64,000 nt of DNA. It comes from Polaribacter sejongensis. Lineage in GTDB: Bacteria > Bacteroidota > Bacteroidia > Flavobacteriales > Flavobacteriaceae. The number at the start of each line of letters is the position of its first letter. Within the stretch, counting starts at the first letter, position 1. The translations under genes and the position numbers were made by a program. The notes under the pieces were generated by a model. The model was not told the DNA's origin and did no database searches. It worked only from the letters and a program-made list of their open reading frames with translations. Shown here piece by piece: positions 1 through 64,000 of this stretch. The stretch lies in contig NZ_CP150667.1 in the NCBI RefSeq assembly GCF_038024065.1, positions 124,001 through 188,000 of the forward strand, read 5' to 3'.

Positions 1-2882
1 GTATATTAATTAAAGGAACAACAGTTGGAACTGAAACAGATTTTGATGGACTTTACAGTTTTGCCAAAGTGGAGGAAGGAGCAACTTTTGTATTTAATTA
101 TTTAGGATATGCTGCAAAAGAAGTTGTGGTAAATCAGCAAACATTAAATGTTTCTTTAGAAGAGTCTGCAGAGGCTTTAGATGAAATTGTTGTTGTTGGT
201 TATGGTAAACAAAAAAGGAAAGATGTTACAGGTTCTGTATCTATTGTAGGAGAAAAAACTTTAGAAGCTTTAAAACCTATTGATGCAACAAGTGCATTAC
301 AAGGTACAACTTCTGGTGTTGCAGTTAATCTTTCATCTGGTGCACCTGGTGCAAAAGTAAATATCTTAATTAGAGGGGTTAGTTCTAATACAAACAACCA
401 ACCCTTAACAATTGTAGATGGTTATGAAGGTGATTTAAATAGTATAAACCCAAATGATATTGAATCTATTACTGTTTTAAAAGATGCACAAGCTGCTATT
501 TACGGTATAAAAGGTGCAAATGGTGTTGTTTTGGTAACTACTAAAAGAGGTAAGAAAAATAAGCAAGCAACTGTAAAATATGATACATATGCTGCTTTTC
601 AACAAACTACTAAAAAATTAGATTACTTAAATGCAACAGAATATGCTTTAGTTTTAAATGAAGCATACGCAGCAAGTGGACAAACTGTTCCTTTTAGTAA
701 TATTAGTGATTTAGGTGTAGGAACTAATTGGCAAGATGAACTTTTTAATGACGCAATGTTAGTAAACCATAATATTAGTTTATCTGGTGGTGGAGAAAAT
801 TTTAGATATTTTGTAAGTGCTTCTCGTACAGAACAAGATGGAATTATTGCAAAAGAAAAATCTAATTTTGTTAGAAATAATATTAAATTAAACCTAGGAG
901 TTGATATTAGTGAGAAATTAAATTTTTCTTTAATAGCAAACTATTATACGAGTGCTTCAGAAGGTTTTGATGCTTCTCTTTTATTTAATGGTTTAAATTA
1001 CGCTCCTACTTTTGGAGTAAATGAAGAGGATACAAATAACTTTTTAGGAATTGAAGTTGTAAATCCTTTATCATTATTAAACAACACATTTGGTGAAAAT
1101 GAAGGTAACGGAATTGAAGGAAACTTTAAATTAGAATATAAACCAATTGAAGGTTTAAATGTAGTATCTCGTGTTGGTTATAAAATTTATAACGAAAAAC
1201 AACGTTCTTTTACTCCAATTCAAAATTACGGAGCTAGTAAAGTGTATAATAAAACTCAAAGTTCTGTATATCAATATAAAACAACTTCAACAAGAGTTCT
1301 TTGGGAAACATTTGCCACTTATCAAAAAACATTTTCAGAAAACCACAATACTACCTTTACGTTAGGTACAAGTGTACAGAATGATTTGTTTGATGGTATT
1401 TATACTACTGGTTTTGATGTACCAAATAATTCTTATGAATTTGCAGACATTAGTTTAACAAATTCGCAAAGTGAACAAAGAAGTTTAAATACAGGGAATG
1501 GAGATATTAGGTTAACCTCTTTTTTTGGTAGAGCCCAGTATGATTATAAAGGGAAATATTTATTTTCTGGATTAATTAGAAGAGACGGTGCTTCTGTTTT
1601 TGCAGAAGATCAAAGAGTAGATAATTTTTGGTCTGTAACTACAGGTTGGAAAATTTCTGATGAAAACTTCTTAAAAGATAGCAAAACAATTAACTTTTTA
1701 AAATTAAGAGCAAGTTACGGTACTTTAGGAAACTTAGTTGGGGATAACTTATACAGATCTTTATTAGATGGTGAAGGTGAGTATGTGTTTAACGGAAGTT
1801 TAGTAGATGGTACTGCACAAGGTGCTTTGTCTAATCCTTCAGCAACTTGGGAAACCGCAGAGAAATTAGATATTGGTTTAGATATGAATCTATTTGATGA
1901 TAAATTGACAATTGTTGCAGATTATTTTGAAGAAACAAGAAAAGATTTATTAATTGAAAACTTTCCAGTTTCTGGTTTATTAGGTTCTGGCGCAGCAGGA
2001 GGGGAAAACCCAACAGTAAACGCAGGTACTTCTAAAAATACAGGTGGAGAATTGGCAATTAACTACAAAGCCATTTCTAAAGAAGATTTTTCTTTAAATT
2101 TTGGATACAATGTTACCTATGTAAAAAACAAAGTAACAGACGTTTTAGACGACGCTATTGTAGAAGGAGGTGATTTTGGAATCGGTAATCTTCCTACATC
2201 AAGAATGGAAGTAGGACAACCAATTGGTTATTTCTTTGGCTTACAAACAGACGGAATTTTCCAAACACAAGCAGAAGTAGATGCACATCCTTCTCAAACA
2301 GGGCTAGGAGCAAGTGTTACTTCTCCTGGAGATATCAGATATAAAGATACAAATAACGATGGTGTTATAGACTTTGACGACCGTGTGAACATTGGTAATC
2401 CGCAAGCAGATTTCTATATGGGATTCAATATTTCTGCAAAATATAAAAATTGGGATTTTACTTCTTATTTATATGCAGAGCTAGGGAAAGACATGGTTAG
2501 AAATTTTGAACGGTTTTTACCAAATGTGAATAAGCCTGCTTATTACTTAGACAGATGGACGGGTGCAGGTACAAGCAACTCGGTACCTAGGTTAACTAAC
2601 GATGCTACAAACAACAGACTGTTTTCAGATTTCTTTGTAGAAGATGCTTCTTTTTTACGTATGCAAAATATACAAATAGGATACACTTTTGCGCCAGATT
2701 TATTAGAAAAAGTAGGGCTGTCTAAATTAAGATTATATACTTCTATCAATAACTTATTTACGCTAACAGACTACACAGGTTACGATCCTTCTATTAATGA
2801 CGGAGCAATAGGTGCTGGTATCGATTCTGGTAACTATCCTTCTGCTAGACAGTTTTTGTTAGGTTTAAATGTTGAATTTTAA
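1..2882 (+). CDS. SusC-like TonB-dependent outer-membrane receptor (5' truncated)
   Basis: Outer-membrane importer of glycan oligosaccharides, partner of the SusD that follows 10 bp downstream. The reading frame is open from base 3 and reads through the carboxypeptidase-regulatory-like domain (TDFDGLYSF, then FNYLGY), so the true start lies before the window and the GTG at 69 is not the start. After it come the SusC-type linker (DEIVVVGYGKQKRKDVTGSV), the plug (IRGVSS, TIVDGYEGDLNSINPNDIES, then YGIKGANGVVLVTTKRG) and a long beta-barrel ending in a terminal aromatic strand (LGLNVEF). The enzymes that follow imply that it imports laminarin oligosaccharides. That substrate is inferred from context; the family assignment is secure. 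Confidence 0.96.
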   Translation, partial: ILIKGTTVGTETDFDGLYSFAKVEEGATFVFNYLGYAAKEVVVNQQTLNVSLEESAEALDEIVVVGYGKQKRKDVTGSVSIVGEKTLEALKPIDATSALQGTTSGVAVNLSSGAPGAKVNILIRGVSSNTNNQPLTIVDGYEGDLNSINPNDIESITVLKDAQAAIYGIKGANGVVLVTTKRGKKNKQATVKYDTYAAFQQTTKKLDYLNATEYALVLNEAYAASGQTVPFSNISDLGVGTNWQDELFNDAMLVNHNISLSGGGENFRYFVSASRTEQDGIIAKEKSNFVRNNIKLNLGVDISEKLNFSLIANYYTSASEGFDASLLFNGLNYAPTFGVNEEDTNNFLGIEVVNPLSLLNNTFGENEGNGIEGNFKLEYKPIEGLNVVSRVGYKIYNEKQRSFTPIQNYGASKVYNKTQSSVYQYKTTSTRVLWETFATYQKTFSENHNTTFTLGTSVQNDLFDGIYTTGFDVPNNSYEFADISLTNSQSEQRSLNTGNGDIRLTSFFGRAQYDYKGKYLFSGLIRRDGASVFAEDQRVDNFWSVTTGWKISDENFLKDSKTINFLKLRASYGTLGNLVGDNLYRSLLDGEGEYVFNGSLVDGTAQGALSNPSATWETAEKLDIGLDMNLFDDKLTIVADYFEETRKDLLIENFPVSGLLGSGAAGGENPTVNAGTSKNTGGELAINYKAISKEDFSLNFGYNVTYVKNKVTDVLDDAIVEGGDFGIGNLPTSRMEVGQPIGYFFGLQTDGIFQTQAEVDAHPSQTGLGASVTSPGDIRYKDTNNDGVIDFDDRVNIGNPQADFYMGFNISAKYKNWDFTSYLYAELGKDMVRNFERFLPNVNKPAYYLDRWTGAGTSNSVPRLTNDATNNRLFSDFFVEDASFLRMQNIQIGYTFAPDLLEKVGLSKLRLYTSINNLFTLTDYTGYDPSINDGAIGAGIDSGNYPSARQFLLGLNVEF

Positions 2883-2892
2883 AAAATAAAAG

Positions 2893-4377
2893 ATGAGAAA
2901 TTACAATCAAATAATAAAATTAGGATTCATCTTTATGGCAAGCTTGTTTATTTTTAGTGCTTGTTCAGATGAATACTTAGATAATGCAAAAGTTTATGCA
3001 GAAGATTCTGAATCTTTTTTCAATTCAGAAACTGATTATTATAATGCTTTAGTAGCAGCTTATGATCCTTTACAATCTACATTTAGAAATGTATTAATGG
3101 GAGAAATAGCTTCTAACAATACTTTGTGTGGTGGAGAAACAGCTACAGATGTTCCTGGATATCAGCAAATAGATGATATGACGCATACTCCTGTTAACGA
3201 TCAACTTCAAGACCTTTGGAGTCTTATGTACGGTGGTGTTAATAGAGCTGCTTATATTATTGAGTTTAAAGATAAAACCGACTTTACGGGTAAAAATGTA
3301 ATTCTTGCGGAAGCTTATTTCTTAAGAGCGTATTATAATTTTGAATTGGTAAAATGGTTTGGAGATATTCCTATTAAAGCAGACGGTCGTTTTGTTTTGG
3401 GTGATGAAAAAACAATACCAAGATCGTCAAAAGCAGATGTATATGCTTTAATTGAAGCAGACTTAGAATATGCAATTGCAAACATGACGTATACAGCGCC
3501 TCAAGTTGGTCGAGCAACAAAAGGTTCTGCACAAGCATTATTAGGAAAAGTATATTTATACCAAGACAAATTTGATGAAGCTGCAAGCATTTTAGAAAGT
3601 GTTATAAATAACGGAGGATATGTTTTAGAATCTGACTATAACAAAATTTTTGAATTTGACGGAGAAAATGGTACAGGTGCTGTTTTTGAAGTGCAATATA
3701 CAGATACACAAGGTGCAAGTTTCGATTGTTTACAGTGTAGTGAAGGGAATGTTGCCGTTGGGTATCAGGGTGTAAGAGGATATGAAGGGAGTTTATTTAC
3801 TTCTGGATTTAGCTTTAATGTACCAACTCAAGAAGTGGTGGATCAATTTGAAGATGGAGATAACAGAAAAGAGGTTGCTATTTTAGATATTGATGCATGG
3901 GCAGCTTCAACTGGAGCAAAATTTACTACAGGTTATGAGCATACAGGTTATTTTAATAGAAAATATCTTCCTAGAAAAAGAAGTGAAGAAGCAGCAGGAG
4001 ATTTAAACTTAACAAACCCTAATAATTATAGAGCTATTCGTTTTGCAGATGTTTTATTAATGGCAGCAGAAGCTAATAATAGAAAGCCATCAGCAGATGA
4101 TGCTAAAGCTAAAACGTATTTAAACAGAGTAAGAGAAAGAGCTTTTGGTGATGCAGATCATAATATTGTTACAACAGGTTCTAATTTAACAGCTGCAATT
4201 TATAAAGAGCGTAGAGTAGAATTAGTAGGAGAAGGTCATCAATTTTTCGACTTGGTAAGAACAGGTAGAGGGGCTCAAATACCAGGTTTTACAACGGGTA
4301 AAAATGAGGTTTTTCCAATTCCGATTGAAGAAATACAATTTTCACAAGGAAATTGGAAACAAAACGATAAATACTAA
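2893..4377 (+). CDS. SusD/RagB-like surface glycan-binding lipoprotein
   Basis: The surface lid of the SusCD importer, an alpha-helical TPR-type protein anchored by a lipid. The N-terminus is a signal peptide with lipobox (FIFSACSDEYLDN, lipidated Cys about residue 23). SusD hallmarks are visible: EAYFLRAYYNFELVKWFGDIP near residues 140-160, the SKADVYALIEADLEYAI helix, and the C-terminal ERRVELVGEGHQFFDLVRTGR signature followed by PIPIEEI. At 494 aa its length is typical. It follows the SusC gene by 10 bp and precedes the glycan-binding lipoprotein gene by 5 bp, so all three are probably co-transcribed. Laminarin specificity is inferred from the neighbouring GH16/GH17/GH30 genes. Confidence 0.96.
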   Translation: MRNYNQIIKLGFIFMASLFIFSACSDEYLDNAKVYAEDSESFFNSETDYYNALVAAYDPLQSTFRNVLMGEIASNNTLCGGETATDVPGYQQIDDMTHTPVNDQLQDLWSLMYGGVNRAAYIIEFKDKTDFTGKNVILAEAYFLRAYYNFELVKWFGDIPIKADGRFVLGDEKTIPRSSKADVYALIEADLEYAIANMTYTAPQVGRATKGSAQALLGKVYLYQDKFDEAASILESVINNGGYVLESDYNKIFEFDGENGTGAVFEVQYTDTQGASFDCLQCSEGNVAVGYQGVRGYEGSLFTSGFSFNVPTQEVVDQFEDGDNRKEVAILDIDAWAASTGAKFTTGYEHTGYFNRKYLPRKRSEEAAGDLNLTNPNNYRAIRFADVLLMAAEANNRKPSADDAKAKTYLNRVRERAFGDADHNIVTTGSNLTAAIYKERRVELVGEGHQFFDLVRTGRGAQIPGFTTGKNEVFPIPIEEIQFSQGNWKQNDKY

Positions 4378-4382
4378 TAATT

Positions 4383-6404
4383 ATGAAGAAATTAAAAATA
4401 ATATACAAAGCATTAGTAATACTTTTGATTATTAATGCTTGTTCAGAAGAAGATAGAAGTTTAGACTTCTTAGATAATGTAGCACCTCCATCTAATGTTG
4501 CTGCTAGTTATAATTTATCGCAAGATAATTCTGGTTTGGTTACTATTTTACCAACTGCGGTTGGGGCAACCTTTTTTGATGTTTATTTTGGAGATGCATC
4601 TGCAGAAGAAAAAGGTGTTGAAGCTGGTAAAATGGCGCAACATACCTATACGGAAGGAACGTATAATATTAAAGTGGTAGCTTATAATTCTAAAGGAGAC
4701 GCAACAGAAGCAACACAAGAATTAGTAGTTTCTTTTAAAGCTCCAGAAAATTTAGAAGTTACTATAGAAAATGATATTGCAATCTCTAAACAATTAAATA
4801 TTACTGCGAAAGCAGATTTTGCAGCTACTTACGATTTTTATTCAGGAGAAGCAGATGTAGCACAACCAGCAGCATCAGCTAATATTGGAGATGTCATAAA
4901 TTATCAATACGCTACAGCAGGTACGTATACTGTAAAAGTAATAGCTAAAGGTGGTGCAATTGAAACAACAGAATATAACGGTGAGTTTGAAGTTACTGCT
5001 ATTTTAGCACCTTTAAAATCAGCAAATACACAACCAGCAAGAGATGCTGCAGATGTTATTTCTATTTTTAGTGATACCTATACAAATGTTGCAGGTACAG
5101 ATTTTAACCCGAATTGGAGCCAAACAACTGTTTATACTCCTTTTGAGTTAAATGGTGATGCTATGATTCAGTATAGTAATTTAAACTATCAAGGAATTCA
5201 AATTGGTGAAACACAAGATATTTCTGGTATGGAGTTTCTTCATTTAGATGTTTGGACTGCAGATGCTACAGAATTAGATACCTATTTAATTAGTGTTGCA
5301 AGCGGAGAAAAAATGATAAAAACAGCCTTAACAAAAGATGCTTGGACAACGATTAACATTCCTATTTCAGCATTTACAGAGCAAGGTTTATCAGTAGATG
5401 ATATTCACCAATTCAAGTTTGAAGGTTCGGGGTCTGTGTTTATAGACAATCTTTATTTTTACAAAGCGAGTTCAGCGCCAGTTACTGGTGTAACTCCATT
5501 AACTTTTGAAACAGATTATGAATTAAGTTCTTTTGATGGTGGATCTGCTTCCGTTATTGCAAATCCAGATGCAAATGGAAATTCATCTTCTTCAGTTTTA
5601 GAACTTGCAAAAAATGCAGGTCAGCTTTGGGCAGGATCTAAAATTACAATTTCGTCAACATTTGATGTTTCTAATACAACAATTACTGCTAAAGTTTGGT
5701 CTCCAAGAGCAGGTTTAGATTTATTGTTAAAATTTGAAGATGCTACTCCATGGCCTAATACTGTGTCTTCAGCAGAAATTACAGCAACTACAACGGTAGC
5801 GAATGCTTGGGAAGAGTTAACGTTTGATTTTTCTGGAATAAGTACGAGTGTAGATTTTAATAATCTAGTTTTAATAATGGACAACGGTACGGAAGGAGAT
5901 GGATCTGCTAACTACACTATTTACGTAGATGATATTTCTACAAGTCCTGTTTTAGATTTCGAACCAGAGTTTATATTAAGTTCTTTTGATGGTGGTGCAA
6001 TTTCTGTAATTGCAAATCCAGACACAAACGGAAACGCATCTGCAATGGTTGCACAACTTGTAAAAAATGCAGGTCAACTTTGGGCAGGATCTAAAATTAC
6101 AGTTCCTACACCATTTAGCTTTACAGCTGGAACAAGTATCAAAGTTAAAGTTTGGTCTCCAAGAGCAGGTTTAGATGTACTATTAAAATTTGAAGATGCT
6201 ACTCCGTGGCCAAATACCGTGGCTTCAGCAGAAATTACAGCAACTACAACCACAGCGAATGCTTGGGAGGAGTTAACGTTTGATTTTTCTGGAATAAGTA
6301 CTTCTGTAGACTTTACAAACCTGGTTTTAATAATGGATAATGGTACAGAAGGAGATGGTTCTGCTAATTATACTATTTATCTAGATGATATATCACAATT
6401 TTAA
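4383..6404 (+). CDS. Surface glycan-binding lipoprotein with tandem CBM-like modules
   Basis: A non-catalytic lipoprotein (lipobox IINACSEED) in the usual SusE/SusF-like third position of the locus. The N-terminal part (about 30-205) is two PKD/Ig-like sandwiches. A beta-sandwich region follows (about 215-365), then two nearly identical modules at about 375-520 and 526-673, each starting with FE and an SSFDGG motif, then GQLWAGSKI, KVWSPRAGLD and FDFSGISTSVDF, and ending YTIY(V/L)DDIS. The duplication is also obvious in the DNA. No catalytic residues were recognised, so the likely role is holding beta-glucan at the cell surface. The same module type recurs in the secreted protein at 19749. 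Binding function is inferred; a CBM family was not assigned. Confidence 0.85.
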   Translation: MKKLKIIYKALVILLIINACSEEDRSLDFLDNVAPPSNVAASYNLSQDNSGLVTILPTAVGATFFDVYFGDASAEEKGVEAGKMAQHTYTEGTYNIKVVAYNSKGDATEATQELVVSFKAPENLEVTIENDIAISKQLNITAKADFAATYDFYSGEADVAQPAASANIGDVINYQYATAGTYTVKVIAKGGAIETTEYNGEFEVTAILAPLKSANTQPARDAADVISIFSDTYTNVAGTDFNPNWSQTTVYTPFELNGDAMIQYSNLNYQGIQIGETQDISGMEFLHLDVWTADATELDTYLISVASGEKMIKTALTKDAWTTINIPISAFTEQGLSVDDIHQFKFEGSGSVFIDNLYFYKASSAPVTGVTPLTFETDYELSSFDGGSASVIANPDANGNSSSSVLELAKNAGQLWAGSKITISSTFDVSNTTITAKVWSPRAGLDLLLKFEDATPWPNTVSSAEITATTTVANAWEELTFDFSGISTSVDFNNLVLIMDNGTEGDGSANYTIYVDDISTSPVLDFEPEFILSSFDGGAISVIANPDTNGNASAMVAQLVKNAGQLWAGSKITVPTPFSFTAGTSIKVKVWSPRAGLDVLLKFEDATPWPNTVASAEITATTTTANAWEELTFDFSGISTSVDFTNLVLIMDNGTEGDGSANYTIYLDDISQF

Positions 6405-6414
6405 AATAATGATT

Positions 6415-8094
6415 ATGAAAAAACTTAAAAATATTTATATAATCTTATTTTCTTTAATGACAGTCCTTTATGGATGTCAAGAGAATGAGTACGAATTCGG
6501 AGAAATTGTTTCTCCAACAGACATCGTAATAACGGCAGAAGTTGTAGGTGTAGATGCTAATAATCCTTACGGAGACGGAAGTGGTTCTGTAAATTTAACA
6601 GCAACTGCTGAGAATGCTTCTTCTTATGTATATTATTTTGATGGAGTTGCACAAGCTTCACCATCAGGAGTCTTAACAAAAAGGTTTTCTAAAGTAGGTG
6701 TAAATCTATATACCGTTGTTGTAAAAGCAAATGGTACAGGTGGCGTTTCATCAACAAAAACAATAGATGTAGAAGTTTATAGTTCTTTTTCTGATGTGGA
6801 GGCAGAAAACTTTTTAAGTGGTGCAAATGTAGGTGATAGTAAAAAATGGTATTGGCAAGCAGATGTTGCAGTACATGTAGGTATGGGACCAGCTACAGAT
6901 GACTATGGGAATGGAGAGTTTGCATATGAGGCTTGGTGGAATGGAATTAAGGCCTGGGATGATGAAAAATCTTGTATGTATGATAATGAGTTTGTATTTA
7001 CAAGAACTGCAAACGGACTTACTTTTGAGCAAACTGTTGGACCAGCTTTTATACCTGGTACTTATGGAGATTTAATAGGTGTAGATGGAGATCAATGTTA
7101 TGATGAAACGGTAGCAACGACAATGTTTGGTGTAAAAACGGTTGCTTTTGGACCATCAACATCTAAAGCAGGAACAGAAGGATCGTATAATGATGAACCT
7201 TATAGAGGTACAGAATTCGAAATTGCAGATGGAGGATTTATGGGATGGTATGTAGGTGCTAGCACGTATGATATTATTTCGATTACTAATGATGAGATGA
7301 TAGTTAGAATTATAGAAAATTCTGCTTCAGGAAGTGGTGCTGCTTGGTATCATAAATTTACATCAACAAAACCTGTAGAAGGCGCAACTACTCCAAATTA
7401 TACTTTTAATGAATTAGTCTGGGAAGATGATTTTAATACAGATGGAGCCCCTAATGCTGCAAATTGGACCTATGATTTAGGTGCAGGTGGTTGGGGTAAT
7501 GGAGAATTACAAACTTATACAGAAGCTGCAGAAAATGTGAAGGTAGAAGGTGGTTCTTTAATTATTACAGCTAAAGCTGATGGAAGTGATGGTTATACTT
7601 CTGCAAGATTAAAATCGCAAGGATTGTATCAATTTAAATATGGTAGAGTTGAGGTAAAAGCGAAGTTACCAGCTGCGGCAGGAACTTGGCCCGCAATTTG
7701 GATGTTGGGATCTAACTTTCCAACGGTAGGTTGGCCACAATGTGGAGAAATGGACATTATGGAGCAAACAGGTGCAGATAAAAATACCTCTTTAGGAACT
7801 TTACATTGGTTTGATGATGCTAGTTCTTCTAATGCAAGCTATGGTGAAACTACTGAGATTTCTAATGCAGCTTCAGAGTTTCATGTTTACGGTATGGAAT
7901 GGACAGAAGAGTCTGTTAAAATTTATTTAGATGATGTTATGTTTTATGAAATGACAAACAGTGAAACATTGCCATTTAATGCAGATTTCTTTTTAATTCT
8001 TAATGTAGCCGTTGGAGGTACTCTTGGTGGAGATGTAGCAGATACATTTACAGAAGATACCATGGAAATAGATTATGTAAAAGTGTATCAATAA
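6415..8094 (+). CDS. GH16 endo-beta-1,3-glucanase (laminarinase) lipoprotein
   Basis: Endo-acting enzyme expected to cut beta-1,3-glucan (laminarin) at the cell surface. I chose the ATG at 6415 because it starts a normal signal peptide with lipobox (MKKLKNIYII then LYGCQENE); an upstream in-frame ATG at 6385 would overlap the previous gene. A PKD-like domain (about 20-125) and a second beta-sandwich domain (about 130-325) precede the GH16 jelly roll (about 330-559). The GH16 signature GEMDIMEQ is intact: nucleophile E445, D447 and acid/base E450. GELQTYT, YGRVEVKAKLPAAAGTWPAIWMLG and a final IDYVKVYQ strand are typical of the laminarinase branch. A strong terminator follows at 8112. Confidence 0.95.
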   Translation: MKKLKNIYIILFSLMTVLYGCQENEYEFGEIVSPTDIVITAEVVGVDANNPYGDGSGSVNLTATAENASSYVYYFDGVAQASPSGVLTKRFSKVGVNLYTVVVKANGTGGVSSTKTIDVEVYSSFSDVEAENFLSGANVGDSKKWYWQADVAVHVGMGPATDDYGNGEFAYEAWWNGIKAWDDEKSCMYDNEFVFTRTANGLTFEQTVGPAFIPGTYGDLIGVDGDQCYDETVATTMFGVKTVAFGPSTSKAGTEGSYNDEPYRGTEFEIADGGFMGWYVGASTYDIISITNDEMIVRIIENSASGSGAAWYHKFTSTKPVEGATTPNYTFNELVWEDDFNTDGAPNAANWTYDLGAGGWGNGELQTYTEAAENVKVEGGSLIITAKADGSDGYTSARLKSQGLYQFKYGRVEVKAKLPAAAGTWPAIWMLGSNFPTVGWPQCGEMDIMEQTGADKNTSLGTLHWFDDASSSNASYGETTEISNAASEFHVYGMEWTEESVKIYLDDVMFYEMTNSETLPFNADFFLILNVAVGGTLGGDVADTFTEDTMEIDYVKVYQ

Positions 8095-8111
8095 TATTTT
8101 TTGGTTTATTT

Positions 8112-8149
8112 AATAAGGTCAGTTTATTAAGTGGCTGACCTTATTTTTT
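8112..8149 (+). terminator. Rho-independent terminator after the GH16 gene
   Basis: An 11-bp perfect stem (AATAAGGTCAG at 8112-8122 with CTGACCTTATT at 8135-8145) runs straight into a T tract. It sits 18 bp after the GH16 stop codon and may separate the SusCD-SGBP-GH16 unit from the downstream enzyme genes, or lower their expression. Confidence 0.85.
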
Positions 8150-8202
8150 CTTCTCTTTAGTTTGATGATACATTAAAAACTTACGCATTAAAGTTGATAT
8201 TT

Positions 8203-9462
8203 ATGAAATACATTTTCTTACCAATAATCCTACTTTTTTTTACTTTAAACTCTTGTGATAACAAGACAGATAAAGTTGCTGTTTTAAAGAATGAACAAGG
8301 AATGAAATTAGTTGTAAATGGAGAAGCTTTTATAATTAATGGAATGAATTGGGATTATTTTCCTATTGGAACAAATTTCGCTTATAGTTTGTGGGAGCAA
8401 CCAGAAGCGTTTATAAAAACGGCATTAGATTCAGAAATGACTTTGTTGAAAGACATGGGCGTTAATACTATTCGTGTCTATACAGGAATTCAGCCAGAAT
8501 GGATTACGTATATCTATGAAAATTATGGCATTTATACCATGTTAAACCACTCTTTTGGTAGATACGGAGTTGCTATAAATGGTAACTGGGAATCAGAAAC
8601 AGATTACAGAAATGCAGATGCACAACAGAGCTTATTAAAAGAAGTTGGTGAAATGGCAGCTACTTACAAAAACACTCCTGGATTATTATTATTCCTTTTG
8701 GGTAACGAAAATAACTTCGGACTTTTTTGGGCAGGATCGGAAACAGAAGATTTTCCTGAAGGCGAAACCGAAAAGAAAGAAATAGGAGAGTTAAGAGGTA
8801 GGGCAATGTATAGATTGATGAACGAGGCGGCAATTCAAATGAAAAAGATAGCTATAAATCACCCAGTTGCTATTTGTAATGGAGACGATTTATATATAGA
8901 TATTATTGCAGAAGAATGTAAAGACGTAGATATTTATGGAACAAATATGTATCGAGGAAAATCTTTTGGAGACGCTTTTGATAACGTGAAAAATACATTG
9001 AATATGCCCATATTATTCACAGAATTTGGAGCAGATGCTTTTAACTCAATTACCCAGAAAGAAGATCAAAAAATGCAAGCCTATTATATGGTAGAAAATT
9101 GGAAAGAGATTTATGAAAATGTGGCGGGTTTAGGAAAAGCAGAAAATGCTATTGGAGGTTTTACTTTTCAATTTAGTGATGGCTGGTGGAAAGATGGCCA
9201 AACTACAGGCTTAAATATTCATGATAATCATGCTTCTTGGTCTAATGCAGGCTATGCAATAGATTATGAAAAAGGAGCAAATAACATGAATGAAGAATGG
9301 TTTGGTATCTGTGCAAAAGGATTAACAGATAAAAATGGTTTTTACACATTATCACCTAGGGCAGCTTATTTTGCTTTACAAAAAGCACATGAATTAAATC
9401 CATATGCAAAAGGAATGACAACCGATTTGATTTCGGAGCATTTTAAAGAAATAAAATTTTAA
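8203..9462 (+). CDS. Clan GH-A glycoside hydrolase lipoprotein (GH2/GH5-like TIM barrel)
   Basis: A lipoprotein (FTLNSCDNK) with a single (beta/alpha)8-barrel like the catalytic domain of GH2, without the usual GH2 sandwich domains, so at 420 aa it is much shorter than classical GH2. Key features are GEAFIINGMNWDYFP at the start of the barrel, MGVNTIRVYTG, the acid/base motif LLGNEN (E169) and a nucleophile motif LFTEFGAD (E274). The ATG at 8203 is preferred over an upstream TTG at 8194. Proteins like this are common in flavobacterial laminarin loci; the exact bond cut cannot be told from the sequence. The 141-bp gap after it contains several hairpins. Confidence 0.8.
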   Translation: MKYIFLPIILLFFTLNSCDNKTDKVAVLKNEQGMKLVVNGEAFIINGMNWDYFPIGTNFAYSLWEQPEAFIKTALDSEMTLLKDMGVNTIRVYTGIQPEWITYIYENYGIYTMLNHSFGRYGVAINGNWESETDYRNADAQQSLLKEVGEMAATYKNTPGLLLFLLGNENNFGLFWAGSETEDFPEGETEKKEIGELRGRAMYRLMNEAAIQMKKIAINHPVAICNGDDLYIDIIAEECKDVDIYGTNMYRGKSFGDAFDNVKNTLNMPILFTEFGADAFNSITQKEDQKMQAYYMVENWKEIYENVAGLGKAENAIGGFTFQFSDGWWKDGQTTGLNIHDNHASWSNAGYAIDYEKGANNMNEEWFGICAKGLTDKNGFYTLSPRAAYFALQKAHELNPYAKGMTTDLISEHFKEIKF

Positions 9463-9463
9463 C

Positions 9464-9591
9464 GAAGCTTCAAGCGCTTCTTCTTGCAGGGTTTCTAAAC
9501 CTGTAGGTATATAATATAAAATTCTACAAGGTTGAAAAGTACCTTGTGGAATCAATAAATAACAACCTCTTTAAATGAATTATAAGAGGTT
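9464..9591 (+). other. Array of four consecutive hairpins in the 9463-9606 gap
   Basis: Four successive inverted repeats fill the gap between the GH-A enzyme and the phosphorylase gene: GAAGC/GCTTC (9464-9480), CAGG with CCTG around GTTTctAAAC (9487-9503), a 12-bp stem with one G-U pair (9521-9532 with 9541-9552), and AACCTCTT/AAGAGGTT (9564-9571 with 9584-9591). None is followed by a T tract on the + strand, so they look more like mRNA-processing or stability elements than terminators. The role is inferred. Confidence 0.6.
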
Positions 9592-9606
9592 CAAAAAATA
9601 ATTTTG

Positions 9607-12600
9607 ATGACAAAAAAGACTATTTTTTTAGGAAATAATAAAGCAGCGTTTAAAGCGCAAGAGGTAAAAGGAGAAATGATGAACTTCGAAAACGAAGTGT
9701 ATTATAAAATTTCGAATAGCAATGAAATGAGACCTTTTTTTATGAGTATTGTTTCAGACTCTAACCATTGGATGTTTATTTCTAGTAATGGAGGTTTGTC
9801 TGCAGGAAGAAAAAATAGTGAGTATTCACTTTTTCCTTATTATACAGATGATAAAATTACAGAGTCTGCAGATATAACAGGGAGTAAATCTATTTTTCAA
9901 GTTACTAAAAATGACAAAACGTATGTTTGGGAACCTTTTTCTCAACGCCAAATTGGATTATATCAAACAAAACAAAACTTGTATAAAAACAGTTTTGGTA
10001 ATAAAGTTATTTTCGAAGAAATTAATGAAGATTTAGGTCTTACTTTTAGATATCAATGGAGTTCTTCTGATCAATTTGGGTTTGTAAAAAAATCGACTTT
10101 AATTAATAATTCACCAGAAAAAATTGAAGTTACTTTTTTAGATGGTTTGCAAAATATTATTCCTTCGGATGTAACTACAGATTTGCAAAACTCTTATAGT
10201 AATTTAGTAGACGCCTATAAAAAGAGCGAATTACAAAAAGAAGTTGGTTTAGGTGTTTATGCTTTAAGTGCAATTATTGTCGATAAAGCAGAACCAAGTG
10301 AAGCTTTAAAAGCAAATATTGTTTGGTCTTTAGGGATCGAAAATCCTACGTATTTATTGTCATCATTACAATTAAATAATTTTAGAAGAGGTCTAGAATT
10401 ACAACAAGAGGTAGATGTAAAAGCAGAAAAAGGAGCTTATTTTATTAGTTCTGATATCGCCTTAGAAGCTAATGAATCTAAAGAATGGCGTTTTATTGCA
10501 AACGTAAATCAAACAATTGGTGATATTCAAAAAGTTTCTAAAGCAATAAAAGAAGATAAAAATTTATTAGAAATTATTACTAAAGATATTGAGTTAGGTA
10601 CAAAAAACTTAATTGCTTTAACTGGCGCAGCAGATGGTTTACAAGTAACCGATGATGCTTTGGTAAACACAAGACATTTTGCAAATACGCTTTTCAATTT
10701 AATGAGAGGTGGTACTTTTGATGATGATTATAAAATTGAAAAAGAAGATTTTATAAAATATATTAGTAAGGCAAATAAAAAGGTTTTAAAACTTAAAGAG
10801 GATGTTTTAAATGATTTACCAGAATTATTTACTTTAAAAGTAATTATTGCTATTGCTGAGAAAGATGAAGATAAAAACTTTAAAAGACTTTGTTTTGAGT
10901 ATTTACCATTAAAGTTTAGTAGAAGACATGGAGACCCAAGTAGACCTTGGAACAAGTTTTCTATCAACACAAAAAATGAAATAGACGGGTCTAAAATTTT
11001 AGATTATGAAGGGAACTGGCGAGATATTTTCCAAAACTGGGAAACATTAGCACATTCTTATCCAGAGTTTATAGAAAGTATGATTCATAAGTTTTTGAAT
11101 GCCACTACTTTTGATGGTTACAATCCTTATAGAGTTACTAAAGATGGTTTCGATTGGGAAGTTATCGAAGAAAATGACCCTTGGTCTTACATTGGTTATT
11201 GGGGAGATCATCAGATAATTTACTTATTAAAATTCTTAGAATTTATAGAAAACCATTATCCAAATCAATTAGAAAAACGTTTTTCTGAAGCTATTTTTGT
11301 CTATGCAAATGTGCCTTATAGAATTAAGAAATATGAAGATATTTTAAAAAATCCAAAAGATACTATTGATTTTGATTTTGAAGAACAAGAAAATATAGAA
11401 CAAAGAAGAGAAAGGTTAGGTGCTGATGGTGCTTTATTAAGAGATGAAAACTACTTTATTTATAAAGTAAATTTAATAGAGAAATTATTAGCGACTGTTT
11501 TAGCAAAAGTATCTAATTTTATTCCTGAAGGTGGAATTTGGATGAACACGCAAAGACCAGAATGGAATGACGCAAACAACGCTTTGGTTGGTAACGGTGT
11601 TTCTATGGTAACACTTAACTACCTAAATCGTTTTATTAATTTCTTCGAAAAAGTAGTTGTAAAATCAACAGCAGAAGAAGTTGCCATTTCTTCAGAATTA
11701 GCAACATTTTTTAATGAAGTTGTAACTACTTTTAATCAAAATAAAAATATTTTATCAAGAAAATTTTCTGATGCAGAAAGAAAAACTGTTTTAGATGGTT
11801 TAGGTGAAGCTGGAAGTAAATTTAGAACTTCAATTTATGAAAACGGATTTTCTAGTGATAAAATTATTCTTAAAAAAGCAGCTCTTTTAGACTTTTTTAC
11901 TATTACAAAAGAGTATTTAGATCATACCATAAAAGCAAATAAACGTACAGATAATTTATATCATTCTTATAATTTAATGACCATAGAAAACGATACAGAA
12001 GTGTCTGTTTCTTATTTGTCTGAAATGTTAGAAGGGCAAGTTGCTGTTTTAAGTGCTGGCTATTTATCGTCAAAAGAAGCTTTAAAAGTTTTAGACGGAA
12101 TGAAAGCAAGTGCGCTGTTTAGAGAAGATCAATACAGTTATATTTTATATCCGAATAAAGAATTAGCTCGTTTTGATGAAAAGAATATAATTCCGAAATC
12201 TTCGGTAGAAAACTCTGAGTTGTTATTAAAATTAATCACAGATAACAATACGCAAATCATTAATAAAGATGTTTTGGGTACCTATCATTTCAATGCCAAT
12301 TTTAACAACGCAAATAGTTTAAAAGCAACTTTTGAGGATTTACCAGAAGCATACGCTGATTTAGTTGAAAAAGAAGGACAATTATTAGCAACTATTTTCG
12401 AAGAGGTTTTTAACCACAAAGCATTTACAGGTCGTTCAGGAACATTTTTTGGCTATGAAGGGTTAGGTTCTATTTATTGGCACATGGTTTCTAAATTGTT
12501 ATTAGCAGTGCAAGAAAATTGCTTATTAGCAATAAAAAATAATGAAGATGAGGTTCTTATTGGTGCGTTATTAGATCATTATTATGAAATTCAGGCAGGA

Positions 12601-13065
12601 ATTGGAGTGCACAAATCACCAGAATTATATGGTGCATTTCCTACAGATCCATATTCACATACACCAGGCGGAAAAGGAGCACAGCAACCAGGAATGACTG
12701 GTCAGGTTAAAGAAGATGTTTTAAGTAGAATAGGTGAGTTAGGTGTTTTTGTAAAAGAAGGAAAAATCAACTTTAATCCAAGGTTATTAAGAGCAAGTGA
12801 GTTTGTAGAAACTCCTAAAACTTTTAAATATAACGCAATTAACAAAGAAGCAAAATTGATTGATTTAGAAAAAGGTTCGCTTTGTTTTACGTATTGTCAA
12901 GTGCCTGTTATTTATAAAAATACAGGTAAAGAAAGTGTCACCATCTTTTTTGTGAATGGAGAACAAGAAAACTCAGAAAGCTTAACTCTTAACAGTGCTA
13001 TTTCTAAAATGATGTTCGAAAGAACAGGAGAAATAGATCACATAGAGGTTTCAGTAAAAAAGTAA
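9607..13065 (+). CDS. GH94/GH149-like beta-1,3-oligoglucan phosphorylase
   Basis: A very large (1152 aa) protein without a signal peptide, therefore cytoplasmic. The beta-sandwich-like N-terminal third (WMFISSNGGLSAGRKNSEYSLFPYYTDDKI; YVWEPFSQRQIGLYQTKQNLY) and the helical-barrel part (NTRHFANTLFNLMRGG; GYWGDHQ; WMNTQRPEWNDANNALVGNG) resemble GH94-type phosphorylases. The EWNDANN motif corresponds to the WND of GH94 enzymes, making D655 the candidate general acid. Size and setting in a laminarin locus point to GH149, beta-1,3-glucan phosphorylase, which releases glucose-1-phosphate from beta-1,3-glucan oligosaccharides. The ATG at 9607 is preferred to the TTG one codon earlier. The clan assignment is fairly sure; the family number is from memory. 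Confidence 0.7.
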   Translation: MTKKTIFLGNNKAAFKAQEVKGEMMNFENEVYYKISNSNEMRPFFMSIVSDSNHWMFISSNGGLSAGRKNSEYSLFPYYTDDKITESADITGSKSIFQVTKNDKTYVWEPFSQRQIGLYQTKQNLYKNSFGNKVIFEEINEDLGLTFRYQWSSSDQFGFVKKSTLINNSPEKIEVTFLDGLQNIIPSDVTTDLQNSYSNLVDAYKKSELQKEVGLGVYALSAIIVDKAEPSEALKANIVWSLGIENPTYLLSSLQLNNFRRGLELQQEVDVKAEKGAYFISSDIALEANESKEWRFIANVNQTIGDIQKVSKAIKEDKNLLEIITKDIELGTKNLIALTGAADGLQVTDDALVNTRHFANTLFNLMRGGTFDDDYKIEKEDFIKYISKANKKVLKLKEDVLNDLPELFTLKVIIAIAEKDEDKNFKRLCFEYLPLKFSRRHGDPSRPWNKFSINTKNEIDGSKILDYEGNWRDIFQNWETLAHSYPEFIESMIHKFLNATTFDGYNPYRVTKDGFDWEVIEENDPWSYIGYWGDHQIIYLLKFLEFIENHYPNQLEKRFSEAIFVYANVPYRIKKYEDILKNPKDTIDFDFEEQENIEQRRERLGADGALLRDENYFIYKVNLIEKLLATVLAKVSNFIPEGGIWMNTQRPEWNDANNALVGNGVSMVTLNYLNRFINFFEKVVVKSTAEEVAISSELATFFNEVVTTFNQNKNILSRKFSDAERKTVLDGLGEAGSKFRTSIYENGFSSDKIILKKAALLDFFTITKEYLDHTIKANKRTDNLYHSYNLMTIENDTEVSVSYLSEMLEGQVAVLSAGYLSSKEALKVLDGMKASALFREDQYSYILYPNKELARFDEKNIIPKSSVENSELLLKLITDNNTQIINKDVLGTYHFNANFNNANSLKATFEDLPEAYADLVEKEGQLLATIFEEVFNHKAFTGRSGTFFGYEGLGSIYWHMVSKLLLAVQENCLLAIKNNEDEVLIGALLDHYYEIQAGIGVHKSPELYGAFPTDPYSHTPGGKGAQQPGMTGQVKEDVLSRIGELGVFVKEGKINFNPRLLRASEFVETPKTFKYNAINKEAKLIDLEKGSLCFTYCQVPVIYKNTGKESVTIFFVNGEQENSESLTLNSAISKMMFERTGEIDHIEVSVKK

Positions 13066-13077
13066 ATGATACAACTC

Positions 13078-13104
13078 AGCTGTAAGGTTTTTGCTTTACA
13101 GTTG
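13078..13104 (+). other. Hairpin after the phosphorylase gene
   Basis: CAGCTGTAA (13078-13086) pairs with TTACAGTTG (13096-13104), with one G-U pair, in the 67-bp gap before the GH30 gene. It has no T tract, so it may be a weak attenuator or an RNA-processing element. Confidence 0.4.
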
Positions 13105-13132
13105 GTGGAGTATTCGTAAAATATAGTAAGGA

Positions 13133-14773
13133 ATGAACATATTTAATATCAAAAGGAAAATGAAAAATTATACTGGAAAAATGAATATGCAATCTGATAT
13201 TCTAAATATTGGAGGGTTATGGTTTTTATTTATATCCATAATTTTTGTTAGCTGCTCACCAAAAAGTGCTTATGAAAATTATGTGTCAGATGTTTATCAA
13301 ACATCACAAGCTGGTGACAACCTTAAATTACTATCAAGTGATGAAGTTAAAACACCTGCTACAGAAGTAAAAAAAGTAACATTACAGCTTTTTCCTAATG
13401 AAGAATATCAAAAGTATTATGGTTTTGGTGCTTCTTTTACTGAATCTTCAGCATGGAATTTAGCTACCATACCAGTCGATGCTCGTAAAAAAGTTTTAGC
13501 CAAACTTTTTAGTCCAACAGAAGGTGCTGGATTTACGCTTACACGAACGCACATTAACAGTAGTGATTATTCAAACAATCATTACACTTACGTAGAAGAG
13601 GGAGATGAAGATCTTTCAACTTTTAGTATCCATGAAGATATGAAAGGATTTTCTGGAGAGGAAAACGATCAGGTTCGTGGCATTGAACTTATAGATCCAA
13701 ATTATGATCTTATTCCAATGATTTTAGAAGCAGCTAGTATTCCTGGTGCAGATTTTAAGATTATTGCTTCGCCTTGGAGTCCTCCATCTTGGATGAAATC
13801 AGGAGAAACTTCTAAAATGACTAATGGTAGTTTACTACCGGAATATTATGGCCTTTGGGCTGAATATATGTCTAAATATGTAACTGCATATAAAGAACAA
13901 GGTATTACTCTTTGGGGGCTTACGCCACAGAATGAACCATTACATGCGCATGATGCACAATGGGATAGTAATGGATTTACGCCAGAACAAGGGAGAGACT
14001 TTTTGAGAGATCATTTGGGGCCTCAATTGGTTAAAGATGGTCATCTTAATCTTGATGATTTAGATGCTGGATTGCACGTATTGATTTATGACCATAATAA
14101 GTCTACAATGAATGACTATGTTGCAAAAACGTATGAAGATCCAGAAGCATCTAAATATGCTTGGGGAACTGCTTTTCATTGGTATACAAATTCAGAGTTA
14201 AAAGAGAATAATTGGTATGCAAAAGAATTAGCAGAATTACAGAAGAATTGGCCAAACAAAGGGATGATTCATACCGAATCTAGTATAGATATTGATGCCA
14301 ATGATCCAATTGGTCAATATTGGAGATCAAGTACAGATTATGCAGGTACTTTTGTGCCTTTCGAAACGTATGCAAACGATATTATAACAGATTTAAACCA
14401 CGGAACTCAAGGATATATTGAGTGGTGTAGCATTCTTAGTAATAAAGGACAACCAAATCCTTACGATAATTTTAATAGCGCACCAGTACTTATCAATCCT
14501 GTTACTGACGAAGTAATTTACACGCCTTTATATTATTTATTGAGTCATTTTAGTAAGTTCATTCGCCCAGATGCACACAGAATCGGTGTAAAAGGTGAAG
14601 CAGTAGATGGGGTAATATATACAGCTGCAAAAAATACAGATGGTTCTATTGCTGTGGTTGTTTTTAACCAAAATGAAAAAGCTCATGAAGTATCGATTGT
14701 TTTAGAAACTAAGACTTTTACAACGAAAATAGCACCTAGAGCTGTTCAAACGATTCATTTACGTAATAAGTAA
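13133..14773 (+). CDS. GH30 glucosidase/beta-1,6-glucanase lipoprotein (copy 1)
   Basis: Retaining GH30 enzyme, probably removing beta-1,6 branches or exo-beta-glucosyl units from laminarin fragments. After a lipoprotein signal (FVSCSPKS) come YYGFGASFTESSAWNLA (GH30 start), TLTRTHINSSDYS, FKIIASPWSPPSWMK, the acid/base motif LTPQNEPL (E268) and the nucleophile motif MIHTESSID (E382). The C-terminal beta domain carries YYLLSHFSKFIRP and DGSIAVVVFNQ. The start at 13133 gives an unusually long lead before the hydrophobic stretch; internal ATGs at 13160, 13181 or 13187 are equally plausible. It is related to, but clearly distinct from, the GH30 at 16197. Confidence 0.92.
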   Translation: MNIFNIKRKMKNYTGKMNMQSDILNIGGLWFLFISIIFVSCSPKSAYENYVSDVYQTSQAGDNLKLLSSDEVKTPATEVKKVTLQLFPNEEYQKYYGFGASFTESSAWNLATIPVDARKKVLAKLFSPTEGAGFTLTRTHINSSDYSNNHYTYVEEGDEDLSTFSIHEDMKGFSGEENDQVRGIELIDPNYDLIPMILEAASIPGADFKIIASPWSPPSWMKSGETSKMTNGSLLPEYYGLWAEYMSKYVTAYKEQGITLWGLTPQNEPLHAHDAQWDSNGFTPEQGRDFLRDHLGPQLVKDGHLNLDDLDAGLHVLIYDHNKSTMNDYVAKTYEDPEASKYAWGTAFHWYTNSELKENNWYAKELAELQKNWPNKGMIHTESSIDIDANDPIGQYWRSSTDYAGTFVPFETYANDIITDLNHGTQGYIEWCSILSNKGQPNPYDNFNSAPVLINPVTDEVIYTPLYYLLSHFSKFIRPDAHRIGVKGEAVDGVIYTAAKNTDGSIAVVVFNQNEKAHEVSIVLETKTFTTKIAPRAVQTIHLRNK

Positions 14774-14815
14774 AAAAAATCAAAATGTATGCTTAAGCTG
14801 AGATATAGCGTCAAT

Positions 14816-14899
14816 TTAAATGCTATGTTTCCTATACAAATCGGTATTCTAAATAAATATATTCAAGGTTATAAATCTTGAAGTGTAAATAGCATTTAA
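14816..14899 (+). other. Inverted repeats in the 14774-14910 gap
   Basis: An 11-bp perfect long-range inverted repeat (TTAAATGCTAT at 14816-14826 with ATAGCATTTAA at 14889-14899) encloses a small hairpin (TTCAAG/CTTGAA, about 14862-14882). The whole would fold over the 5' leader of the GH17 gene starting at 14911. It may control translation or mRNA stability; there is no T tract. Confidence 0.5.
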
Positions 14900-14910
14900 T
14901 TATCAAAAAT

Positions 14911-16185
14911 ATGAATTCAATTATTAAAATTTTCTTTGCAATTATTGTGTTGATTTTTGGTGTTGGTTGTAATTCTAAAGTGAAGTTAAAAGAAGAGCAA
15001 AAGGTAGCAATAACAGCAGAACATATTTTAGGAAATCCAGAGTATTTAGCCATTTCTTATGGAGGATATCGAGAGAATTCAAGAGAAAATCAGCCTACAA
15101 TTAAAGAGTTGAAAGAAGATTTAAAAATTCTTTCGGCAATGGGTATTAAGGTTTTAAGAACTTACAATGTTCAACCAGAATTACCACATGCAGCGAATGT
15201 TTTAGAAGCCATTCATCAACTTAAAAAAGATGATGTAGATTTTGAAATGTATGTAATGTTGGGGGCTTGGATAGATTGTTTAAATGCTTGGACGGACAAA
15301 GAACCAAATCATGATATTGAAAGTGATCAAAATGAAGGGGAAATTGCAAGAGCAGTAGCGTTGGCAAACAAATATCCAGACATTGTAAAAGTAATTGCAG
15401 TAGGTAATGAAGCTATGGTAAAATGGGCTGCAAGTTATTTTGTGCAACCCAATGTAATTTTAAAATGGGTAAATCATTTACAAGATTTAAAGAAAAACGG
15501 CGCATTGTCTAAAGATGTTTGGATTACAAGTTCAGATGATTTTGCTTCTTGGGGAGGCGGAGATCCTGTTTATCATACCAAAGACTTAGAAGATTTAATT
15601 AAAGCGGTCGATTATGTTTCTATGCACACGTATGCATACCATAATACACATTACAATTCTGAATTTTGGAAAGTTCCTGAAATTGAAGAAAATTTATCAG
15701 ACAAAGAAAAGGTCGACAGTGCCATGTTGCGTGCTTTTACGTTTGCTAAAAAACAATATAGTGATGTTGTAAATTATGTAAAAAGTATAGATACTACCAA
15801 AACGATTCATATTGGCGAAACTGGTTGGGCAACTATTTCTAGCGGACATTATGGCGTAAATGGTTCTAGAGCTACAGATGAATATAAGCAAGGTTTGTAT
15901 TATCAACAATTAAGAGATTGGACGCATAAAGAAGGAATTTCTTGTTTCTATTTTGAGGCTTTTGATGAACAATGGAAAGATGCAAACAATGCTAATGGAT
16001 CAGAAAATCACTTTGGATTGATCAACTTAAAAGGACAAGCTAAATATCCGCTTTGGAGTTTGGTAGATAAAGGTGTTTTTAAAGGTTTAACAAGAAACAG
16101 GAAAGAAATAACAAAAACATATAATGGAAATAAAGAGGCATTAATGAATGATGTTTTGGTTCCGAACACAGAATATAAAAGATAA
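14911..16185 (+). CDS. GH17 beta-1,3-glucanase lipoprotein
   Basis: A retaining GH17 barrel that attacks beta-1,3-glucan, working with the GH16 and GH30 enzymes. It has a lipoprotein signal (FGVGCNSK). The GH17 pattern is clear: ISYGGYRENSRENQPT, MGIKVLRTYNVQP, VIAVGNEAMVKW with acid/base E167, VDYVSMHTYAYHN, and IHIGETGWAT with nucleophile E303, then CFYFEAFDEQWK. At 424 aa it is a single catalytic domain. It is followed 11 bp later by the second GH30 gene, so the two are probably co-transcribed. Lipid anchoring suggests the outer membrane; which leaflet is not decidable here. Confidence 0.93.
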   Translation: MNSIIKIFFAIIVLIFGVGCNSKVKLKEEQKVAITAEHILGNPEYLAISYGGYRENSRENQPTIKELKEDLKILSAMGIKVLRTYNVQPELPHAANVLEAIHQLKKDDVDFEMYVMLGAWIDCLNAWTDKEPNHDIESDQNEGEIARAVALANKYPDIVKVIAVGNEAMVKWAASYFVQPNVILKWVNHLQDLKKNGALSKDVWITSSDDFASWGGGDPVYHTKDLEDLIKAVDYVSMHTYAYHNTHYNSEFWKVPEIEENLSDKEKVDSAMLRAFTFAKKQYSDVVNYVKSIDTTKTIHIGETGWATISSGHYGVNGSRATDEYKQGLYYQQLRDWTHKEGISCFYFEAFDEQWKDANNANGSENHFGLINLKGQAKYPLWSLVDKGVFKGLTRNRKEITKTYNGNKEALMNDVLVPNTEYKR

Positions 16186-16196
16186 AAATAACAACA

Positions 16197-17687
16197 ATGA
16201 AAACGAACTATTTTTTTTACACACTATTTTTAGTCATAATGATTAGTTGCAACCAGAAGGAACATAAATTATCTGTAGATGTTTATGAAACTTCGGAAGC
16301 AGGAAATAAACTAACTAAAATCACTGATTTTATTCCAGCTGAAAATGCAGCTACAATTACATTAAATCCTGATAAAACCTTTCAAACCATTACTGGTTTT
16401 GGAGGTGCTTTTACAGAATCATCTGCTTATTTATTAAATAAATTAAGTCAGAAAAATAGAGATACTATTATTCAAGCGTATTTCTCAGAAGAAGGCGCAA
16501 ATTATTCGTTAACAAGAACCCACATGAATTCTTGTGATTTTTCTTTAAGTCAGTATTCATATTCTCCGGTAGCAGAGGATGTGAATTTAGAACACTTTAC
16601 AATAAAAGATGATATGGATGATTTAATTCCGATGATAAAAGATGCCATGAAAGCGTCTAAAGACGGATTTAAAATATTTGCATCACCTTGGACAGCAGCT
16701 CCGTGGATGAAAGATAATAACAAATGGGTTGGAGGGAAATTATTACCAAAATATTATGATACTTGGGCATTGTTCTTTTCTAAATATATAGATGCTTACC
16801 AAGCAGAAGGAATCGATATTTGGGGGTTTACAGTAGAAAATGAGCCACACGGAAATGGAGATAATTGGGAGAGTATGCACTTTACTCCAAAAGAAATGAC
16901 CGATTTTGTTGAGTTCCATTTAGGTCCAAAATTAGAAAAAGAGGGTTATGGTGATAAAATTATTTTAGGCTACGATCAAAATAGAGAAGGCTTAAAAGAA
17001 TGGGTAGATGAAATGTATAGAAGTGAAAGTGCCTCAAAATATTTTGATGGAACTGCAATTCATTGGTATGAAAGTACCTATGAAGTTTTCCCAGAAGCGT
17101 TACAATATGCACATAATAAAGCACCAGAAAAATACTTAATTGAAACAGAAGGATGTATCGATTCTGAAATACCTGTTTGGCAAGACGATGCTTGGTATTG
17201 GAAAAAAGAAGCAACAGATTGGGGATATGACTGGAGAGAACCAGAAAATAAATATTTACACCCTAAATATGCTCCTGTAAATAGATATGCAAGAGATATT
17301 ATTGGTTGTCTTAATAACTGGGTAGACGGTTGGGTAGATTGGAACATGGTTTTAGATACCAAAGGAGGGCCAAATTGGTTTGAGAATTGGTGTGTTGCTC
17401 CGGTAATTGTAGATCCAGAAAAAGATGAAGTTTATTTTACACCATTGTATTACACCATGGCACATTTTAGTAAATACATAAGACCAGAAGCAAAAGTAAT
17501 TGAGGTAAACAATTCTGATAAAGAATTACAAGTTACAGCAGCTCAAAATACAGACGGTTCTATTGCTGTAGTGGTTTTTAATGAAGGGAAAACGAAGAAA
17601 AGTTTTAAAATCTCTTTAGGAGGAAAAGAAACGCTTATAAATATAGATGCACAAGCATTGCAAACAGTAATGATAGCAACTAAATAA
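16197..17687 (+). CDS. GH30 glucosidase/beta-1,6-glucanase lipoprotein (copy 2)
   Basis: Second GH30 of the locus (496 aa). Lipobox MISCNQKE, then ITGFGGAFTESSAYLL, YSLTRTHMNSCDFS, FKIFASPWTAAPWMK, acid/base motif FTVENEPH (E216) and nucleophile motif LIETEGCID (E318), ending with a beta domain (YYTMAHFSKYIRPEAKV; DGSIAVVVFNEG). It shares the ASPW, NEP and HFSK blocks with copy 1 but differs widely elsewhere, including a Trp-rich stretch (DAWYWKKEATDWGYDWREPE) absent from copy 1, which suggests a different substrate preference, for example beta-1,6 against terminal beta-1,3 linkages. It sits 10 bp before the transporter gene. Confidence 0.92.
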   Translation: MKTNYFFYTLFLVIMISCNQKEHKLSVDVYETSEAGNKLTKITDFIPAENAATITLNPDKTFQTITGFGGAFTESSAYLLNKLSQKNRDTIIQAYFSEEGANYSLTRTHMNSCDFSLSQYSYSPVAEDVNLEHFTIKDDMDDLIPMIKDAMKASKDGFKIFASPWTAAPWMKDNNKWVGGKLLPKYYDTWALFFSKYIDAYQAEGIDIWGFTVENEPHGNGDNWESMHFTPKEMTDFVEFHLGPKLEKEGYGDKIILGYDQNREGLKEWVDEMYRSESASKYFDGTAIHWYESTYEVFPEALQYAHNKAPEKYLIETEGCIDSEIPVWQDDAWYWKKEATDWGYDWREPENKYLHPKYAPVNRYARDIIGCLNNWVDGWVDWNMVLDTKGGPNWFENWCVAPVIVDPEKDEVYFTPLYYTMAHFSKYIRPEAKVIEVNNSDKELQVTAAQNTDGSIAVVVFNEGKTKKSFKISLGGKETLINIDAQALQTVMIATK

Positions 17688-17697
17688 AATCTAAATT

Positions 17698-19113
17698 ATG
17701 TCTTATACTAAAACGTCTTCTAAAGTTCCATTGAGTCAAAAAATTGCCTTTGGAGTAGGTATGCTTGCAAATCAAATGTTTCCAGCTGTAATAGGAATAT
17801 TTATAGTCGTTTTGGTAAAAGATTTAGGTTTTCCAGGATGGATGTGGGGAGTTATCTCTTTAGTGCCAAGAATTTTTGATGCGATTACAGATCCTATTAT
17901 GGGATATATTTCAGACAACACCAAATCTCGATGGGGTAGACGAAGACAGTATGTTTTTATTGGAGCCATTGTAATGGGGATTTCCTTTATAATTATGTGG
18001 CAATTGTTTAGAGAAAACTCGCTCGATTATAATTTTTGGTATTTCTTATTAACCTCTTTTGCATTTTATTTAGGTCTTACCATTTTTAGTGTTCCTTATG
18101 TAGCTATGGGCTATGAAATGAGCGACGATTTTCATGAGAGAACAAGTATCATGGCAGTAGCACAATGGATTGGTCAATGGGCTTGGGTAATTGCGCCTTG
18201 GTTTTGGGTTATTATGTACGATCCAGAATGGTATGTTACAGCAGATGTTGCGGTAAGAGAATTGGCTGTTTGGGTAGGCGTTGTTTTTGCAATTTGTGCA
18301 ATGGTACCTGCTATTTTTATCAAAAGTAAGTCTACCATAAATGAAAATTATGCTTCTTTAACATTAAAAAATATTGGAGGAAGTTTAAAAGAAATAGGAA
18401 ATAACTTTGTAGAAGCTTTTAAATCTAAACCTTTTAAGAAACTATGTTTTGCTACTTTCTTTGTTTTTAATGCATTTAATACCGTAGCAAGTTTTACTTT
18501 TTTTATTATTGTGTACTATCTTTTTAAAGGAGATGCTGCTGCCGCAGGAATTTGGCCAACGCTATTTGGAAGTGTTGGGGCTTTGGTAACTACTTTTTTA
18601 GTGATTCCTATTGTGGCTAAAATGTCTAAATTATTAGGTAAAAAACAAGCCTTTATGGTGTCTCAAGGGATTTCTGTAGTTGGTTATATTATGTTATGGT
18701 TTTTGTTTATTCCTGGTAAACCCTATATGTTTCTTTTTGCATTGCCTTTCTTTTCTTTTGGTATTGGAGGTTTATTTACTTTAATGATGTCTATGACAGC
18801 AGATGTAATTGATTTAGATGAATTAAATACAGGTAAACGTAGAGAAGGTGTTTTTGGAGCTATTTACTGGTGGATGGTGAAGTTTGGGTTCGGAATTGCA
18901 GGAGGTTTAAGTGGTGCAATTTTATCTGTTGTAGGGTTTGATTCTGCAGTTAATATTCAGACAGAAGAGGCACTTATTGGATTAAGGTTATTCTTTTCAG
19001 GGTTTCCTATAGCAGGAACTCTTATTGCAATGTACATCATGAGAAATTATGACCTTTCTGAGAAACGTGCTGGAGAAATTAGAATAGAATTAGACAAACG
19101 TAAGGTACACTAA
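17698..19113 (+). CDS. GPH-family (MelB-like) sugar:cation symporter
   Basis: An inner-membrane importer of about 12 transmembrane helices, of the glycoside-pentoside-hexuronide branch of the major facilitator superfamily. Typical features are PLSQKIAFGVGMLANQ at the N-terminus, RIFDAITDPIMGYISDNTKSRWGRRRQY in the helix 2-3 loop, and MTADVIDLDELNTGKRREGVFGAIYWWMVKFG in the C-half. As the last gene of the laminarin locus it probably brings glucose or short beta-glucans into the cytoplasm, feeding the phosphorylase at 9607. A good terminator follows at 19223. Confidence 0.92.
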   Translation: MSYTKTSSKVPLSQKIAFGVGMLANQMFPAVIGIFIVVLVKDLGFPGWMWGVISLVPRIFDAITDPIMGYISDNTKSRWGRRRQYVFIGAIVMGISFIIMWQLFRENSLDYNFWYFLLTSFAFYLGLTIFSVPYVAMGYEMSDDFHERTSIMAVAQWIGQWAWVIAPWFWVIMYDPEWYVTADVAVRELAVWVGVVFAICAMVPAIFIKSKSTINENYASLTLKNIGGSLKEIGNNFVEAFKSKPFKKLCFATFFVFNAFNTVASFTFFIIVYYLFKGDAAAAGIWPTLFGSVGALVTTFLVIPIVAKMSKLLGKKQAFMVSQGISVVGYIMLWFLFIPGKPYMFLFALPFFSFGIGGLFTLMMSMTADVIDLDELNTGKRREGVFGAIYWWMVKFGFGIAGGLSGAILSVVGFDSAVNIQTEEALIGLRLFFSGFPIAGTLIAMYIMRNYDLSEKRAGEIRIELDKRKVH

Positions 19114-19748
19114 AATAGAGAAATTGATGATGTTTAAGTTTCTATAGATAACAGGTAACAGGTTAAGAAAGGAAAATTAAAATATTAAGAAATAAGATAA
19201 GTTACTTTTTAAATTATTTTTTAAACGCTATGAATATTAATTATTTATAGCGTTTTTTTTGTAGGATCTGTATTGCATAAATAAAGGAGTTTAAGTTGAG
19301 GTTTTAATGGTTATTGATACCAAATTAGGGGTTGTAATAGTTATACTTTTTATGTAGGATGGTGTAACAGATTTTAATTCTTATTTTACTTTAAGAACAT
19401 AAAGGGGATTCAAATTGCATAAAAGTAATTAAGATCTTGATAAATGAATTGTTTATTTTGTGTATAGTGGAAAGTTATTCGTTTTATTTTGGTTTAGAAC
19501 AATCTCAAACAAAAATAGAACTCTACTTATGTTTTTTTAGCTATACATTACCAATACAAATAAATATATCTATTTAATAATTAGTAATTTAAAGGAAAAA
19601 TAAAACGATGTTAAGTACTTATTTCATTGATAAATAAACTTAAAATTCAGAATATTTTTTGGTTGTATGTTTTTTGTTGTAGTGTTTTAAGTTAATATAG
19701 TGCATAATAAGGTTAATATTGTTTCATAAATTTAAAACACAAATAATT
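19114..19748. other. Intergenic region between laminarin locus and secreted CBM-like protein
   Basis: 635 bp without a credible gene. It holds the terminator at 19223-19260 and then about 490 bp of AT-rich DNA that presumably contains the promoter of the next gene. I saw no clear repeat, tRNA or coding remnant in it. Confidence 0.7.
19223..19260 (+). terminator. Rho-independent terminator of the laminarin operon
   Basis: A 9-bp perfect stem (AAACGCTAT at 19223-19231 with ATAGCGTTT at 19247-19255) is followed by a run of eight T. It lies 110 bp after the symporter gene. Confidence 0.85.
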
Positions 19749-21578
19749 ATGAAAAAAATTACTTTACTACTAGCCTTTTTAATTACTTCAATAGGCTTTT
19801 CACAACAACAAGAATATCATTTAGATTTTGAAGAAGGTACTCCGTCAGGATTAGCATCTAATTGGTATACCTTTGATAACGAACCAGCTCCAGCAGAAAT
19901 AGTAGACAATCCAAATTTAAATGGTGTAAACGCTACGACTTCTAAAGTAATGAAAATTGTTATGGGACCTAGTAATGCTTTTTATGCAGGTGTTAATAAT
20001 AAATGGGAAGACTCTAAATTTGGTACTTGGAAAATTGATATGAGTGTTGCAAGTAACTTAACCTTAACTATGGATGTACATAAAAATTACGTAGGTACTG
20101 TAGGTATTAAAATGGGAACAAATAGTGCAGGAACTTCATTTCAAATTACAGACCAAAATGTTGGTAATTTAGTTGTTAATGAATGGCAAACATTAACATT
20201 CGATCTTTCTGGTATAAATCCTAATGGAGATTTATCAAATATTAGTCAAATGGTTGTTTTTGTAGATTGGACGCAAGATATGGCGGATAGAGCAGAAGGT
20301 AACACCATTTATATTGATAATATAAAATTTAATGCAGAAAAATTAACAGATGCACCAGCAGCTCCTGTTGCAGGTACTGCTTCGTTACCATTAGATTTTG
20401 AAAGCGAAATAACTTGGTCAGATTTTGATGGAGGAGTTGTATCAACAGTAACAAACCCTTATAACAATGCAGATAATACTTCAGAAAAAGTTGGTAAGAT
20501 GGTGAAATTTGAAGGTAAAACTTGGGGAGGAAGTGCGTTAACCTTAAGTTCTGCAATGGATTTTGCTAATAATGATACTTTTACAATGAAAGTATATTCA
20601 CCAAGAGTAGGAGCAAAAGTATTATTAAAAGTAGAAAATTCTGGAGATGCAGGAATTAATTATAGTAAAGAAGTTCTAACAACAATTGCAAATGGATGGG
20701 AAACTTTAACTTTTGATTATGCAGCAATAAGTAAAACGGCATCTTATAAAAAATTAGTTATTATTTTTGACAATGACATAATGGGAGATGGAAGCGAAAA
20801 TTATACTTTTTATATAGATGATATTTCGTTGTCTTCTTCAGGTGTTGTAATACCTAAAGTAGCTTTACCTCTAGATTTTGAGAGCGCAACGACATGGGGA
20901 GATTTTGATGGAGGAGCTGTAACAACAGAAACAAATCCTCATAGTAATGCAGACAATACTTCTGCAAATGTTGGTAAAATGGTTAAAAGTGCAGGTCAAC
21001 CATGGGGAGGAAGTTCTCTTAATATGAGTGCTGCAATGGATTTTGCAAATAACGACATGTTTACAATGAAAGTTTTTTCTCCAAGAGTAGGAGCAAAAGT
21101 TTTATTAAAAGTAGAAGATTCAGGAAATGGGGCAATTTTTTTCGAAAAAGAAGTAGCAACAACGATGGCGAATACTTGGGAAACTTTAACTTTTGATTAT
21201 ACGTCAATTAATAAAGCGAATACCTATGATAAATTGGTTATAATTTTTGATAATGGAACAGAAGGTGATGGTTCTGCAAATTTTACTTTTTATATTGATG
21301 ATGTTGTTTTATTTAATTCTGCAACAGCAGGTGTAAATGATAATGCTTTGTCAAACGTTTCTATGTTTCCTAACCCTACTTCAAATAGATTAAATATTAC
21401 TGCTCAAAACATAATTAAAAGTGCAGCGATCTATAATTTATTAGGGAAGCAAGTAATGAGTTTGGAAATCAATAAAAATAACGAATCTATTGATGTTTCT
21501 AATTTATCCTCTGGAATTTACTTAATTAAGTGTTCTATAAATAGCGTATTTGCAACAGCAAAATTTATTAAAGAATAA
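19749..21578 (+). CDS. Type IX-secreted protein with repeated CBM-like modules
   Basis: A secreted, apparently non-catalytic protein. The ATG at 19749 starts a clear signal peptide (MKKITLLLAFLITSIGFSQQ); the upstream start at 19719 would spoil it. A first jelly-roll-like module covers about 22-205, followed by two closely similar modules at about 215-370 and 375-525 (LPLDFES, DFDGG, WGGS, FTMKV, SPRVGAKVLLKVE, TLTFDY, YTFYIDDI). The end is a type IX sorting domain (MFPNPTSNRLNITAQ, then SSGIYLIKC) from about 533. The modules match those of the surface glycan-binding lipoprotein at 4383, so this is probably a secreted or surface-attached beta-glucan-binding protein. A terminator follows. Confidence 0.85.
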   Translation: MKKITLLLAFLITSIGFSQQQEYHLDFEEGTPSGLASNWYTFDNEPAPAEIVDNPNLNGVNATTSKVMKIVMGPSNAFYAGVNNKWEDSKFGTWKIDMSVASNLTLTMDVHKNYVGTVGIKMGTNSAGTSFQITDQNVGNLVVNEWQTLTFDLSGINPNGDLSNISQMVVFVDWTQDMADRAEGNTIYIDNIKFNAEKLTDAPAAPVAGTASLPLDFESEITWSDFDGGVVSTVTNPYNNADNTSEKVGKMVKFEGKTWGGSALTLSSAMDFANNDTFTMKVYSPRVGAKVLLKVENSGDAGINYSKEVLTTIANGWETLTFDYAAISKTASYKKLVIIFDNDIMGDGSENYTFYIDDISLSSSGVVIPKVALPLDFESATTWGDFDGGAVTTETNPHSNADNTSANVGKMVKSAGQPWGGSSLNMSAAMDFANNDMFTMKVFSPRVGAKVLLKVEDSGNGAIFFEKEVATTMANTWETLTFDYTSINKANTYDKLVIIFDNGTEGDGSANFTFYIDDVVLFNSATAGVNDNALSNVSMFPNPTSNRLNITAQNIIKSAAIYNLLGKQVMSLEINKNNESIDVSNLSSGIYLIKCSINSVFATAKFIKE

Positions 21579-21598
21579 TTAATATTTTTATTTAACTT

Positions 21599-21630
21599 AA
21601 AAAGGATGCTATTTAGTATCCTTTTTTTTT
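21599..21630 (+). terminator. Rho-independent terminator after the T9SS-secreted protein
   Basis: AAAAAGGAT (21599-21607) pairs with ATCCTTTTT across a short loop and runs into a ten-base T tract, 21 bp after the stop codon. Confidence 0.8.
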
Positions 21631-21760
21631 GTCCATTATATAAAATAATTTATAAAAGTTTAACAAAACGTCTGAATGACTAACTTTTTTACATAAAAAA
21701 ATCCTATATTTTTATATAATTTAGTTCTAATGAAGATTTGTATTTTTGCTTTTCAATATC

Positions 21761-21788
21761 ATTATAAATAATTATAATTATTTATAAT
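21761..21788. promoter_or_regulatory. 28-bp perfect AT palindrome upstream of the LytTR regulator
   Basis: Bases 21761-21788 equal their own reverse complement over all 28 positions (outer half ATTATAAATAATTA). It lies 50 bp before the response-regulator start, where a dimer-binding operator or promoter-overlapping site could be. All bases are A or T, so chance formation is easier than usual. Function is inferred. Confidence 0.4.
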
Positions 21789-21838
21789 ATATTGAGTAAG
21801 GTGCCCCCGGCTTTAAAAAAAATATAAATCAATTTAAA

Positions 21839-22609
21839 ATGGATATTGTTATTATTGAAGATGAAGACTTAGCAGCAGCATCTTTAGAAAATTTACTATT
21901 AAAAAGTACGTATTCTATAAACATAAAAAAACGGTTAGAAAGTGTAGCGCAATCTATCGAATGGTTTAAGAACAATAGCTGCGATTTAATTTTAAGTGAT
22001 ATTCATTTAGGAGATGGAGAAAGTTTTGAGATTTTTGAAGCCTTAAAAATCAATGTTCCTATTATTTTTACCACAGCATTTGATCAATATGCCATTCAAT
22101 CATTTCAGTTTTTTGCTATTGATTATTTATTAAAGCCATACGACAAACATAAATTAAATGCTGCGCTAGAAAAGTATAAAAATTACTCAGCAGCACCCGT
22201 AAATAATTCTAATGATTTAGAAAGTTTATTATCTCATTTTAAGAAATCTAAAGAAACCAAAGTAGTACAAGAGCGATTTTTAGTTTCTAGGGGAGAGAAA
22301 TTAATATCTATAAGTGCAGATGAAATAGCCTATTTTATGGCAGAAAATAAGTCGCTTTTTTTATATACTATTAAAGGAGACAGTTTTTTGTATGATGATA
22401 CCATTTTAAATTTAGATTTAAAACTATCGAAAAAAGATTTTTTTAAAATAAATAGAAAATTTATTGTTCGTCACACAGCTATAAAAACGATTGTAAAATA
22501 CAGTCAGAATAGATTAAAAATAGAATTAGAACCGTCTTCTAAAGGCAACGATTTTATTTTAATTAGCTCAAAAAATGTGAGTCCTTTTAAAGAATGGTTA
22601 AATAATTAA
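21839..22609 (+). CDS. LytTR-family response regulator
   Basis: Cytoplasmic transcription regulator with a receiver domain (1-120) and a LytTR DNA-binding domain (about 145-250). The phosphorylation site is D54 in ILSDIHLGDG; acidic residues at the start (IIEDED), the TTAFDQYA Thr and the LLKPYDKHKL Lys complete the receiver pocket. The LytTR part shows RFLVSRGEKLISI, EIAYFMAENKS, FKINRKFIVRH and SPFKEWL. The gene is followed one base later by its presumed sensor kinase. LytTR proteins bind pairs of short direct repeats about 21 bp apart, and such a pair is present just upstream of the gene at 24336. Confidence 0.94.
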   Translation: MDIVIIEDEDLAAASLENLLLKSTYSINIKKRLESVAQSIEWFKNNSCDLILSDIHLGDGESFEIFEALKINVPIIFTTAFDQYAIQSFQFFAIDYLLKPYDKHKLNAALEKYKNYSAAPVNNSNDLESLLSHFKKSKETKVVQERFLVSRGEKLISISADEIAYFMAENKSLFLYTIKGDSFLYDDTILNLDLKLSKKDFFKINRKFIVRHTAIKTIVKYSQNRLKIELEPSSKGNDFILISSKNVSPFKEWLNN

Positions 22610-22610
22610 T

Positions 22611-24248
22611 ATGCAAACCTCTATATTTTGGACTCGTTTAAAAAAGCATCAGCAATATTTATATATAAGTATGCTGTTGATTGCTGTTTTTTTTATTGGA
22701 AGTTCATTAATTACGCCTAAAATTACATCGGTTACAGAAGATTTAATTCAAGATATTATTCAAGGGAATTTAAAATCCAAAGAAAACATTGTTGCTTTTG
22801 AATTTAATCAACTGAATAACTCTTTCAAAAACTCCCAAAAAATTCTTCAAAATTCACAAAATAATTCTTTCGAATTTTTAAAAGAGAAATTACTATTCAC
22901 TTCAGATTTGGCTATAGAGAATCATAGCATTTATAATAGTTTTGTGTCCATTGATATACCTAAAAGAATAAGGGAAACTCATTTCTCGAATAAGGAAGAT
23001 TCTTTGTATCAAAAAGAAATAGATACATTTCTAAAAAATATTCATTTTGTAGAAGATGAGGTGGTTATAGATACCATTATAACGAAAGCAAATAATGTAA
23101 TTAATAGGAAAATCTATATTAAAAAACTATCAAACAATAATGTTGTTTATACAGGTTATGATGTTGATTTAATTTCATTTTGGAGTTATTTTTCTGAAGC
23201 CTATAAAGGAGATGGAGGTTATACGGTAATTACCAATAAAGACGGTATTTGTATGTTGCATCCGGATACGGCATACATCGGGAAAAAAATAGACACTTAT
23301 TTTAGTACCATTTCTATTGAACAAATTTTAAAAAGTTCTCTTAAAATTAATGGATACTATGTACCAAATAATATCAACTCTCTTAAAGATAAAGCCATAT
23401 CAGAGTTTTTAGATTTAGAGGTTTTACGATATTTCGATACCATTAAAATAGGAAATACTCCTTTAATTGTTGTCGTTAGTTTTCCTGTTGATATTCATTT
23501 AAAAGAAACCACAAAAAATTTACAAGGATATTTTTCTTGGATTAGTTTTTTAGCATTTACTACATTTATGTTGCTTTTAATAGCTTCTAGATTGCAGTTA
23601 AAAAAAGAATATGTAGAAAATTTAAAGGTAGTAGAAGAGAAGGAGCAATTAATATATAGCAATGAAAAGTATCAGAAAGAAAATGCAATTCTTCAATTGA
23701 ATCAACTTAAGAAAAAAATAAATCCACATTTTTTATTCAACAGTTTAAACTCTTTACATGTTTTAATCGATTTAAATCCCGATTTGTCACAACAGTTTGT
23801 ATTAAAGTTAGCGGATGTTTATAGATACCTTTTAGATGAGAGAGAAGGGAATTTAATTTCAGTAAAAGAAGAAATGAGCTTTTTAGAACAATATATCTTT
23901 TTACAAGAAATTAGATTTAATAAGAGTTTACATGTAACAATTAAAAATAATTGTGATGATACAATTTTAGTTAAAAAAATACCATTTCTATCTTTAGAAA
24001 CGTTGGTAGAAAATGCGATAAAACATAATGAAATAACTAAAATAAATCCGTTGATGATTAGTGTTGTTATTGATGAAGATTTTATTACCATTAAAAATAA
24101 TTACACACCAAGAAAGTGTAAAGCTAAAGATAGTCATCATATTGGATTGACTTATTTAGAGAATACGTATCAATTTTATAATATATCAGCCTTTAAAACA
24201 GGGGTAATTGATGACGAATTTGTGTGCATATTGCCATTTATTACTTAA
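22611..24248 (+). CDS. LytS/YehU-type sensor histidine kinase
   Basis: Membrane sensor paired with the LytTR regulator one base upstream. Two transmembrane helices (about 17-37 and 304-325) enclose a Cache/PAS-like extracytoplasmic domain (TVITNKDGICMLHPDTAYIGKKID). A short coiled coil (EEKEQLIYSNEKYQKENAILQLNQLKKK) links to the His_kinase domain with H373 in KINPHFLFNSLNSLH, followed by SLETLVENAIKHNE, the N box of the ATPase. The final ATP-binding part is short (545 aa total), with only a weak G box seen. The signal sensed is unknown; the neighbours suggest a peptide- or protein-derived cue. Confidence 0.92.
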   Translation: MQTSIFWTRLKKHQQYLYISMLLIAVFFIGSSLITPKITSVTEDLIQDIIQGNLKSKENIVAFEFNQLNNSFKNSQKILQNSQNNSFEFLKEKLLFTSDLAIENHSIYNSFVSIDIPKRIRETHFSNKEDSLYQKEIDTFLKNIHFVEDEVVIDTIITKANNVINRKIYIKKLSNNNVVYTGYDVDLISFWSYFSEAYKGDGGYTVITNKDGICMLHPDTAYIGKKIDTYFSTISIEQILKSSLKINGYYVPNNINSLKDKAISEFLDLEVLRYFDTIKIGNTPLIVVVSFPVDIHLKETTKNLQGYFSWISFLAFTTFMLLLIASRLQLKKEYVENLKVVEEKEQLIYSNEKYQKENAILQLNQLKKKINPHFLFNSLNSLHVLIDLNPDLSQQFVLKLADVYRYLLDEREGNLISVKEEMSFLEQYIFLQEIRFNKSLHVTIKNNCDDTILVKKIPFLSLETLVENAIKHNEITKINPLMISVVIDEDFITIKNNYTPRKCKAKDSHHIGLTYLENTYQFYNISAFKTGVIDDEFVCILPFIT

Positions 24249-24257
24249 AAAAATTAT

Positions 24258-24291
24258 TTCACTCCGTTTTTTAATGAGTTCACTCCATTTT
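24258..24291 (+). promoter_or_regulatory. Tandem direct repeat, candidate LytTR operator
   Basis: TTCACTCCGTTTT (24258-24270) and TTCACTCCATTTT (24279-24291) are 12/13 identical and start exactly 21 bp apart, two helical turns, the spacing used by LytTR regulators such as AgrA and AlgR-type proteins. The pair lies between the LytTR/kinase genes and the metalloprotease gene, about 45 bp before its start. The repeats are seen; binding by the neighbouring regulator is inferred. Confidence 0.65.
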
Positions 24292-24335
24292 GTTTTGTTA
24301 AGTTGTTGATATCATGCAAATTTGATGTTTTAACA

Positions 24336-26900
24336 ATGTCATTTATGAAAATATCCTCTTTAAAAGGCGCTTTATTGGTTCAGTATTTAATTGTTTCTAT
24401 TTTGATGATTACCAGCTTGTCTGGTTTTTCTCAGGATAAAAAGGATACCTCTGATAAAGAAAATCAAGAAAAAAAAGATTCTATAAAACCTACGGATGCT
24501 AAAAAATTGACGTATCAGAAATTTTTAAAAGAAGGGAATGTTAAAAAAGGATTGTTCAATGTATATGCTATAAAAGAAGATTACTATTTTGAAGTTCCAG
24601 ATTCATTATTATCTAGAGATTTGTTAATTGTAAATAAAGTGTCTAGCGTTCCTTATGCTTTAAACGGACATGGTTTAAACAAAGGGATGACTTTTGAAAC
24701 CAAACTTGTTCGTTTTTATAAAGACACTGATTTAAACAAAGTTTGGGTTAAAACCATAAATCCTAGGGTTCAATCTCCAGAAAATGATGCAATTACTTTA
24801 TCAGTAAAAGATAATTTTGGGGAGTCTATTATAGAAGAATTTGAAATTGAAAGTAAAAATACAGACTCTACTTCTGTATTTATTAAAGTAAATAAAATTT
24901 TTAATGGTAAAAAACAAAGTTTTAGCGATGTACTTACAAATATAGGTTTAGGAGGAAGTATAAAAACAAACTTGTCTATTTTAGAAAGTATAAAATCCTT
25001 TCCTGAAAATATTGTTGTAAAATCGTTGTTAACCACTTCTGTTAAAGAAGGAGCAAGTGCAGCATTACCTTTAACAATTGGTATTACTACAAATATTGTT
25101 TTATTGCCAATAGATGTAATGAAACCTCGTTTTTCAGACAAACGTATTGGGTATTTTACAAAACCGATGGATTATTTTTCTGATGATCAACAAGAAGTTG
25201 AATCTAGAGGAATGATTACAAGATGGAGATTAGAACCTAGAGAAGAAGATATCGAAAAATATAAACGAGGAGAATTGGTGCAACCTAAAAAACAAATTAT
25301 TTATTATTTAGATCCTGCTACCCCAAAACAATGGCGCCCTTTTATAGAACGGGGTGTGTATGATTGGAATGTAGCTTTTGAAGCAGCTGGATTTAAAAAT
25401 GTATTAAAAGTGAAGTTTCCTTCTAAAGAGGATAAAGATTTTGATGCAGATGATGTTCGCTATTCTGTAATTACCTATGCAGCATCAGAAAAACAGAATG
25501 CTATGGGACCTTCTATTGTAGATCCTAGAAGTGGAGAAATATTAGAATCAGATATTATTTGGTGGCATAATTTAATGAAAGGTTTACATTCTTGGATTCG
25601 TGTGCAAACAGGTCCTATCGATCCAAAAGCAAGACCAAACAAGTTTTCTAACCAACATATGGGAGAAGCAATTCGTTTTGTTTCATCTCACGAAGTTGGT
25701 CATACCTTTGGATTAAAACATAATATGGGTGCATCATTTAGTTATCCTGTAGATTCTTTAAGATCTAAAACGTTTACCGCTAAAATGGGAGGGACAGCAC
25801 CGTCTATTATGGATTATGCTCGTTTTAATTATGTAGCGCAACCAGAAGACAACGTTACAGATATTACCCCTAAAATTGGTGTGTATGATACCTATGCAAT
25901 TGATTGGGGATATAGATGGATGGATGAGACATCTGCTCACCAAGAAATTCCAGTATTAAACCAATGGATTCGTAAGCATGAAAATGATCCTTTATATTTT
26001 TATGGACCACAACAAGGTGAAGTAATTGACCCTAGGTCTCAAAGTGAAGATTTAGGAGATAATGCTGTAAAAGCAAGTGAATATGGCTTAAAGAATTTAA
26101 AGAGAATATTGCCAAATATTTTAAGTTGGACAGCAGCAGAAGGGCAGGATTATTACAAAGCATCTAAACTATACAAGGCAGTTATAGACCAATGGTCTAC
26201 CTATAATGGTCATGTAATGGCAAATATTGGAGGAGTGTATATAAACAATACCGTTTATGGTGATGGAAAAGACACTTTTGAACCAGTATCTACAAAAATG
26301 CAAAAAGAAGCATTGCATTATATTATACAAAATGCTGTTTTACCACAAAAATGGTTGTTTATGCCAAATATTATCAATAAAGTTTTTGCAGTAAGAGATG
26401 CTCCAGATGGAGAACGATATTATTCTCCTGTTTCTATGTTACGTATTTATCAAACAAACGTTATTTACGCTTTGATAAAAACAGATAGATTGATGAGAAT
26501 TACAGAAAATGAAGTTTTAGTGAAAGATAATCAAGAGGTTTTTACAGAAGAATATGTATTCGATAGTTTATTTGAAGCCATTTTTAAGAAAACTGAAAAG
26601 GGAAAATCTTTAGATATGTTTGATCGTATTACACAGAAAAACTATGTAGATGTTTTAACTGTAGATAGAAATAAGTTGTTAGAAAAAACAAAGGAAAATA
26701 CAATTTCTGAAGACGCTAATAATTTTAAAAATGTACACTTTTCATATTTACCTAGAGTTGCAGATATTGGAACTAGTAAAAGAGCTGCATTAGAGAAAAT
26801 ATTGGTGCTTTTAAAAAGAAAGAAAAATAGAGGAAATAGAGCTACTAAAGCACATTATAGTGATTTAATGGCAAGAATTGAATATAATTTGAAAAATTAA
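24336..26900 (+). CDS. Secreted metzincin-type zinc metalloprotease (DUF5117/DUF4953-like)
   Basis: A large (about 855 aa) exported protease. The N-terminus holds a signal peptide (LIVSILMITSLSGFSQ) and a Lys/Asp-rich linker. A domain of the DUF5117 type follows (VYAIKEDYYFEVPDSLLSRDLLIVNKVS), then the catalytic domain with HEVGHTFGLKH, which fits HExxHxxGxxH (zinc ligands H452, H456, H462, catalytic E453), and a Met-turn-like SIMDYARFNY. In-frame ATGs at 24336 and 24345 are both possible; the upstream TTG at 24303 is unlikely. It lies 3 bp before a SusC gene, implying that it cuts extracellular proteins whose peptides are imported by the following SusCD. Confidence 0.88.
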   Translation: MSFMKISSLKGALLVQYLIVSILMITSLSGFSQDKKDTSDKENQEKKDSIKPTDAKKLTYQKFLKEGNVKKGLFNVYAIKEDYYFEVPDSLLSRDLLIVNKVSSVPYALNGHGLNKGMTFETKLVRFYKDTDLNKVWVKTINPRVQSPENDAITLSVKDNFGESIIEEFEIESKNTDSTSVFIKVNKIFNGKKQSFSDVLTNIGLGGSIKTNLSILESIKSFPENIVVKSLLTTSVKEGASAALPLTIGITTNIVLLPIDVMKPRFSDKRIGYFTKPMDYFSDDQQEVESRGMITRWRLEPREEDIEKYKRGELVQPKKQIIYYLDPATPKQWRPFIERGVYDWNVAFEAAGFKNVLKVKFPSKEDKDFDADDVRYSVITYAASEKQNAMGPSIVDPRSGEILESDIIWWHNLMKGLHSWIRVQTGPIDPKARPNKFSNQHMGEAIRFVSSHEVGHTFGLKHNMGASFSYPVDSLRSKTFTAKMGGTAPSIMDYARFNYVAQPEDNVTDITPKIGVYDTYAIDWGYRWMDETSAHQEIPVLNQWIRKHENDPLYFYGPQQGEVIDPRSQSEDLGDNAVKASEYGLKNLKRILPNILSWTAAEGQDYYKASKLYKAVIDQWSTYNGHVMANIGGVYINNTVYGDGKDTFEPVSTKMQKEALHYIIQNAVLPQKWLFMPNIINKVFAVRDAPDGERYYSPVSMLRIYQTNVIYALIKTDRLMRITENEVLVKDNQEVFTEEYVFDSLFEAIFKKTEKGKSLDMFDRITQKNYVDVLTVDRNKLLEKTKENTISEDANNFKNVHFSYLPRVADIGTSKRAALEKILVLLKRKKNRGNRATKAHYSDLMARIEYNLKN

Positions 26901-26903
26901 ATC

Positions 26904-29900
26904 ATGAAGAAATTAATATACCTGTTAGTTTTTATTCCTAGTTTACTTTTTGCACAGCAAGAAAAAGTAATCAACGGAAAAGTTATTGACGCTGGCTTTA
27001 AAATGCCAATTGTTGGTGCATCTGTGTACGCATCGTCTGCAATTATAGGAAATACAACCAATACAGACGGAGTTATACAAGGCACAATGTTGGGAACTAC
27101 CACAGATTTTGATGGTAATTTTTCTCTAAAAATAGGAGCAGACATTAAGTTTCTTTTGGTTTCTTATATGGGATATGAAACTGAAAAAATTGATGTTTCT
27201 AAAATTACTTCAAACGTATCTATTACTTTAAAAGAGAGTTCAGAAAGTTTGGATGAAGTTGTTTTAACTGGATATCAAAAAATTGAAAAGCGCAAAATAA
27301 CCTCTTCTTATGCAGAGGTAGAAATGACAGATATCAATCAAGCAGGTGTTGCTAGTGTAGATCAAATGTTGGTTGGGCAATTATCGGGTGTATCTATTCA
27401 GCCTATAAGTGGTGCTCCAGGTGCACCTTCAAAAATATCTATTAGAGGAGCTGCAACTTTAAATGGTTCTTCAGATCCTTTATGGGTGTTAGACGGAATT
27501 CCGTTAGAAGGAAATGATATTCCACAAGATTTTAGAGATAAAGATAATATCGATAATTTACAATCGTACCCAATTGCAGGTTTAAATCCAGAAGACATAG
27601 AAAGTATTACGGTTTTAAAAGATGCTTCTGCTACTTCTATTTATGGTGCAAGAGCAGCAAATGGAGTAATTGTGATCACTAGTAAAAATGGAAAAAAAGG
27701 AGCAATGCGCATAAATGTAAATGCGAATGTATTTGTAACTCAAAAACCAGATTTTAGTAAGTTGAATTTAATGAATTCTGCTCAAAAAGTAGATTTCGAA
27801 TTACTTTTGGCAAGTAGATCCGATTTAAAATATCAGCAAGATAGAGGAGAGGTTGCTAGAATTTTAAATAATTACAGCGAGTATGACAATTTTAGAGATA
27901 ATGGTTTTGGTAGTATTTCTAGTGATGCTCAAAATGATATCAATAACTTAAAAAACACCAATACTAATTGGGGAGATGAGTTGTATGAAATGGCTATAAA
28001 CCAACAATATGGTGTTAGTCTTTCTGGAGGAACAGAAAATAATGATTACTATTTTTCTACAGGTATTTTCGATGAAAAAGGAACAACGAAAGGTACAGGT
28101 CAGAAACGATTTAATATTACGTTAAAAGATAATTTTAAGGTTAACGAAAAACTAAAAGTTGGTGTAGCGTTATTTGGTAGTCAAACCACAACATCTTCTT
28201 ATATTACAGGAGCAGATGCATATACAAACCCTTCTAATTATTCAAGAAATGCCAATCCATATTTAAAAGTAAAGGATGCGGATGGTAATTATATGTATGA
28301 TCCAGATTTGGTAGAAAGATCAGATTTAAATCTAGATTATAACATTTTAGAAGAAAGAGAAAATACGAATTACGAGTTAGTATCAAGCTCATTAAAAGCC
28401 ATTTTTGATGTTGGTTATAAATTGAATAAAGATATTCACTTTAATACACAATTAGGTTTACAATTAGATTTTGATAAAACTGAAAAGTATAGTGCAGAAG
28501 ACAGTTACTATACCCGTAAATATGAGCAAAGATCTGAATATGCATCATCTACAGGTACTTCTTATTATATGCCTAAAGGTGGAATTATTCAGAATTGGAA
28601 TGCAGATGTTTTTCAATATAACTGGAAAACAACTGCTAATTACAACACTTCTTTTAATGATGTTCATGAACTAGATGTTATGTTAGGGACAGAATTTAGA
28701 AGAAACAAAAGAACACAAATTCATACCAAAGGTTTTGGTTACAATGCAAACACTTTAACTTCTGTTGCTATTACAGATGAGCGTTCATTAACCAATTCTT
28801 TATTTGATCCTTATCAAAAAACATTGAGCGAAAATGCATACGCTTCTTTCTTCGGAACAGCTTCTTATACATACGATAAAAAATATACAGCTTTTACAAG
28901 TTTAAGATATGATGGTTCTAACTTATTTGGGGTAAATCCTAAATATAGATACTTACCTATTTGGTCTTTTGCCGGTTCTTGGAATGTATATAAAGAAGAC
29001 TTTATGTATAATGTTGATTTTGTAACCGATTTAAAACTAAGAGCATCTTACGGTGTGCAAGGAAATATTGATAAATCTACATCACCTTTTGTAGTTGGAG
29101 AATATTATACAGAATCGATTCTTCCGGGAGTTAGCGAAGAAACTATTAGAGCGTTAAACGCACCTAATGGAAATTTAAGATGGGAAAAAACAGTATCCTC
29201 AAACGTCGGTTTAGATTTAGGGTTATTAAATAATAAAATCTATATCTCAGGAGATTATTATGCAAGAAAAAGTACCGATTTAATAGGTTTAAGATCTGTA
29301 CCATTAGAAAGTGGTTATAATTTTATCAATACCAATTGGGCTACTGTAAGCAATAAAGGATTTGAACTTGCTATAAATACCACCAATATTGATACACCTA
29401 ATTTTAAATGGACAAGTGGTTTAAATATCTCTCACAATAAAAGTATTGTTGATAATATTGAAATTAGAGAAGAAGACTTTAAACCTTCTTTAAAAGGATA
29501 TAGTGTAAATGCCATTTTTGCAATTAAAACTGCAGGATTAGATAGCAACGGATTACCATTATTTTGGAAAGATGGTAAAAAAGTTTCTGCAGTAGATTTT
29601 TATAATTTAGAAGCAGGAACCAACGGAAGTCAATTAACAAGAGAAGAACACAGAAATTTATATTCTTATGTGGGCGATGGAACACCGAAGTTTAGTGGTG
29701 GATTTAGAAATAGTTTTAAATACAAACAATTTGATTTACGTGTATTAACTAATTTTAATATAAAACAAACTGTAAAAGCTGCTCCAAGTTATAACCTTGC
29801 CTTAGCACAACCCGGAAATAATTATAGTACAGATATTTTAAAAGCAGGAACTGGTAATTATCCAGCATTAATTGGAGCAACCTCTCCTGGTTTCGATACC

Positions 29901-30197
29901 GATTTAGTGTACACTTGGTTCAATTCTTCAGATGACGGACAAACGTATAATGACTTAGATATTTGGGTAAAAGATATTTCTTATATCCGAGTGAGCAGTA
30001 TTAAGTTGAGTTATGCAATACCTAGCAAAAAGTTAGAAAAGTTAAAAATATCAAGCTTAAACTTTAACCTTGAAGGACGTAATTTATTTGTGATCGGAAC
30101 AGATTATGATGGCTTTTTTGATCCAGAAACGTATGGTAGTTTATATGCACAACCTATTCCTAGAATTATTTCAGCAGGATTTAATCTTTCTTTTTAA
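26904..30197 (+). CDS. SusC/RagA-like TonB-dependent receptor (peptide locus)
   Basis: Complete 1097-aa outer-membrane importer: signal peptide (MKKLIYLLVFIPSLLFAQQ), carboxypeptidase-regulatory-like domain (about 20-105), linker DEVVLTGYQKIEKRKITSSYAEV, plug (LSGVSIQPISGAPGAPSKISIRGAATLNGSSDPLWVLDG; YGARAANGVIVITSKNG) and a beta-barrel to the C-terminal aromatic strand (ISAGFNLSF). The first domain carries an unusual insertion between GASVYA and TTTDFDGNF, containing a TNTDGVIQG stretch that looks like a second, out-of-place copy of the TDFDGN turn. Its partner SusD follows 10 bp downstream. Together with two metalloproteases in the operon this suggests import of peptides, as in RagAB, not of glycans; that is inference. 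Confidence 0.94.
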   Translation: MKKLIYLLVFIPSLLFAQQEKVINGKVIDAGFKMPIVGASVYASSAIIGNTTNTDGVIQGTMLGTTTDFDGNFSLKIGADIKFLLVSYMGYETEKIDVSKITSNVSITLKESSESLDEVVLTGYQKIEKRKITSSYAEVEMTDINQAGVASVDQMLVGQLSGVSIQPISGAPGAPSKISIRGAATLNGSSDPLWVLDGIPLEGNDIPQDFRDKDNIDNLQSYPIAGLNPEDIESITVLKDASATSIYGARAANGVIVITSKNGKKGAMRINVNANVFVTQKPDFSKLNLMNSAQKVDFELLLASRSDLKYQQDRGEVARILNNYSEYDNFRDNGFGSISSDAQNDINNLKNTNTNWGDELYEMAINQQYGVSLSGGTENNDYYFSTGIFDEKGTTKGTGQKRFNITLKDNFKVNEKLKVGVALFGSQTTTSSYITGADAYTNPSNYSRNANPYLKVKDADGNYMYDPDLVERSDLNLDYNILEERENTNYELVSSSLKAIFDVGYKLNKDIHFNTQLGLQLDFDKTEKYSAEDSYYTRKYEQRSEYASSTGTSYYMPKGGIIQNWNADVFQYNWKTTANYNTSFNDVHELDVMLGTEFRRNKRTQIHTKGFGYNANTLTSVAITDERSLTNSLFDPYQKTLSENAYASFFGTASYTYDKKYTAFTSLRYDGSNLFGVNPKYRYLPIWSFAGSWNVYKEDFMYNVDFVTDLKLRASYGVQGNIDKSTSPFVVGEYYTESILPGVSEETIRALNAPNGNLRWEKTVSSNVGLDLGLLNNKIYISGDYYARKSTDLIGLRSVPLESGYNFINTNWATVSNKGFELAINTTNIDTPNFKWTSGLNISHNKSIVDNIEIREEDFKPSLKGYSVNAIFAIKTAGLDSNGLPLFWKDGKKVSAVDFYNLEAGTNGSQLTREEHRNLYSYVGDGTPKFSGGFRNSFKYKQFDLRVLTNFNIKQTVKAAPSYNLALAQPGNNYSTDILKAGTGNYPALIGATSPGFDTDLVYTWFNSSDDGQTYNDLDIWVKDISYIRVSSIKLSYAIPSKKLEKLKISSLNFNLEGRNLFVIGTDYDGFFDPETYGSLYAQPIPRIISAGFNLSF

Positions 30198-30207
30198 AAA
30201 ATAATTT

Positions 30208-31524
30208 ATGAAAAAATTAATATATAGCATTTTTGTCACTTTAAGTTTTATCTCTTGTGATAAATACTTAGATATTGAACCAGTAGGGCAAGTAATCCCT
30301 AAATCTGTAGAAGAGTATAGAAGTTTTCTAACTTCAGCATATTCAATAGCCAAAAATCATAAGGTTTTAACAACGTACAGAACCGATGAATTATCTTTAA
30401 GTGCAGACGCAGCTGGAATAGAGTTTTATCAAGATCTTTTTATTTGGAATGATCTAAACCCAAGTCCTTTAACAACTGTTTTTCCGTATGCTACTTTTTA
30501 CAATACTATTTTTTACACCAATCATGTAATAAATAGTGAAGCCACTATAGAAGGAAATTTGTCAGAGAAAGAACAATTGGTGGGAGAAGCATGTGCTTTA
30601 CGTGCAATGCAGTATTTCGAGTTGATCAATTTATACGCAAAACCTTACAATAAAGCAACAGCAAATACAGATCCTGGTGTGCCAATTACTACAGAATATG
30701 ACGCAGAAAAGGAGTATGCTGTAGAATCTGTTGAAGAAGTTTATGCATTAATTTTAAGTGATCTTGCTAAAGCAGAAAGCTTATTAAACATTCAAAAACA
30801 AGATGTTGGATATAATTATAGATTTTCTGTAGTTGCTGTAAAAGCATTGAAGTCGCGTGTGTATTTATATCAACAAAAATGGCAAAAAGCAATAGACGCA
30901 GCAAATGAAGCACTTGCTATAAATGCTGAAATTCAAAATCTGAATGCTGATACTTCTATAATGCCATCAGAATACAACTCCGTAGAATCTATTTTGGCAT
31001 TAGAAACCATTGCTTCTGTAGATTTGGTTAGTAATACAACCATTTCAGATGCTTTAATCAACGCTTATAATCAAACGACAGATTTACGTTTTCCACTTTA
31101 TTTTAAGCAAAATACAGACGGAAGTTTTAGTTCTAAAAAAGGGGCAGAAACTAAATTTAAAGTTTCTTATAGAACAGCCGAATTACATTTAACCATTGCA
31201 GAATGTTTAGCTGCGTTAAATAAAGATGTTTTAGCAAAAGAAAAATTAATATCATTTGCAGAAAATAGATATACAACCGATGGTTTTAATACTTATAAAG
31301 CAAACGTAAATTCATTAAAAAGTAACGACCTAAAAATAGAAATTTTAGAAGAACGTAGAAGAGAGTTTGCTATTGAAGGTCAAAGATGGAATGATTTAAG
31401 AAGAACTACGCAACCTAAATTAACTAAGATTTTTGACGGAGTAACCTACATATTAGAGGAAAACGATGCTAGATATGTGATTCCTTTTCCTAATGATGCT
31501 ACTATTAATAACCCTAATTTATAA
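30208..31524 (+). CDS. SusD/RagB-like lipoprotein (peptide locus)
   Basis: Lipoprotein (LSFISCDKYLDIEP) partner of the SusC gene 10 bp upstream. At 438 aa it is shorter than most SusD proteins. Family features are EACALRAMQYFELINLYAKPYN, VEEVYALILSDLAKAESLL, AVKALKSRVYLYQQKWQKAIDAANEAL and the C-terminal ILEERRREFAIEGQRWNDLRRT. It probably forms the lid of the importer and binds peptide or protein fragments; the ligand is inferred from the protease neighbours only. Confidence 0.93.
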   Translation: MKKLIYSIFVTLSFISCDKYLDIEPVGQVIPKSVEEYRSFLTSAYSIAKNHKVLTTYRTDELSLSADAAGIEFYQDLFIWNDLNPSPLTTVFPYATFYNTIFYTNHVINSEATIEGNLSEKEQLVGEACALRAMQYFELINLYAKPYNKATANTDPGVPITTEYDAEKEYAVESVEEVYALILSDLAKAESLLNIQKQDVGYNYRFSVVAVKALKSRVYLYQQKWQKAIDAANEALAINAEIQNLNADTSIMPSEYNSVESILALETIASVDLVSNTTISDALINAYNQTTDLRFPLYFKQNTDGSFSSKKGAETKFKVSYRTAELHLTIAECLAALNKDVLAKEKLISFAENRYTTDGFNTYKANVNSLKSNDLKIEILEERRREFAIEGQRWNDLRRTTQPKLTKIFDGVTYILEENDARYVIPFPNDATINNPNL

Positions 31525-31534
31525 ATAAAAACAG

Positions 31535-31569
31535 TTGTAACCCTTTATTATCTTATAGGTTACAATTTT
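31535..31569 (+). terminator. Terminator-like hairpin after the SusD gene
   Basis: TTGTAACC (31535-31542) pairs with GGTTACAA (31558-31565), followed by only four T. It is a weak terminator or attenuator between the SusD gene and the lipoprotein gene at 31609. Confidence 0.6.
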
Positions 31570-31608
31570 AATAATAAGATAAAAATAACCCAATTAAATA
31601 TTTAAATT

Positions 31609-32643
31609 ATGAAGAAAATTTTTTCGATTCTTACTGTTTTTTTAACCTTAGCTGTAACAACTGTTTCATGTTCAAGTGATGATGATGCTCCAATAGAATC
31701 ATCTTTGGCAACTATTACCGATTTTTCAATTGCTATTGATGGTGTAAATGCAGCTGATATTGTTTACGACTTAGGAACCGATATTCTTGTTACTGTTCCT
31801 TTTGGAACAAACTTAACTGCCGTTGTTCCTACAATTATGGTTTCAGAAAATGCAACTGTTTCTCCAGTTTCTGGTGCAGCAATTTCTTTTGTAGATGGTG
31901 AAGCTAAAACTTTTACGGTAACTGCAGAAGATGAAGTTACTACTAAAAATTATACTGTAACTATAACTGTTCGTGGTGAAGTTGGTAGTGGTTCTCAATT
32001 AAAAACTTATGAGGTAGATGAACTTTGGTTTGGTTTATCAACAACTACATATTCTTATAACGATGCTAATTTTGCTAATTCAATAACTAAAGAAGCAGAT
32101 GAATGGGGAACTATAATTACAACGGTAACTGATTTGGTTTATGACGATAAAAATCAAATAATAGAGAAAAAAGTAACAGCAACTAATCAAAGCACTATTT
32201 ATACTTATGAATCTGGAAAAATTACAGAAGCAGATTATTCTGTAGATGATGTATTAACGTACGTTTATAATTATACATATAATGAATTTGGAGATTTAAT
32301 CTCTGAGAAAAGAACAGATAAAACAGGAGATGAAGATGAAGTAACTGAAACTTTATTTACTGTTGTTGATGGAAACGTTACAAAAGAAGTTAGATACGGA
32401 ACTGATTACATTGCTACTTACGATATTAATAATAACCCTTTTAAAGGAATGTATCCAACGGCATATGCTGCTATTAATGTCGGAATTGAATCAATAAATA
32501 CAAATAACCCTATTTCTGGTTCTTTAGCGGATGATGTTGTTACTTATATATATAATACTGATAACTACCCTTTAAGTGCTTCTTATACTTCTTATGATGG
32601 AGGAAATACTGTAGAAAAAACATTTACATATTACGCTAATTAA
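31609..32643 (+). CDS. Lipoprotein with Ig-like (DUF5018-like) domain
   Basis: A 344-aa lipoprotein (TTVSCSSDDDAP) with a short acidic lead. Residues about 35-125 form a beta-sandwich of the DUF5018/cadherin-like type (FSIAIDGVNAADIVYDLGTDILVTVPFGTNL; TKNYTVTITVRG). The rest (about 145-344) has repeated Tyr-rich beta-strand units resembling YD/DUF4595 repeats (VYDDKNQIIEKK; YNYTYNEFGDLISEKRT; TYIYNTDNYPLSASYTSY). No enzymatic motif was recognised. The position after SusCD suggests a surface accessory protein of the importer; no function is assigned. Confidence 0.7.
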   Translation: MKKIFSILTVFLTLAVTTVSCSSDDDAPIESSLATITDFSIAIDGVNAADIVYDLGTDILVTVPFGTNLTAVVPTIMVSENATVSPVSGAAISFVDGEAKTFTVTAEDEVTTKNYTVTITVRGEVGSGSQLKTYEVDELWFGLSTTTYSYNDANFANSITKEADEWGTIITTVTDLVYDDKNQIIEKKVTATNQSTIYTYESGKITEADYSVDDVLTYVYNYTYNEFGDLISEKRTDKTGDEDEVTETLFTVVDGNVTKEVRYGTDYIATYDINNNPFKGMYPTAYAAINVGIESINTNNPISGSLADDVVTYIYNTDNYPLSASYTSYDGGNTVEKTFTYYAN

Positions 32644-32682
32644 TAAATAGCATCAATAACAACCCCCTTTTTTTTATTTTTA

Positions 32683-32716
32683 AAACAAGCACCCTTAATT
32701 TTAAGGGTGTTTGTTT
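32683..32716 (+). terminator. Rho-independent terminator before the small peptidase gene
   Basis: CACCCTTAA (32690-32698) pairs with TTAAGGGTG (32701-32709), extended by A/T pairs on both sides into a T-rich 3' flank. The loop is only two bases of the flanking AATT, so the inner pairs probably open. It ends within 20 bp of the next start codon. Confidence 0.7.
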
Positions 32717-32734
32717 ATATAACACTTATTTTAA

Positions 32735-33376
32735 ATGAAGAAATTCCGTTTAATATTCTTAGTTTTTTTGATGTGCGCTTGCAATTCAAATTCCTCTAAC
32801 GAAGTTATACTTCCTGAAAATGAAATTATTCCATTAACAAAAGAAGAAGAAATTATAAAAATATATAACGAGTCTGTTTTACCCTTATTTAAAGAATATT
32901 CTGATGTAGAAATACCTACAGAATTTAAAATTGATAAAAGTGATTTAAGCATAAATGCGGGTGCTAGTTTTGGCTATGTAGAAATAAGCCAAGGTTTGAT
33001 AAACGTAACAAAAAAACATATTCAACTATTTGCTTTATCACATGAAGTGGCACATATAGTAACCATTCCGCAAGCAAGATTATTTGGTTTAGAAGGTAGC
33101 ATACCAAAGGGTAGTATCACAAACGATTATAAAAAAGCAGAATATTTAGCAGATTTAATTGCAATTCATTTAATTAAATCAAAACTGAATAATGAGTTTT
33201 GTTTATTAAGTACAGACTTTCCTTTTTTACAAAACTTGTTAGGAGGTAGTTCTTTTACCCATCCTTCAGGAAGTCATAGAATGAATGAAATACAAACGTA
33301 TTTAGAAAATAGTATATCAACGAATAATGATGAAGCTTTTAAAACCAGTTTCCTTAGAATATGGAAAATGGAGTAG
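32735..33376 (+). CDS. Small M48-like zinc metallopeptidase lipoprotein
   Basis: A 213-aa lipoprotein (FLMCACNSNSS) with a minimal gluzincin-like peptidase core. The motif LSHEVAHIV gives zinc ligands H103 and H107 with catalytic E104; AEYLADLIAIHL supplies the third ligand E136 and the typical D140; THPSGSHRMNEIQ near the C-terminus is the HPS..R signature of M48 peptidases. There are no predicted membrane helices beyond the signal. It may process peptides in the periplasm for the SusCD importer, though a terminator separates it from the operon. A strong terminator follows at 33442. Confidence 0.8.
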   Translation: MKKFRLIFLVFLMCACNSNSSNEVILPENEIIPLTKEEEIIKIYNESVLPLFKEYSDVEIPTEFKIDKSDLSINAGASFGYVEISQGLINVTKKHIQLFALSHEVAHIVTIPQARLFGLEGSIPKGSITNDYKKAEYLADLIAIHLIKSKLNNEFCLLSTDFPFLQNLLGGSSFTHPSGSHRMNEIQTYLENSISTNNDEAFKTSFLRIWKME

Positions 33377-33852
33377 GAGAAAAATCGAAATTGATTTGTA
33401 TCGAGGAAATATGGATAGATTCAATTAAGTTTTTTAAATTCAAATAAATCCCTGAAGCAGCGCTTCAGGGATTTATTTTTTAGATGAATTTCTACACTAT
33501 AAGAAATCGAAAAGCTAAATTTATATTGATAGTTTATAACTTATATTTTTTCTTTTAAGTTTTATTTAAACAAAGATGGCATTAGTTTCATTTTAACTAA
33601 ATATATATACAAGTGTGTTTAATAATATCAATCTATAAAATAAACAAAAGTTTACTTGCTTTTTAAAAGTCTTACGTTTTATGAACTCTCAGAATAACAT
33701 TAAAAGAAATCGTACAGTCTAAGGGCTTTAATCACAAAGTTATTTTAGGCGTTTTTACTTCAAAATGGGTAATAGGTTATAGAATTGGTTTATAAATTAT
33801 ATGTATAAACTGTTGTGGTTTTTAAATTTACAATTAATAAATTTTATACATA
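33377..33852. other. Intergenic region between the peptide locus and the TRAP operon
   Basis: 476 bp without a gene. It holds the terminator at 33442-33480 and an AT-rich leader for the TRAP genes. A short open stretch near 33690-33795 (LKEIVQSKGFNHKVILG in one frame) has no start codon and no family I recognise. Confidence 0.6.
33442..33480 (+). terminator. Strong bidirectional-type terminator
   Basis: A 17-bp perfect stem (AAATAAATCCCTGAAGC at 33442-33458 with its complement at 33462-33478) with a three-base loop and a T-rich tail. It is the strongest hairpin in the window and closes the peptide locus. Confidence 0.92.
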
Positions 33853-34839
33853 ATGATTAATAGAAATACTGTTATTACTGCTTTTCTTTTTGTTTTTCTC
33901 TTGTCTTTATCTGGATGTAAAACTGAGAAAACAGTAAAAGTTTTAAAGTTAGCTCATGCTTTAGACACACAACATCCAGTTCACAAAGCAATGGTAATTT
34001 TAGGGGAGCGACTAAAAGAAAAATCAGACGGTAAACTAATTGTAAACATTTACCCAAGTAGCCAGTTAGGTGGGGAGCGAGAATGTTTAGAATTATTGCA
34101 AATTGGAAGTTTAGATATTACAAAAGTATCTGCTGCTGTTTTAGAGAATTTTATACCAGAATATAAAGTGTTTAGTGTGCCCTACATGTTTAGAGATAAA
34201 ACACATATGTTTAGTGTTTTTGATAGTGAGATAGGGGACAATTTATTATTGAAAGGAGAAAAATTTAGACTACGAGGTTTAACTTTTTATGACGCGGGTA
34301 GTAGAAGTTTTTATATGAAAGAAAAACCAGTAAAATCACCTGCAGACTTAAAGGGTAAAAAAATAAGAGTTCAAAAAAGCAACATGGCAGTTGCTATGGT
34401 TAATGATTTGGGAGGGTCTCCAACACCAATTTCTTGGGGAGAATTATATACAGCACTTCAACAAGGAGTTGTAGACGGAGCAGAGAATAATCCTCCAAGT
34501 TTTTATACTTCAAAACATTATGAGGTTTGTAAGTTTTTTTCTTTGGATGAACACACGTCGGTACCCGATGTTTTATTAATTGGTACAGATACTTGGGGAC
34601 GATTTAATGAACAAGAGAAAGGTTGGTTAAAAGAAGCGGTTGCAGAAAGTACAATTGTACAAAGAAAATTATGGGCAGCATCAGAAAAAGAATCTCTAGC
34701 AGCAGTTAAAAAAGCAGGTGTGGAGGTTTTTTATCCAGATAAAGTACCTTTTGAAGAACAGACGCAAGGTGTTTTAGATATGTTTGCTGATAATGAAGCA
34801 ATGAAGTCCTTAATACTATCCATAAAAAACAAACAATAA
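33853..34839 (+). CDS. dctP: TRAP transporter substrate-binding protein, DctP family
   Basis: Periplasmic solute receptor of a TRAP transporter, here with a lipoprotein-like signal (LSLSGCKTEK). DctP features: LKLAHALDTQHPVHKAM, LGGERECLELLQIGSLDITKVSAAVLENF, VFSVPYMFRD, GLTFYDAGSRSFYMKEKPVKSPADLKGKKIRVQ (with the Arg that binds the substrate carboxylate), and ALQQGVVDGAENNPPSFYTSKHYEV. Its stop codon overlaps the start of the DctQ gene by one base. Receptors of this type bind organic acids such as uronates, sialic acid or dicarboxylates; a uronate would fit the nearby uronate-releasing enzymes, which is inference. Confidence 0.94.
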   Translation: MINRNTVITAFLFVFLLSLSGCKTEKTVKVLKLAHALDTQHPVHKAMVILGERLKEKSDGKLIVNIYPSSQLGGERECLELLQIGSLDITKVSAAVLENFIPEYKVFSVPYMFRDKTHMFSVFDSEIGDNLLLKGEKFRLRGLTFYDAGSRSFYMKEKPVKSPADLKGKKIRVQKSNMAVAMVNDLGGSPTPISWGELYTALQQGVVDGAENNPPSFYTSKHYEVCKFFSLDEHTSVPDVLLIGTDTWGRFNEQEKGWLKEAVAESTIVQRKLWAASEKESLAAVKKAGVEVFYPDKVPFEEQTQGVLDMFADNEAMKSLILSIKNKQ

Positions 34840-35309
34840 TGAGAGCGAAAATTGATAATATATTAGAAAAATTAGTGCTTTTAATCTTAACAATAATGTT
34901 GTTAAGTGTTGTGTGGCAGGTATTCTCAAGATTTATTTTAGGAGCACCAAGTACTATAACAGATGAAATTTCTAGTTTCTCTCTAATTTGGATAGGATTA
35001 TTGGGGGCTGCGTATGCAACTGGTAAACATTTACATTTAGCGATTGATTTAATACCGGAACATGTAGTTGCAAAAAAACAAAGTTTCTTTGATGGAATTG
35101 TCTACTTATCTACTTTCTTTTTTGCCTTTATAGTAATGGTTATTGGAGGAATTAGATTGTGTCAGTTAAGCTTCCAGTTCGGTCAAACATCTGCAACTTT
35201 AGAGATTCCTTTGGGAATTGTTTATTTAGTGGTTCCTATTTCTGGAATTCTAATTTGCTATTACACCATAGATACATTAATTAATAAAAGAAAATTAAAT
35301 AAAGCCTAA
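34839..35309 (+). CDS. dctQ: TRAP transporter small permease, DctQ family
   Basis: Four-helix inner-membrane subunit (156 aa) linking DctP to DctM. Typical features are LLSVVWQVFSRFILGAPSTITDEISSFSLIWIGLLGAAYATGKHLHLAIDLIP and the last helix (VYLVVPISGILICYYTI). TAATG overlap with the preceding gene and a 6-bp gap to the next indicate translational coupling. Confidence 0.94.
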   Translation: MRAKIDNILEKLVLLILTIMLLSVVWQVFSRFILGAPSTITDEISSFSLIWIGLLGAAYATGKHLHLAIDLIPEHVVAKKQSFFDGIVYLSTFFFAFIVMVIGGIRLCQLSFQFGQTSATLEIPLGIVYLVVPISGILICYYTIDTLINKRKLNKA

Positions 35310-35315
35310 AAAGAT

Positions 35316-36614
35316 ATGAATTTAGTTGAAGTCCTAATTTTAGTAACCAGCTTTTTAATTTTCTTATCATTAAGAGTCCCAATAGCCTATGCTGTTGGTT
35401 TAGCAGCCCTATTAACCTTGTTAAGTTCAATGCCTTTTCTGCCAACTGTAGCTACAATGGCGCAAAGAATGGCAACATCTTTAGATAGTTTTACATTGTC
35501 TGCAATTCCGTTTTTTATCCTAGCAGGGCAAATTATGAATCGGGGAGGTATTGCCGTCAGGTTGATCAATTTTGCTAAAGCTATTGTGGGACCACTTCCT
35601 GGAGGCTTGGCTTTTGTAAACATTATTTCGTGTATGTTGTTCGGAGCAATCTCTGGTTCTGCAGTTGCGGCTGCTTCTGCCATTGGTGGTTTTATGAACC
35701 CAATGATGGAGAAGGAAGGTTATGATAAGTCTTTTAGTGCTGCTGTAAATATTACAAGTGCTACAACAGGATTAATTATTCCGCCGAGTAACGTATTAAT
35801 TGTTTATTCTTTAGCGAGTGGAGGGGTTTCTATTGCGGCATTATTTATAGCAGGTTATGTGCCTGGTTTGTTAATTGGTTTTGCTTTGATGGTTGTTGCT
35901 TTAGTTTATTCAATCATAAAAAAATACCCAACGGATAAATTGGTTTCTTTTAGAGAGTTTTTTAAACGTTTTATTGCGGCTTTTCCAAGTTTAATGTTGT
36001 TGGTGTTGGTTATTGGAGGAATTGTAGCAGGTATTTTTACGGCTACAGAAGCTTCTGCTATTGCGGTTATTTATACGTTAGTTTTAGGTTTTGTCTATAA
36101 AGAAATTACAATAAAAGATCTCTCTCCAATTTTTTTAGAAACAATAAGAACATCTGCAATTGTACTATTTTTAATAGCAACGTCTATTGCAATGTCTTGG
36201 GTAATGAGTTATGAAAACATTCCGCAAGAAATTAGTAATACGTTATTGGCTATTAGTGATAACCCAATTGTAATCTTAATTATCATTAACTTAATATTAT
36301 TGTTTGTAGGTGTTTTTATGGATATAACTCCGGCAGTTTTAATTTTTACACCTATCTTTTTACCAATTGTAACTGAATTAGGAATGAATCCAATTCATTT
36401 TGGAATCATCATGATAATGAACCTATGTATTGGGCTTTGTACCCCGCCAGTTGGCTCTGTTCTCTTTGTGGGATGTAGTGTTGCAGATTTAAAAATACAA
36501 CAAGTAATAAAGCCTTTATTGCCCTTGTTTTTGGTAATGATAGGTGTGTTGTTACTAATTACTTATTTCCCGGAATTAACACTTTGGTTACCTAGACAGT
36601 TTGATTTGTTGTAG
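35316..36614 (+). CDS. dctM: TRAP transporter large permease, DctM family
   Basis: The ion-coupled transport subunit, 432 aa with about 12 membrane segments. DctM signatures: RVPIAYAVGLAALLTLL, AIPFFILAGQIMNRGGIA, INIISCMLFGAISGSAVAAASAIGG-type SGSA motif, ATTGLIIPPSNVLIVYSLASGGVSIAALFIAGYVPG, VFMDITPAVLIFTPIFLPIV and NLCIGLCTPPVGSVLFVGCSV. It completes a three-gene TRAP operon, followed by a terminator at 36651. No uronate-catabolic gene (uxaC, kdgK) lies next to it in this window. Confidence 0.95.
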   Translation: MNLVEVLILVTSFLIFLSLRVPIAYAVGLAALLTLLSSMPFLPTVATMAQRMATSLDSFTLSAIPFFILAGQIMNRGGIAVRLINFAKAIVGPLPGGLAFVNIISCMLFGAISGSAVAAASAIGGFMNPMMEKEGYDKSFSAAVNITSATTGLIIPPSNVLIVYSLASGGVSIAALFIAGYVPGLLIGFALMVVALVYSIIKKYPTDKLVSFREFFKRFIAAFPSLMLLVLVIGGIVAGIFTATEASAIAVIYTLVLGFVYKEITIKDLSPIFLETIRTSAIVLFLIATSIAMSWVMSYENIPQEISNTLLAISDNPIVILIIINLILLFVGVFMDITPAVLIFTPIFLPIVTELGMNPIHFGIIMIMNLCIGLCTPPVGSVLFVGCSVADLKIQQVIKPLLPLFLVMIGVLLLITYFPELTLWLPRQFDLL

Positions 36615-36650
36615 CATCAATATCAATTATTTATCCATATAAATAATTTA

Positions 36651-36688
36651 AAACCCAATATGTTTTACTAAAACGTATTGGGTTTTTC
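36651..36688 (+). terminator. Rho-independent terminator of the TRAP operon
   Basis: AAAACCCAATA (36651-36661) pairs with TATTGGGTTTT (36677-36687) followed by T, 36 bp after the DctM stop codon. Confidence 0.88.
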
Positions 36689-36790
36689 TTTGTAGAAATT
36701 ATATATATCAATTACCTTTTTAGCCAATCAATTTTCATTGTTTGATAATTCAATACTACAATATTTCATTTAAATGATTGATTAAGGCTT

Positions 36791-36859
36791 TCCCTAATAT
36801 AGTCCTACTTTATATATTCAGGGAAGTGCTTTATGTTTTTCCCTATTATATATTAGGGA
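36791..36859. repeat. Cluster of CCCTAATATA inverted repeats
   Basis: TCCCTAATATA (36791-36801) recurs exactly inverted at 36849-36859, with a further inverted near-copy at 36813-36824 (TATATTCAGGGA) and a fourth half-site in TCCCTATTATA (36840-36850). They can form alternative nested hairpins in DNA that should only be reached by read-through. Confidence 0.5.
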
Positions 36860-37401
36860 TTGTGGTTGGAACCGCCTTATTATCTTTTAAAATTAAGTTT
36901 TAAGCAATTGTTTTTATAATTGATTGGGACAGTAAAATATAATTAAAAACAAGGCTTGTAAGAAAAGATAAATATTATTGAAACTCAATACATATCTAAT
37001 TATTAGTATTGTATTATTCAATCTCATAATAGACTCTTTATAATCTTTTCAAACTACTAATGAGTTTATAATTGTAAAAGAAAGAACTTCGTCTAATTTT
37101 AAACGTTCATTTTAACGAACCTTAGGTAAGGTAACTTTAAATTGAATATGTCTTTTGCAATTTGTTAAGAAGACAAAAAATTATGATAAAACATTATTGT
37201 TATATCGATAGCAAAGTTATGTTTAGTTTAAAAAAAAATATAAACGATTCATTTTTATACACTAATTTAGTGTGTATAAGAAGGTGTTTTTTAGTTGTGT
37301 AGGTGTTGTTCAGCTTTAAATTGGTAAAATATGGTAAACTTATAGCTATAGAAATAGCGTTTCCAAATGCAACTTTTAGTATAAATGTAAAGTTCTTATA
37401 T

Positions 37402-37437
37402 AAAAAAACAGCTGTAGATATAAAATATCTACAGCTG
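37402..37437 (-). terminator. Rho-independent terminator of the minus-strand SusCD operon
   Basis: A 13-bp perfect stem (37409-37421 with 37425-37437) with a three-base loop; on the minus strand CAGCTG is followed by seven T. It lies 39 bp past the SusD stop codon. Confidence 0.92.
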
Positions 37438-37476
37438 AAATTAATTGTAAAATAATTCAAATAATAAAACAATTAT

Positions 37477-39369
37477 TTACCAACCAGGGTTTTGTAATAA
37501 TTCTGGGTTTTGATCTATCTGAACAGAAGGAATAGGATCTATATAATTACTTATAGAGAAGTTTCTGTTTCCTGAAATATCTAAAATTAATGCTCCTGGT
37601 TTAGTGGTTGCTATACCTGCGTAACTTGATACTGATTGTTCAGTAGTTGTTGTACCATATGAGAATGCAGAAGGATTATAAATTGTAGAACTAGGGTTCT
37701 TTGGGTCTACAGCTGTTTCAAATTCTGTACCTATTACGTATGTTGTTGATACAGCATGACTAAGCTCTTCTTCTGCAATACCCCAACGTTTTAAATCATT
37801 GAAACGTTGGTTTTCACCAAATAGCTCAATAGCACGCTCTCTACGTATTTCTCCTAACATATTTAAATCTGCATATGGAGTAATTAATGCATTTGTTAAA
37901 GGTGCTACATTAGAACGTTCTCTAATTTTATTAATAGAAATATCTAAATCACTATCAGAAATTGCACCTCCTCCTAACTCTACACTTGCCTCAGCATATG
38001 TTAATAATACTTCTGCATAACGTAAATGTGGGTAATTAAAAGACTCATCTTTAGTTTCACTTCCTTTATCTTCAGTTGTTAATTTAACACCTTGGTATCC
38101 AATATTACGTCCTGCTGCAGGACTTGTTAATTGAGGAACATATCTATAATCGAAATTTGTACCAGCATCTGCAAAATCTACACCATATTGTGCACCTCCA
38201 CCATTTGTACTATTTCCCCAACCCCAATATTCTTTAAGAGGTTCGCTAACAAAACTTGTTAGACGATAATCTCTGTTCTGAAATTCTGAAATCATTTCAT
38301 CATAGCCTTCAAAAACTGATGAGTGTTGTACAGGTAAACCATCTGAACACAAATACATATCCATTAATTTACGTGAAGGTGTATGTTTTTTAGAATGTGT
38401 TAAGTTTTGATTTATTCTTCTTAATGGGTTGTCATAAACCGTTTGAATAATAAACTCTCTATTATTTGCTTTAGATAATCCAGCAGGGTTAGAGCCATCA
38501 TCTTCTAAACTAAATAGATAAAATAAATTTCTATCTCCAAATTCTGCACGATGATCCCATAATTGGTAAGCTGCACTATTAATAACTGCTAAAGATTGTT
38601 GTTTTGCTTCTGTTAACATTTCTTCTACACTAGGATATCCTGCAGGTTTATTAGATCCTGCTCCTACGTTAAGTCCATCACCGTCTGTTGCTGTTCCTAC
38701 GTATTTTTCCCAAGTAGCTTCATATAATAAAATACGAGCTTTAAAAGATTTAGCAGCTTCTGTAGAAAGTTTCCCTTTTTCAGAATCTGGAATTGTGTTT
38801 TCTGAAGGTAAACCTGCAATGGCTACATCTAAATCAATAAATATTTGATTAACTACTTCGTAGCGACTATTTCTTGGAGCGAGTAATTCTTCTGAATCTA
38901 CGTCTAAAGAACGAGTAACTATTGGTACACCACCAAAACGTAATAATAATTTATAATGATTCCAAGCTCTAAAGAAATGAGCTGTTGCTACATAGCTTGT
39001 TATTTCAGATTGATTTCCGTCATATTCTGCAGCTTTTTCTATCAGTTGATTGGCTTCTCTCATTTGATCATAATTATTATTCCAAATTCCGTCAGAAGTA
39101 GGAATAGAAGTTTGACCTTGACCGTAAGAAGGCGAAATTTCTAGATTTCCAGATAAATCTGAAGATTGGTCTCCATCATCATAACCGAATGATTGACGAT
39201 AAAAATAATTGGCAGCTAATTCAAACTGTTCCGGAGTTGTAAAATAAACAGCTTCTGTAACAGAATCTAGTGGCTCTTGGTCTAGATATTCTGAGCATCC
39301 TGCAAACATGAATGCCGTTACAATGGCTGTTAGACCTATTTTTTTTATTTTATATTGTATGTTTTTCAT
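37477..39369 (-). CDS. SusD/RagB-like glycan-binding lipoprotein (region 4)
   Basis: A large SusD (630 aa) with lipobox FMFAGCSEYLDQEP and typical elements: YVATAHFFRAWNHYKLLLRFGGVPIVTRSLD, YEVVNQIFIDLDVAIAGLP, EAAKSFKARILLYEATWEKYVG, HLRYAEVLLTYAEASVELG and the C-terminal IRRERAIELFGENQRFNDLKRWG. It ends with the family's PIPSVQIDQNPELLQNPGW. The extra length over the other two SusDs suggests a bigger, more complex ligand. It follows its SusC by 24 bp. Sharing of a regulatory element with the xylose and GH88 operons (see 42734) ties it to the sulfated polysaccharide regulon. Confidence 0.96.
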   Translation of the reverse strand: MKNIQYKIKKIGLTAIVTAFMFAGCSEYLDQEPLDSVTEAVYFTTPEQFELAANYFYRQSFGYDDGDQSSDLSGNLEISPSYGQGQTSIPTSDGIWNNNYDQMREANQLIEKAAEYDGNQSEITSYVATAHFFRAWNHYKLLLRFGGVPIVTRSLDVDSEELLAPRNSRYEVVNQIFIDLDVAIAGLPSENTIPDSEKGKLSTEAAKSFKARILLYEATWEKYVGTATDGDGLNVGAGSNKPAGYPSVEEMLTEAKQQSLAVINSAAYQLWDHRAEFGDRNLFYLFSLEDDGSNPAGLSKANNREFIIQTVYDNPLRRINQNLTHSKKHTPSRKLMDMYLCSDGLPVQHSSVFEGYDEMISEFQNRDYRLTSFVSEPLKEYWGWGNSTNGGGAQYGVDFADAGTNFDYRYVPQLTSPAAGRNIGYQGVKLTTEDKGSETKDESFNYPHLRYAEVLLTYAEASVELGGGAISDSDLDISINKIRERSNVAPLTNALITPYADLNMLGEIRRERAIELFGENQRFNDLKRWGIAEEELSHAVSTTYVIGTEFETAVDPKNPSSTIYNPSAFSYGTTTTEQSVSSYAGIATTKPGALILDISGNRNFSISNYIDPIPSVQIDQNPELLQNPGW

Positions 39370-39393
39370 ATTCTTTAAATTAAAAATTAGTAA

Positions 39394-42300
39394 TTAAAAT
39401 CCGATTTCAAGTCCAAAAATCAATGCTGATGTAAAAGGGACCATACTTCCTTGTCTTGTTCCTTCACCAAACTCCGGATCTAATCCATCTTTTATATTAG
39501 AAATTGTAAACAAATCGTTACCAGTTATAGATAAACGAATTTTATCCATTCCAAATTTTTCTAACACGTCTTGTGGTAATCCATATCCAATAGATATTGC
39601 TTTGGCTCTTAAATATGCAGCCTTAATAACATTAACATCATTTAAATTTCCATAATTCCATGTTTTTCTAGATCCGTTAAGAAAAGCTGCAGGGTATTCG
39701 GCATTTTGATTATCTGGTGTCCAGGTTTTATCTGTAAAAATCGGGTTTTGATTGGTCCACCATTGCATAAATGGATAAGAAAGAGAACCTGTTCTAACAA
39801 TATTTATGTCTGCAACTCCTTGAAAGAAAGCACTAAAATCGAAGTTTTTATAAGTGAATCCTAAATTAATACCAAAACTTTTATGAGGATTTGCATCGCC
39901 TACGTAAACTAAATCGTCTTCATTAATTATACCATCTTCATTAACATCTACACGGTTTACGGTTCCTGGTACTAAACGATCTGCACTTCTGTAATTAGGC
40001 AACTTTGTTTTGTTTTTCATGTCTGTTTGGTCTGAAGAATCTGTAAAACCATATTGGTTATAATAATCTAATACTTGACTCTCTGTAGATAATATACCAT
40101 CTGTTTTATATGCATATATTGCATTTAATGGTTTTCCTTCTACAATACTATTTTTACCTAAACCAATGGTTGTTTTTCCTTCCATTTTGGTAACTTCACC
40201 TTCATTATCCCAAAAAGCAAGACCAACACGGTATGTAAAATCATCTCCAATACGATCTCTCCAGTTTAAAGATAATTCATAACCCTTAGTTTTAAAATTA
40301 CCACTATTTGTTTTTGGAGCCGTAGCACCTATTATTTCTGGATATGTAATATTAACTAACATATCATCATTTTTACGAATAAAATACTCTGCACTACCTG
40401 ATAATCTATTATCTAATAGCCCAAAATCTACAGCAATATTACTTGTAGATACACGCTCCCAAGTACGGTTTAAAGATGTCATTCCGCTAATATTAGAGGT
40501 TGATGTTAATTGTGGCGTATTACCAAACAATACAGTACCATTACCAATACTAGAATAATAATCGTAAGCACCAATACCTGTTACAGAACCTGTTTCTCCG
40601 TATGATGCACGTAATTTTAATAAGTTAATTTTACTATCATCCATAAATGACATTTCAGAGAATACAATACCTGTAGAGGCTCCAAAGAAGTTTTTCCATC
40701 TATAGTCTGGGTGTAAACGAGAAGAACCATCTCTACGACCTAACGCTTCTAATAAATAAGTTTCTTTGTAATTGTAATTTATTTTCCCTAAATAAGATAC
40801 CAAACCAACTACATTACTTCCTCCACTATTTGTTTGTGTAGGAGTATCAAAAGCATTTAAATCATTTAGAGATGCATCAACTAAATTAGAACGAGACATA
40901 AAGTATTTATCTGTTTCTGACTGTTCTGCTGTATACCCTGCCATAACACCTAAATTATGATTTCCGAAAGAACGGTTGTAATTTATTTGAAAAGTATGGT
41001 TTTGAAATACGTAATCTGCCTCTGTTACCTCTAACTTAGAGTTAAATAATGTTGTTGGAGTACTTGTTTCGTTTCCTTCCCAATCGTACATTGTTACAGG
41101 TTTCCAAGTTTTATTTTTTCTACTTTGTGTCATTGCTATGTTTCCAAAGTAAGAGAAAGCTAATCCTTCTACGTATTTGTCTAAGTCTACCGAGATTTTA
41201 CCTCCTAAACGAAATACATTAGTACGGTTTATTACACGACCACCTTCTTTTAGATATGCAAGAGGATTGTTTCCTCCAAAATTATCGTAAAATTGTCCGT
41301 CAGGATTATACAGTGGAAAAATATTCATGTCTTGAATTCCAAATCCAATACCTTGTGTAGGTGTGTCTATAGTACTACTATTATAAGAGATATTAAAATC
41401 TGTTTTTATAAAATCATTTACTTTGTATCCTACATTTGTTCTAAAGTTGTAACGTTTTTGTCCGTCGTATACAAATGCTATTGGAGAGCGTTCGTTTGCA
41501 TACCCAAAAGATGTTCTGTAGGTTGCATTTTCATTACCTCCAGAAAGAGATAAATCATGTCTTTCTGTAATCGTTGTGCCATAAACAGCGTCAAACTGAC
41601 TAGTATCAGAAAAGTAATGATCATTACCAAATACATAAAAAGAATCTGGAGCTGTTGGTAATGTTCCGTTAGACATCATCTGAAACTGTTCTTCTGTAAA
41701 AAATCTAAAACTTGTTGCTGCTGTTTGAGCATTTCCATCACCATCAACAAAATCAATAGCATCATTTGTTGCTGCTGCTAACCATGCATCTGCAAATTCA
41801 CTCATATTTGCAACAGGGAATTCTTTAGGTAAATTTAATTGAGTTTCACCTTTATAAGTAATTCTCATTTTTCCTTGTTTCCCTTTTTTAGTAGTTACAA
41901 GTATAACTCCACCTGCAGCTTTAGTTCCAAATATTGCAGCAGATGCATCTTTTAATATAGAGTAAGTTTCTATATCATTTGCGTTAATTGCAGATAAGTC
42001 TCCTTGTGAAATTTCTACACCATCTAATAAAATAAGAGGACTAATGCTATTAACAGAAATGTCTCCACGAATGCTAATAGAAGTTCCTTCTACACCAGGA
42101 CGAGTAGATGAACGTGTTACCACTAAACCAGGAACCTCACCTTGTAATGCTAATACAGCACTAGATGTTCCTTTCCCTTTTATAACTTCGTCACCTTTTA
42201 CTTGTGCTACAGATCCTGTAAGTGTTGCTTTTTTCTGTGTACCAAAACCAACAATAACAATTTCATCTAATGTAGTAGAGTCGTATATAAGACTCACATT

Positions 42301-42645
42301 AATAGAGTTACTATTTCCAACAATAACTTCTTTAGTAACATAGCCTAAGTAAGAATAAACTAAAGTTGCATTTTCAGGAATACTAATAGTATAATTTCCA
42401 TCAAAATCAGAAACTGTACCAGTAGTTGTTCCTTTTACTATAATAGTTACTCCAGGAAGAGGCATTTTGTCTTCTGCTCCTAAAATTTGACCCGTTATAG
42501 TTCTGTCTTGGTTGTTGTCAAAAGAAGAATAAGTTGGTGTGGCTGCGTGCAACTGTGTAAATGAACCACAAATCACAAAGCCCACTATCCAAAATAGACT
42601 TGCGAAAATTTTCAGATTAATCTGACATTGTCTTAGTTTAGTCAT
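39394..42645 (-). CDS. SusC-like TonB-dependent receptor (region 4)
   Basis: Complete outer-membrane importer (1083 aa) with a signal peptide (LKIFASLFWIVGFVICGSFTQLHA), carboxypeptidase-regulatory-like domain (about 48-125: ITGQILGAEDKMPLPGV; TTGTVSDFDGNYTI), linker DEIVIVGFGTQKKATLTGSV, plug (IRGDISVNSISPLILLDGVE; FGTKAAGGVILVTTKKG) and barrel ending in SALIFGLEIGF. It is the first gene of a two-gene minus-strand operon that diverges from the ThuA-GntR-xylose operon across an 824-bp gap. No enzyme gene is attached on its own strand; its enzymes are probably those of the + strand operon from 51227. Confidence 0.96.
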   Translation of the reverse strand: MTKLRQCQINLKIFASLFWIVGFVICGSFTQLHAATPTYSSFDNNQDRTITGQILGAEDKMPLPGVTIIVKGTTTGTVSDFDGNYTISIPENATLVYSYLGYVTKEVIVGNSNSINVSLIYDSTTLDEIVIVGFGTQKKATLTGSVAQVKGDEVIKGKGTSSAVLALQGEVPGLVVTRSSTRPGVEGTSISIRGDISVNSISPLILLDGVEISQGDLSAINANDIETYSILKDASAAIFGTKAAGGVILVTTKKGKQGKMRITYKGETQLNLPKEFPVANMSEFADAWLAAATNDAIDFVDGDGNAQTAATSFRFFTEEQFQMMSNGTLPTAPDSFYVFGNDHYFSDTSQFDAVYGTTITERHDLSLSGGNENATYRTSFGYANERSPIAFVYDGQKRYNFRTNVGYKVNDFIKTDFNISYNSSTIDTPTQGIGFGIQDMNIFPLYNPDGQFYDNFGGNNPLAYLKEGGRVINRTNVFRLGGKISVDLDKYVEGLAFSYFGNIAMTQSRKNKTWKPVTMYDWEGNETSTPTTLFNSKLEVTEADYVFQNHTFQINYNRSFGNHNLGVMAGYTAEQSETDKYFMSRSNLVDASLNDLNAFDTPTQTNSGGSNVVGLVSYLGKINYNYKETYLLEALGRRDGSSRLHPDYRWKNFFGASTGIVFSEMSFMDDSKINLLKLRASYGETGSVTGIGAYDYYSSIGNGTVLFGNTPQLTSTSNISGMTSLNRTWERVSTSNIAVDFGLLDNRLSGSAEYFIRKNDDMLVNITYPEIIGATAPKTNSGNFKTKGYELSLNWRDRIGDDFTYRVGLAFWDNEGEVTKMEGKTTIGLGKNSIVEGKPLNAIYAYKTDGILSTESQVLDYYNQYGFTDSSDQTDMKNKTKLPNYRSADRLVPGTVNRVDVNEDGIINEDDLVYVGDANPHKSFGINLGFTYKNFDFSAFFQGVADINIVRTGSLSYPFMQWWTNQNPIFTDKTWTPDNQNAEYPAAFLNGSRKTWNYGNLNDVNVIKAAYLRAKAISIGYGLPQDVLEKFGMDKIRLSITGNDLFTISNIKDGLDPEFGEGTRQGSMVPFTSALIFGLEIGF

Positions 42646-42733
42646 AAATTATTTTTTTAAGTTAATTAATTTGTATCGATTTTCTTTGTTATTAAATCGT
42701 TAAACAATGTTAAAAATTATTAGAGAAACAGAT

Positions 42734-42775
42734 TGTAAATTAGTATTCAAAGGACATAAAATATCATCCATTTAA
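42734..42775 (-). promoter_or_regulatory. Shared 42-bp regulatory element, copy facing SusC
   Basis: Read on the minus strand it begins TTAAATGGATGATATTTTAT and continues with CCTTTG; it matches the copy at 51079 at 31 of 42 positions without gaps. It ends 88 bp before the SusC start codon and points in the direction of transcription. Confidence 0.65.
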
Positions 42776-43210
42776 TAAATTATACCCTGTTAAATCATTG
42801 ATATGAGGTTATTATCTCTTTTTTTTGTTAATTATGTAATGGTAATAGTATTTTAACATAATATTATATATGAATGTGTAATCTTTATTTTTACATGTTC
42901 TTTTTAGGTCTTTGAAAAGAATGTAAATCTGATTTTTTAATTGTGTTGAAAATTTTAACTTATAGAAGATACAATCTAAAAAGTGTGTTTTACTTAATTA
43001 GTTTGTTGGTTTAATTTCAAAATTGAATAAAAATTACTTAGAGAATAAGAATTGTGGAGTTTAAAAAGCATTTAATTATTATATTTTAAGAGATGAATTG
43101 ATAGTTGTTATTAATGTATGCTGTTAAAAATATAAATATACTTTTATTAAACGTTTTTAGAGAGTTTAAGTGTTAAAAAAAATGATGTTGATTTTAGATT
43201 TTAAAGACTA

Positions 43211-43252
43211 ATAAAAGGATTATGCTTTATGTAGTTTGCATTATAAGTTATG
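43211..43252 (+). promoter_or_regulatory. Shared 42-bp regulatory element, copy facing ThuA/xylose operon
   Basis: Begins ATAAAAGGATTATGCTTTAT and ends TTATAAGTTATG; 34 of 42 positions are identical to the copy at 51079, with no gaps. It lies 217 bp before the ThuA start codon in the direction of transcription. Confidence 0.7.
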
Positions 43253-43469
43253 CTAAGTTTTTGTTAATGATATTAATATTTTAAAGAAATAATTCTGTTT
43301 TTAAGTGTTTTTTTTATTCTGAAAATTATAGTTTTTATAAATTTATTTTTATTTAATAAAGTATTATATCAATTTTTTAAAATTTTAAATATATATTTAC
43401 ACTGTTGCATACCGGAACAGAACAGAATGATTTTAATGTAGTCTTTACACCAAATTTAAATTATTAAAA

Positions 43470-44231
43470 ATGTCTTATAAGAAAATAACTTTTATTGTTT
43501 TATTTCTATTAATTATAGTTGGTAGTATTCAGTCTCAAAATAGTAATCCAAATATTTTAGTTTTTTCTAAAACGGCAGCTTTTCGCCATAAATCTATTCC
43601 AGCAGGTGTTACACTAATGACCGAGTTGGGGGCTAAAAATAATTGGAATGTTAGCTTTTCAGAAAATTCTAATGATTTTACTGATGAAAATTTAAAAAAA
43701 TATAACGTGTTGGTATTCTTAAATACAACCGGAAATATTTTTAATGATCTGCAGCAAAAAGTATTTAAAAGATATATAGAAAAAGGTAATGGATTTGTAG
43801 GTATTCATGCTGCTTCCGATACGGAAAAAGAATGGGGTTGGTATAATGAAATGGTGGGAGCTACTTTTAAAGATCATCCAAAGGTGCAAAATGCAAGTTT
43901 GATGATTGACAAGTCTAGTAATCATCCTGCAGTTAATCACTTAAAAAAAGAAGAAGTTTTTAAAGACGAATGGTATAATTTTATAAACCCTGTTGCAAAA
44001 TACGTTAATGTATTGGCTTCTTTAGACGAAAGTTCTTATCAAGGAAAAAGAATGCATACAAAAAGACATCCAATAACTTGGTTTCATAATTATGATGGAG
44101 GTAGAGTCTTTTATACAGGTTTAGGGCATACAAATGAATCTTATACAGATGTTCGGTTTATAAAAATGATTGAAGGAGGAATTCTTTGGGCAGCAGGTTT
44201 AAAACAAATAAAAAAGCCATCTAAAGAATAG
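43470..44231 (+). CDS. ThuA-like domain protein, exported
   Basis: A 253-aa exported protein with a class I glutamine-amidotransferase-like fold of the ThuA family. After the signal peptide (FIVLFLLIIVGSIQSQ) come ILVFSKTAAFRHKSIPAG, YNVLVFLNTTGNIFNDLQQ, GFVGIHAASDTEKEWGWYNEMVGATFKDHP, HPITWFHNYDGGRVFYTGLGHTNESY and GGILWAAG, all family hallmarks. ThuA proteins occur in sugar loci, but their biochemical role is not settled, with ketosugar metabolism proposed for ThuA itself. It is the first gene of the xylose operon, 30 bp before the GntR regulator, so it is likely induced with sugar use. Confidence 0.9.
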   Translation: MSYKKITFIVLFLLIIVGSIQSQNSNPNILVFSKTAAFRHKSIPAGVTLMTELGAKNNWNVSFSENSNDFTDENLKKYNVLVFLNTTGNIFNDLQQKVFKRYIEKGNGFVGIHAASDTEKEWGWYNEMVGATFKDHPKVQNASLMIDKSSNHPAVNHLKKEEVFKDEWYNFINPVAKYVNVLASLDESSYQGKRMHTKRHPITWFHNYDGGRVFYTGLGHTNESYTDVRFIKMIEGGILWAAGLKQIKKPSKE

Positions 44232-44261
44232 TAACATATTTAAATAACAGCATAGAAAAAC

Positions 44262-45263
44262 ATGAATAAAAGTATAATTTCACTAACCATTAATCATGAA
44301 AGCGATATACCAAAATATCAGCAATTGGTAAATGCTATTAATGATGCTATTGGAGAAAATATATTACAAAAAGGAGATGCTTTACCTTCTGTAAACAAAA
44401 TTTGCAAAATGAGTAAGCTCTCTAGAGATACCGTTTTTAAAGCGTATTCAATTTTAAAAGAAAATGGTGTTATAGAATCTGTACCTAATAAAGGATATTA
44501 TGTAGCAAATGAAACTAAAAAAGTTTTATTACTCTTAGATACTTTTAAGGCTTATAAAGAAGTTTTGTACCATTCATTTGTTAATAATTTGCCAGATAAT
44601 ATTATTACAGATGTGCAGTTTCATCATTATAATATAGATAATTTTAAAACAATTTTAAACAATGCAGCCGGAAAATATTATAAGTATGTAGTTATGACTT
44701 TTAATAATGATGAGGTACCTTCTGTATTAGCAGACATTGATAATGATAAATTATTGTTGATAGATTGGAGCGTACATTCCAATACTAGTAATAATTATGT
44801 TTTTCAAGACTTTGGTAACTCTTTTTATGAAGCTTTAAAAGAAGCAGTAGATGTTTTTAGAAAGTATAAAGAACTGGTTTTTTTATATCCAACCTATACA
44901 TATCACCCGATAGAAACGATTACTTATTTTAAAAAATATTGTGAATTATTTCAATTTAAATATCAAATAGTTACAGATCCTAATGCTTTCTCTCTCCAAA
45001 AAGATGCTGCGTATATAAGCACAAGCGATAGAATGTTAGGTGTTTTTTTAGAACAATGTAAAATCAAAAATTTAGAACCTGGGGTTGATGTAGGTTTTTT
45101 ATCCTACAATGAAACACCAATGAAAAAATTTATTTATAAAGGAATATCAGTTATTTCAACAGATTTTAAAGAATTAGGAACCAAGGCTGCAGAGTTTGTA
45201 TTACAAGAAAAACCAATGCAGTATTATGTTCCAACAAAATTAATAATAAGAGAATCATTATAA
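44262..45263 (+). CDS. GntR-type HTH regulator with LacI-like sugar-binding domain
   Basis: Residues 1-75 are a GntR winged helix (IPKYQQLVNAINDAIGENILQKGDALPSVNKICKMSKLSRDTVFKAYSILKENGVIESVPNKGYYV). The remaining about 80-333 form a periplasmic-binding-protein-like effector domain of the LacI/GalR kind (VFQDFGNSFYEALKEAVDVFRKYKELVFLYP; GVDVGFLSYNETPMKKFIYKGISVIST; FKELGTKAAEFVLQ). This architecture is used for sugar-responsive regulators such as AraR. Lying 4 bp before xylulokinase, it is the obvious candidate for controlling xylose genes and the shared 42-bp element, with xylose or a derivative as effector (inferred). Confidence 0.92.
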   Translation: MNKSIISLTINHESDIPKYQQLVNAINDAIGENILQKGDALPSVNKICKMSKLSRDTVFKAYSILKENGVIESVPNKGYYVANETKKVLLLLDTFKAYKEVLYHSFVNNLPDNIITDVQFHHYNIDNFKTILNNAAGKYYKYVVMTFNNDEVPSVLADIDNDKLLLIDWSVHSNTSNNYVFQDFGNSFYEALKEAVDVFRKYKELVFLYPTYTYHPIETITYFKKYCELFQFKYQIVTDPNAFSLQKDAAYISTSDRMLGVFLEQCKIKNLEPGVDVGFLSYNETPMKKFIYKGISVISTDFKELGTKAAEFVLQEKPMQYYVPTKLIIRESL

Positions 45264-45267
45264 AATT

Positions 45268-46752
45268 ATGTATTACTTAGGATTAGATATTGGAAGCTCT
45301 TCCATAAAAGCTGCATTAGTAGAAATTGCAACCGGTAAAAGCTTGGGAGTTGTACAAGAACCCAAAGAGGAAATGAGCATGTTTGCTCAGAAAAACGGTT
45401 GGGCAGAACAGAAACCAAACGATTGGTGGCTACATATTTGTAACGCCATTACAAGTTTGAAAAAGCAATATAACGTTAGCAGAACCCAAATAAAAGGAAT
45501 TGGTATTTCTTATCAAATGCACGGTTTAGTGTTGGTAGATAAAAAAGGAGAACCACTTCGTAAAAGTATTATTTGGTGCGATAGTAGAGCGGTAGAGATT
45601 GGAAACAAGGCTTTTGCTGGAATTGGAACAGAAAAATGTGCTTCACATTTATTAAACTCACCAGCAAACTTTACAGCTTCAAAATTAAAATGGGTAAAAG
45701 AAAATGAGCCAGATATTTATAAGAAGATTTATAAATTTATGTTGCCAGGAGATTATGTGGCATATAAATTTTCAAACAAAATAAATACGACAATTTCAGG
45801 TTTATCAGAAGGTATCTTTTGGGATTTTAAGAACAATTCCGTAGCAGATTTCCTTTTAGAATATTACGGGATAGACAAATCTTTAGTACCAGATATTGTA
45901 GACACCTTCGGAATTCAATCTTTAGTGGATGAAAAAGGAGAGCAAGAAAGCGGTATTGCTGCCGGAACTCCAATTTATTACAGAGCCGGAGATCAACCAA
46001 ATAATGCACTTTCTTTAAACGTATTTAATCCCGGAGAAGTTGCTGCAACTGGCGGAACATCTGGTGTTGTATATGCGGTTACAGATAATTTATCAGGAAA
46101 AGAAAGTACGCGCGTTAACAATTTTGCACACGTAAATTATTCATCAGAAAATAAAAGAATCGGTAAGCTTTTAAATATCAATGGAGCCGGAATTCAGTAT
46201 CGTTGGTTGCTAAATAATTTGGATGTAAATTCTTATGAAGAGATGAATAATTTGGCTTCAGAAATTCCTGTTGGTTCAGACGGAGTTTGCTTAATTCCTT
46301 TTGGTAACGGAGCAGAACGCATGTTGAATAACAAAGAAATTGGTACACGTATCGTAAACATGAATCTAAATAATCATCACAAGGGACACATGTGTAGAGC
46401 GGCTTTAGAAGGTATTGCATTCTCTTTTGTATACGGAATAGAAATCTTAAAATCAGACGGAATTAAACTAAGTGTTATTAGAGCAGGAAACGATAATTTA
46501 TTTCGTTCAGAAATTTTTGCAAATACGGTTGCTACTTTAATTCAACAAGAAATAGAAATTTACAACACCACGGGAGCTATTGGTGCGGCAAGAGCGGCAA
46601 ACCTTCATACGGGAGATTTTGAGTCATTTAGCAAGGCAATTATGGACAATGATCACGTTATGACTTTTATGCCTTTTAAAGATCAAAAACCATATTTAGA
46701 AGCTTATCAAAATTGGAAAAAAGAGTTAGAACTCGTTTTAAATAATCAATAA
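45268..46752 (+). CDS. xylB: Xylulokinase (FGGY kinase)
   Basis: Cytoplasmic kinase converting D-xylulose to D-xylulose 5-phosphate. The FGGY fold is plain: N-terminal LGLDIGSSSIKAALVEI, QKNGWAEQKPNDWW, IKGIGISYQMHGLVLVDKKGEPLRKSIIWCDSRAVE with the substrate-binding MHG and DSR motifs, MLPGDYVAYKFS, GDQPNNALSLNVFNPGEVAATGGTSGVVYA, and CRAALEGIAFSFVYGIEIL. At 494 aa its length is normal. The following xylose isomerase gene confirms the pathway. The MHG and WCDSRA signatures fit xylulokinase better than glycerol or gluconate kinase. Confidence 0.95.
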   Translation: MYYLGLDIGSSSIKAALVEIATGKSLGVVQEPKEEMSMFAQKNGWAEQKPNDWWLHICNAITSLKKQYNVSRTQIKGIGISYQMHGLVLVDKKGEPLRKSIIWCDSRAVEIGNKAFAGIGTEKCASHLLNSPANFTASKLKWVKENEPDIYKKIYKFMLPGDYVAYKFSNKINTTISGLSEGIFWDFKNNSVADFLLEYYGIDKSLVPDIVDTFGIQSLVDEKGEQESGIAAGTPIYYRAGDQPNNALSLNVFNPGEVAATGGTSGVVYAVTDNLSGKESTRVNNFAHVNYSSENKRIGKLLNINGAGIQYRWLLNNLDVNSYEEMNNLASEIPVGSDGVCLIPFGNGAERMLNNKEIGTRIVNMNLNNHHKGHMCRAALEGIAFSFVYGIEILKSDGIKLSVIRAGNDNLFRSEIFANTVATLIQQEIEIYNTTGAIGAARAANLHTGDFESFSKAIMDNDHVMTFMPFKDQKPYLEAYQNWKKELELVLNNQ

Positions 46753-46765
46753 AAAAAGAAGTTTT

Positions 46766-46852
46766 TGGGCGTTCCTAAAAAGGTCGGGCTTTTCGTTTCA
46801 ATCTTTTTATTCGTACCTCATAAAAAGGATTTCCACTGCAATCCCTAACGCG
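46766..46852 (+). repeat. REP-like structured repeat between xylB and xylA
   Basis: An 87-bp segment that differs from its surroundings by higher GC. Its ends are complementary (GCGTT at 46769-46773, AACGC at 46847-46851) and enclose the motif GGTCGGGCTTTTCG and a hairpin (46800-46810 with 46820-46831). From memory, sequences of the form GGGCGTT...GTCGGGCT...ATCCCTAACGC are scattered through many flavobacterial genomes as an intergenic repeat. Confidence 0.6.
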
Positions 46853-46913
46853 AATGCAGTACATAAAATAACAATTACACGATTAAACAAATAAACACTT
46901 AAACAACATACAA

Positions 46914-48230
46914 ATGGCAAATAAAGAATATTTTAAAGGCATCAAAAAAATTCAATTCGAAGGCAAAGAATCAGACAATCCGTTAGCGTTTAAATACTAC
47001 AATCCAGAGCAAGTGGTTGCAGGAAAAAAAATGAAAGATTGGTTTAAATTTTCAATAGCCTATTGGCATACATTCTGCGGACAAGGAGGAGATCCTTTTG
47101 GACCAGGAACACAAAATTTTGCTTGGGATCAATCTTCAGACGCTATTCAAGCAGCAAAAGACAAAGCAGATGCTGCATTTGAATTCATCAACAAAATGGG
47201 GTTTGATTATTTCTGTTTTCATGATTATGATTTAGTACAAGAAGGCGCAACATTTGCAGAATCAGAAAAAAGATTAGAGATCATTACAGATTACATTAAA
47301 GGAAAACAAGCAGAAAGCGGTGTAAAATTATTATGGGGAACAGCAAACTGTTTTTCTAATCCACGTTACATGAACGGAGCTGCTACAAATCCAGATTTTG
47401 ATGTAGTTGCAAGAGCAGGTGGTCAAGTAAAATTGGCTTTAGATGCTACTATTAAATTAGGCGGAGAAAACTACGTGTTTTGGGGAGGAAGAGAAGGTTA
47501 TATGTCTTTATTAAATACAGATATGGGACGTGAATTAGACCACATGGGCCAATTTTTAACCATGGCAAGAGACTATGCAAGAGCGCAAGGGTTTAAAGGA
47601 ACCTTCTTTATTGAGCCTAAACCAATGGAACCAATGAAACACCAATATGATTTTGATTCGGCTACAGCTATCGGATTCTTAAAAGAATACGGTTTAGATA
47701 AAGATTTTAAAATAAACATTGAGGTAAACCATGCAACTCTAGCACAACATACCATGCAACACGAATTGGCTGTTGCAGCTAAAGCAGGAATGTTAGGTAG
47801 TATTGATGCAAATAGAGGAGATTACCAAAACGGTTGGGATACAGATCAGTTTCCAAATAACATTCAAGAAACTACAGAAGCGATGTTAGTATTTCTACAA
47901 GCAGGTGGTTTACAAGGGGGGGGAGTTAATTTTGATGCAAAAATCAGAAGAAACTCTACAGATTTAGAAGATGTTTTTCATGCGCATGTTGGTGGAGCAG
48001 ATACGTTTGCTAGAGCGTTACTTACGGCAGATAAAATTTTACAATCATCTTCATATAATTCATTAAGAGAAAAAAGATACAGTTCTTTTGATGGAGGAAA
48101 AGGAAAAGATTTTGAAGGTGGTAAATTAGAACTTACAGACTTGTACAAAATTGCGCAAGAAAATGGCGAATTAAGTTTACAAAGCGGTAAACAAGAGTTA
48201 TTCGAAAACATTATTAATCAATATATATAA
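46914..48230 (+). CDS. xylA: Xylose isomerase
   Basis: Cytoplasmic metal-dependent isomerase, D-xylose to D-xylulose. The 438-aa length is that of class II enzymes. Catalytic and metal-binding segments are all visible: [11 protein letters not shown] (catalytic His and Asp), [18 protein letters not shown] (metal Glu region), [55 protein letters not shown] and [26 protein letters not shown]. It contains a run of eight G at about 47916-47923 inside the GGGV codons. Separated from xylB by 161 bp containing a REP-like element and followed by a terminator. Confidence 0.97.
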
Positions 48231-48239
48231 AGAGAAAAG

Positions 48240-48273
48240 ACCTTTTAGATTTAAAAATCTAAGAGGTTTTTTT
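48240..48273 (+). terminator. Terminator after xylA
   Basis: ACCTTTTAGATT (48240-48251) pairs with AATCTAAGAGGT (48256-48267), with two mismatched positions in the stem, followed by seven T. It may reduce read-through into the transporter gene. Confidence 0.8.
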
Positions 48274-48337
48274 ATATACATATTATTTTAAACTACACTT
48301 TAGCAGAAGTGGTAGAAACAATTAACTAAAACATATT

Positions 48338-49759
48338 ATGGCAAATTCAACAAATTCAGGATACCTTATAAAACTAACCTTAGTGGCAACTTTGGGAGGT
48401 TTATTATTTGGGTATGACACCGGTGTAATTTCTGGAACAGTAGGTTCTTTAGATAGTTTTTTTGTAATCCCCAAAGGGATGTCAGAAACAGCCGCAAGTG
48501 CTTTTAAAGGATTTTTAGTTTCAAGTGCATTAATAGGCTGTATTATTGGTGGTCTGTTTGGAGGAGTTATCAGTAAAAAATTAGGAAGAAAAAAAGGGTT
48601 GATTTTAGCAGCTGTTTTGTTTTTAATATCCGCATTAGGTTCTGCAATGCCAGAAATGTTTATAGCGCCTATTGGTGAATTAGATCATACGTTTTCAACC
48701 GTTTTTATTGTGTATAGAATTATTGGAGGCATTGGAGTAGGTTTAGCATCTATGTTGTCTCCGTTATACATAGCGGAAATTGCACCCGCAGGTAGTAGAG
48801 GTAAATTAGTGTCATTTAATCAACTAGCTATTGTTGGTGGTTTTATGGTGGTTTATTTTGTAAACTACTTTATTTCAAGAGGTGGAGGTTCTGATGCATG
48901 GCTAAATGAAATTGGATGGAGATGGATGTTTGCATCAGAAGTAATTCCTGCAGGTTTATTTTTAGGGCTTTTATTCTTTGTACCAGACACACCACGTTCT
49001 TTAGTGTTGCGTAACAAACCAGAAGAAGCGTTAGAGGTATTAGTAAAAGTAAATGGAGAAAAAGAGGGGGTTAAAATTTTAGCAGAGATACAAGATTCGA
49101 TGAATGATACATCATCAGGAAGCTTGTTGTCTTTTGGATGGTTAGTTATTATAATAGGAGTTTTGTTATCTATATTTCAACAATTTGTAGGTATTAATGT
49201 CGTGTTGTACTACGCTCCAGAAATTTTTAAAACTATTTCAACGGGTACAGATAGTGCGTTATTAATGACCATTATAGTAGGTGTTGTAAACTTCTTATTT
49301 ACCATTGTAGCGGTAAAAACTGTAGATAAATACGGTAGAAAACCACTAATGATTATTGGAGCTTTAGGTATGGCGATAGCCATGTTATCATTAGGTTTTG
49401 TTTTTTATTCAGGTGCAACTGGTTATTTAGCATTGTTTTGTATGATGTTGTATGTAGCAAGTTTTGCAATGAGTTGGGGACCGGTTACTTGGGTGTTATT
49501 AGCAGAAATTTTTCCAAATAAAATTAGAGGAAAAGCTTTAGCAATAGCAGTTGCTGCGCAATGGGTTTCTAACTATTTAGTGTCTTTAACTTTCCCAATG
49601 ATGAATGATAATTCTTATTTAACAGGTTTATTCAATCATGGATTTGCATATTGGGTGTATGGTATCATGAGTATTTTAGCGATGTTATTTATCATGAAAT
49701 ACATTCCGGAAACAAAAGGAAAAACTTTAGAGGAAATGGAAAAACTTTGGAAAAAATAA
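48338..49759 (+). CDS. xylE: MFS sugar porter, XylE-type D-xylose:H+ symporter
   Basis: Inner-membrane sugar transporter with 12 helices. The sugar-porter signatures are present: GGLLFGYDTGVISG, KKLGRKKGLILAA, RIIGGIGVGLASMLSPLYIAEIAPAGSRGKLVSFNQLAIVGG, PDTPRSLVLRNKPEEALEVL, QQFVGINVVLYYAPEIFK, DKYGRKPLMIIGA, WGPVTWVLLAEIFPNKIRGKALAIAVAAQW and PETKGKTLEEMEKLW. Its position after xylA supports D-xylose as the substrate. A second, different XylE-like porter is encoded at 53607. Confidence 0.93.
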   Translation: MANSTNSGYLIKLTLVATLGGLLFGYDTGVISGTVGSLDSFFVIPKGMSETAASAFKGFLVSSALIGCIIGGLFGGVISKKLGRKKGLILAAVLFLISALGSAMPEMFIAPIGELDHTFSTVFIVYRIIGGIGVGLASMLSPLYIAEIAPAGSRGKLVSFNQLAIVGGFMVVYFVNYFISRGGGSDAWLNEIGWRWMFASEVIPAGLFLGLLFFVPDTPRSLVLRNKPEEALEVLVKVNGEKEGVKILAEIQDSMNDTSSGSLLSFGWLVIIIGVLLSIFQQFVGINVVLYYAPEIFKTISTGTDSALLMTIIVGVVNFLFTIVAVKTVDKYGRKPLMIIGALGMAIAMLSLGFVFYSGATGYLALFCMMLYVASFAMSWGPVTWVLLAEIFPNKIRGKALAIAVAAQWVSNYLVSLTFPMMNDNSYLTGLFNHGFAYWVYGIMSILAMLFIMKYIPETKGKTLEEMEKLWKK

Positions 49760-49785
49760 CCTTAAAAATTAAATTATAAAACAGG

Positions 49786-49827
49786 AATAAGCTTCGTTGA
49801 AGCTACAGTTTTTAAACGAAGTTTATT
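49786..49827 (+). other. Hairpin between xylE and the transketolase relic
   Basis: AATAAGCTTCGTT (49786-49798) pairs with AACGAAGTTTATT (49815-49827), 12 standard pairs plus one G-U; a smaller GCTTC/GAAGC hairpin lies inside it. There is no T tract, so it is an attenuator or RNA end-protecting structure, not a classic terminator. Confidence 0.5.
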
Positions 49828-49840
49828 ATAAGAAATAAAC

Positions 49841-50320
49841 ATAAACAATAAAATAGACCAACAATCAGCAGATAATATTAGAGCATTATGTGTTGCCATA
49901 GTAGAAAAAGAAAATTCAGGACATCCAGCAGGTCATACGGAAGGTGCAGATTTTATGCACATCTTATATTCAGAATTCTTTAATTTTGACCCTTTGGATA
50001 TCAAGAAGCTTTAGCAGCAGAAAAAGGAGGTTATTTGGTAAAAGAAGTAGTAAATCCTGATGTAGTATTAATTGCCAATGGTTCTGAAGTAGCAACATTA
50101 GTAGCTGCTGCAGAAATTTCAGAAACTGAAAATGGTTTAAAAGTAAATATTGCTTCTGTAATTTCTGAAGGAGTATTTAGGTTACAATCTAAAGAATATC
50201 AGCAAAGCGTTATTCCTAAAAACAAACCATTATTCGGCTTAACAGCAGACTTACTAGTAAACTTAGAAGGTTCGGATTAGATCATTTTGGGTATTCTGCA
50301 CTAGCAAACATCTTAGATGA
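49841..50320 (+). pseudogene. tkt: Transketolase relic with large internal deletion
   Basis: From 49841 the frame reads NNKIDQQSADNIRALCVAIV, then the altered GHPAGHTEGADFMHILYSEFFNFDPLD (normally GHPGGPMGGADF), which is the transketolase N-terminus; the start codon position holds ATA. At about 50000 the frame shifts and jumps to the transketolase C-terminus: YQEALAAEKGGYLVKEV, PDVVLIANGSEVATLVAAAE, IASVISEGVFRLQSKEYQQS, then after a further small deletion and frameshift near 50273, GLDHFGYSALANILDD. About 500 central codons with the thiamine-diphosphate site are gone, so the protein cannot work. An intact copy presumably exists elsewhere. Confidence 0.9.
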
Positions 50321-50558
50321 TATTTCTACAGATGGGTTAAATTTAATATCAGAAATGAGATTAATTTATGATAATTACGGATTTAAATCTAAAATTTTGG
50401 CAGCATCTGTATGTAATACAATGCATGTTATTAACTGTGCTAAATTAGGTTCTGATGTAATGACAGGACCTTTATCATCTATTACAGGACTGTTAAAACA
50501 TCCTTTAACAGATAGTGGATTGGCACAATTTTTAGAAGATTATAAGAAGGGGAATTAG
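50313..50558 (+). pseudogene. tal: Transaldolase C-terminal relic fused to the transketolase relic
   Basis: In frame with the transketolase remnant, the sequence continues LDDISTDGLNLISEMRLIYDNYGF, KSKILAASVCNTMHVINCAKLGSDVMTGPLSSITGLLKHPLTDSG and FLEDYKKGN, the last about 80 residues of a small transaldolase. The normally conserved Arg-His of AASxRHTMH has become Cys-Asn. The join lies at an LDD shared by both proteins (TTAGATGA, 50313-50320), as expected from deletion between short homologies. The catalytic Lys region is absent. Confidence 0.85.
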
Positions 50559-50567
50559 TAGTGTTAA

Positions 50568-50610
50568 GTTGCACTGTTTTTAATGCTATAAAAGCAGTGT
50601 AACCTTTTTT
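50568..50610 (+). terminator. Terminator after the tkt/tal relic
   Basis: GTTGCACTG (50568-50576) pairs with CAGTGTAAC (50595-50603), one G-U pair, followed by six T. It still marks the end of the former xylose/pentose operon. Confidence 0.75.
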
Positions 50611-51051
50611 ATCTTTTTAAATAAAGATTCTTTTGTGGTAAGTTATTCTTTGGCTTTTACAAATTGTATATTTTTCTTTATTTATTATTAATTCACAATC
50701 ATATCTATTTTTTTTTTGTTTTTGTCATTCTTACTTTCTCTACAATATATAAGTACAAAATTGATCTTGTTATTAATTGTTTCATTCATAATTAAAGTAA
50801 ATAAGCTACTATTATTAGTAACTAAATTTTTTGAAATTAATTTTCTATTATAAAAGGTTTCAAAAAGTGAGGTATTATGACAGTTTTATCTTTTTTTAAT
50901 AATTTGATTATCAGATATAATTTATAACCTTAAAATTGATTTTTTTTAAGTCTTATTATTTATAAGAATTAATAATACCTCTATAGACATTAGGATTACA
51001 GCTATAGATTTATTTGGGTTTTTTCTTGACTTATTTCTAATAAAGGCAGTT

Positions 51052-51071
51052 TCACCCTTTAAAATGGGTGA
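51052..51071. promoter_or_regulatory. TCACCC-GGGTGA palindrome upstream of the shared element
   Basis: TCACCC (51052-51057) and GGGTGA (51066-51071) are perfect inverted half-sites around an eight-base A/T centre, ending 7 bp before the 42-bp element. This suits a dimeric regulator. No similar palindrome was seen beside the other two copies of the element. Confidence 0.45.
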
Positions 51072-51078
51072 TAAGTAG

Positions 51079-51120
51079 ATAAAAGGATGATGTTTTATAG
51101 CCTTTGAGTTATAAGTTATG
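51079..51120 (+). promoter_or_regulatory. Shared 42-bp regulatory element, copy facing the GH88 operon
   Basis: Begins ATAAAAGGATGATGTTTTAT, continues CCTTTG and ends TTATAAGTTATG. It matches the copies at 43211 (34/42) and 42734 (31/42) without gaps, and lies 106 bp before the GH88 start codon in the direction of transcription. Confidence 0.7.
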
Positions 51121-51226
51121 TTCATTATTTAGTATTGTTATTATAATTGTAACCAGTATAATTGGGGTTGAATGTTTTTTTTCAACTCATAGTTTTAAAA
51201 AAAAAATCAATTAAAAAACAAATTAG

Positions 51227-52450
51227 ATGATAATCAAAAAAACATTAATGCTTTTAGCGGTGTTACTTATAGTAATATCATGCAATTCAACGAAAGAGAA
51301 AGAGACTGTAATACAATTAGATGCATTTAATACAAAAGAGGTATTAGATATCACCACCTTAAAGGCTAAAGAAGTTGCCTCAAAACTGGTGAGTGCAGAC
51401 AGTTTTCCTAGAAATATAGACAAGGGAAATAAAAATTGGAATTTTGTAGATGTAAAAGATTGGTGTAGTGGTTTTTACCCTGGAGCTTTATGGTTTGCTT
51501 ATGAATACGCTAAAGATGAAGAAATAAAGAAACAGGCAGAAAGATTTACATTACCTATTAAAGAAATAGCATATACAAAGGCAGATAATCATGATATAGG
51601 ATTTATGGTGTATTGTAGTTACGGTAATGGTTATAGATTAACGGGTAATGAAGCGTATAAAGAAGTTTTATTGGCAGCTGCAGATACTTTAGCTACTTTA
51701 TATAACCCTAAAGTTGGTACTATTTTATCTTGGCCAAGTCAAATGCATAAATTCAAATACAATACTATTATAGATAATATGATGAATTTAGAGTTGCTTT
51801 TTTGGGCAGCTAAAAATGGAGGGAGTAAAGATTTATATGACATTGCTAAAAGTCATGCAGAAGTAACCATGAAACATATTGTGCGTAAAGACAATGCTGT
51901 TTATCATGTTGGTTCTTTTGATGAAAATACAGGAGAATTTTTAAGAGGATACACGCACCAAGGTTATGCAGATGAATCTATGTGGGCAAGAGGACAAACT
52001 TGGGGTATTTATGGTTTTTCTATGGCATATAGAGAAACAGGAGAGCAAGCATTTTTAGATACAGCAATTAAATTATCTGATCATTATATGGAACGTTTAC
52101 CAGAAGATAAAATACCTTATTGGGATTTTGATGATCCAAAAATACCAAATGCACCTAAAGATGCTTCTGCTGCAGGAGTTGCTGCTGCTGGTATGTTAGA
52201 GTTGTCTACGTTGGTTAAAGATGAAAAATTAAAAGCAAAGTATTATAATGCAGCAGTGAGTTATATTAAAGAACTTTCTAGCGATAAATATTTAAGTGGA
52301 GATACAAACCAAGCTTTATTATTACATTCAACAGGTCATTTACCTCATAAATCAGAAATAGATGTACCAATTGTTTATGCAGATTATTATTATATGGAAG
52401 CGTTAGTGCGTTTAAATAAAATGCAAGAAGCTGCTTCTTTAAAAAAATAA
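51227..52450 (+). CDS. GH88 unsaturated glucuronyl hydrolase lipoprotein
   Basis: Removes the 4,5-unsaturated uronic acid left at the non-reducing end by polysaccharide lyases. A lipoprotein signal (LIVISCNSTKEK) precedes an (alpha/alpha)6 barrel. GH88 markers are NWNFVDVKDWCSGFYPGALWFAYEYA, the catalytic Asp in DNHDIGFMVY (D123), the second Asp in NTIIDNMMNLELLFWAAK (D183, 60 residues later as in Bacillus UGL), GYADESMWARGQTWGIYGF and PKDASAAGVAAAGMLEL. It is the first gene of a nine-gene operon and fits with the lyases at its far end. Confidence 0.94.
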   Translation: MIIKKTLMLLAVLLIVISCNSTKEKETVIQLDAFNTKEVLDITTLKAKEVASKLVSADSFPRNIDKGNKNWNFVDVKDWCSGFYPGALWFAYEYAKDEEIKKQAERFTLPIKEIAYTKADNHDIGFMVYCSYGNGYRLTGNEAYKEVLLAAADTLATLYNPKVGTILSWPSQMHKFKYNTIIDNMMNLELLFWAAKNGGSKDLYDIAKSHAEVTMKHIVRKDNAVYHVGSFDENTGEFLRGYTHQGYADESMWARGQTWGIYGFSMAYRETGEQAFLDTAIKLSDHYMERLPEDKIPYWDFDDPKIPNAPKDASAAGVAAAGMLELSTLVKDEKLKAKYYNAAVSYIKELSSDKYLSGDTNQALLLHSTGHLPHKSEIDVPIVYADYYYMEALVRLNKMQEAASLKK

Positions 52451-52487
52451 ATTAAAAAAGGATTTCTGTCTTAAAAACCATTTAAAA

Positions 52488-53573
52488 ATGAAATATTTTC
52501 TTCTTTTATTTATCGGATGTATTATGTCTACCAAGGCACAGAATGTCATTTTTGATAATTTAAAAGAAGCCCCAATTAATGGAGGTTTAGAAATGGAAAA
52601 TTATTGGGTTTGGGGAAGTTCGGTAATAAAAGGAGATGATGGCATTTATCATATGTACGCATCTCGTTGGCCAAAAATGTTACCATTTCACCCAGGTTGG
52701 ATGATTCAATCTGAAATTGTGCATGCAACTTCTAAAACACCAGAAGGACCTTATCAATTTAAAGATGTTGCTTTAGGAGAAAGAGGTGCACAATATTGGG
52801 ACGGGAAATCTTGCCACAATCCAAAAATTGTAAAATATAAAGACACCTATATTTTATACTATATGGGATCTACACATCCTTTTGAAGATGTTAATAAAGA
52901 AAATTTAAAAGACTTTAAATTAGGTAGTAAATGGAGTGTTGCTGCAAGATGGAGCAAACGCATTGGTATAGCAACTTCTAAAAATCCTTACGGACCTTGG
53001 GAGCGAAAAGAAACACCAATTTTAGATGTAAAACCGAATTCGTATTACAGTTATTTAACATCCAATCCATCACCATTAATAAAAAAAGATGGGTCTGTAG
53101 TTTTATTATTTAAAGGAAGAAGTTATAAAGAAGATGGAATAGCACAAAGTGATATGAGTATTGGTGTTGCTACAGCACCTCATTTTGATGGTAGATATAC
53201 TGTTGTTAGTGATGAACCATTATTTTCAATGGAAAAATTTGGAGAAGTTGAAGATCCTCATTTATGGAGTGATGATAAAGGATATCATATGATTGCAAAA
53301 GACCAAAGAGGATTATTAACAGGAGGAAAAGGTGATGGTCTTTTAGCACATTCTAAAGACGGAATTAATTGGGTTATTGATGATAAGCCAAAAGCATATA
53401 CGAAAACGATACAGTGGAATAATGGAAAAATAATTAAACAAGGACAATTAGAACGCCCTTTTGTTTTAGTTCAAGATGGAGAACCAACACATATCTTTTT
53501 TGCAACAATGAATGGTCCTGGAGGATTTGGCAACGGAACAAAAACTTGGAATATGGTTATTCCATTAAAGTAG
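52488..53573 (+). CDS. Five-bladed beta-propeller glycoside hydrolase (GH43/GH117-like)
   Basis: Exported 361-aa enzyme (signal LLLFIGCIMSTKAQ). Propeller blades with acidic residues are visible: MENYWVWGSSVIKGDDGIYHMYASRWP, HNPKIVKYKDTYILYYMGS, KRIGIATSKNPYGPWERKETPIL, SNPSPLIKKDGSVVLLFKGR, GEVEDPHLWSDDKGYHMIAKDQRG (likely the acid Glu/Asp region) and GQLERPFVLVQDGEPTHIFFAT (likely the third acidic site). It resembles proteins annotated as GH43, GH117 or sucrase-like in marine sulfated-polysaccharide loci. Substrate may be xylose or another capping sugar; the family number remains open. Confidence 0.75.
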   Translation: MKYFLLLFIGCIMSTKAQNVIFDNLKEAPINGGLEMENYWVWGSSVIKGDDGIYHMYASRWPKMLPFHPGWMIQSEIVHATSKTPEGPYQFKDVALGERGAQYWDGKSCHNPKIVKYKDTYILYYMGSTHPFEDVNKENLKDFKLGSKWSVAARWSKRIGIATSKNPYGPWERKETPILDVKPNSYYSYLTSNPSPLIKKDGSVVLLFKGRSYKEDGIAQSDMSIGVATAPHFDGRYTVVSDEPLFSMEKFGEVEDPHLWSDDKGYHMIAKDQRGLLTGGKGDGLLAHSKDGINWVIDDKPKAYTKTIQWNNGKIIKQGQLERPFVLVQDGEPTHIFFATMNGPGGFGNGTKTWNMVIPLK

Positions 53574-53606
53574 TATTAAAAAGAACAAACTAAAATAACA
53601 TATAAA

Positions 53607-54926
53607 ATGAACAAAAAAATATTATTATGGTCTATTACCGCAGCTTTAGCTGGGTTTTTATTTGGATTTGATGTAGTTGTTATTTCTGGAGCAGATCAAA
53701 AATTGCAAGCTTTATGGGGATCTTCAGATTCTTTTCATGGTTCTGTTGTTATGGGAATGGCGTTATGGGGAACCGTACTTGGAGCTATTTTTGGAGGCAT
53801 ACCTACAAACAAATTTGGAAGAAAAAATACACTTCTAGCAATTGGAGTCTTGTTTGCTGTTTCGGCAATAGGTTCTGCTTTAGCAAACGATCCTTATATA
53901 TTTGCTTTTGCTCGTTTTATTGGAGGAATTGGAGTAGGAGCTTCAACCATTGCAGCACCAGCTTATATTTCAGAAATTGCACCGGCAAAAGATAGAGGTC
54001 GTTTGGTTGCTATGTATCAATTTAATATTGTTTTCGGTATTATGATAGCGTATTTATCGAACTATTTATTAAGTGATATTGGCGAAAATGCTTGGAGATG
54101 GATGTTAGGTGTAGAGGCAATTCCTGCTATATTATATATGTTATTTGCGTTAAAATTACCTAAAAGCCCTAGATGGTTATTATCACAAGGAAAAGAAACA
54201 GAAGCTAGAGAAATCTTAAAATTTATAGATGAAAATGCAGATGTTGAAAAAGAAATTAGCGATTTTAATTCTCACAATGAAAAAAGTGATAAAACAGAAA
54301 CCATATTTCTTAAAAAATATAGATTTCCATTAATCTTGGTTTTTTTAATAGCATTTTTTAATCAGTTTTCTGGAATTAATGCCGTTTTATATTATGCGCC
54401 ACGTATTTTTGAAGCAGCAGGTTTAGAAGAAAGTTCAGCTTTATTAAATAGTATTGGTTTAGGAGTTACCAATCTTGTATTTACATTATTAGGTGTGTTT
54501 TTAATTGATAAATTAGGGAGAAAAACCTTAATGTATGTTGGGTCTGCTGCGTATATTATTTCATTAAGTCTTTTATCTGCAGCGTTCTTTTTAGAGTGGA
54601 CAGGTATGGCAGTTCCTTTGTTCTTATTCTTATTTATTGGTGCACATGCTATTGGGCAAGGAACCGTAATTTGGGTATTTATATCAGAAATTTTCCCGAA
54701 TCATTTAAGAGCTTCAGGGCAATCTTTTGGTAGTTCTACACACTGGATTTTAGCAGCACTTATTCCATCATTATTTCCTTTTATGTTAAAAGCAATTGGA
54801 GGTGGAATGGTATTCTTAGTTTTTGCAGGAATGATGGTTTTACAATTGCTATTTGTAGCTTTTATGATGCCAGAAACAAAAGGAAAAACATTAGAAGAAT
54901 TAGAGGATATTATTTTAAAGAAATAG
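53607..54926 (+). CDS. MFS sugar porter (second XylE-like symporter)
   Basis: Inner-membrane sugar transporter, 439 aa and 12 helices, with GFLFGFDVVVISGADQ, NKFGRKNTLLAIG, ARFIGGIGVGASTIAAPAYISEIAPAKDRGRLVAMYQ, LPKSPRWLLSQGKETEAREIL, NQFSGINAVLYYAPRIFEAAG, DKLGRKTLMYVG, GQGTVIWVFISEIFPNHLRASGQSFGSSTHW and PETKGKTLEELE. It is clearly diverged from the porter at 48338 and belongs to the polysaccharide operon, so it may carry a different monosaccharide (for example L-rhamnose, L-fucose, galactose) or serve as a second xylose importer. Confidence 0.92.
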   Translation: MNKKILLWSITAALAGFLFGFDVVVISGADQKLQALWGSSDSFHGSVVMGMALWGTVLGAIFGGIPTNKFGRKNTLLAIGVLFAVSAIGSALANDPYIFAFARFIGGIGVGASTIAAPAYISEIAPAKDRGRLVAMYQFNIVFGIMIAYLSNYLLSDIGENAWRWMLGVEAIPAILYMLFALKLPKSPRWLLSQGKETEAREILKFIDENADVEKEISDFNSHNEKSDKTETIFLKKYRFPLILVFLIAFFNQFSGINAVLYYAPRIFEAAGLEESSALLNSIGLGVTNLVFTLLGVFLIDKLGRKTLMYVGSAAYIISLSLLSAAFFLEWTGMAVPLFLFLFIGAHAIGQGTVIWVFISEIFPNHLRASGQSFGSSTHWILAALIPSLFPFMLKAIGGGMVFLVFAGMMVLQLLFVAFMMPETKGKTLEELEDIILKK

Positions 54927-54946
54927 TAAAAATAAACTTTTATAAC

Positions 54947-55759
54947 ATGAAAAATATATTCGGATTTATACTTTTTTGTTGCTGTTCACTTCAGCTTTTT
55001 GCAGCTAAAGTAGATACTTTAAATGTGTATAGTAAATCGATGAATAAGCATATAAAAAATGTAGTAATCACTCCAGATTCATATTCAAAAAAAGGAAAAG
55101 CATATTCTGTTGTTTATTTATTGCATGGAGCTGGTGGAGATTATAAAGCGTGGTTAAAAAAAGCACCAGAATTAAAAAAATATGCAGATTTATATAATAT
55201 AATTATCGTTTGTCCGGACGGAAACAAAACAAGTTGGTATTTTAATAGTCCTATTGATAAAACTATGCAATATGAAACCTATATTTCAGAAGAATTAGTT
55301 ACCGAAGTAGACAAATCGTTCAATACAATTATCAACAAAAATAATAGAGCAATTTCTGGTTATTCTATGGGAGGTCATGGAGCTTTGTATTTAGCTTTTA
55401 AACATCAAGATATTTGGGGAGCAACTGCAAGTATGAGTGGTGGTGTAGATATTAGACCGTTTCCTTTAGGATGGGATCTTTCAAAAAGATTGGGTGTTTA
55501 TGCTGATAATAAACAAACTTGGGAAAATAATACGGTAATAAATATGGTGTATTTATTAGATAAAACCAGTTTAAAAATTCTTTTTGATTGTGGTGTAGAT
55601 GATTTTTTTTATGATGCTAATGTAAGACTTCATAAAAAGTTATTACAAAGAAATATTCCGCATGATTATATAGAAAGACCTGGTGGACATACCAACAAAT
55701 ATTGGAGTAATTCTATAAAATATCAACTATTATTTTTCAACGATTTCTTTAATAATTAA
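54947..55759 (+). CDS. Exported alpha/beta-hydrolase esterase (CE1/esterase D-like)
   Basis: A 270-aa exported protein (signal GFILFCCCSLQLFAA) with the esterase D/CE1 layout. The sequence VYLLHGAGGDYKAWLKKAP gives the oxyanion region, IIIVCPDGNKTSWYFNSPIDKTMQYETYISEEL follows, and GYSMGGHGALYLAFKH holds the nucleophile S140. The remaining triad is probably D218 or D219 in DCGVDDFF and H248 in RPGGHTNKYW. Likely removes acetyl or other acyl groups from the polysaccharide before the glycosidases act; the acyl group is unknown. It lies 20 bp after the transporter and 6 bp before a sulfatase gene. Confidence 0.87.
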   Translation: MKNIFGFILFCCCSLQLFAAKVDTLNVYSKSMNKHIKNVVITPDSYSKKGKAYSVVYLLHGAGGDYKAWLKKAPELKKYADLYNIIIVCPDGNKTSWYFNSPIDKTMQYETYISEELVTEVDKSFNTIINKNNRAISGYSMGGHGALYLAFKHQDIWGATASMSGGVDIRPFPLGWDLSKRLGVYADNKQTWENNTVINMVYLLDKTSLKILFDCGVDDFFYDANVRLHKKLLQRNIPHDYIERPGGHTNKYWSNSIKYQLLFFNDFFNN

Positions 55760-55765
55760 ATAAAG

Positions 55766-57244
55766 ATGATGAACAAATTAAAATATGTATTACTCATTAT
55801 TCTTGTAATAAGTATTTCTTGTAAATCAAAACAAACATCAAAATCTGTTGATAAAATTACTATAAAGGAAAGCGTAAAACAACCAAATATTATTGTGCTT
55901 TTATGTGATGATTTAGGGTATGGAGATTTGGGCTCTTTTGGGCATCCTATTATTAAAACAGAGAATTTAGATAAATTAGCTTCATCCGGAATTAAATTGA
56001 CTAATTTTTATTCGGCCGCACCAGTTTGTTCCCCTTCTAGAGTTGGTTTGTTAACAGGTAGAAGCCCTAATAGAGCAGGTGTTTACGACTTTATTCCTGG
56101 TCATAAAAAAAGTGAAGATAATAGAGATTTAGTACATCTTCAGGCTCATGAAGAAACAATTCCTGCAATGTTAAAATCAGTAGGATATGAAACTTGCTTG
56201 GTAGGTAAATGGCATTGTAGTTCTCAATTTAATTCTGATAAACAACCGCAACCAAACGATTTTGGTTTCGATCATTGGATGGCTACACACAACAATGCTT
56301 CACCAAGTCATAAAAACCCAAAAAATTTTATTAGAAATGGAGTAGCAGTAGGAGAAATGGAAGGTTTTAGTAGTCAGATTGTAGTAACAGAAGCGATTGA
56401 TTGGTTAAATAAAAAAGACACAGATAAACCATTCTTTTTAGAAGTTGCTTTTCATGAACCACATGAGTCTATTGCATCTCCAGAAGATTTGGTTCAAAAA
56501 TATTTACCGCAATCAAAAAATAGAGAACAAGCAGAATATTTTGCCAATGTAGAAAATATGGATATTGCTGTTGGACGATTAATTGAATATATCGAAAAAA
56601 ATTATGGAGAGAGCACTTTAATCGTTTTTAGTTCAGATAATGGTCCTGAAACATTAAATAGAACCCCAAAATCTATACATTCTTACGGTTCTCCTGGAGA
56701 ATTAAAAGGAATGAAATTATGGACAAACGAAGCTGGTTTTAGAGTACCCGGAATTGTAAAATGGATTGGAAAAGAAACTTATACAGGTACATTTGATAAA
56801 GTAGTTTCTGCACTCGATTTTTTACCAACATTTGCAGAGTTATCAGGCGCAAAATTACCAAATAGAAAATTAGATGGAGAATCTTTTAACTCACTTTTAA
56901 ATACAGGTGATTTTGATAGAACAACCCCTTTAATTTGGGCTTTTTACGATGCTTTAAATGAAAGAAGAGTTGCCATGAGAATGGGAGATTGGAAAATTAT
57001 GGGGCGTTTAGAAGTTGATGATAAAACATTACCAAATATTCATAATTTATATGATGGTAACGAAGCGTTTGTAAAAAGTGCTAAACTAACAGATTTTCAA
57101 TTATTTAATATGAAGGAAGATCAAAAAGAATTACAAGACTTGTCTTTAAAAGAATTAGAAGTTTTTAATGAAATTAAAAAAGAATTCGAAATTCAATATA
57201 AAGAATTATTAGATGGAAGTCATGTTTGGGTGCGTGAAAATTGA
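55766..57244 (+). CDS. S1-family sulfatase lipoprotein (copy 1)
   Basis: Formylglycine-dependent sulfatase with lipoprotein signal (VISISCKSKQTS). The family motif CSPSRVGLLTGR is intact, with C88 as the residue converted to formylglycine. Metal-site segments are PNIIVLLCDDLGYGDLGSFGHP (the D-D pair), VGKWHCSS, AFHEPHE and FSSDNGPE; also LKLWTNEAGFRVPGIVKW. It removes sulfate esters from a sulfated algal glycan, probably in an exo manner like the N-acetylgalactosamine-6-sulfatase-like subfamilies. The activating FGE gene is not in this window. Confidence 0.95.
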   Translation: MMNKLKYVLLIILVISISCKSKQTSKSVDKITIKESVKQPNIIVLLCDDLGYGDLGSFGHPIIKTENLDKLASSGIKLTNFYSAAPVCSPSRVGLLTGRSPNRAGVYDFIPGHKKSEDNRDLVHLQAHEETIPAMLKSVGYETCLVGKWHCSSQFNSDKQPQPNDFGFDHWMATHNNASPSHKNPKNFIRNGVAVGEMEGFSSQIVVTEAIDWLNKKDTDKPFFLEVAFHEPHESIASPEDLVQKYLPQSKNREQAEYFANVENMDIAVGRLIEYIEKNYGESTLIVFSSDNGPETLNRTPKSIHSYGSPGELKGMKLWTNEAGFRVPGIVKWIGKETYTGTFDKVVSALDFLPTFAELSGAKLPNRKLDGESFNSLLNTGDFDRTTPLIWAFYDALNERRVAMRMGDWKIMGRLEVDDKTLPNIHNLYDGNEAFVKSAKLTDFQLFNMKEDQKELQDLSLKELEVFNEIKKEFEIQYKELLDGSHVWVREN

Positions 57245-57309
57245 TATTTACTCTTTAATTATATCAAATATATAGAACTGGTGTTAAATGTTAAAAAAAA
57301 TAAGATTAT

Positions 57310-59289
57310 ATGAATAATTTATCAATTAAGTATGTAATTGTTTTAATTTTCTTGTTATTATTTAACTGTAACAAGCCAAAATTTATAGAATTAAGGTCTC
57401 CAGATGAAACTAAAAAAATCACTTTTTTAGAGAATAAGAAAAATAACGAACTTTCGTTTTCTATAAAATACGAAAATAAAGAAGTAGTATTACCCTCTGT
57501 TTTAGAGCTTGTTTCTGAAGAAATAGATTTTTCAGGAGAAGTGTCCGTTTTAAATATAGAAGAGTCTACAGTAGAAAACGAATGGAACTCTAATTTTAGT
57601 GAATTAAGTATTATTCCAGATAATTACAATCAAGTTAAAATATATTTAAAATTAGGTGATAGTTACCTTAATATTATAGGGAGAGCTTATAACGAAGGAA
57701 TTGCTTTTGCTTATGAAATTCCGAATCAACAAAATATTACAGAAATAAGTTTAGGAGAAAAAATTCATTATAACTTTAATGAAAACCATCAGCTTTGGTC
57801 AACTCCTAAAAGAGGTCCAGGTGTTTTAACGGCACAAGGAGAATATAAAAGAATTCCTTTAACTGAGTTAGAAGTAGGTTCCGAAAGACCTTTAGTTATC
57901 GAAATAAATGATAGTTTAATGATTGCTTTGGCAGAAGCAAAACTAGTGGATTATGCAAGATTGAGTTTTGATAAAGGGACTTCTTCTAAATACAGTATTT
58001 TATCAACATTAGATGGTAAAATGAATGATCAAAAACAAGATACTATTACAGGTGCTATTTTAGCAGAAAGAGAAACTGGTTTAAACATTTATAAAAAACT
58101 GCCTTTTCAATCTCCTTGGAGAGTAGTAATGATGGGGGAAAATGAAGGTGAACTTTTAGAAAATAATTACATAATTCAAAACCTAAACGATCCATCTAAA
58201 ATTGCTGACGAATCTTGGATTAAACCAGGAAAAGTTTTAAGAGAAACTACATTAACAACCCAAGGAGCTTTTGCCGCTATAGATTTTGTCGCTTCACACA
58301 ATATGCAATATATTATGTTTGATGCAGGCTGGTATGGAGATGAAATGAAAAATAGTTCGGATGCCACTACTGTTACTTTAGATTTAAAAAGATCAAAAGG
58401 TCCCTTAGATATGAAAGCGGTTACTACTTATGGAAAAGAGAATGGAATAGGACTTATTTTATACGTAAACCGTAGATCTTTAGAAAAACAATTGGACGAA
58501 TTACTGCCTTTATTTAAAGAATGGGGCGTAGCAGGAATTAAATTTGGTTTTGTACGTGTTGGAGATCAAGACGCAACTACATGGATGCATGAGGCTATAA
58601 AAAAAGCAGCCAAGTACGGTCTAATTGTAGATGTACATGATGAATATAGGCCAACAGGATTTTCAAGAACGTATCCTAATCTTTTAACTCAAGAAGGTAT
58701 TCGTGGAGACGAGGAAACAGTACCAAATGAACATACTTTAATTAGCATGTTTACACGAAATCTTGCAGGTGCCTCAGATAATACGGTTTGTTATTACAGT
58801 AGTAGAGTTGATAAAATGGGATCTAGAGCTTCTCAATTAGCAAAAACAGTTTGTATTTTTAGTCCACTACAATTTTTATATTGGTATGATAAACCAGCGG
58901 CTTCACCAGAAAAATTAGATGGTTTATGGGGCGATACGCGTCATATAGGAAACGAACCTGAATTAGAGTTTTTTAATGCAGTACCTACCACTTGGGATCA
59001 AACCAAAGTGTTAGAGGTCGAAATAACTAAAATAGGAATTATAGCTCGTAGAAAAGGAAATGATTGGTTTGTTGGAGGAATCAATGGAAATACAGAACGT
59101 AAGGTTGCTTTAGATTTTTCTTTTTTAACGGATCATCAAACATATAAAGCAAAAGTATATACCGATGATGAAACGGTAAAAACGAGAACACATGTTAAAA
59201 TAGAGGAAATTGAAATAAATAATACCTCAAAATTAAATTTAACCATAAAAAAGAATAATGGTTTTGTAATTCATATTGTAAAAATATAA
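57310..59289 (+). CDS. GH97 alpha-glycosidase lipoprotein
   Basis: A 659-aa SusB-like enzyme with lipobox LLFNCNKPK, an N-terminal beta-supersandwich (about 25-280: SPDETKKITFLENKKNNELSFSIKYENKEVVLPS; YNEGIAFAYEIP), a TIM barrel (about 285-560) and a C-terminal sandwich. Barrel motifs are AAIDFVASHNMQYIMFDAGWYG, GVAGIKFGFV, VDVHDEYRPTGFSRTYPNLLTQEGIRGDE and MFTRNLAGASDNTVCYY. The position that holds the nucleophile Asp in retaining GH97 alpha-galactosidases (GIKxDF) is Gly413 here, while E445 and E468 are kept, which points to the inverting, SusB-like branch. The substrate could be an alpha-linked glucose or galactose side group. Confidence 0.93.
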   Translation: MNNLSIKYVIVLIFLLLFNCNKPKFIELRSPDETKKITFLENKKNNELSFSIKYENKEVVLPSVLELVSEEIDFSGEVSVLNIEESTVENEWNSNFSELSIIPDNYNQVKIYLKLGDSYLNIIGRAYNEGIAFAYEIPNQQNITEISLGEKIHYNFNENHQLWSTPKRGPGVLTAQGEYKRIPLTELEVGSERPLVIEINDSLMIALAEAKLVDYARLSFDKGTSSKYSILSTLDGKMNDQKQDTITGAILAERETGLNIYKKLPFQSPWRVVMMGENEGELLENNYIIQNLNDPSKIADESWIKPGKVLRETTLTTQGAFAAIDFVASHNMQYIMFDAGWYGDEMKNSSDATTVTLDLKRSKGPLDMKAVTTYGKENGIGLILYVNRRSLEKQLDELLPLFKEWGVAGIKFGFVRVGDQDATTWMHEAIKKAAKYGLIVDVHDEYRPTGFSRTYPNLLTQEGIRGDEETVPNEHTLISMFTRNLAGASDNTVCYYSSRVDKMGSRASQLAKTVCIFSPLQFLYWYDKPAASPEKLDGLWGDTRHIGNEPELEFFNAVPTTWDQTKVLEVEITKIGIIARRKGNDWFVGGINGNTERKVALDFSFLTDHQTYKAKVYTDDETVKTRTHVKIEEIEINNTSKLNLTIKKNNGFVIHIVKI

Positions 59290-59307
59290 ACACCATAAAA
59301 TATTAAA

Positions 59308-60975
59308 ATGAGAAATAGAATTATTTTTTTTAAAAAAATATCACTTTTGCTTTTTATAGGTATGGTGATATCCTGTAAAACAGAGCAAAAAATAGAGAAA
59401 AAAAAGTTACCACAAAAACGACCAAATATCATTTTTATGATGTCTGATGATCATGCATATCAGGCAATAAGTGCATATAGTAATCATTTAATTGAAACTC
59501 CAAATATAGATCGTATTGCAAATGAGGGTGTAAAGTTTACCAATGCTTGTGTGTCTAATTCTATTTGTGCGCCATCAAGAGCAACTATTTTAACAGGAAA
59601 ACATACACATATTCATGGTAAGGTAGATAATGTTTTTCCGTTTGATGAATCTCAAATGACGTTTCCACAATTGATGCAAAAGGCAGGCTATCAAACAGCA
59701 ATGTTTGGTAAGTTACACTTCGGTAATAATCCAAAGGGAATAGACGAATTTAAAATCCTTCCGGGTCAAGGTCAATATTACAATCCAGATTTTAACACCA
59801 ACGATGGTAGAATTACAGTTGAAGGTTATGTAACCGATATCATTATGGATATGACCCTAAATTGGTTAAAAAATGACAGAAAAGAAGACAAACCTTTTAT
59901 GTTGTTTTCTATGCAAAAAGCACCACATAGAGAGTGGTTGCCAGCTCCTCGTCATTTTAAAGAATACACAAAAAAAACATTTGTAGAACCAGCAACGTTG
60001 TTTGATGATTACAAAGGAAGAGGAACTGCTGCTAAAACAGCAGAAATGAACCTTTTAACACATATGAATTGGGCAGGAGATTCTAAATTGTATCCAGAAA
60101 TGATGGCAGAATTAGGCATAAAAGATATGTCTGGTTGGGATTTAGAAGCTTTTGAGCGTGAAGTTGGTAGAATGAACAAAGAACAAAGAGCTGTTTGGGA
60201 TTCGGTTTATAGACCAATGATGGAAGACTTTAAAAAGAAATATCCTTCTATGAATAAAACCGAATTAATGAAATGGCGTTACCAACGTTATATGCAAGAT
60301 TATTTAGGTTGTATTGCTTCGGTTGATGAAAATGTAGGACGTTTATTAGATTATTTAGAAGAAACCAAGTTAGATGAAAATACCATTATTATATACACAT
60401 CAGATCAAGGATTTTACTTGGGAGAGCACGGTTGGTTCGATAAACGTTTTGTGTATGATGAATCTTTTAAAACACCCTTATTAATAAAGTGGCCAAACGT
60501 AATAAAGCCAGGAACTACAAATACAGAAATGGTGCAGAATTTAGATTTTGCCCAAACTATTTTGGAGGCAGCGCATATTGTGCCACCTTCAGACATGCAA
60601 GGGGAAAGTTTAATTCCGTTATTATTAGGTAATAATGAAGAATGGACAAGAGATGCCGTGTATTATCATTACTACGAATATCCAGGAATTCACATGGTAA
60701 AAAGACATTATGCTATTATTACGCAAGAGTATAAATTGGCTCATTTTTATTATGATGTAGATGAATGGGAGTTGTATGATCGTAAAAATGATGTAAACGA
60801 AATGAATAACGTTATTAATGATCCTGCGTATGCAGAGGTTGTGATAAAACTGAAAAAACAATTAGTAGAATTACGTAAAGAATATGGAGATAGTTCAGAA
60901 TTAGATCAAGAAATATTAAGAAAATATTTAGAAGCAAAGAACAATCCAGATATAGAAACAGTTCCGCTTCATTAA
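59308..60975 (+). CDS. S1-family sulfatase lipoprotein (copy 2)
   Basis: Formylglycine sulfatase, 555 aa, lipobox MVISCKTEQK. Motif SICAPSRATILTGK places the modified Cys at 87. Metal and substrate-site segments include PNIIFMMSDDHAYQAISAYSNH, AMFGKLHFGNNPKG, KAPHREWLPAPRHF and YTSDQGFYLGEHGWFDKRFVYDESFKTPLLIKWP, followed by a C-terminal ELYDRKNDVNEMNNVI domain. It belongs to a different subfamily from copy 1, nearer the iduronate-2-sulfatase/heparan-sulfatase-like group, so the two probably remove sulfate from different positions. Confidence 0.95.
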   Translation: MRNRIIFFKKISLLLFIGMVISCKTEQKIEKKKLPQKRPNIIFMMSDDHAYQAISAYSNHLIETPNIDRIANEGVKFTNACVSNSICAPSRATILTGKHTHIHGKVDNVFPFDESQMTFPQLMQKAGYQTAMFGKLHFGNNPKGIDEFKILPGQGQYYNPDFNTNDGRITVEGYVTDIIMDMTLNWLKNDRKEDKPFMLFSMQKAPHREWLPAPRHFKEYTKKTFVEPATLFDDYKGRGTAAKTAEMNLLTHMNWAGDSKLYPEMMAELGIKDMSGWDLEAFEREVGRMNKEQRAVWDSVYRPMMEDFKKKYPSMNKTELMKWRYQRYMQDYLGCIASVDENVGRLLDYLEETKLDENTIIIYTSDQGFYLGEHGWFDKRFVYDESFKTPLLIKWPNVIKPGTTNTEMVQNLDFAQTILEAAHIVPPSDMQGESLIPLLLGNNEEWTRDAVYYHYYEYPGIHMVKRHYAIITQEYKLAHFYYDVDEWELYDRKNDVNEMNNVINDPAYAEVVIKLKKQLVELRKEYGDSSELDQEILRKYLEAKNNPDIETVPLH

Positions 60976-61017
60976 AAAGTAATTAAAAATAATAGTCATA
61001 AAATAGTTTTTATCCAG

Positions 61018-63693
61018 ATGAAATTATCAAAATTAGTTCCATTATTAATCATTTTATTTTTAACAAAAAGTTTTATACACGCTCAAGAAATAGGGGATCA
61101 TCCTCGAGTTTTTGCAGATAAATCTGATAGGCAAGAAATTTTGTCTAAAATAGAAAGTGAAGTTTGGGCAAAAGCATCTTGGAAAAAATTACAAGAAGAA
61201 ATTACGCCTTATGTAACGCGTCATATTAAAGATCCGGAATGGATTGTATCGCGTTTAGCAATGTATTGGAAAGATGGAGAACATTTTACACAATGTTATA
61301 TTAAGAAACAAAATTGGGATTATGGTGAAGGAAATGCACCTTTACCAACAGTAAGATTACCCGGTATGCGTACTTGGAATGATTATCTAAACGTGCCTTT
61401 AGAAGATAGGATTCCGTATAACGAATCTGGAGATTTATTAGGGGTTAGCAGATCTAGCGCAGACAAAACACCTGTTTTAATTCCTTATAAAGAAACCGGA
61501 CACATGATTCGTGCAAACAACATGGAAATTTTAAAGTTAGCAGAAAAAGCGGCTTTTGCCTATTATATTACGCAAGAAGAAAAATATGCTAAATTTTCTT
61601 CGGATATTTTATGGACTTGGTTATTAGGTACCTATTATATGCAGCCACCTTTAGATCCTCAGCAATCTACTAAAGGACCTGGAGGTTATGAAGCCGGTGG
61701 TATTATGGGATATTATGATTATGAAGTAATCCATGACGATAGACAAATTCCTGCGGCTACTACTTACGATTTTCTGTATAATTATTTAAATGCAAATCCA
61801 CATCCTCATTTAAAAACATTAAACAAAACCACCACAGAAGTTGCTGGTAATGTGTTTAAACGTTTTATAGAAATAGATTTAATAAGAGGAGGTAAAGTTG
61901 GTAATTGGAACGTAAATAGATATAAAAACATATTAAATAGTATGCTTGTTTTAGAGTCTAATGATTTTTATGAAGATGGAAAAGGAAGAGAATATTACAT
62001 CCCTTTTTATACAGAAGTAAAAGCGTCAGATCATTTTGCAGGTTTGCCTGTAATCATGGAGTTCTATAATAAAACAACAGGTTTATGGCCAGAATCTCCA
62101 GGGTATGCTTCTAGCATGATTCCTTTGGTATTAGAAATGGGCGTAAAGTTATATAAATCTGGTGTAAATACTTTGGCAGGTAACCCTATTATAACCAAGG
62201 CTGCTTTGGCAAATTTAGGATGGTTAGATGCTCGTGGTAATTTAGTGGTTTTTGGTGATATGCGTGGTGGACCCGCTAATATTTCTTCTTTCGAATCGCT
62301 ATTAACGTATGCAACCTGGGAAGGAGATATAGAAACTGCTGAAAAAATGGCCACTGTAATCCGTAAAAATATTGCATCAGGTCAGTATGATAGAAATGCT
62401 TCAGACTGGCAAAGCATTATTTTTAATCAACCTTTGTTGGGTTCTGGTAGTGATTTACCGTTTCATAAAGCCGCTTATTCTCCGTTTCATAAACACATTA
62501 TTATGAAAAATGGAAACGATGAAAATAATGGATTGATGTTTACTTTATATGGAGGGAAACACAAGTCTCATTTAACTAAAAACGGACTAGCAATGCAGTT
62601 TTACGGACAAGGATGGGCAATGGCACCAGATGCTTCTGCTTACGAATCTTATTGGTCTAAAGATGCAGGTTATCATAGGGGCATTATGGGATCAAATACC
62701 ATTGTACCAGGTTATAGTAGCGGAGATATTGTTGTAAATGCAATGGATCCATTTGTAGATACTACTTCTGGGTTGTATAATACTTCAGAAACTTCAGAAA
62801 ATGTTTCTTTTACTGATGTTTCTGCTGATGAAAAACGTCGTTTGGTAGCCATGGTTCGTACTTCTAAAACTACAGGTTATTATGTAGACGTTTTTAGGTC
62901 AGATCAATTAGATAACGATTATATACATCACAATTTAGGGAATTCTATGGATTTAAAAAATGATGTGAATAAAACATTGAGTTTAAAAAATGTAAATGAT
63001 TTAGGAACAAAGTATGATAAAAATTATGCTTTTTTCAAAAATCAGAAAAAGATAAAATACGCAGATGATTTTAATGCAACTTGGACTACAACAGCGGTTT
63101 CACCAGCATTAATTACAAACATGTGGATGATGGGGCAAAATAACCGAGATTTGTATGTAGTTGATGCACCACCAACCACATTACGAAGCGATATTACACC
63201 AGGTCAAGTCAATAAAAGTCCAGAAAGTACGCCTACTTTAATTGTAAGACAAAATGATATCAATGGAAAAAAACATCCGTTTGTAGCTGTTTTTGAAACG
63301 TATGAAACTGGTGATAAATCCATCAAAAATATATCGAAATTAAAAACGTCAGAAAATTTTATAAGTCTTTTAGTTACTTCAAAAAATAGCAAACAATATA
63401 TATGTAACGCTATTGATGATGTCTTTTATAAAGTTGATAAGAATATAATTTTTAAAGGGATTTTTGGAATTGCTTCTGAGAAAAACGGAGAATTTGAATA
63501 CTTGTATTTAGGAAAAGGGAAAAGTTTACAAAAAGACGATTTTAAAATAGCAGCCGTAAAAGAAGCTGTTTCAGCAGAGTTAAAATACAAAAATGGTAAA
63601 TATTACTATTCATCAGATAAACCTGTTTTAATTCAGCTTAAAAAAGGAAAATTAAAAGAATACCCAGCAGGTTATAATGTTGAAATAAAATAA
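61018..63693 (+). CDS. Heparinase II/III-like polysaccharide lyase (copy 1)
   Basis: Exported 891-aa protein (signal LLIILFLTKSFIHAQE). It starts with HPRVFADKSDRQEILSKIE, has a helical toroid (about 30-420: ILKLAEKAAFAYYITQEEKYAKF; YDFLYNYL; WNVNRYKNILNSMLVLESNDFYEDGKGREYYI; GLWPESPGYASSMIPLVLEMG) and a beta-sandwich part from about 480 (HKHIIMKNGNDENNGLMFTLYGGKHKSHLTKNGLAMQFYGQGWAMAPDASAYESYW). This layout is that of heparinase II/III-type lyases; families PL37 or PL40, which include ulvan-active enzymes, are possible. Candidate catalytic residues are the Asn/His and Tyr in WPESPGYAS and GGKHKSH. The lyase function fits the GH88 of the same operon. Confidence 0.75.
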   Translation: MKLSKLVPLLIILFLTKSFIHAQEIGDHPRVFADKSDRQEILSKIESEVWAKASWKKLQEEITPYVTRHIKDPEWIVSRLAMYWKDGEHFTQCYIKKQNWDYGEGNAPLPTVRLPGMRTWNDYLNVPLEDRIPYNESGDLLGVSRSSADKTPVLIPYKETGHMIRANNMEILKLAEKAAFAYYITQEEKYAKFSSDILWTWLLGTYYMQPPLDPQQSTKGPGGYEAGGIMGYYDYEVIHDDRQIPAATTYDFLYNYLNANPHPHLKTLNKTTTEVAGNVFKRFIEIDLIRGGKVGNWNVNRYKNILNSMLVLESNDFYEDGKGREYYIPFYTEVKASDHFAGLPVIMEFYNKTTGLWPESPGYASSMIPLVLEMGVKLYKSGVNTLAGNPIITKAALANLGWLDARGNLVVFGDMRGGPANISSFESLLTYATWEGDIETAEKMATVIRKNIASGQYDRNASDWQSIIFNQPLLGSGSDLPFHKAAYSPFHKHIIMKNGNDENNGLMFTLYGGKHKSHLTKNGLAMQFYGQGWAMAPDASAYESYWSKDAGYHRGIMGSNTIVPGYSSGDIVVNAMDPFVDTTSGLYNTSETSENVSFTDVSADEKRRLVAMVRTSKTTGYYVDVFRSDQLDNDYIHHNLGNSMDLKNDVNKTLSLKNVNDLGTKYDKNYAFFKNQKKIKYADDFNATWTTTAVSPALITNMWMMGQNNRDLYVVDAPPTTLRSDITPGQVNKSPESTPTLIVRQNDINGKKHPFVAVFETYETGDKSIKNISKLKTSENFISLLVTSKNSKQYICNAIDDVFYKVDKNIIFKGIFGIASEKNGEFEYLYLGKGKSLQKDDFKIAAVKEAVSAELKYKNGKYYYSSDKPVLIQLKKGKLKEYPAGYNVEIK

Positions 63694-63698
63694 TTAAT

Positions 63699-64000
63699 AT
63701 GAAAAAATATTTTTCAAAATTTTATATTTCGTTTATTTTTTTGATGTTGTCATTTACTGTTTTTGGGCAAGTAGAAAAACACCCTAGAATTTATACCAAT
63801 AACGAATCTAAAGAAGCATTTATTAAAACGTTAGAAAGTGTTTCTTGGAAGAAAAGTTTAGTAGAAAAGAAAAAGAAAAATCTTGAAAAATATCTTAAAT
63901 ATGTAGAAAAAGATCCAAATTGGTTAGTTTCAAGATTACAAATGAACTGGAATACCAAGCATAAAAAAGTCTTTTTAAAAGGAGGCGATTTTGCGTATTC
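63699..64000 (+). CDS. Second heparinase II/III-like lyase, paralogue (3' truncated)
   Basis: The ATG at 63699, 5 bp after the preceding stop, opens a frame to the window end: signal peptide (FYISFIFLMLSFTVFGQ), then HPRIYTNNESKEAFIKTLE, SWKKSLVEKKKKNLEKYLKY and EKDPNWLVSRLQMNWNTKHKKVF. This lines up over its whole visible length with the start of the lyase at 61018 (HPRVFADKSDRQEILSKIE; KDPEWIVSRLAMYW), so it is a tandem, well-diverged paralogue. Only about 100 codons are in the window. Confidence 0.85.
   Translation, partial: MKKYFSKFYISFIFLMLSFTVFGQVEKHPRIYTNNESKEAFIKTLESVSWKKSLVEKKKKNLEKYLKYVEKDPNWLVSRLQMNWNTKHKKVFLKGGDFAY

Follow-up and report, generated by a model that had tools for sequence, protein, structure and literature searches.

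Hybrid two-component systems (HTCSs) of Bacteroides are the closest described parallel to the repeated element analysed here. In B. thetaiotaomicron direct repeats have been predicted for 16 of 36 HTCSs, at an average distance of 21 bp, and it was proposed that the dimers lie on one face of the DNA; the examples given by Ravcheev et al. in 2013 include 14-bp sites with a 6-bp spacer and 16-bp sites with a 5-bp spacer (PMC3878776). In the available parts of the two relevant papers, Bacteroides HTCS sites are predicted by comparison (PMC3878776) and promoter fragments are used in binding assays (PMC11253607). Sigma-A promoters of Bacteroidota are described as having a -7 box, TAnnTTTG, and a -33 box, TTTG (PMC7366714, PMC9723704).

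The window, by which we mean the whole 64,000-nucleotide stretch analysed, comprises bases 124001-188000 of the 4.5-Mb single-contig genome of Polaribacter sejongensis. Its left part is a laminarin-type region (GH16, GH30, GH17); from about 33 kb a very large locus begins, with SusCD, GH88, GH97 and sulfatases, and to the right of the window are GH29, GH95, GH43, GH30, esterases and lyase-like proteins. The original prediction placed a 42-bp element upstream of three transcription units in the window. The features concerned are given here by window position.

33762-33829, plus strand: fourth copy of the element, a predicted operator with -7 box TAAATTTA, before the TRAP transporter
33853-36614, plus strand: TRAP transporter DctP-DctQ-DctM
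37477-42645, minus strand: SusCD pair (SusC 39394-42645, SusD 37477-39369)
42705-42712, minus strand: -7 box of copy 3, TAACATTG; predicted transcription start about 42700
42734-42775, minus strand: copy 3, predicted tandem operator before the SusCD pair (units 42756-42769 and 42735-42748)
43211-43252, plus strand: copy 2, predicted tandem operator before the ThuA-GntR-xylose operon (units 43217-43230 and 43238-43251)
43274-43281, plus strand: -7 box of copy 2, TAATATTT; predicted transcription start about 43286
43404-43432, plus strand: predicted GntR operator GTTGCATACCGGAACAGAACAGAATGATT in the leader of the ThuA operon (score 38.9)
43470-49759, plus strand: ThuA, GntR (44262-45263), FGGY kinase (XylB-like), xylose-isomerase-like protein, sugar MFS transporter
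51079-51120, plus strand: copy 1, predicted tandem operator of HTCS type before the GH88 operon (units 51085-51098 and 51106-51119)
51142-51149, plus strand: -7 box of copy 1, TATAATTG; predicted transcription start about 51154
51227-63693, plus strand: GH88, a protein of unknown function, MFS, esterase, sulfatase, GH97, sulfatase, an unknown 891-aa protein

The coordinates and orientation first given for copies 1 to 3 are correct, as are two pairwise identities (34/42 and 31/42; the third pair is 29/42), the shared blocks, which lie in invariant columns, and the distances to the start codons (217, 106 and 88 bases; coordinate differences 218, 107 and 89). The likeness of the three copies is beyond chance, since a matrix built from two of them scores the third at 25.4-33.4 bits and the best other place in the window at 14.5-15.4, a leave-one-out margin of 10.7 to 18.9 bits over anything else in it. 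Exact matches of the core GGATNATNNTTTATNNNNTTTG in the 4.5-Mb genome number three, precisely the copies from which that pattern was derived, and with up to two mismatches the core barely exceeds the count for its reversed control (82 vs 70 matches). A scan of the complete genome with R1, a model from the three window copies and this genome alone, returned its own training sites at E values of 1e-9 to 7e-9 and the next match at 0.02. All three are recovered in the window (E 2e-10, 5e-10 and 2e-5) by R3, a 71-column model from 50 sites in other genera. The earlier statement that the window holds no further copy fails, as R3 gives a fourth with an E value of 9e-7, 24 bp upstream of the TRAP-transporter gene at 33853, with a unit spacing of 20 bp instead of 21; for the R3 match that ranks next in the window, the E value is 0.006. 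A weaker match (17.8 bits) is also found upstream of the orthologous TRAP genes in another genome of the genus (G130).

In structure the element is a tandem direct repeat, with two 14-bp units of approximately GAAYnATAATTTAT set 21 bp apart, an arrangement like that of the predicted HTCS operators in Bacteroides. The units occupy columns 7-20 and 28-41 in an alignment of 27 sites from other genomes of the genus, and among lags 5-31 self-similarity is positive solely at lag 21, both in these and in the 50 other-genera sites. Within single other-genera sites the two units agree at a mean of 9.8 of 14 positions, against 4.5 in other registers; the three window copies show agreement at 8, 10 and 9 positions. 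The period also emerges from a motif-free count of repeats with 11 or more of 14 positions matching upstream of 366 intergenic -7 boxes, which yielded 26 at lag 21 and no more than two at any other lag from 15 to 27.

Downstream of the 50 other-genera sites a TAnnnTTG box stands at columns 64-71, outside the 42-column search matrix. Counted as present when four of its five letters match, this box begins at column 64 in 45/50 other-genera, 23/27 genus and 13/14 own-genome sites, and counts at other offsets average 1.6, 0.9 and 0.5, respectively; when TA and two letters of TTG are required, which is stricter, it is missing from six of the 27 genus sites and one of the 14. A -7 box of the TAnnTTTG-like kind used by sigma-A is thus present at a fixed place. 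The sigma-A box of Flavobacterium psychrophilum lies at -12 to -5 (PMC9723704), and the downstream unit would therefore fall at about -48 to -35, with transcription starting near 51154, 43286 and 42700. That this unit replaces a -33 box is a statement of position, because the available part of a Flavobacterium johnsoniae study (PMC7366714) reports that no -33 motif was found. Given the HTCS-like tandem repeat and a -7 box at one fixed distance, each copy is probably an HTCS-dependent promoter. The earlier description of the element as not a general promoter therefore needs refining, since the copies do belong to promoters.

As binder the original prediction favoured the GntR-type regulator at 44262, with a regulator encoded outside the window, such as a hybrid two-component system, as its alternative; the latter is the best-supported candidate. 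This genome has two HTCS relatives, at genome positions 246237-250412, which is in the same locus 58 kb past the right edge of the window, and at 255788-259936; they are 55% identical to each other, and both have Reg_prop, Y_Y_Y, HisKA, HATPase, receiver and AraC HTH domains. The regulator is likely to be the first of these, its paralogue, or both.

A relative of this HTCS at E ≤ 1e-250 is found in five of 166 genomes of the genus, this one (G000) and G026, G046, G130 and G136. The protein at 246237-250412 is 81% identical to the HTCS of G130; in G046, G130 and G136 the locus encodes a protein of about 1396 aa, and that of G136 has hybrid two-component system domains. Over the 166 genomes R1 gave matches at E ≤ 0.01 in eight, including three of the four other HTCS-bearing genomes and, once each, four of the 161 without the HTCS (G148, G151, G129, G033). 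HTCS-bearing G026 had no R1 match, and its sites were obtained with a widened matrix. R2, built from the 27 sites of the other four HTCS-bearing genomes, matched all five at E ≤ 0.001 and, among the 161 others, G120 and G148 once each, in a test for which G000 and the 161 are the untrained genomes. In G130 three copies lie within 6 kb of each other, arranged divergently much as in the window and preceding SusC, kinase-isomerase-transporter genes without ThuA and GntR, and GH88, while in G136 the copies precede GH88 and a gene row with kinase, isomerase and transporter further along.

Beyond the genus, a search of 397 family genomes found the HTCS in 23 at E ≤ 1e-230, this one included. For 20 orthologous HTCS genes from 19 genomes in 17 genera, picked by HTCS identity alone (54-71%), we sampled the flanking 20 kb in both directions, one flank being cut short by a contig end; the regions of 10 HTCS genes of 32-38% identity served as controls (two flanks cut). 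Searched with a matrix of 30 sites (three from this genome, 27 from other genomes of the genus) at a cut of 18 bits, all 20 orthologue regions carry the element and none of the 10 control regions has a match, so that the site is conserved with the orthologues of this HTCS and not with other HTCSs. All 50 matches are intergenic, where intergenic DNA makes up 6-15% of the sequence, and 47 lie within 300 bp before a start codon, with SusC-like proteins and GH88 relatives among the genes that follow, also in a region of 49% G+C. Three regions (G537, G523, G525a) have a single match, that of G525a near the cut at 19.2 bits, and some of the 50 sites, from two genomes of one genus, are nearly alike. 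Because window copies seeded the scans that gathered the other-genome sites, R2 and R3 remain under the influence of this genome although none of its sites entered them; the -7 box and the lag of 21 are independent of that seeding.

Applied to this genome, R3 gives 12 matches at E ≤ 0.01, of which 11 lie inside 157762-275775 (118 kb) and one at 2335549, before a protein without a Pfam match. Eleven of 12 in about 2.6% of the genome corresponds to a binomial P of 5e-17, which is illustrative because the bounds were set by the matches. With R2, 5/6 matches at E ≤ 0.01 and 12 of the top 14, a cut picked after the list was seen, fall in about 2.6% of the genome. Loosening R3 to an E value of 0.77 gives 30 matches, 16 in the locus and 14 elsewhere; all 16 are intergenic in a stretch that is 91% coding, with a start codon 24-190 bp downstream. 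The genes that follow them include those for a TRAP transporter, SusC, ThuA, GH88, a GH29 fucosidase, a GDSL esterase, a heparinase-like protein, GH43, a sulfatase, the second HTCS, a second SusC-like protein and GH95. Between genome positions 157762 and 275775 we predict a regulon with 11 firm promoters (E ≤ 0.01) and perhaps as many as 16. The three-unit regulon first proposed thus holds as to a shared operator directed toward one polysaccharide function, and was too small. The sites do stand upstream of SusCD and enzyme genes, which may together serve a single polysaccharide, probably an algal one.

The protein at 44262 combines a GntR HTH with a weak match to Peripla_BP_3, and we take it to be comparable to sugar regulators of the GntR/periplasmic-binding-protein type such as AraR of Bacillus. 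Its gene sits in one of the three element-preceded units, and G046 and G026 possess both the element and a GntR protein (78% and 74% identical), located away from the element-bearing locus. It is nevertheless very unlikely that the element is its operator, as the orthologues have a different one. In 80 loci around GntR orthologues (the best 80 of 358 encoding a relative), the nearest of which come from Polaribacter, k-mer counts found GAACAGAA in the intergenic DNA of 75, and a motif of approximately TTTRCATACCRGAACAGAACRGWAYGRT is intergenic in 70, with 90 sites; all 15 sites listed are at most about 50 bp upstream of the point where the gene match begins. Neither a regular-expression palindrome nor a count of gapped dyads showed this motif, and the first pattern for it was too narrow (four sites only). 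Across a 184-kb stretch of this genome the motif has a single site, the predicted GntR operator in the ThuA leader, distinct from the 42-bp element; the next non-overlapping score is 6.3. The motif may sit on a start site, because its first columns resemble a -7 box; these columns are weak in the window's site.

The 42-bp element, in contrast, is not conserved near GntR orthologues: its matrix gave no convincing match in the same best 80 loci, the two matches above 17 bits (17.1 and 19.6, both Flavobacterium) falling far below the 42-47 bits of real copies. The element is present in G130 and G136, which lack a close GntR orthologue (best 37% and 36%), G036 has a GntR of 79% identity and no element match at the cuts used in the R1 and R2 scans, and GntR dimers usually bind dyads, whereas the element is a direct repeat. 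The LytTR regulator encoded at window position 21839 was set aside as binder after a by-eye comparison with the LytTR consensus.

There is a slight chance that another regulator of the large locus (AraC, LacI or other) binds the element and that the HTCS is merely its neighbour. Co-inheritance of the HTCS and the locus means that linkage by itself is no proof of HTCS binding; however, choosing other-genera regions by HTCS identity alone yielded the element every time, and its structure and period fit predicted HTCS sites. A housekeeping or alternative-sigma promoter that works without an activator is scarcely credible, even though the composite includes a -7 box, since such a box requires no 14-bp tandem repeat, and the sites are concentrated in one genome locus and absent from the 10 control HTCS regions. 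We are highly confident in predicting that the copies are activator-dependent promoters, bound by the AraC-type HTCS at 246237, that at 255788 or both, and forming a locus-wide regulon.

Taking the motif, its repeat, the fixed -7 box, the link to the HTCS and the GntR motif from the DNA itself, we propose the following for ligand, phosphorylation, binding, activation and start sites. The HTCS would sense a polysaccharide breakdown product through its propeller/Y_Y_Y part and become phosphorylated; it would then bind the two head-to-tail 14-bp units on one face of the DNA, 21 bp or two helical turns apart. The downstream unit would end at about the position of a -33 box, for which reason the bound HTCS could recruit sigma-A polymerase to the -7 box, 22 bp beyond that unit. 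The ThuA-xylose operon would be under a second control through the GntR operator in its leader. In many flavobacteria a large gene set for the use of a complex polysaccharide is probably activated through copies of the element.

It is conceivable, although we rather doubt it, that HTCSs generally are class II activators with a 21-bp tandem whose downstream unit lies at -33 and is followed after 22 bp by a -7 box; HTCS regulons could in that case be recognised from DNA across the phylum. In the 10 control HTCS regions the motif-free test gives two repeats at lag 21 vs 0-1 at other lags, no clear excess, and three vs 1-6 at a looser cut, and we therefore restrict the strict geometry to this HTCS clade (this genus and 17 others). 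One flavobacterial HTCS clade thereby gains a predicted operator at a defined distance from the -7 box, together with a regulon of 11 firm promoters and perhaps 16 in all, and the predicted sites name individual bases for mutation and start sites for mapping. Under one signal the regulon would bring together sulfatases, GH88/GH97, a fucosidase, a lyase-like protein, xylose genes and a TRAP transporter. The ThuA-xylose operon, having both an HTCS-type promoter and a GntR motif, offers a ready case for the integration of polysaccharide and monosaccharide signals.

Among the literature matches listed, we noticed no flavobacterial HTCS operator in the titles and beginnings of abstracts. Compared with AraR-like regulators, the GntR protein at 44262 has a motif of its own that differs from the 42-bp element. 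With Bacteroidota sigma-A promoters, as far as described in the available parts of those papers, the locus shares a -7 box of the same kind, here TAnnnTTG, and differs in that a predicted operator unit occupies the place that a -33 box would have, if flavobacteria use one. Unlike the predicted operators of B. thetaiotaomicron HTCSs, the element has the sequence GAAYnATAATTTAT, a host in the Flavobacteriaceae and a fixed distance to the -7 box, none being noticed for Bacteroides HTCS sites in the available parts of PMC3878776 and PMC11253607; its predicted regulon also includes inner-membrane transporters and a sugar kinase, which the available part of PMC3878776 notes in two regulons only. Common to both are the repeat period, the position upstream of SusCD and enzyme genes and an AraC-type HTCS encoded in the locus, and judged by these features the element fits the HTCS operators predicted, in the part available, by PMC3878776.

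The large polysaccharide locus (genome 157762-275775) encodes two hybrid two-component system (HTCS) paralogues that are 55% identical, and a predicted promoter site at 255577 lies upstream of the second. This placement suggests that one HTCS of the pair may regulate the other, or itself.

HTCS paralogue 1, G000:C1:246237-250412 (P. sejongensis contig)
HTCS paralogue 2, G000:C1:255788-259936
GntR/PBP-type regulator motif, copy in P. sejongensis, window 43404-43432

The third feature belongs to a conserved motif, approximately TTTRCATACCRGAACAGAACRGWAYGRT, found upstream of the GntR/PBP-type regulator in 70/80 Flavobacteriaceae loci (L050-L129), the left edge of which carries a -7-like box. Outside the locus there is, at E<=0.01, a single match to the composite promoter (predicted HTCS tandem operator plus -7 box), at G000:C1:2335549-2335610 (stretch L404), which is perhaps a distant regulon member; the gene downstream runs off the end of L404, and its product, 494 aa or longer, has no Pfam match.

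Other regulatory and signalling genes include a histidine kinase and LytTR response regulator pair flanked by two SusCD regions (window 21839-24248), a family 2 glycosyltransferase fused to a response-regulator receiver domain (L046:12328-13500), and a protein with LuxR-type HTH and Y_Y_Y domains (L046:16868-19657), which adjoins laminarin-type genes on their left. In the relative G136, a 3-keto-disaccharide hydrolase domain is fused to the ThuA gene (L174:6885-8450).

Two long proteins without Pfam matches lie amid polysaccharide genes, one of 1153 aa (window 9604-13065) and one of 891 aa (window 61018-63693), the latter with relatives in G136 (77%) and in G130, another genome of the genus (74%).
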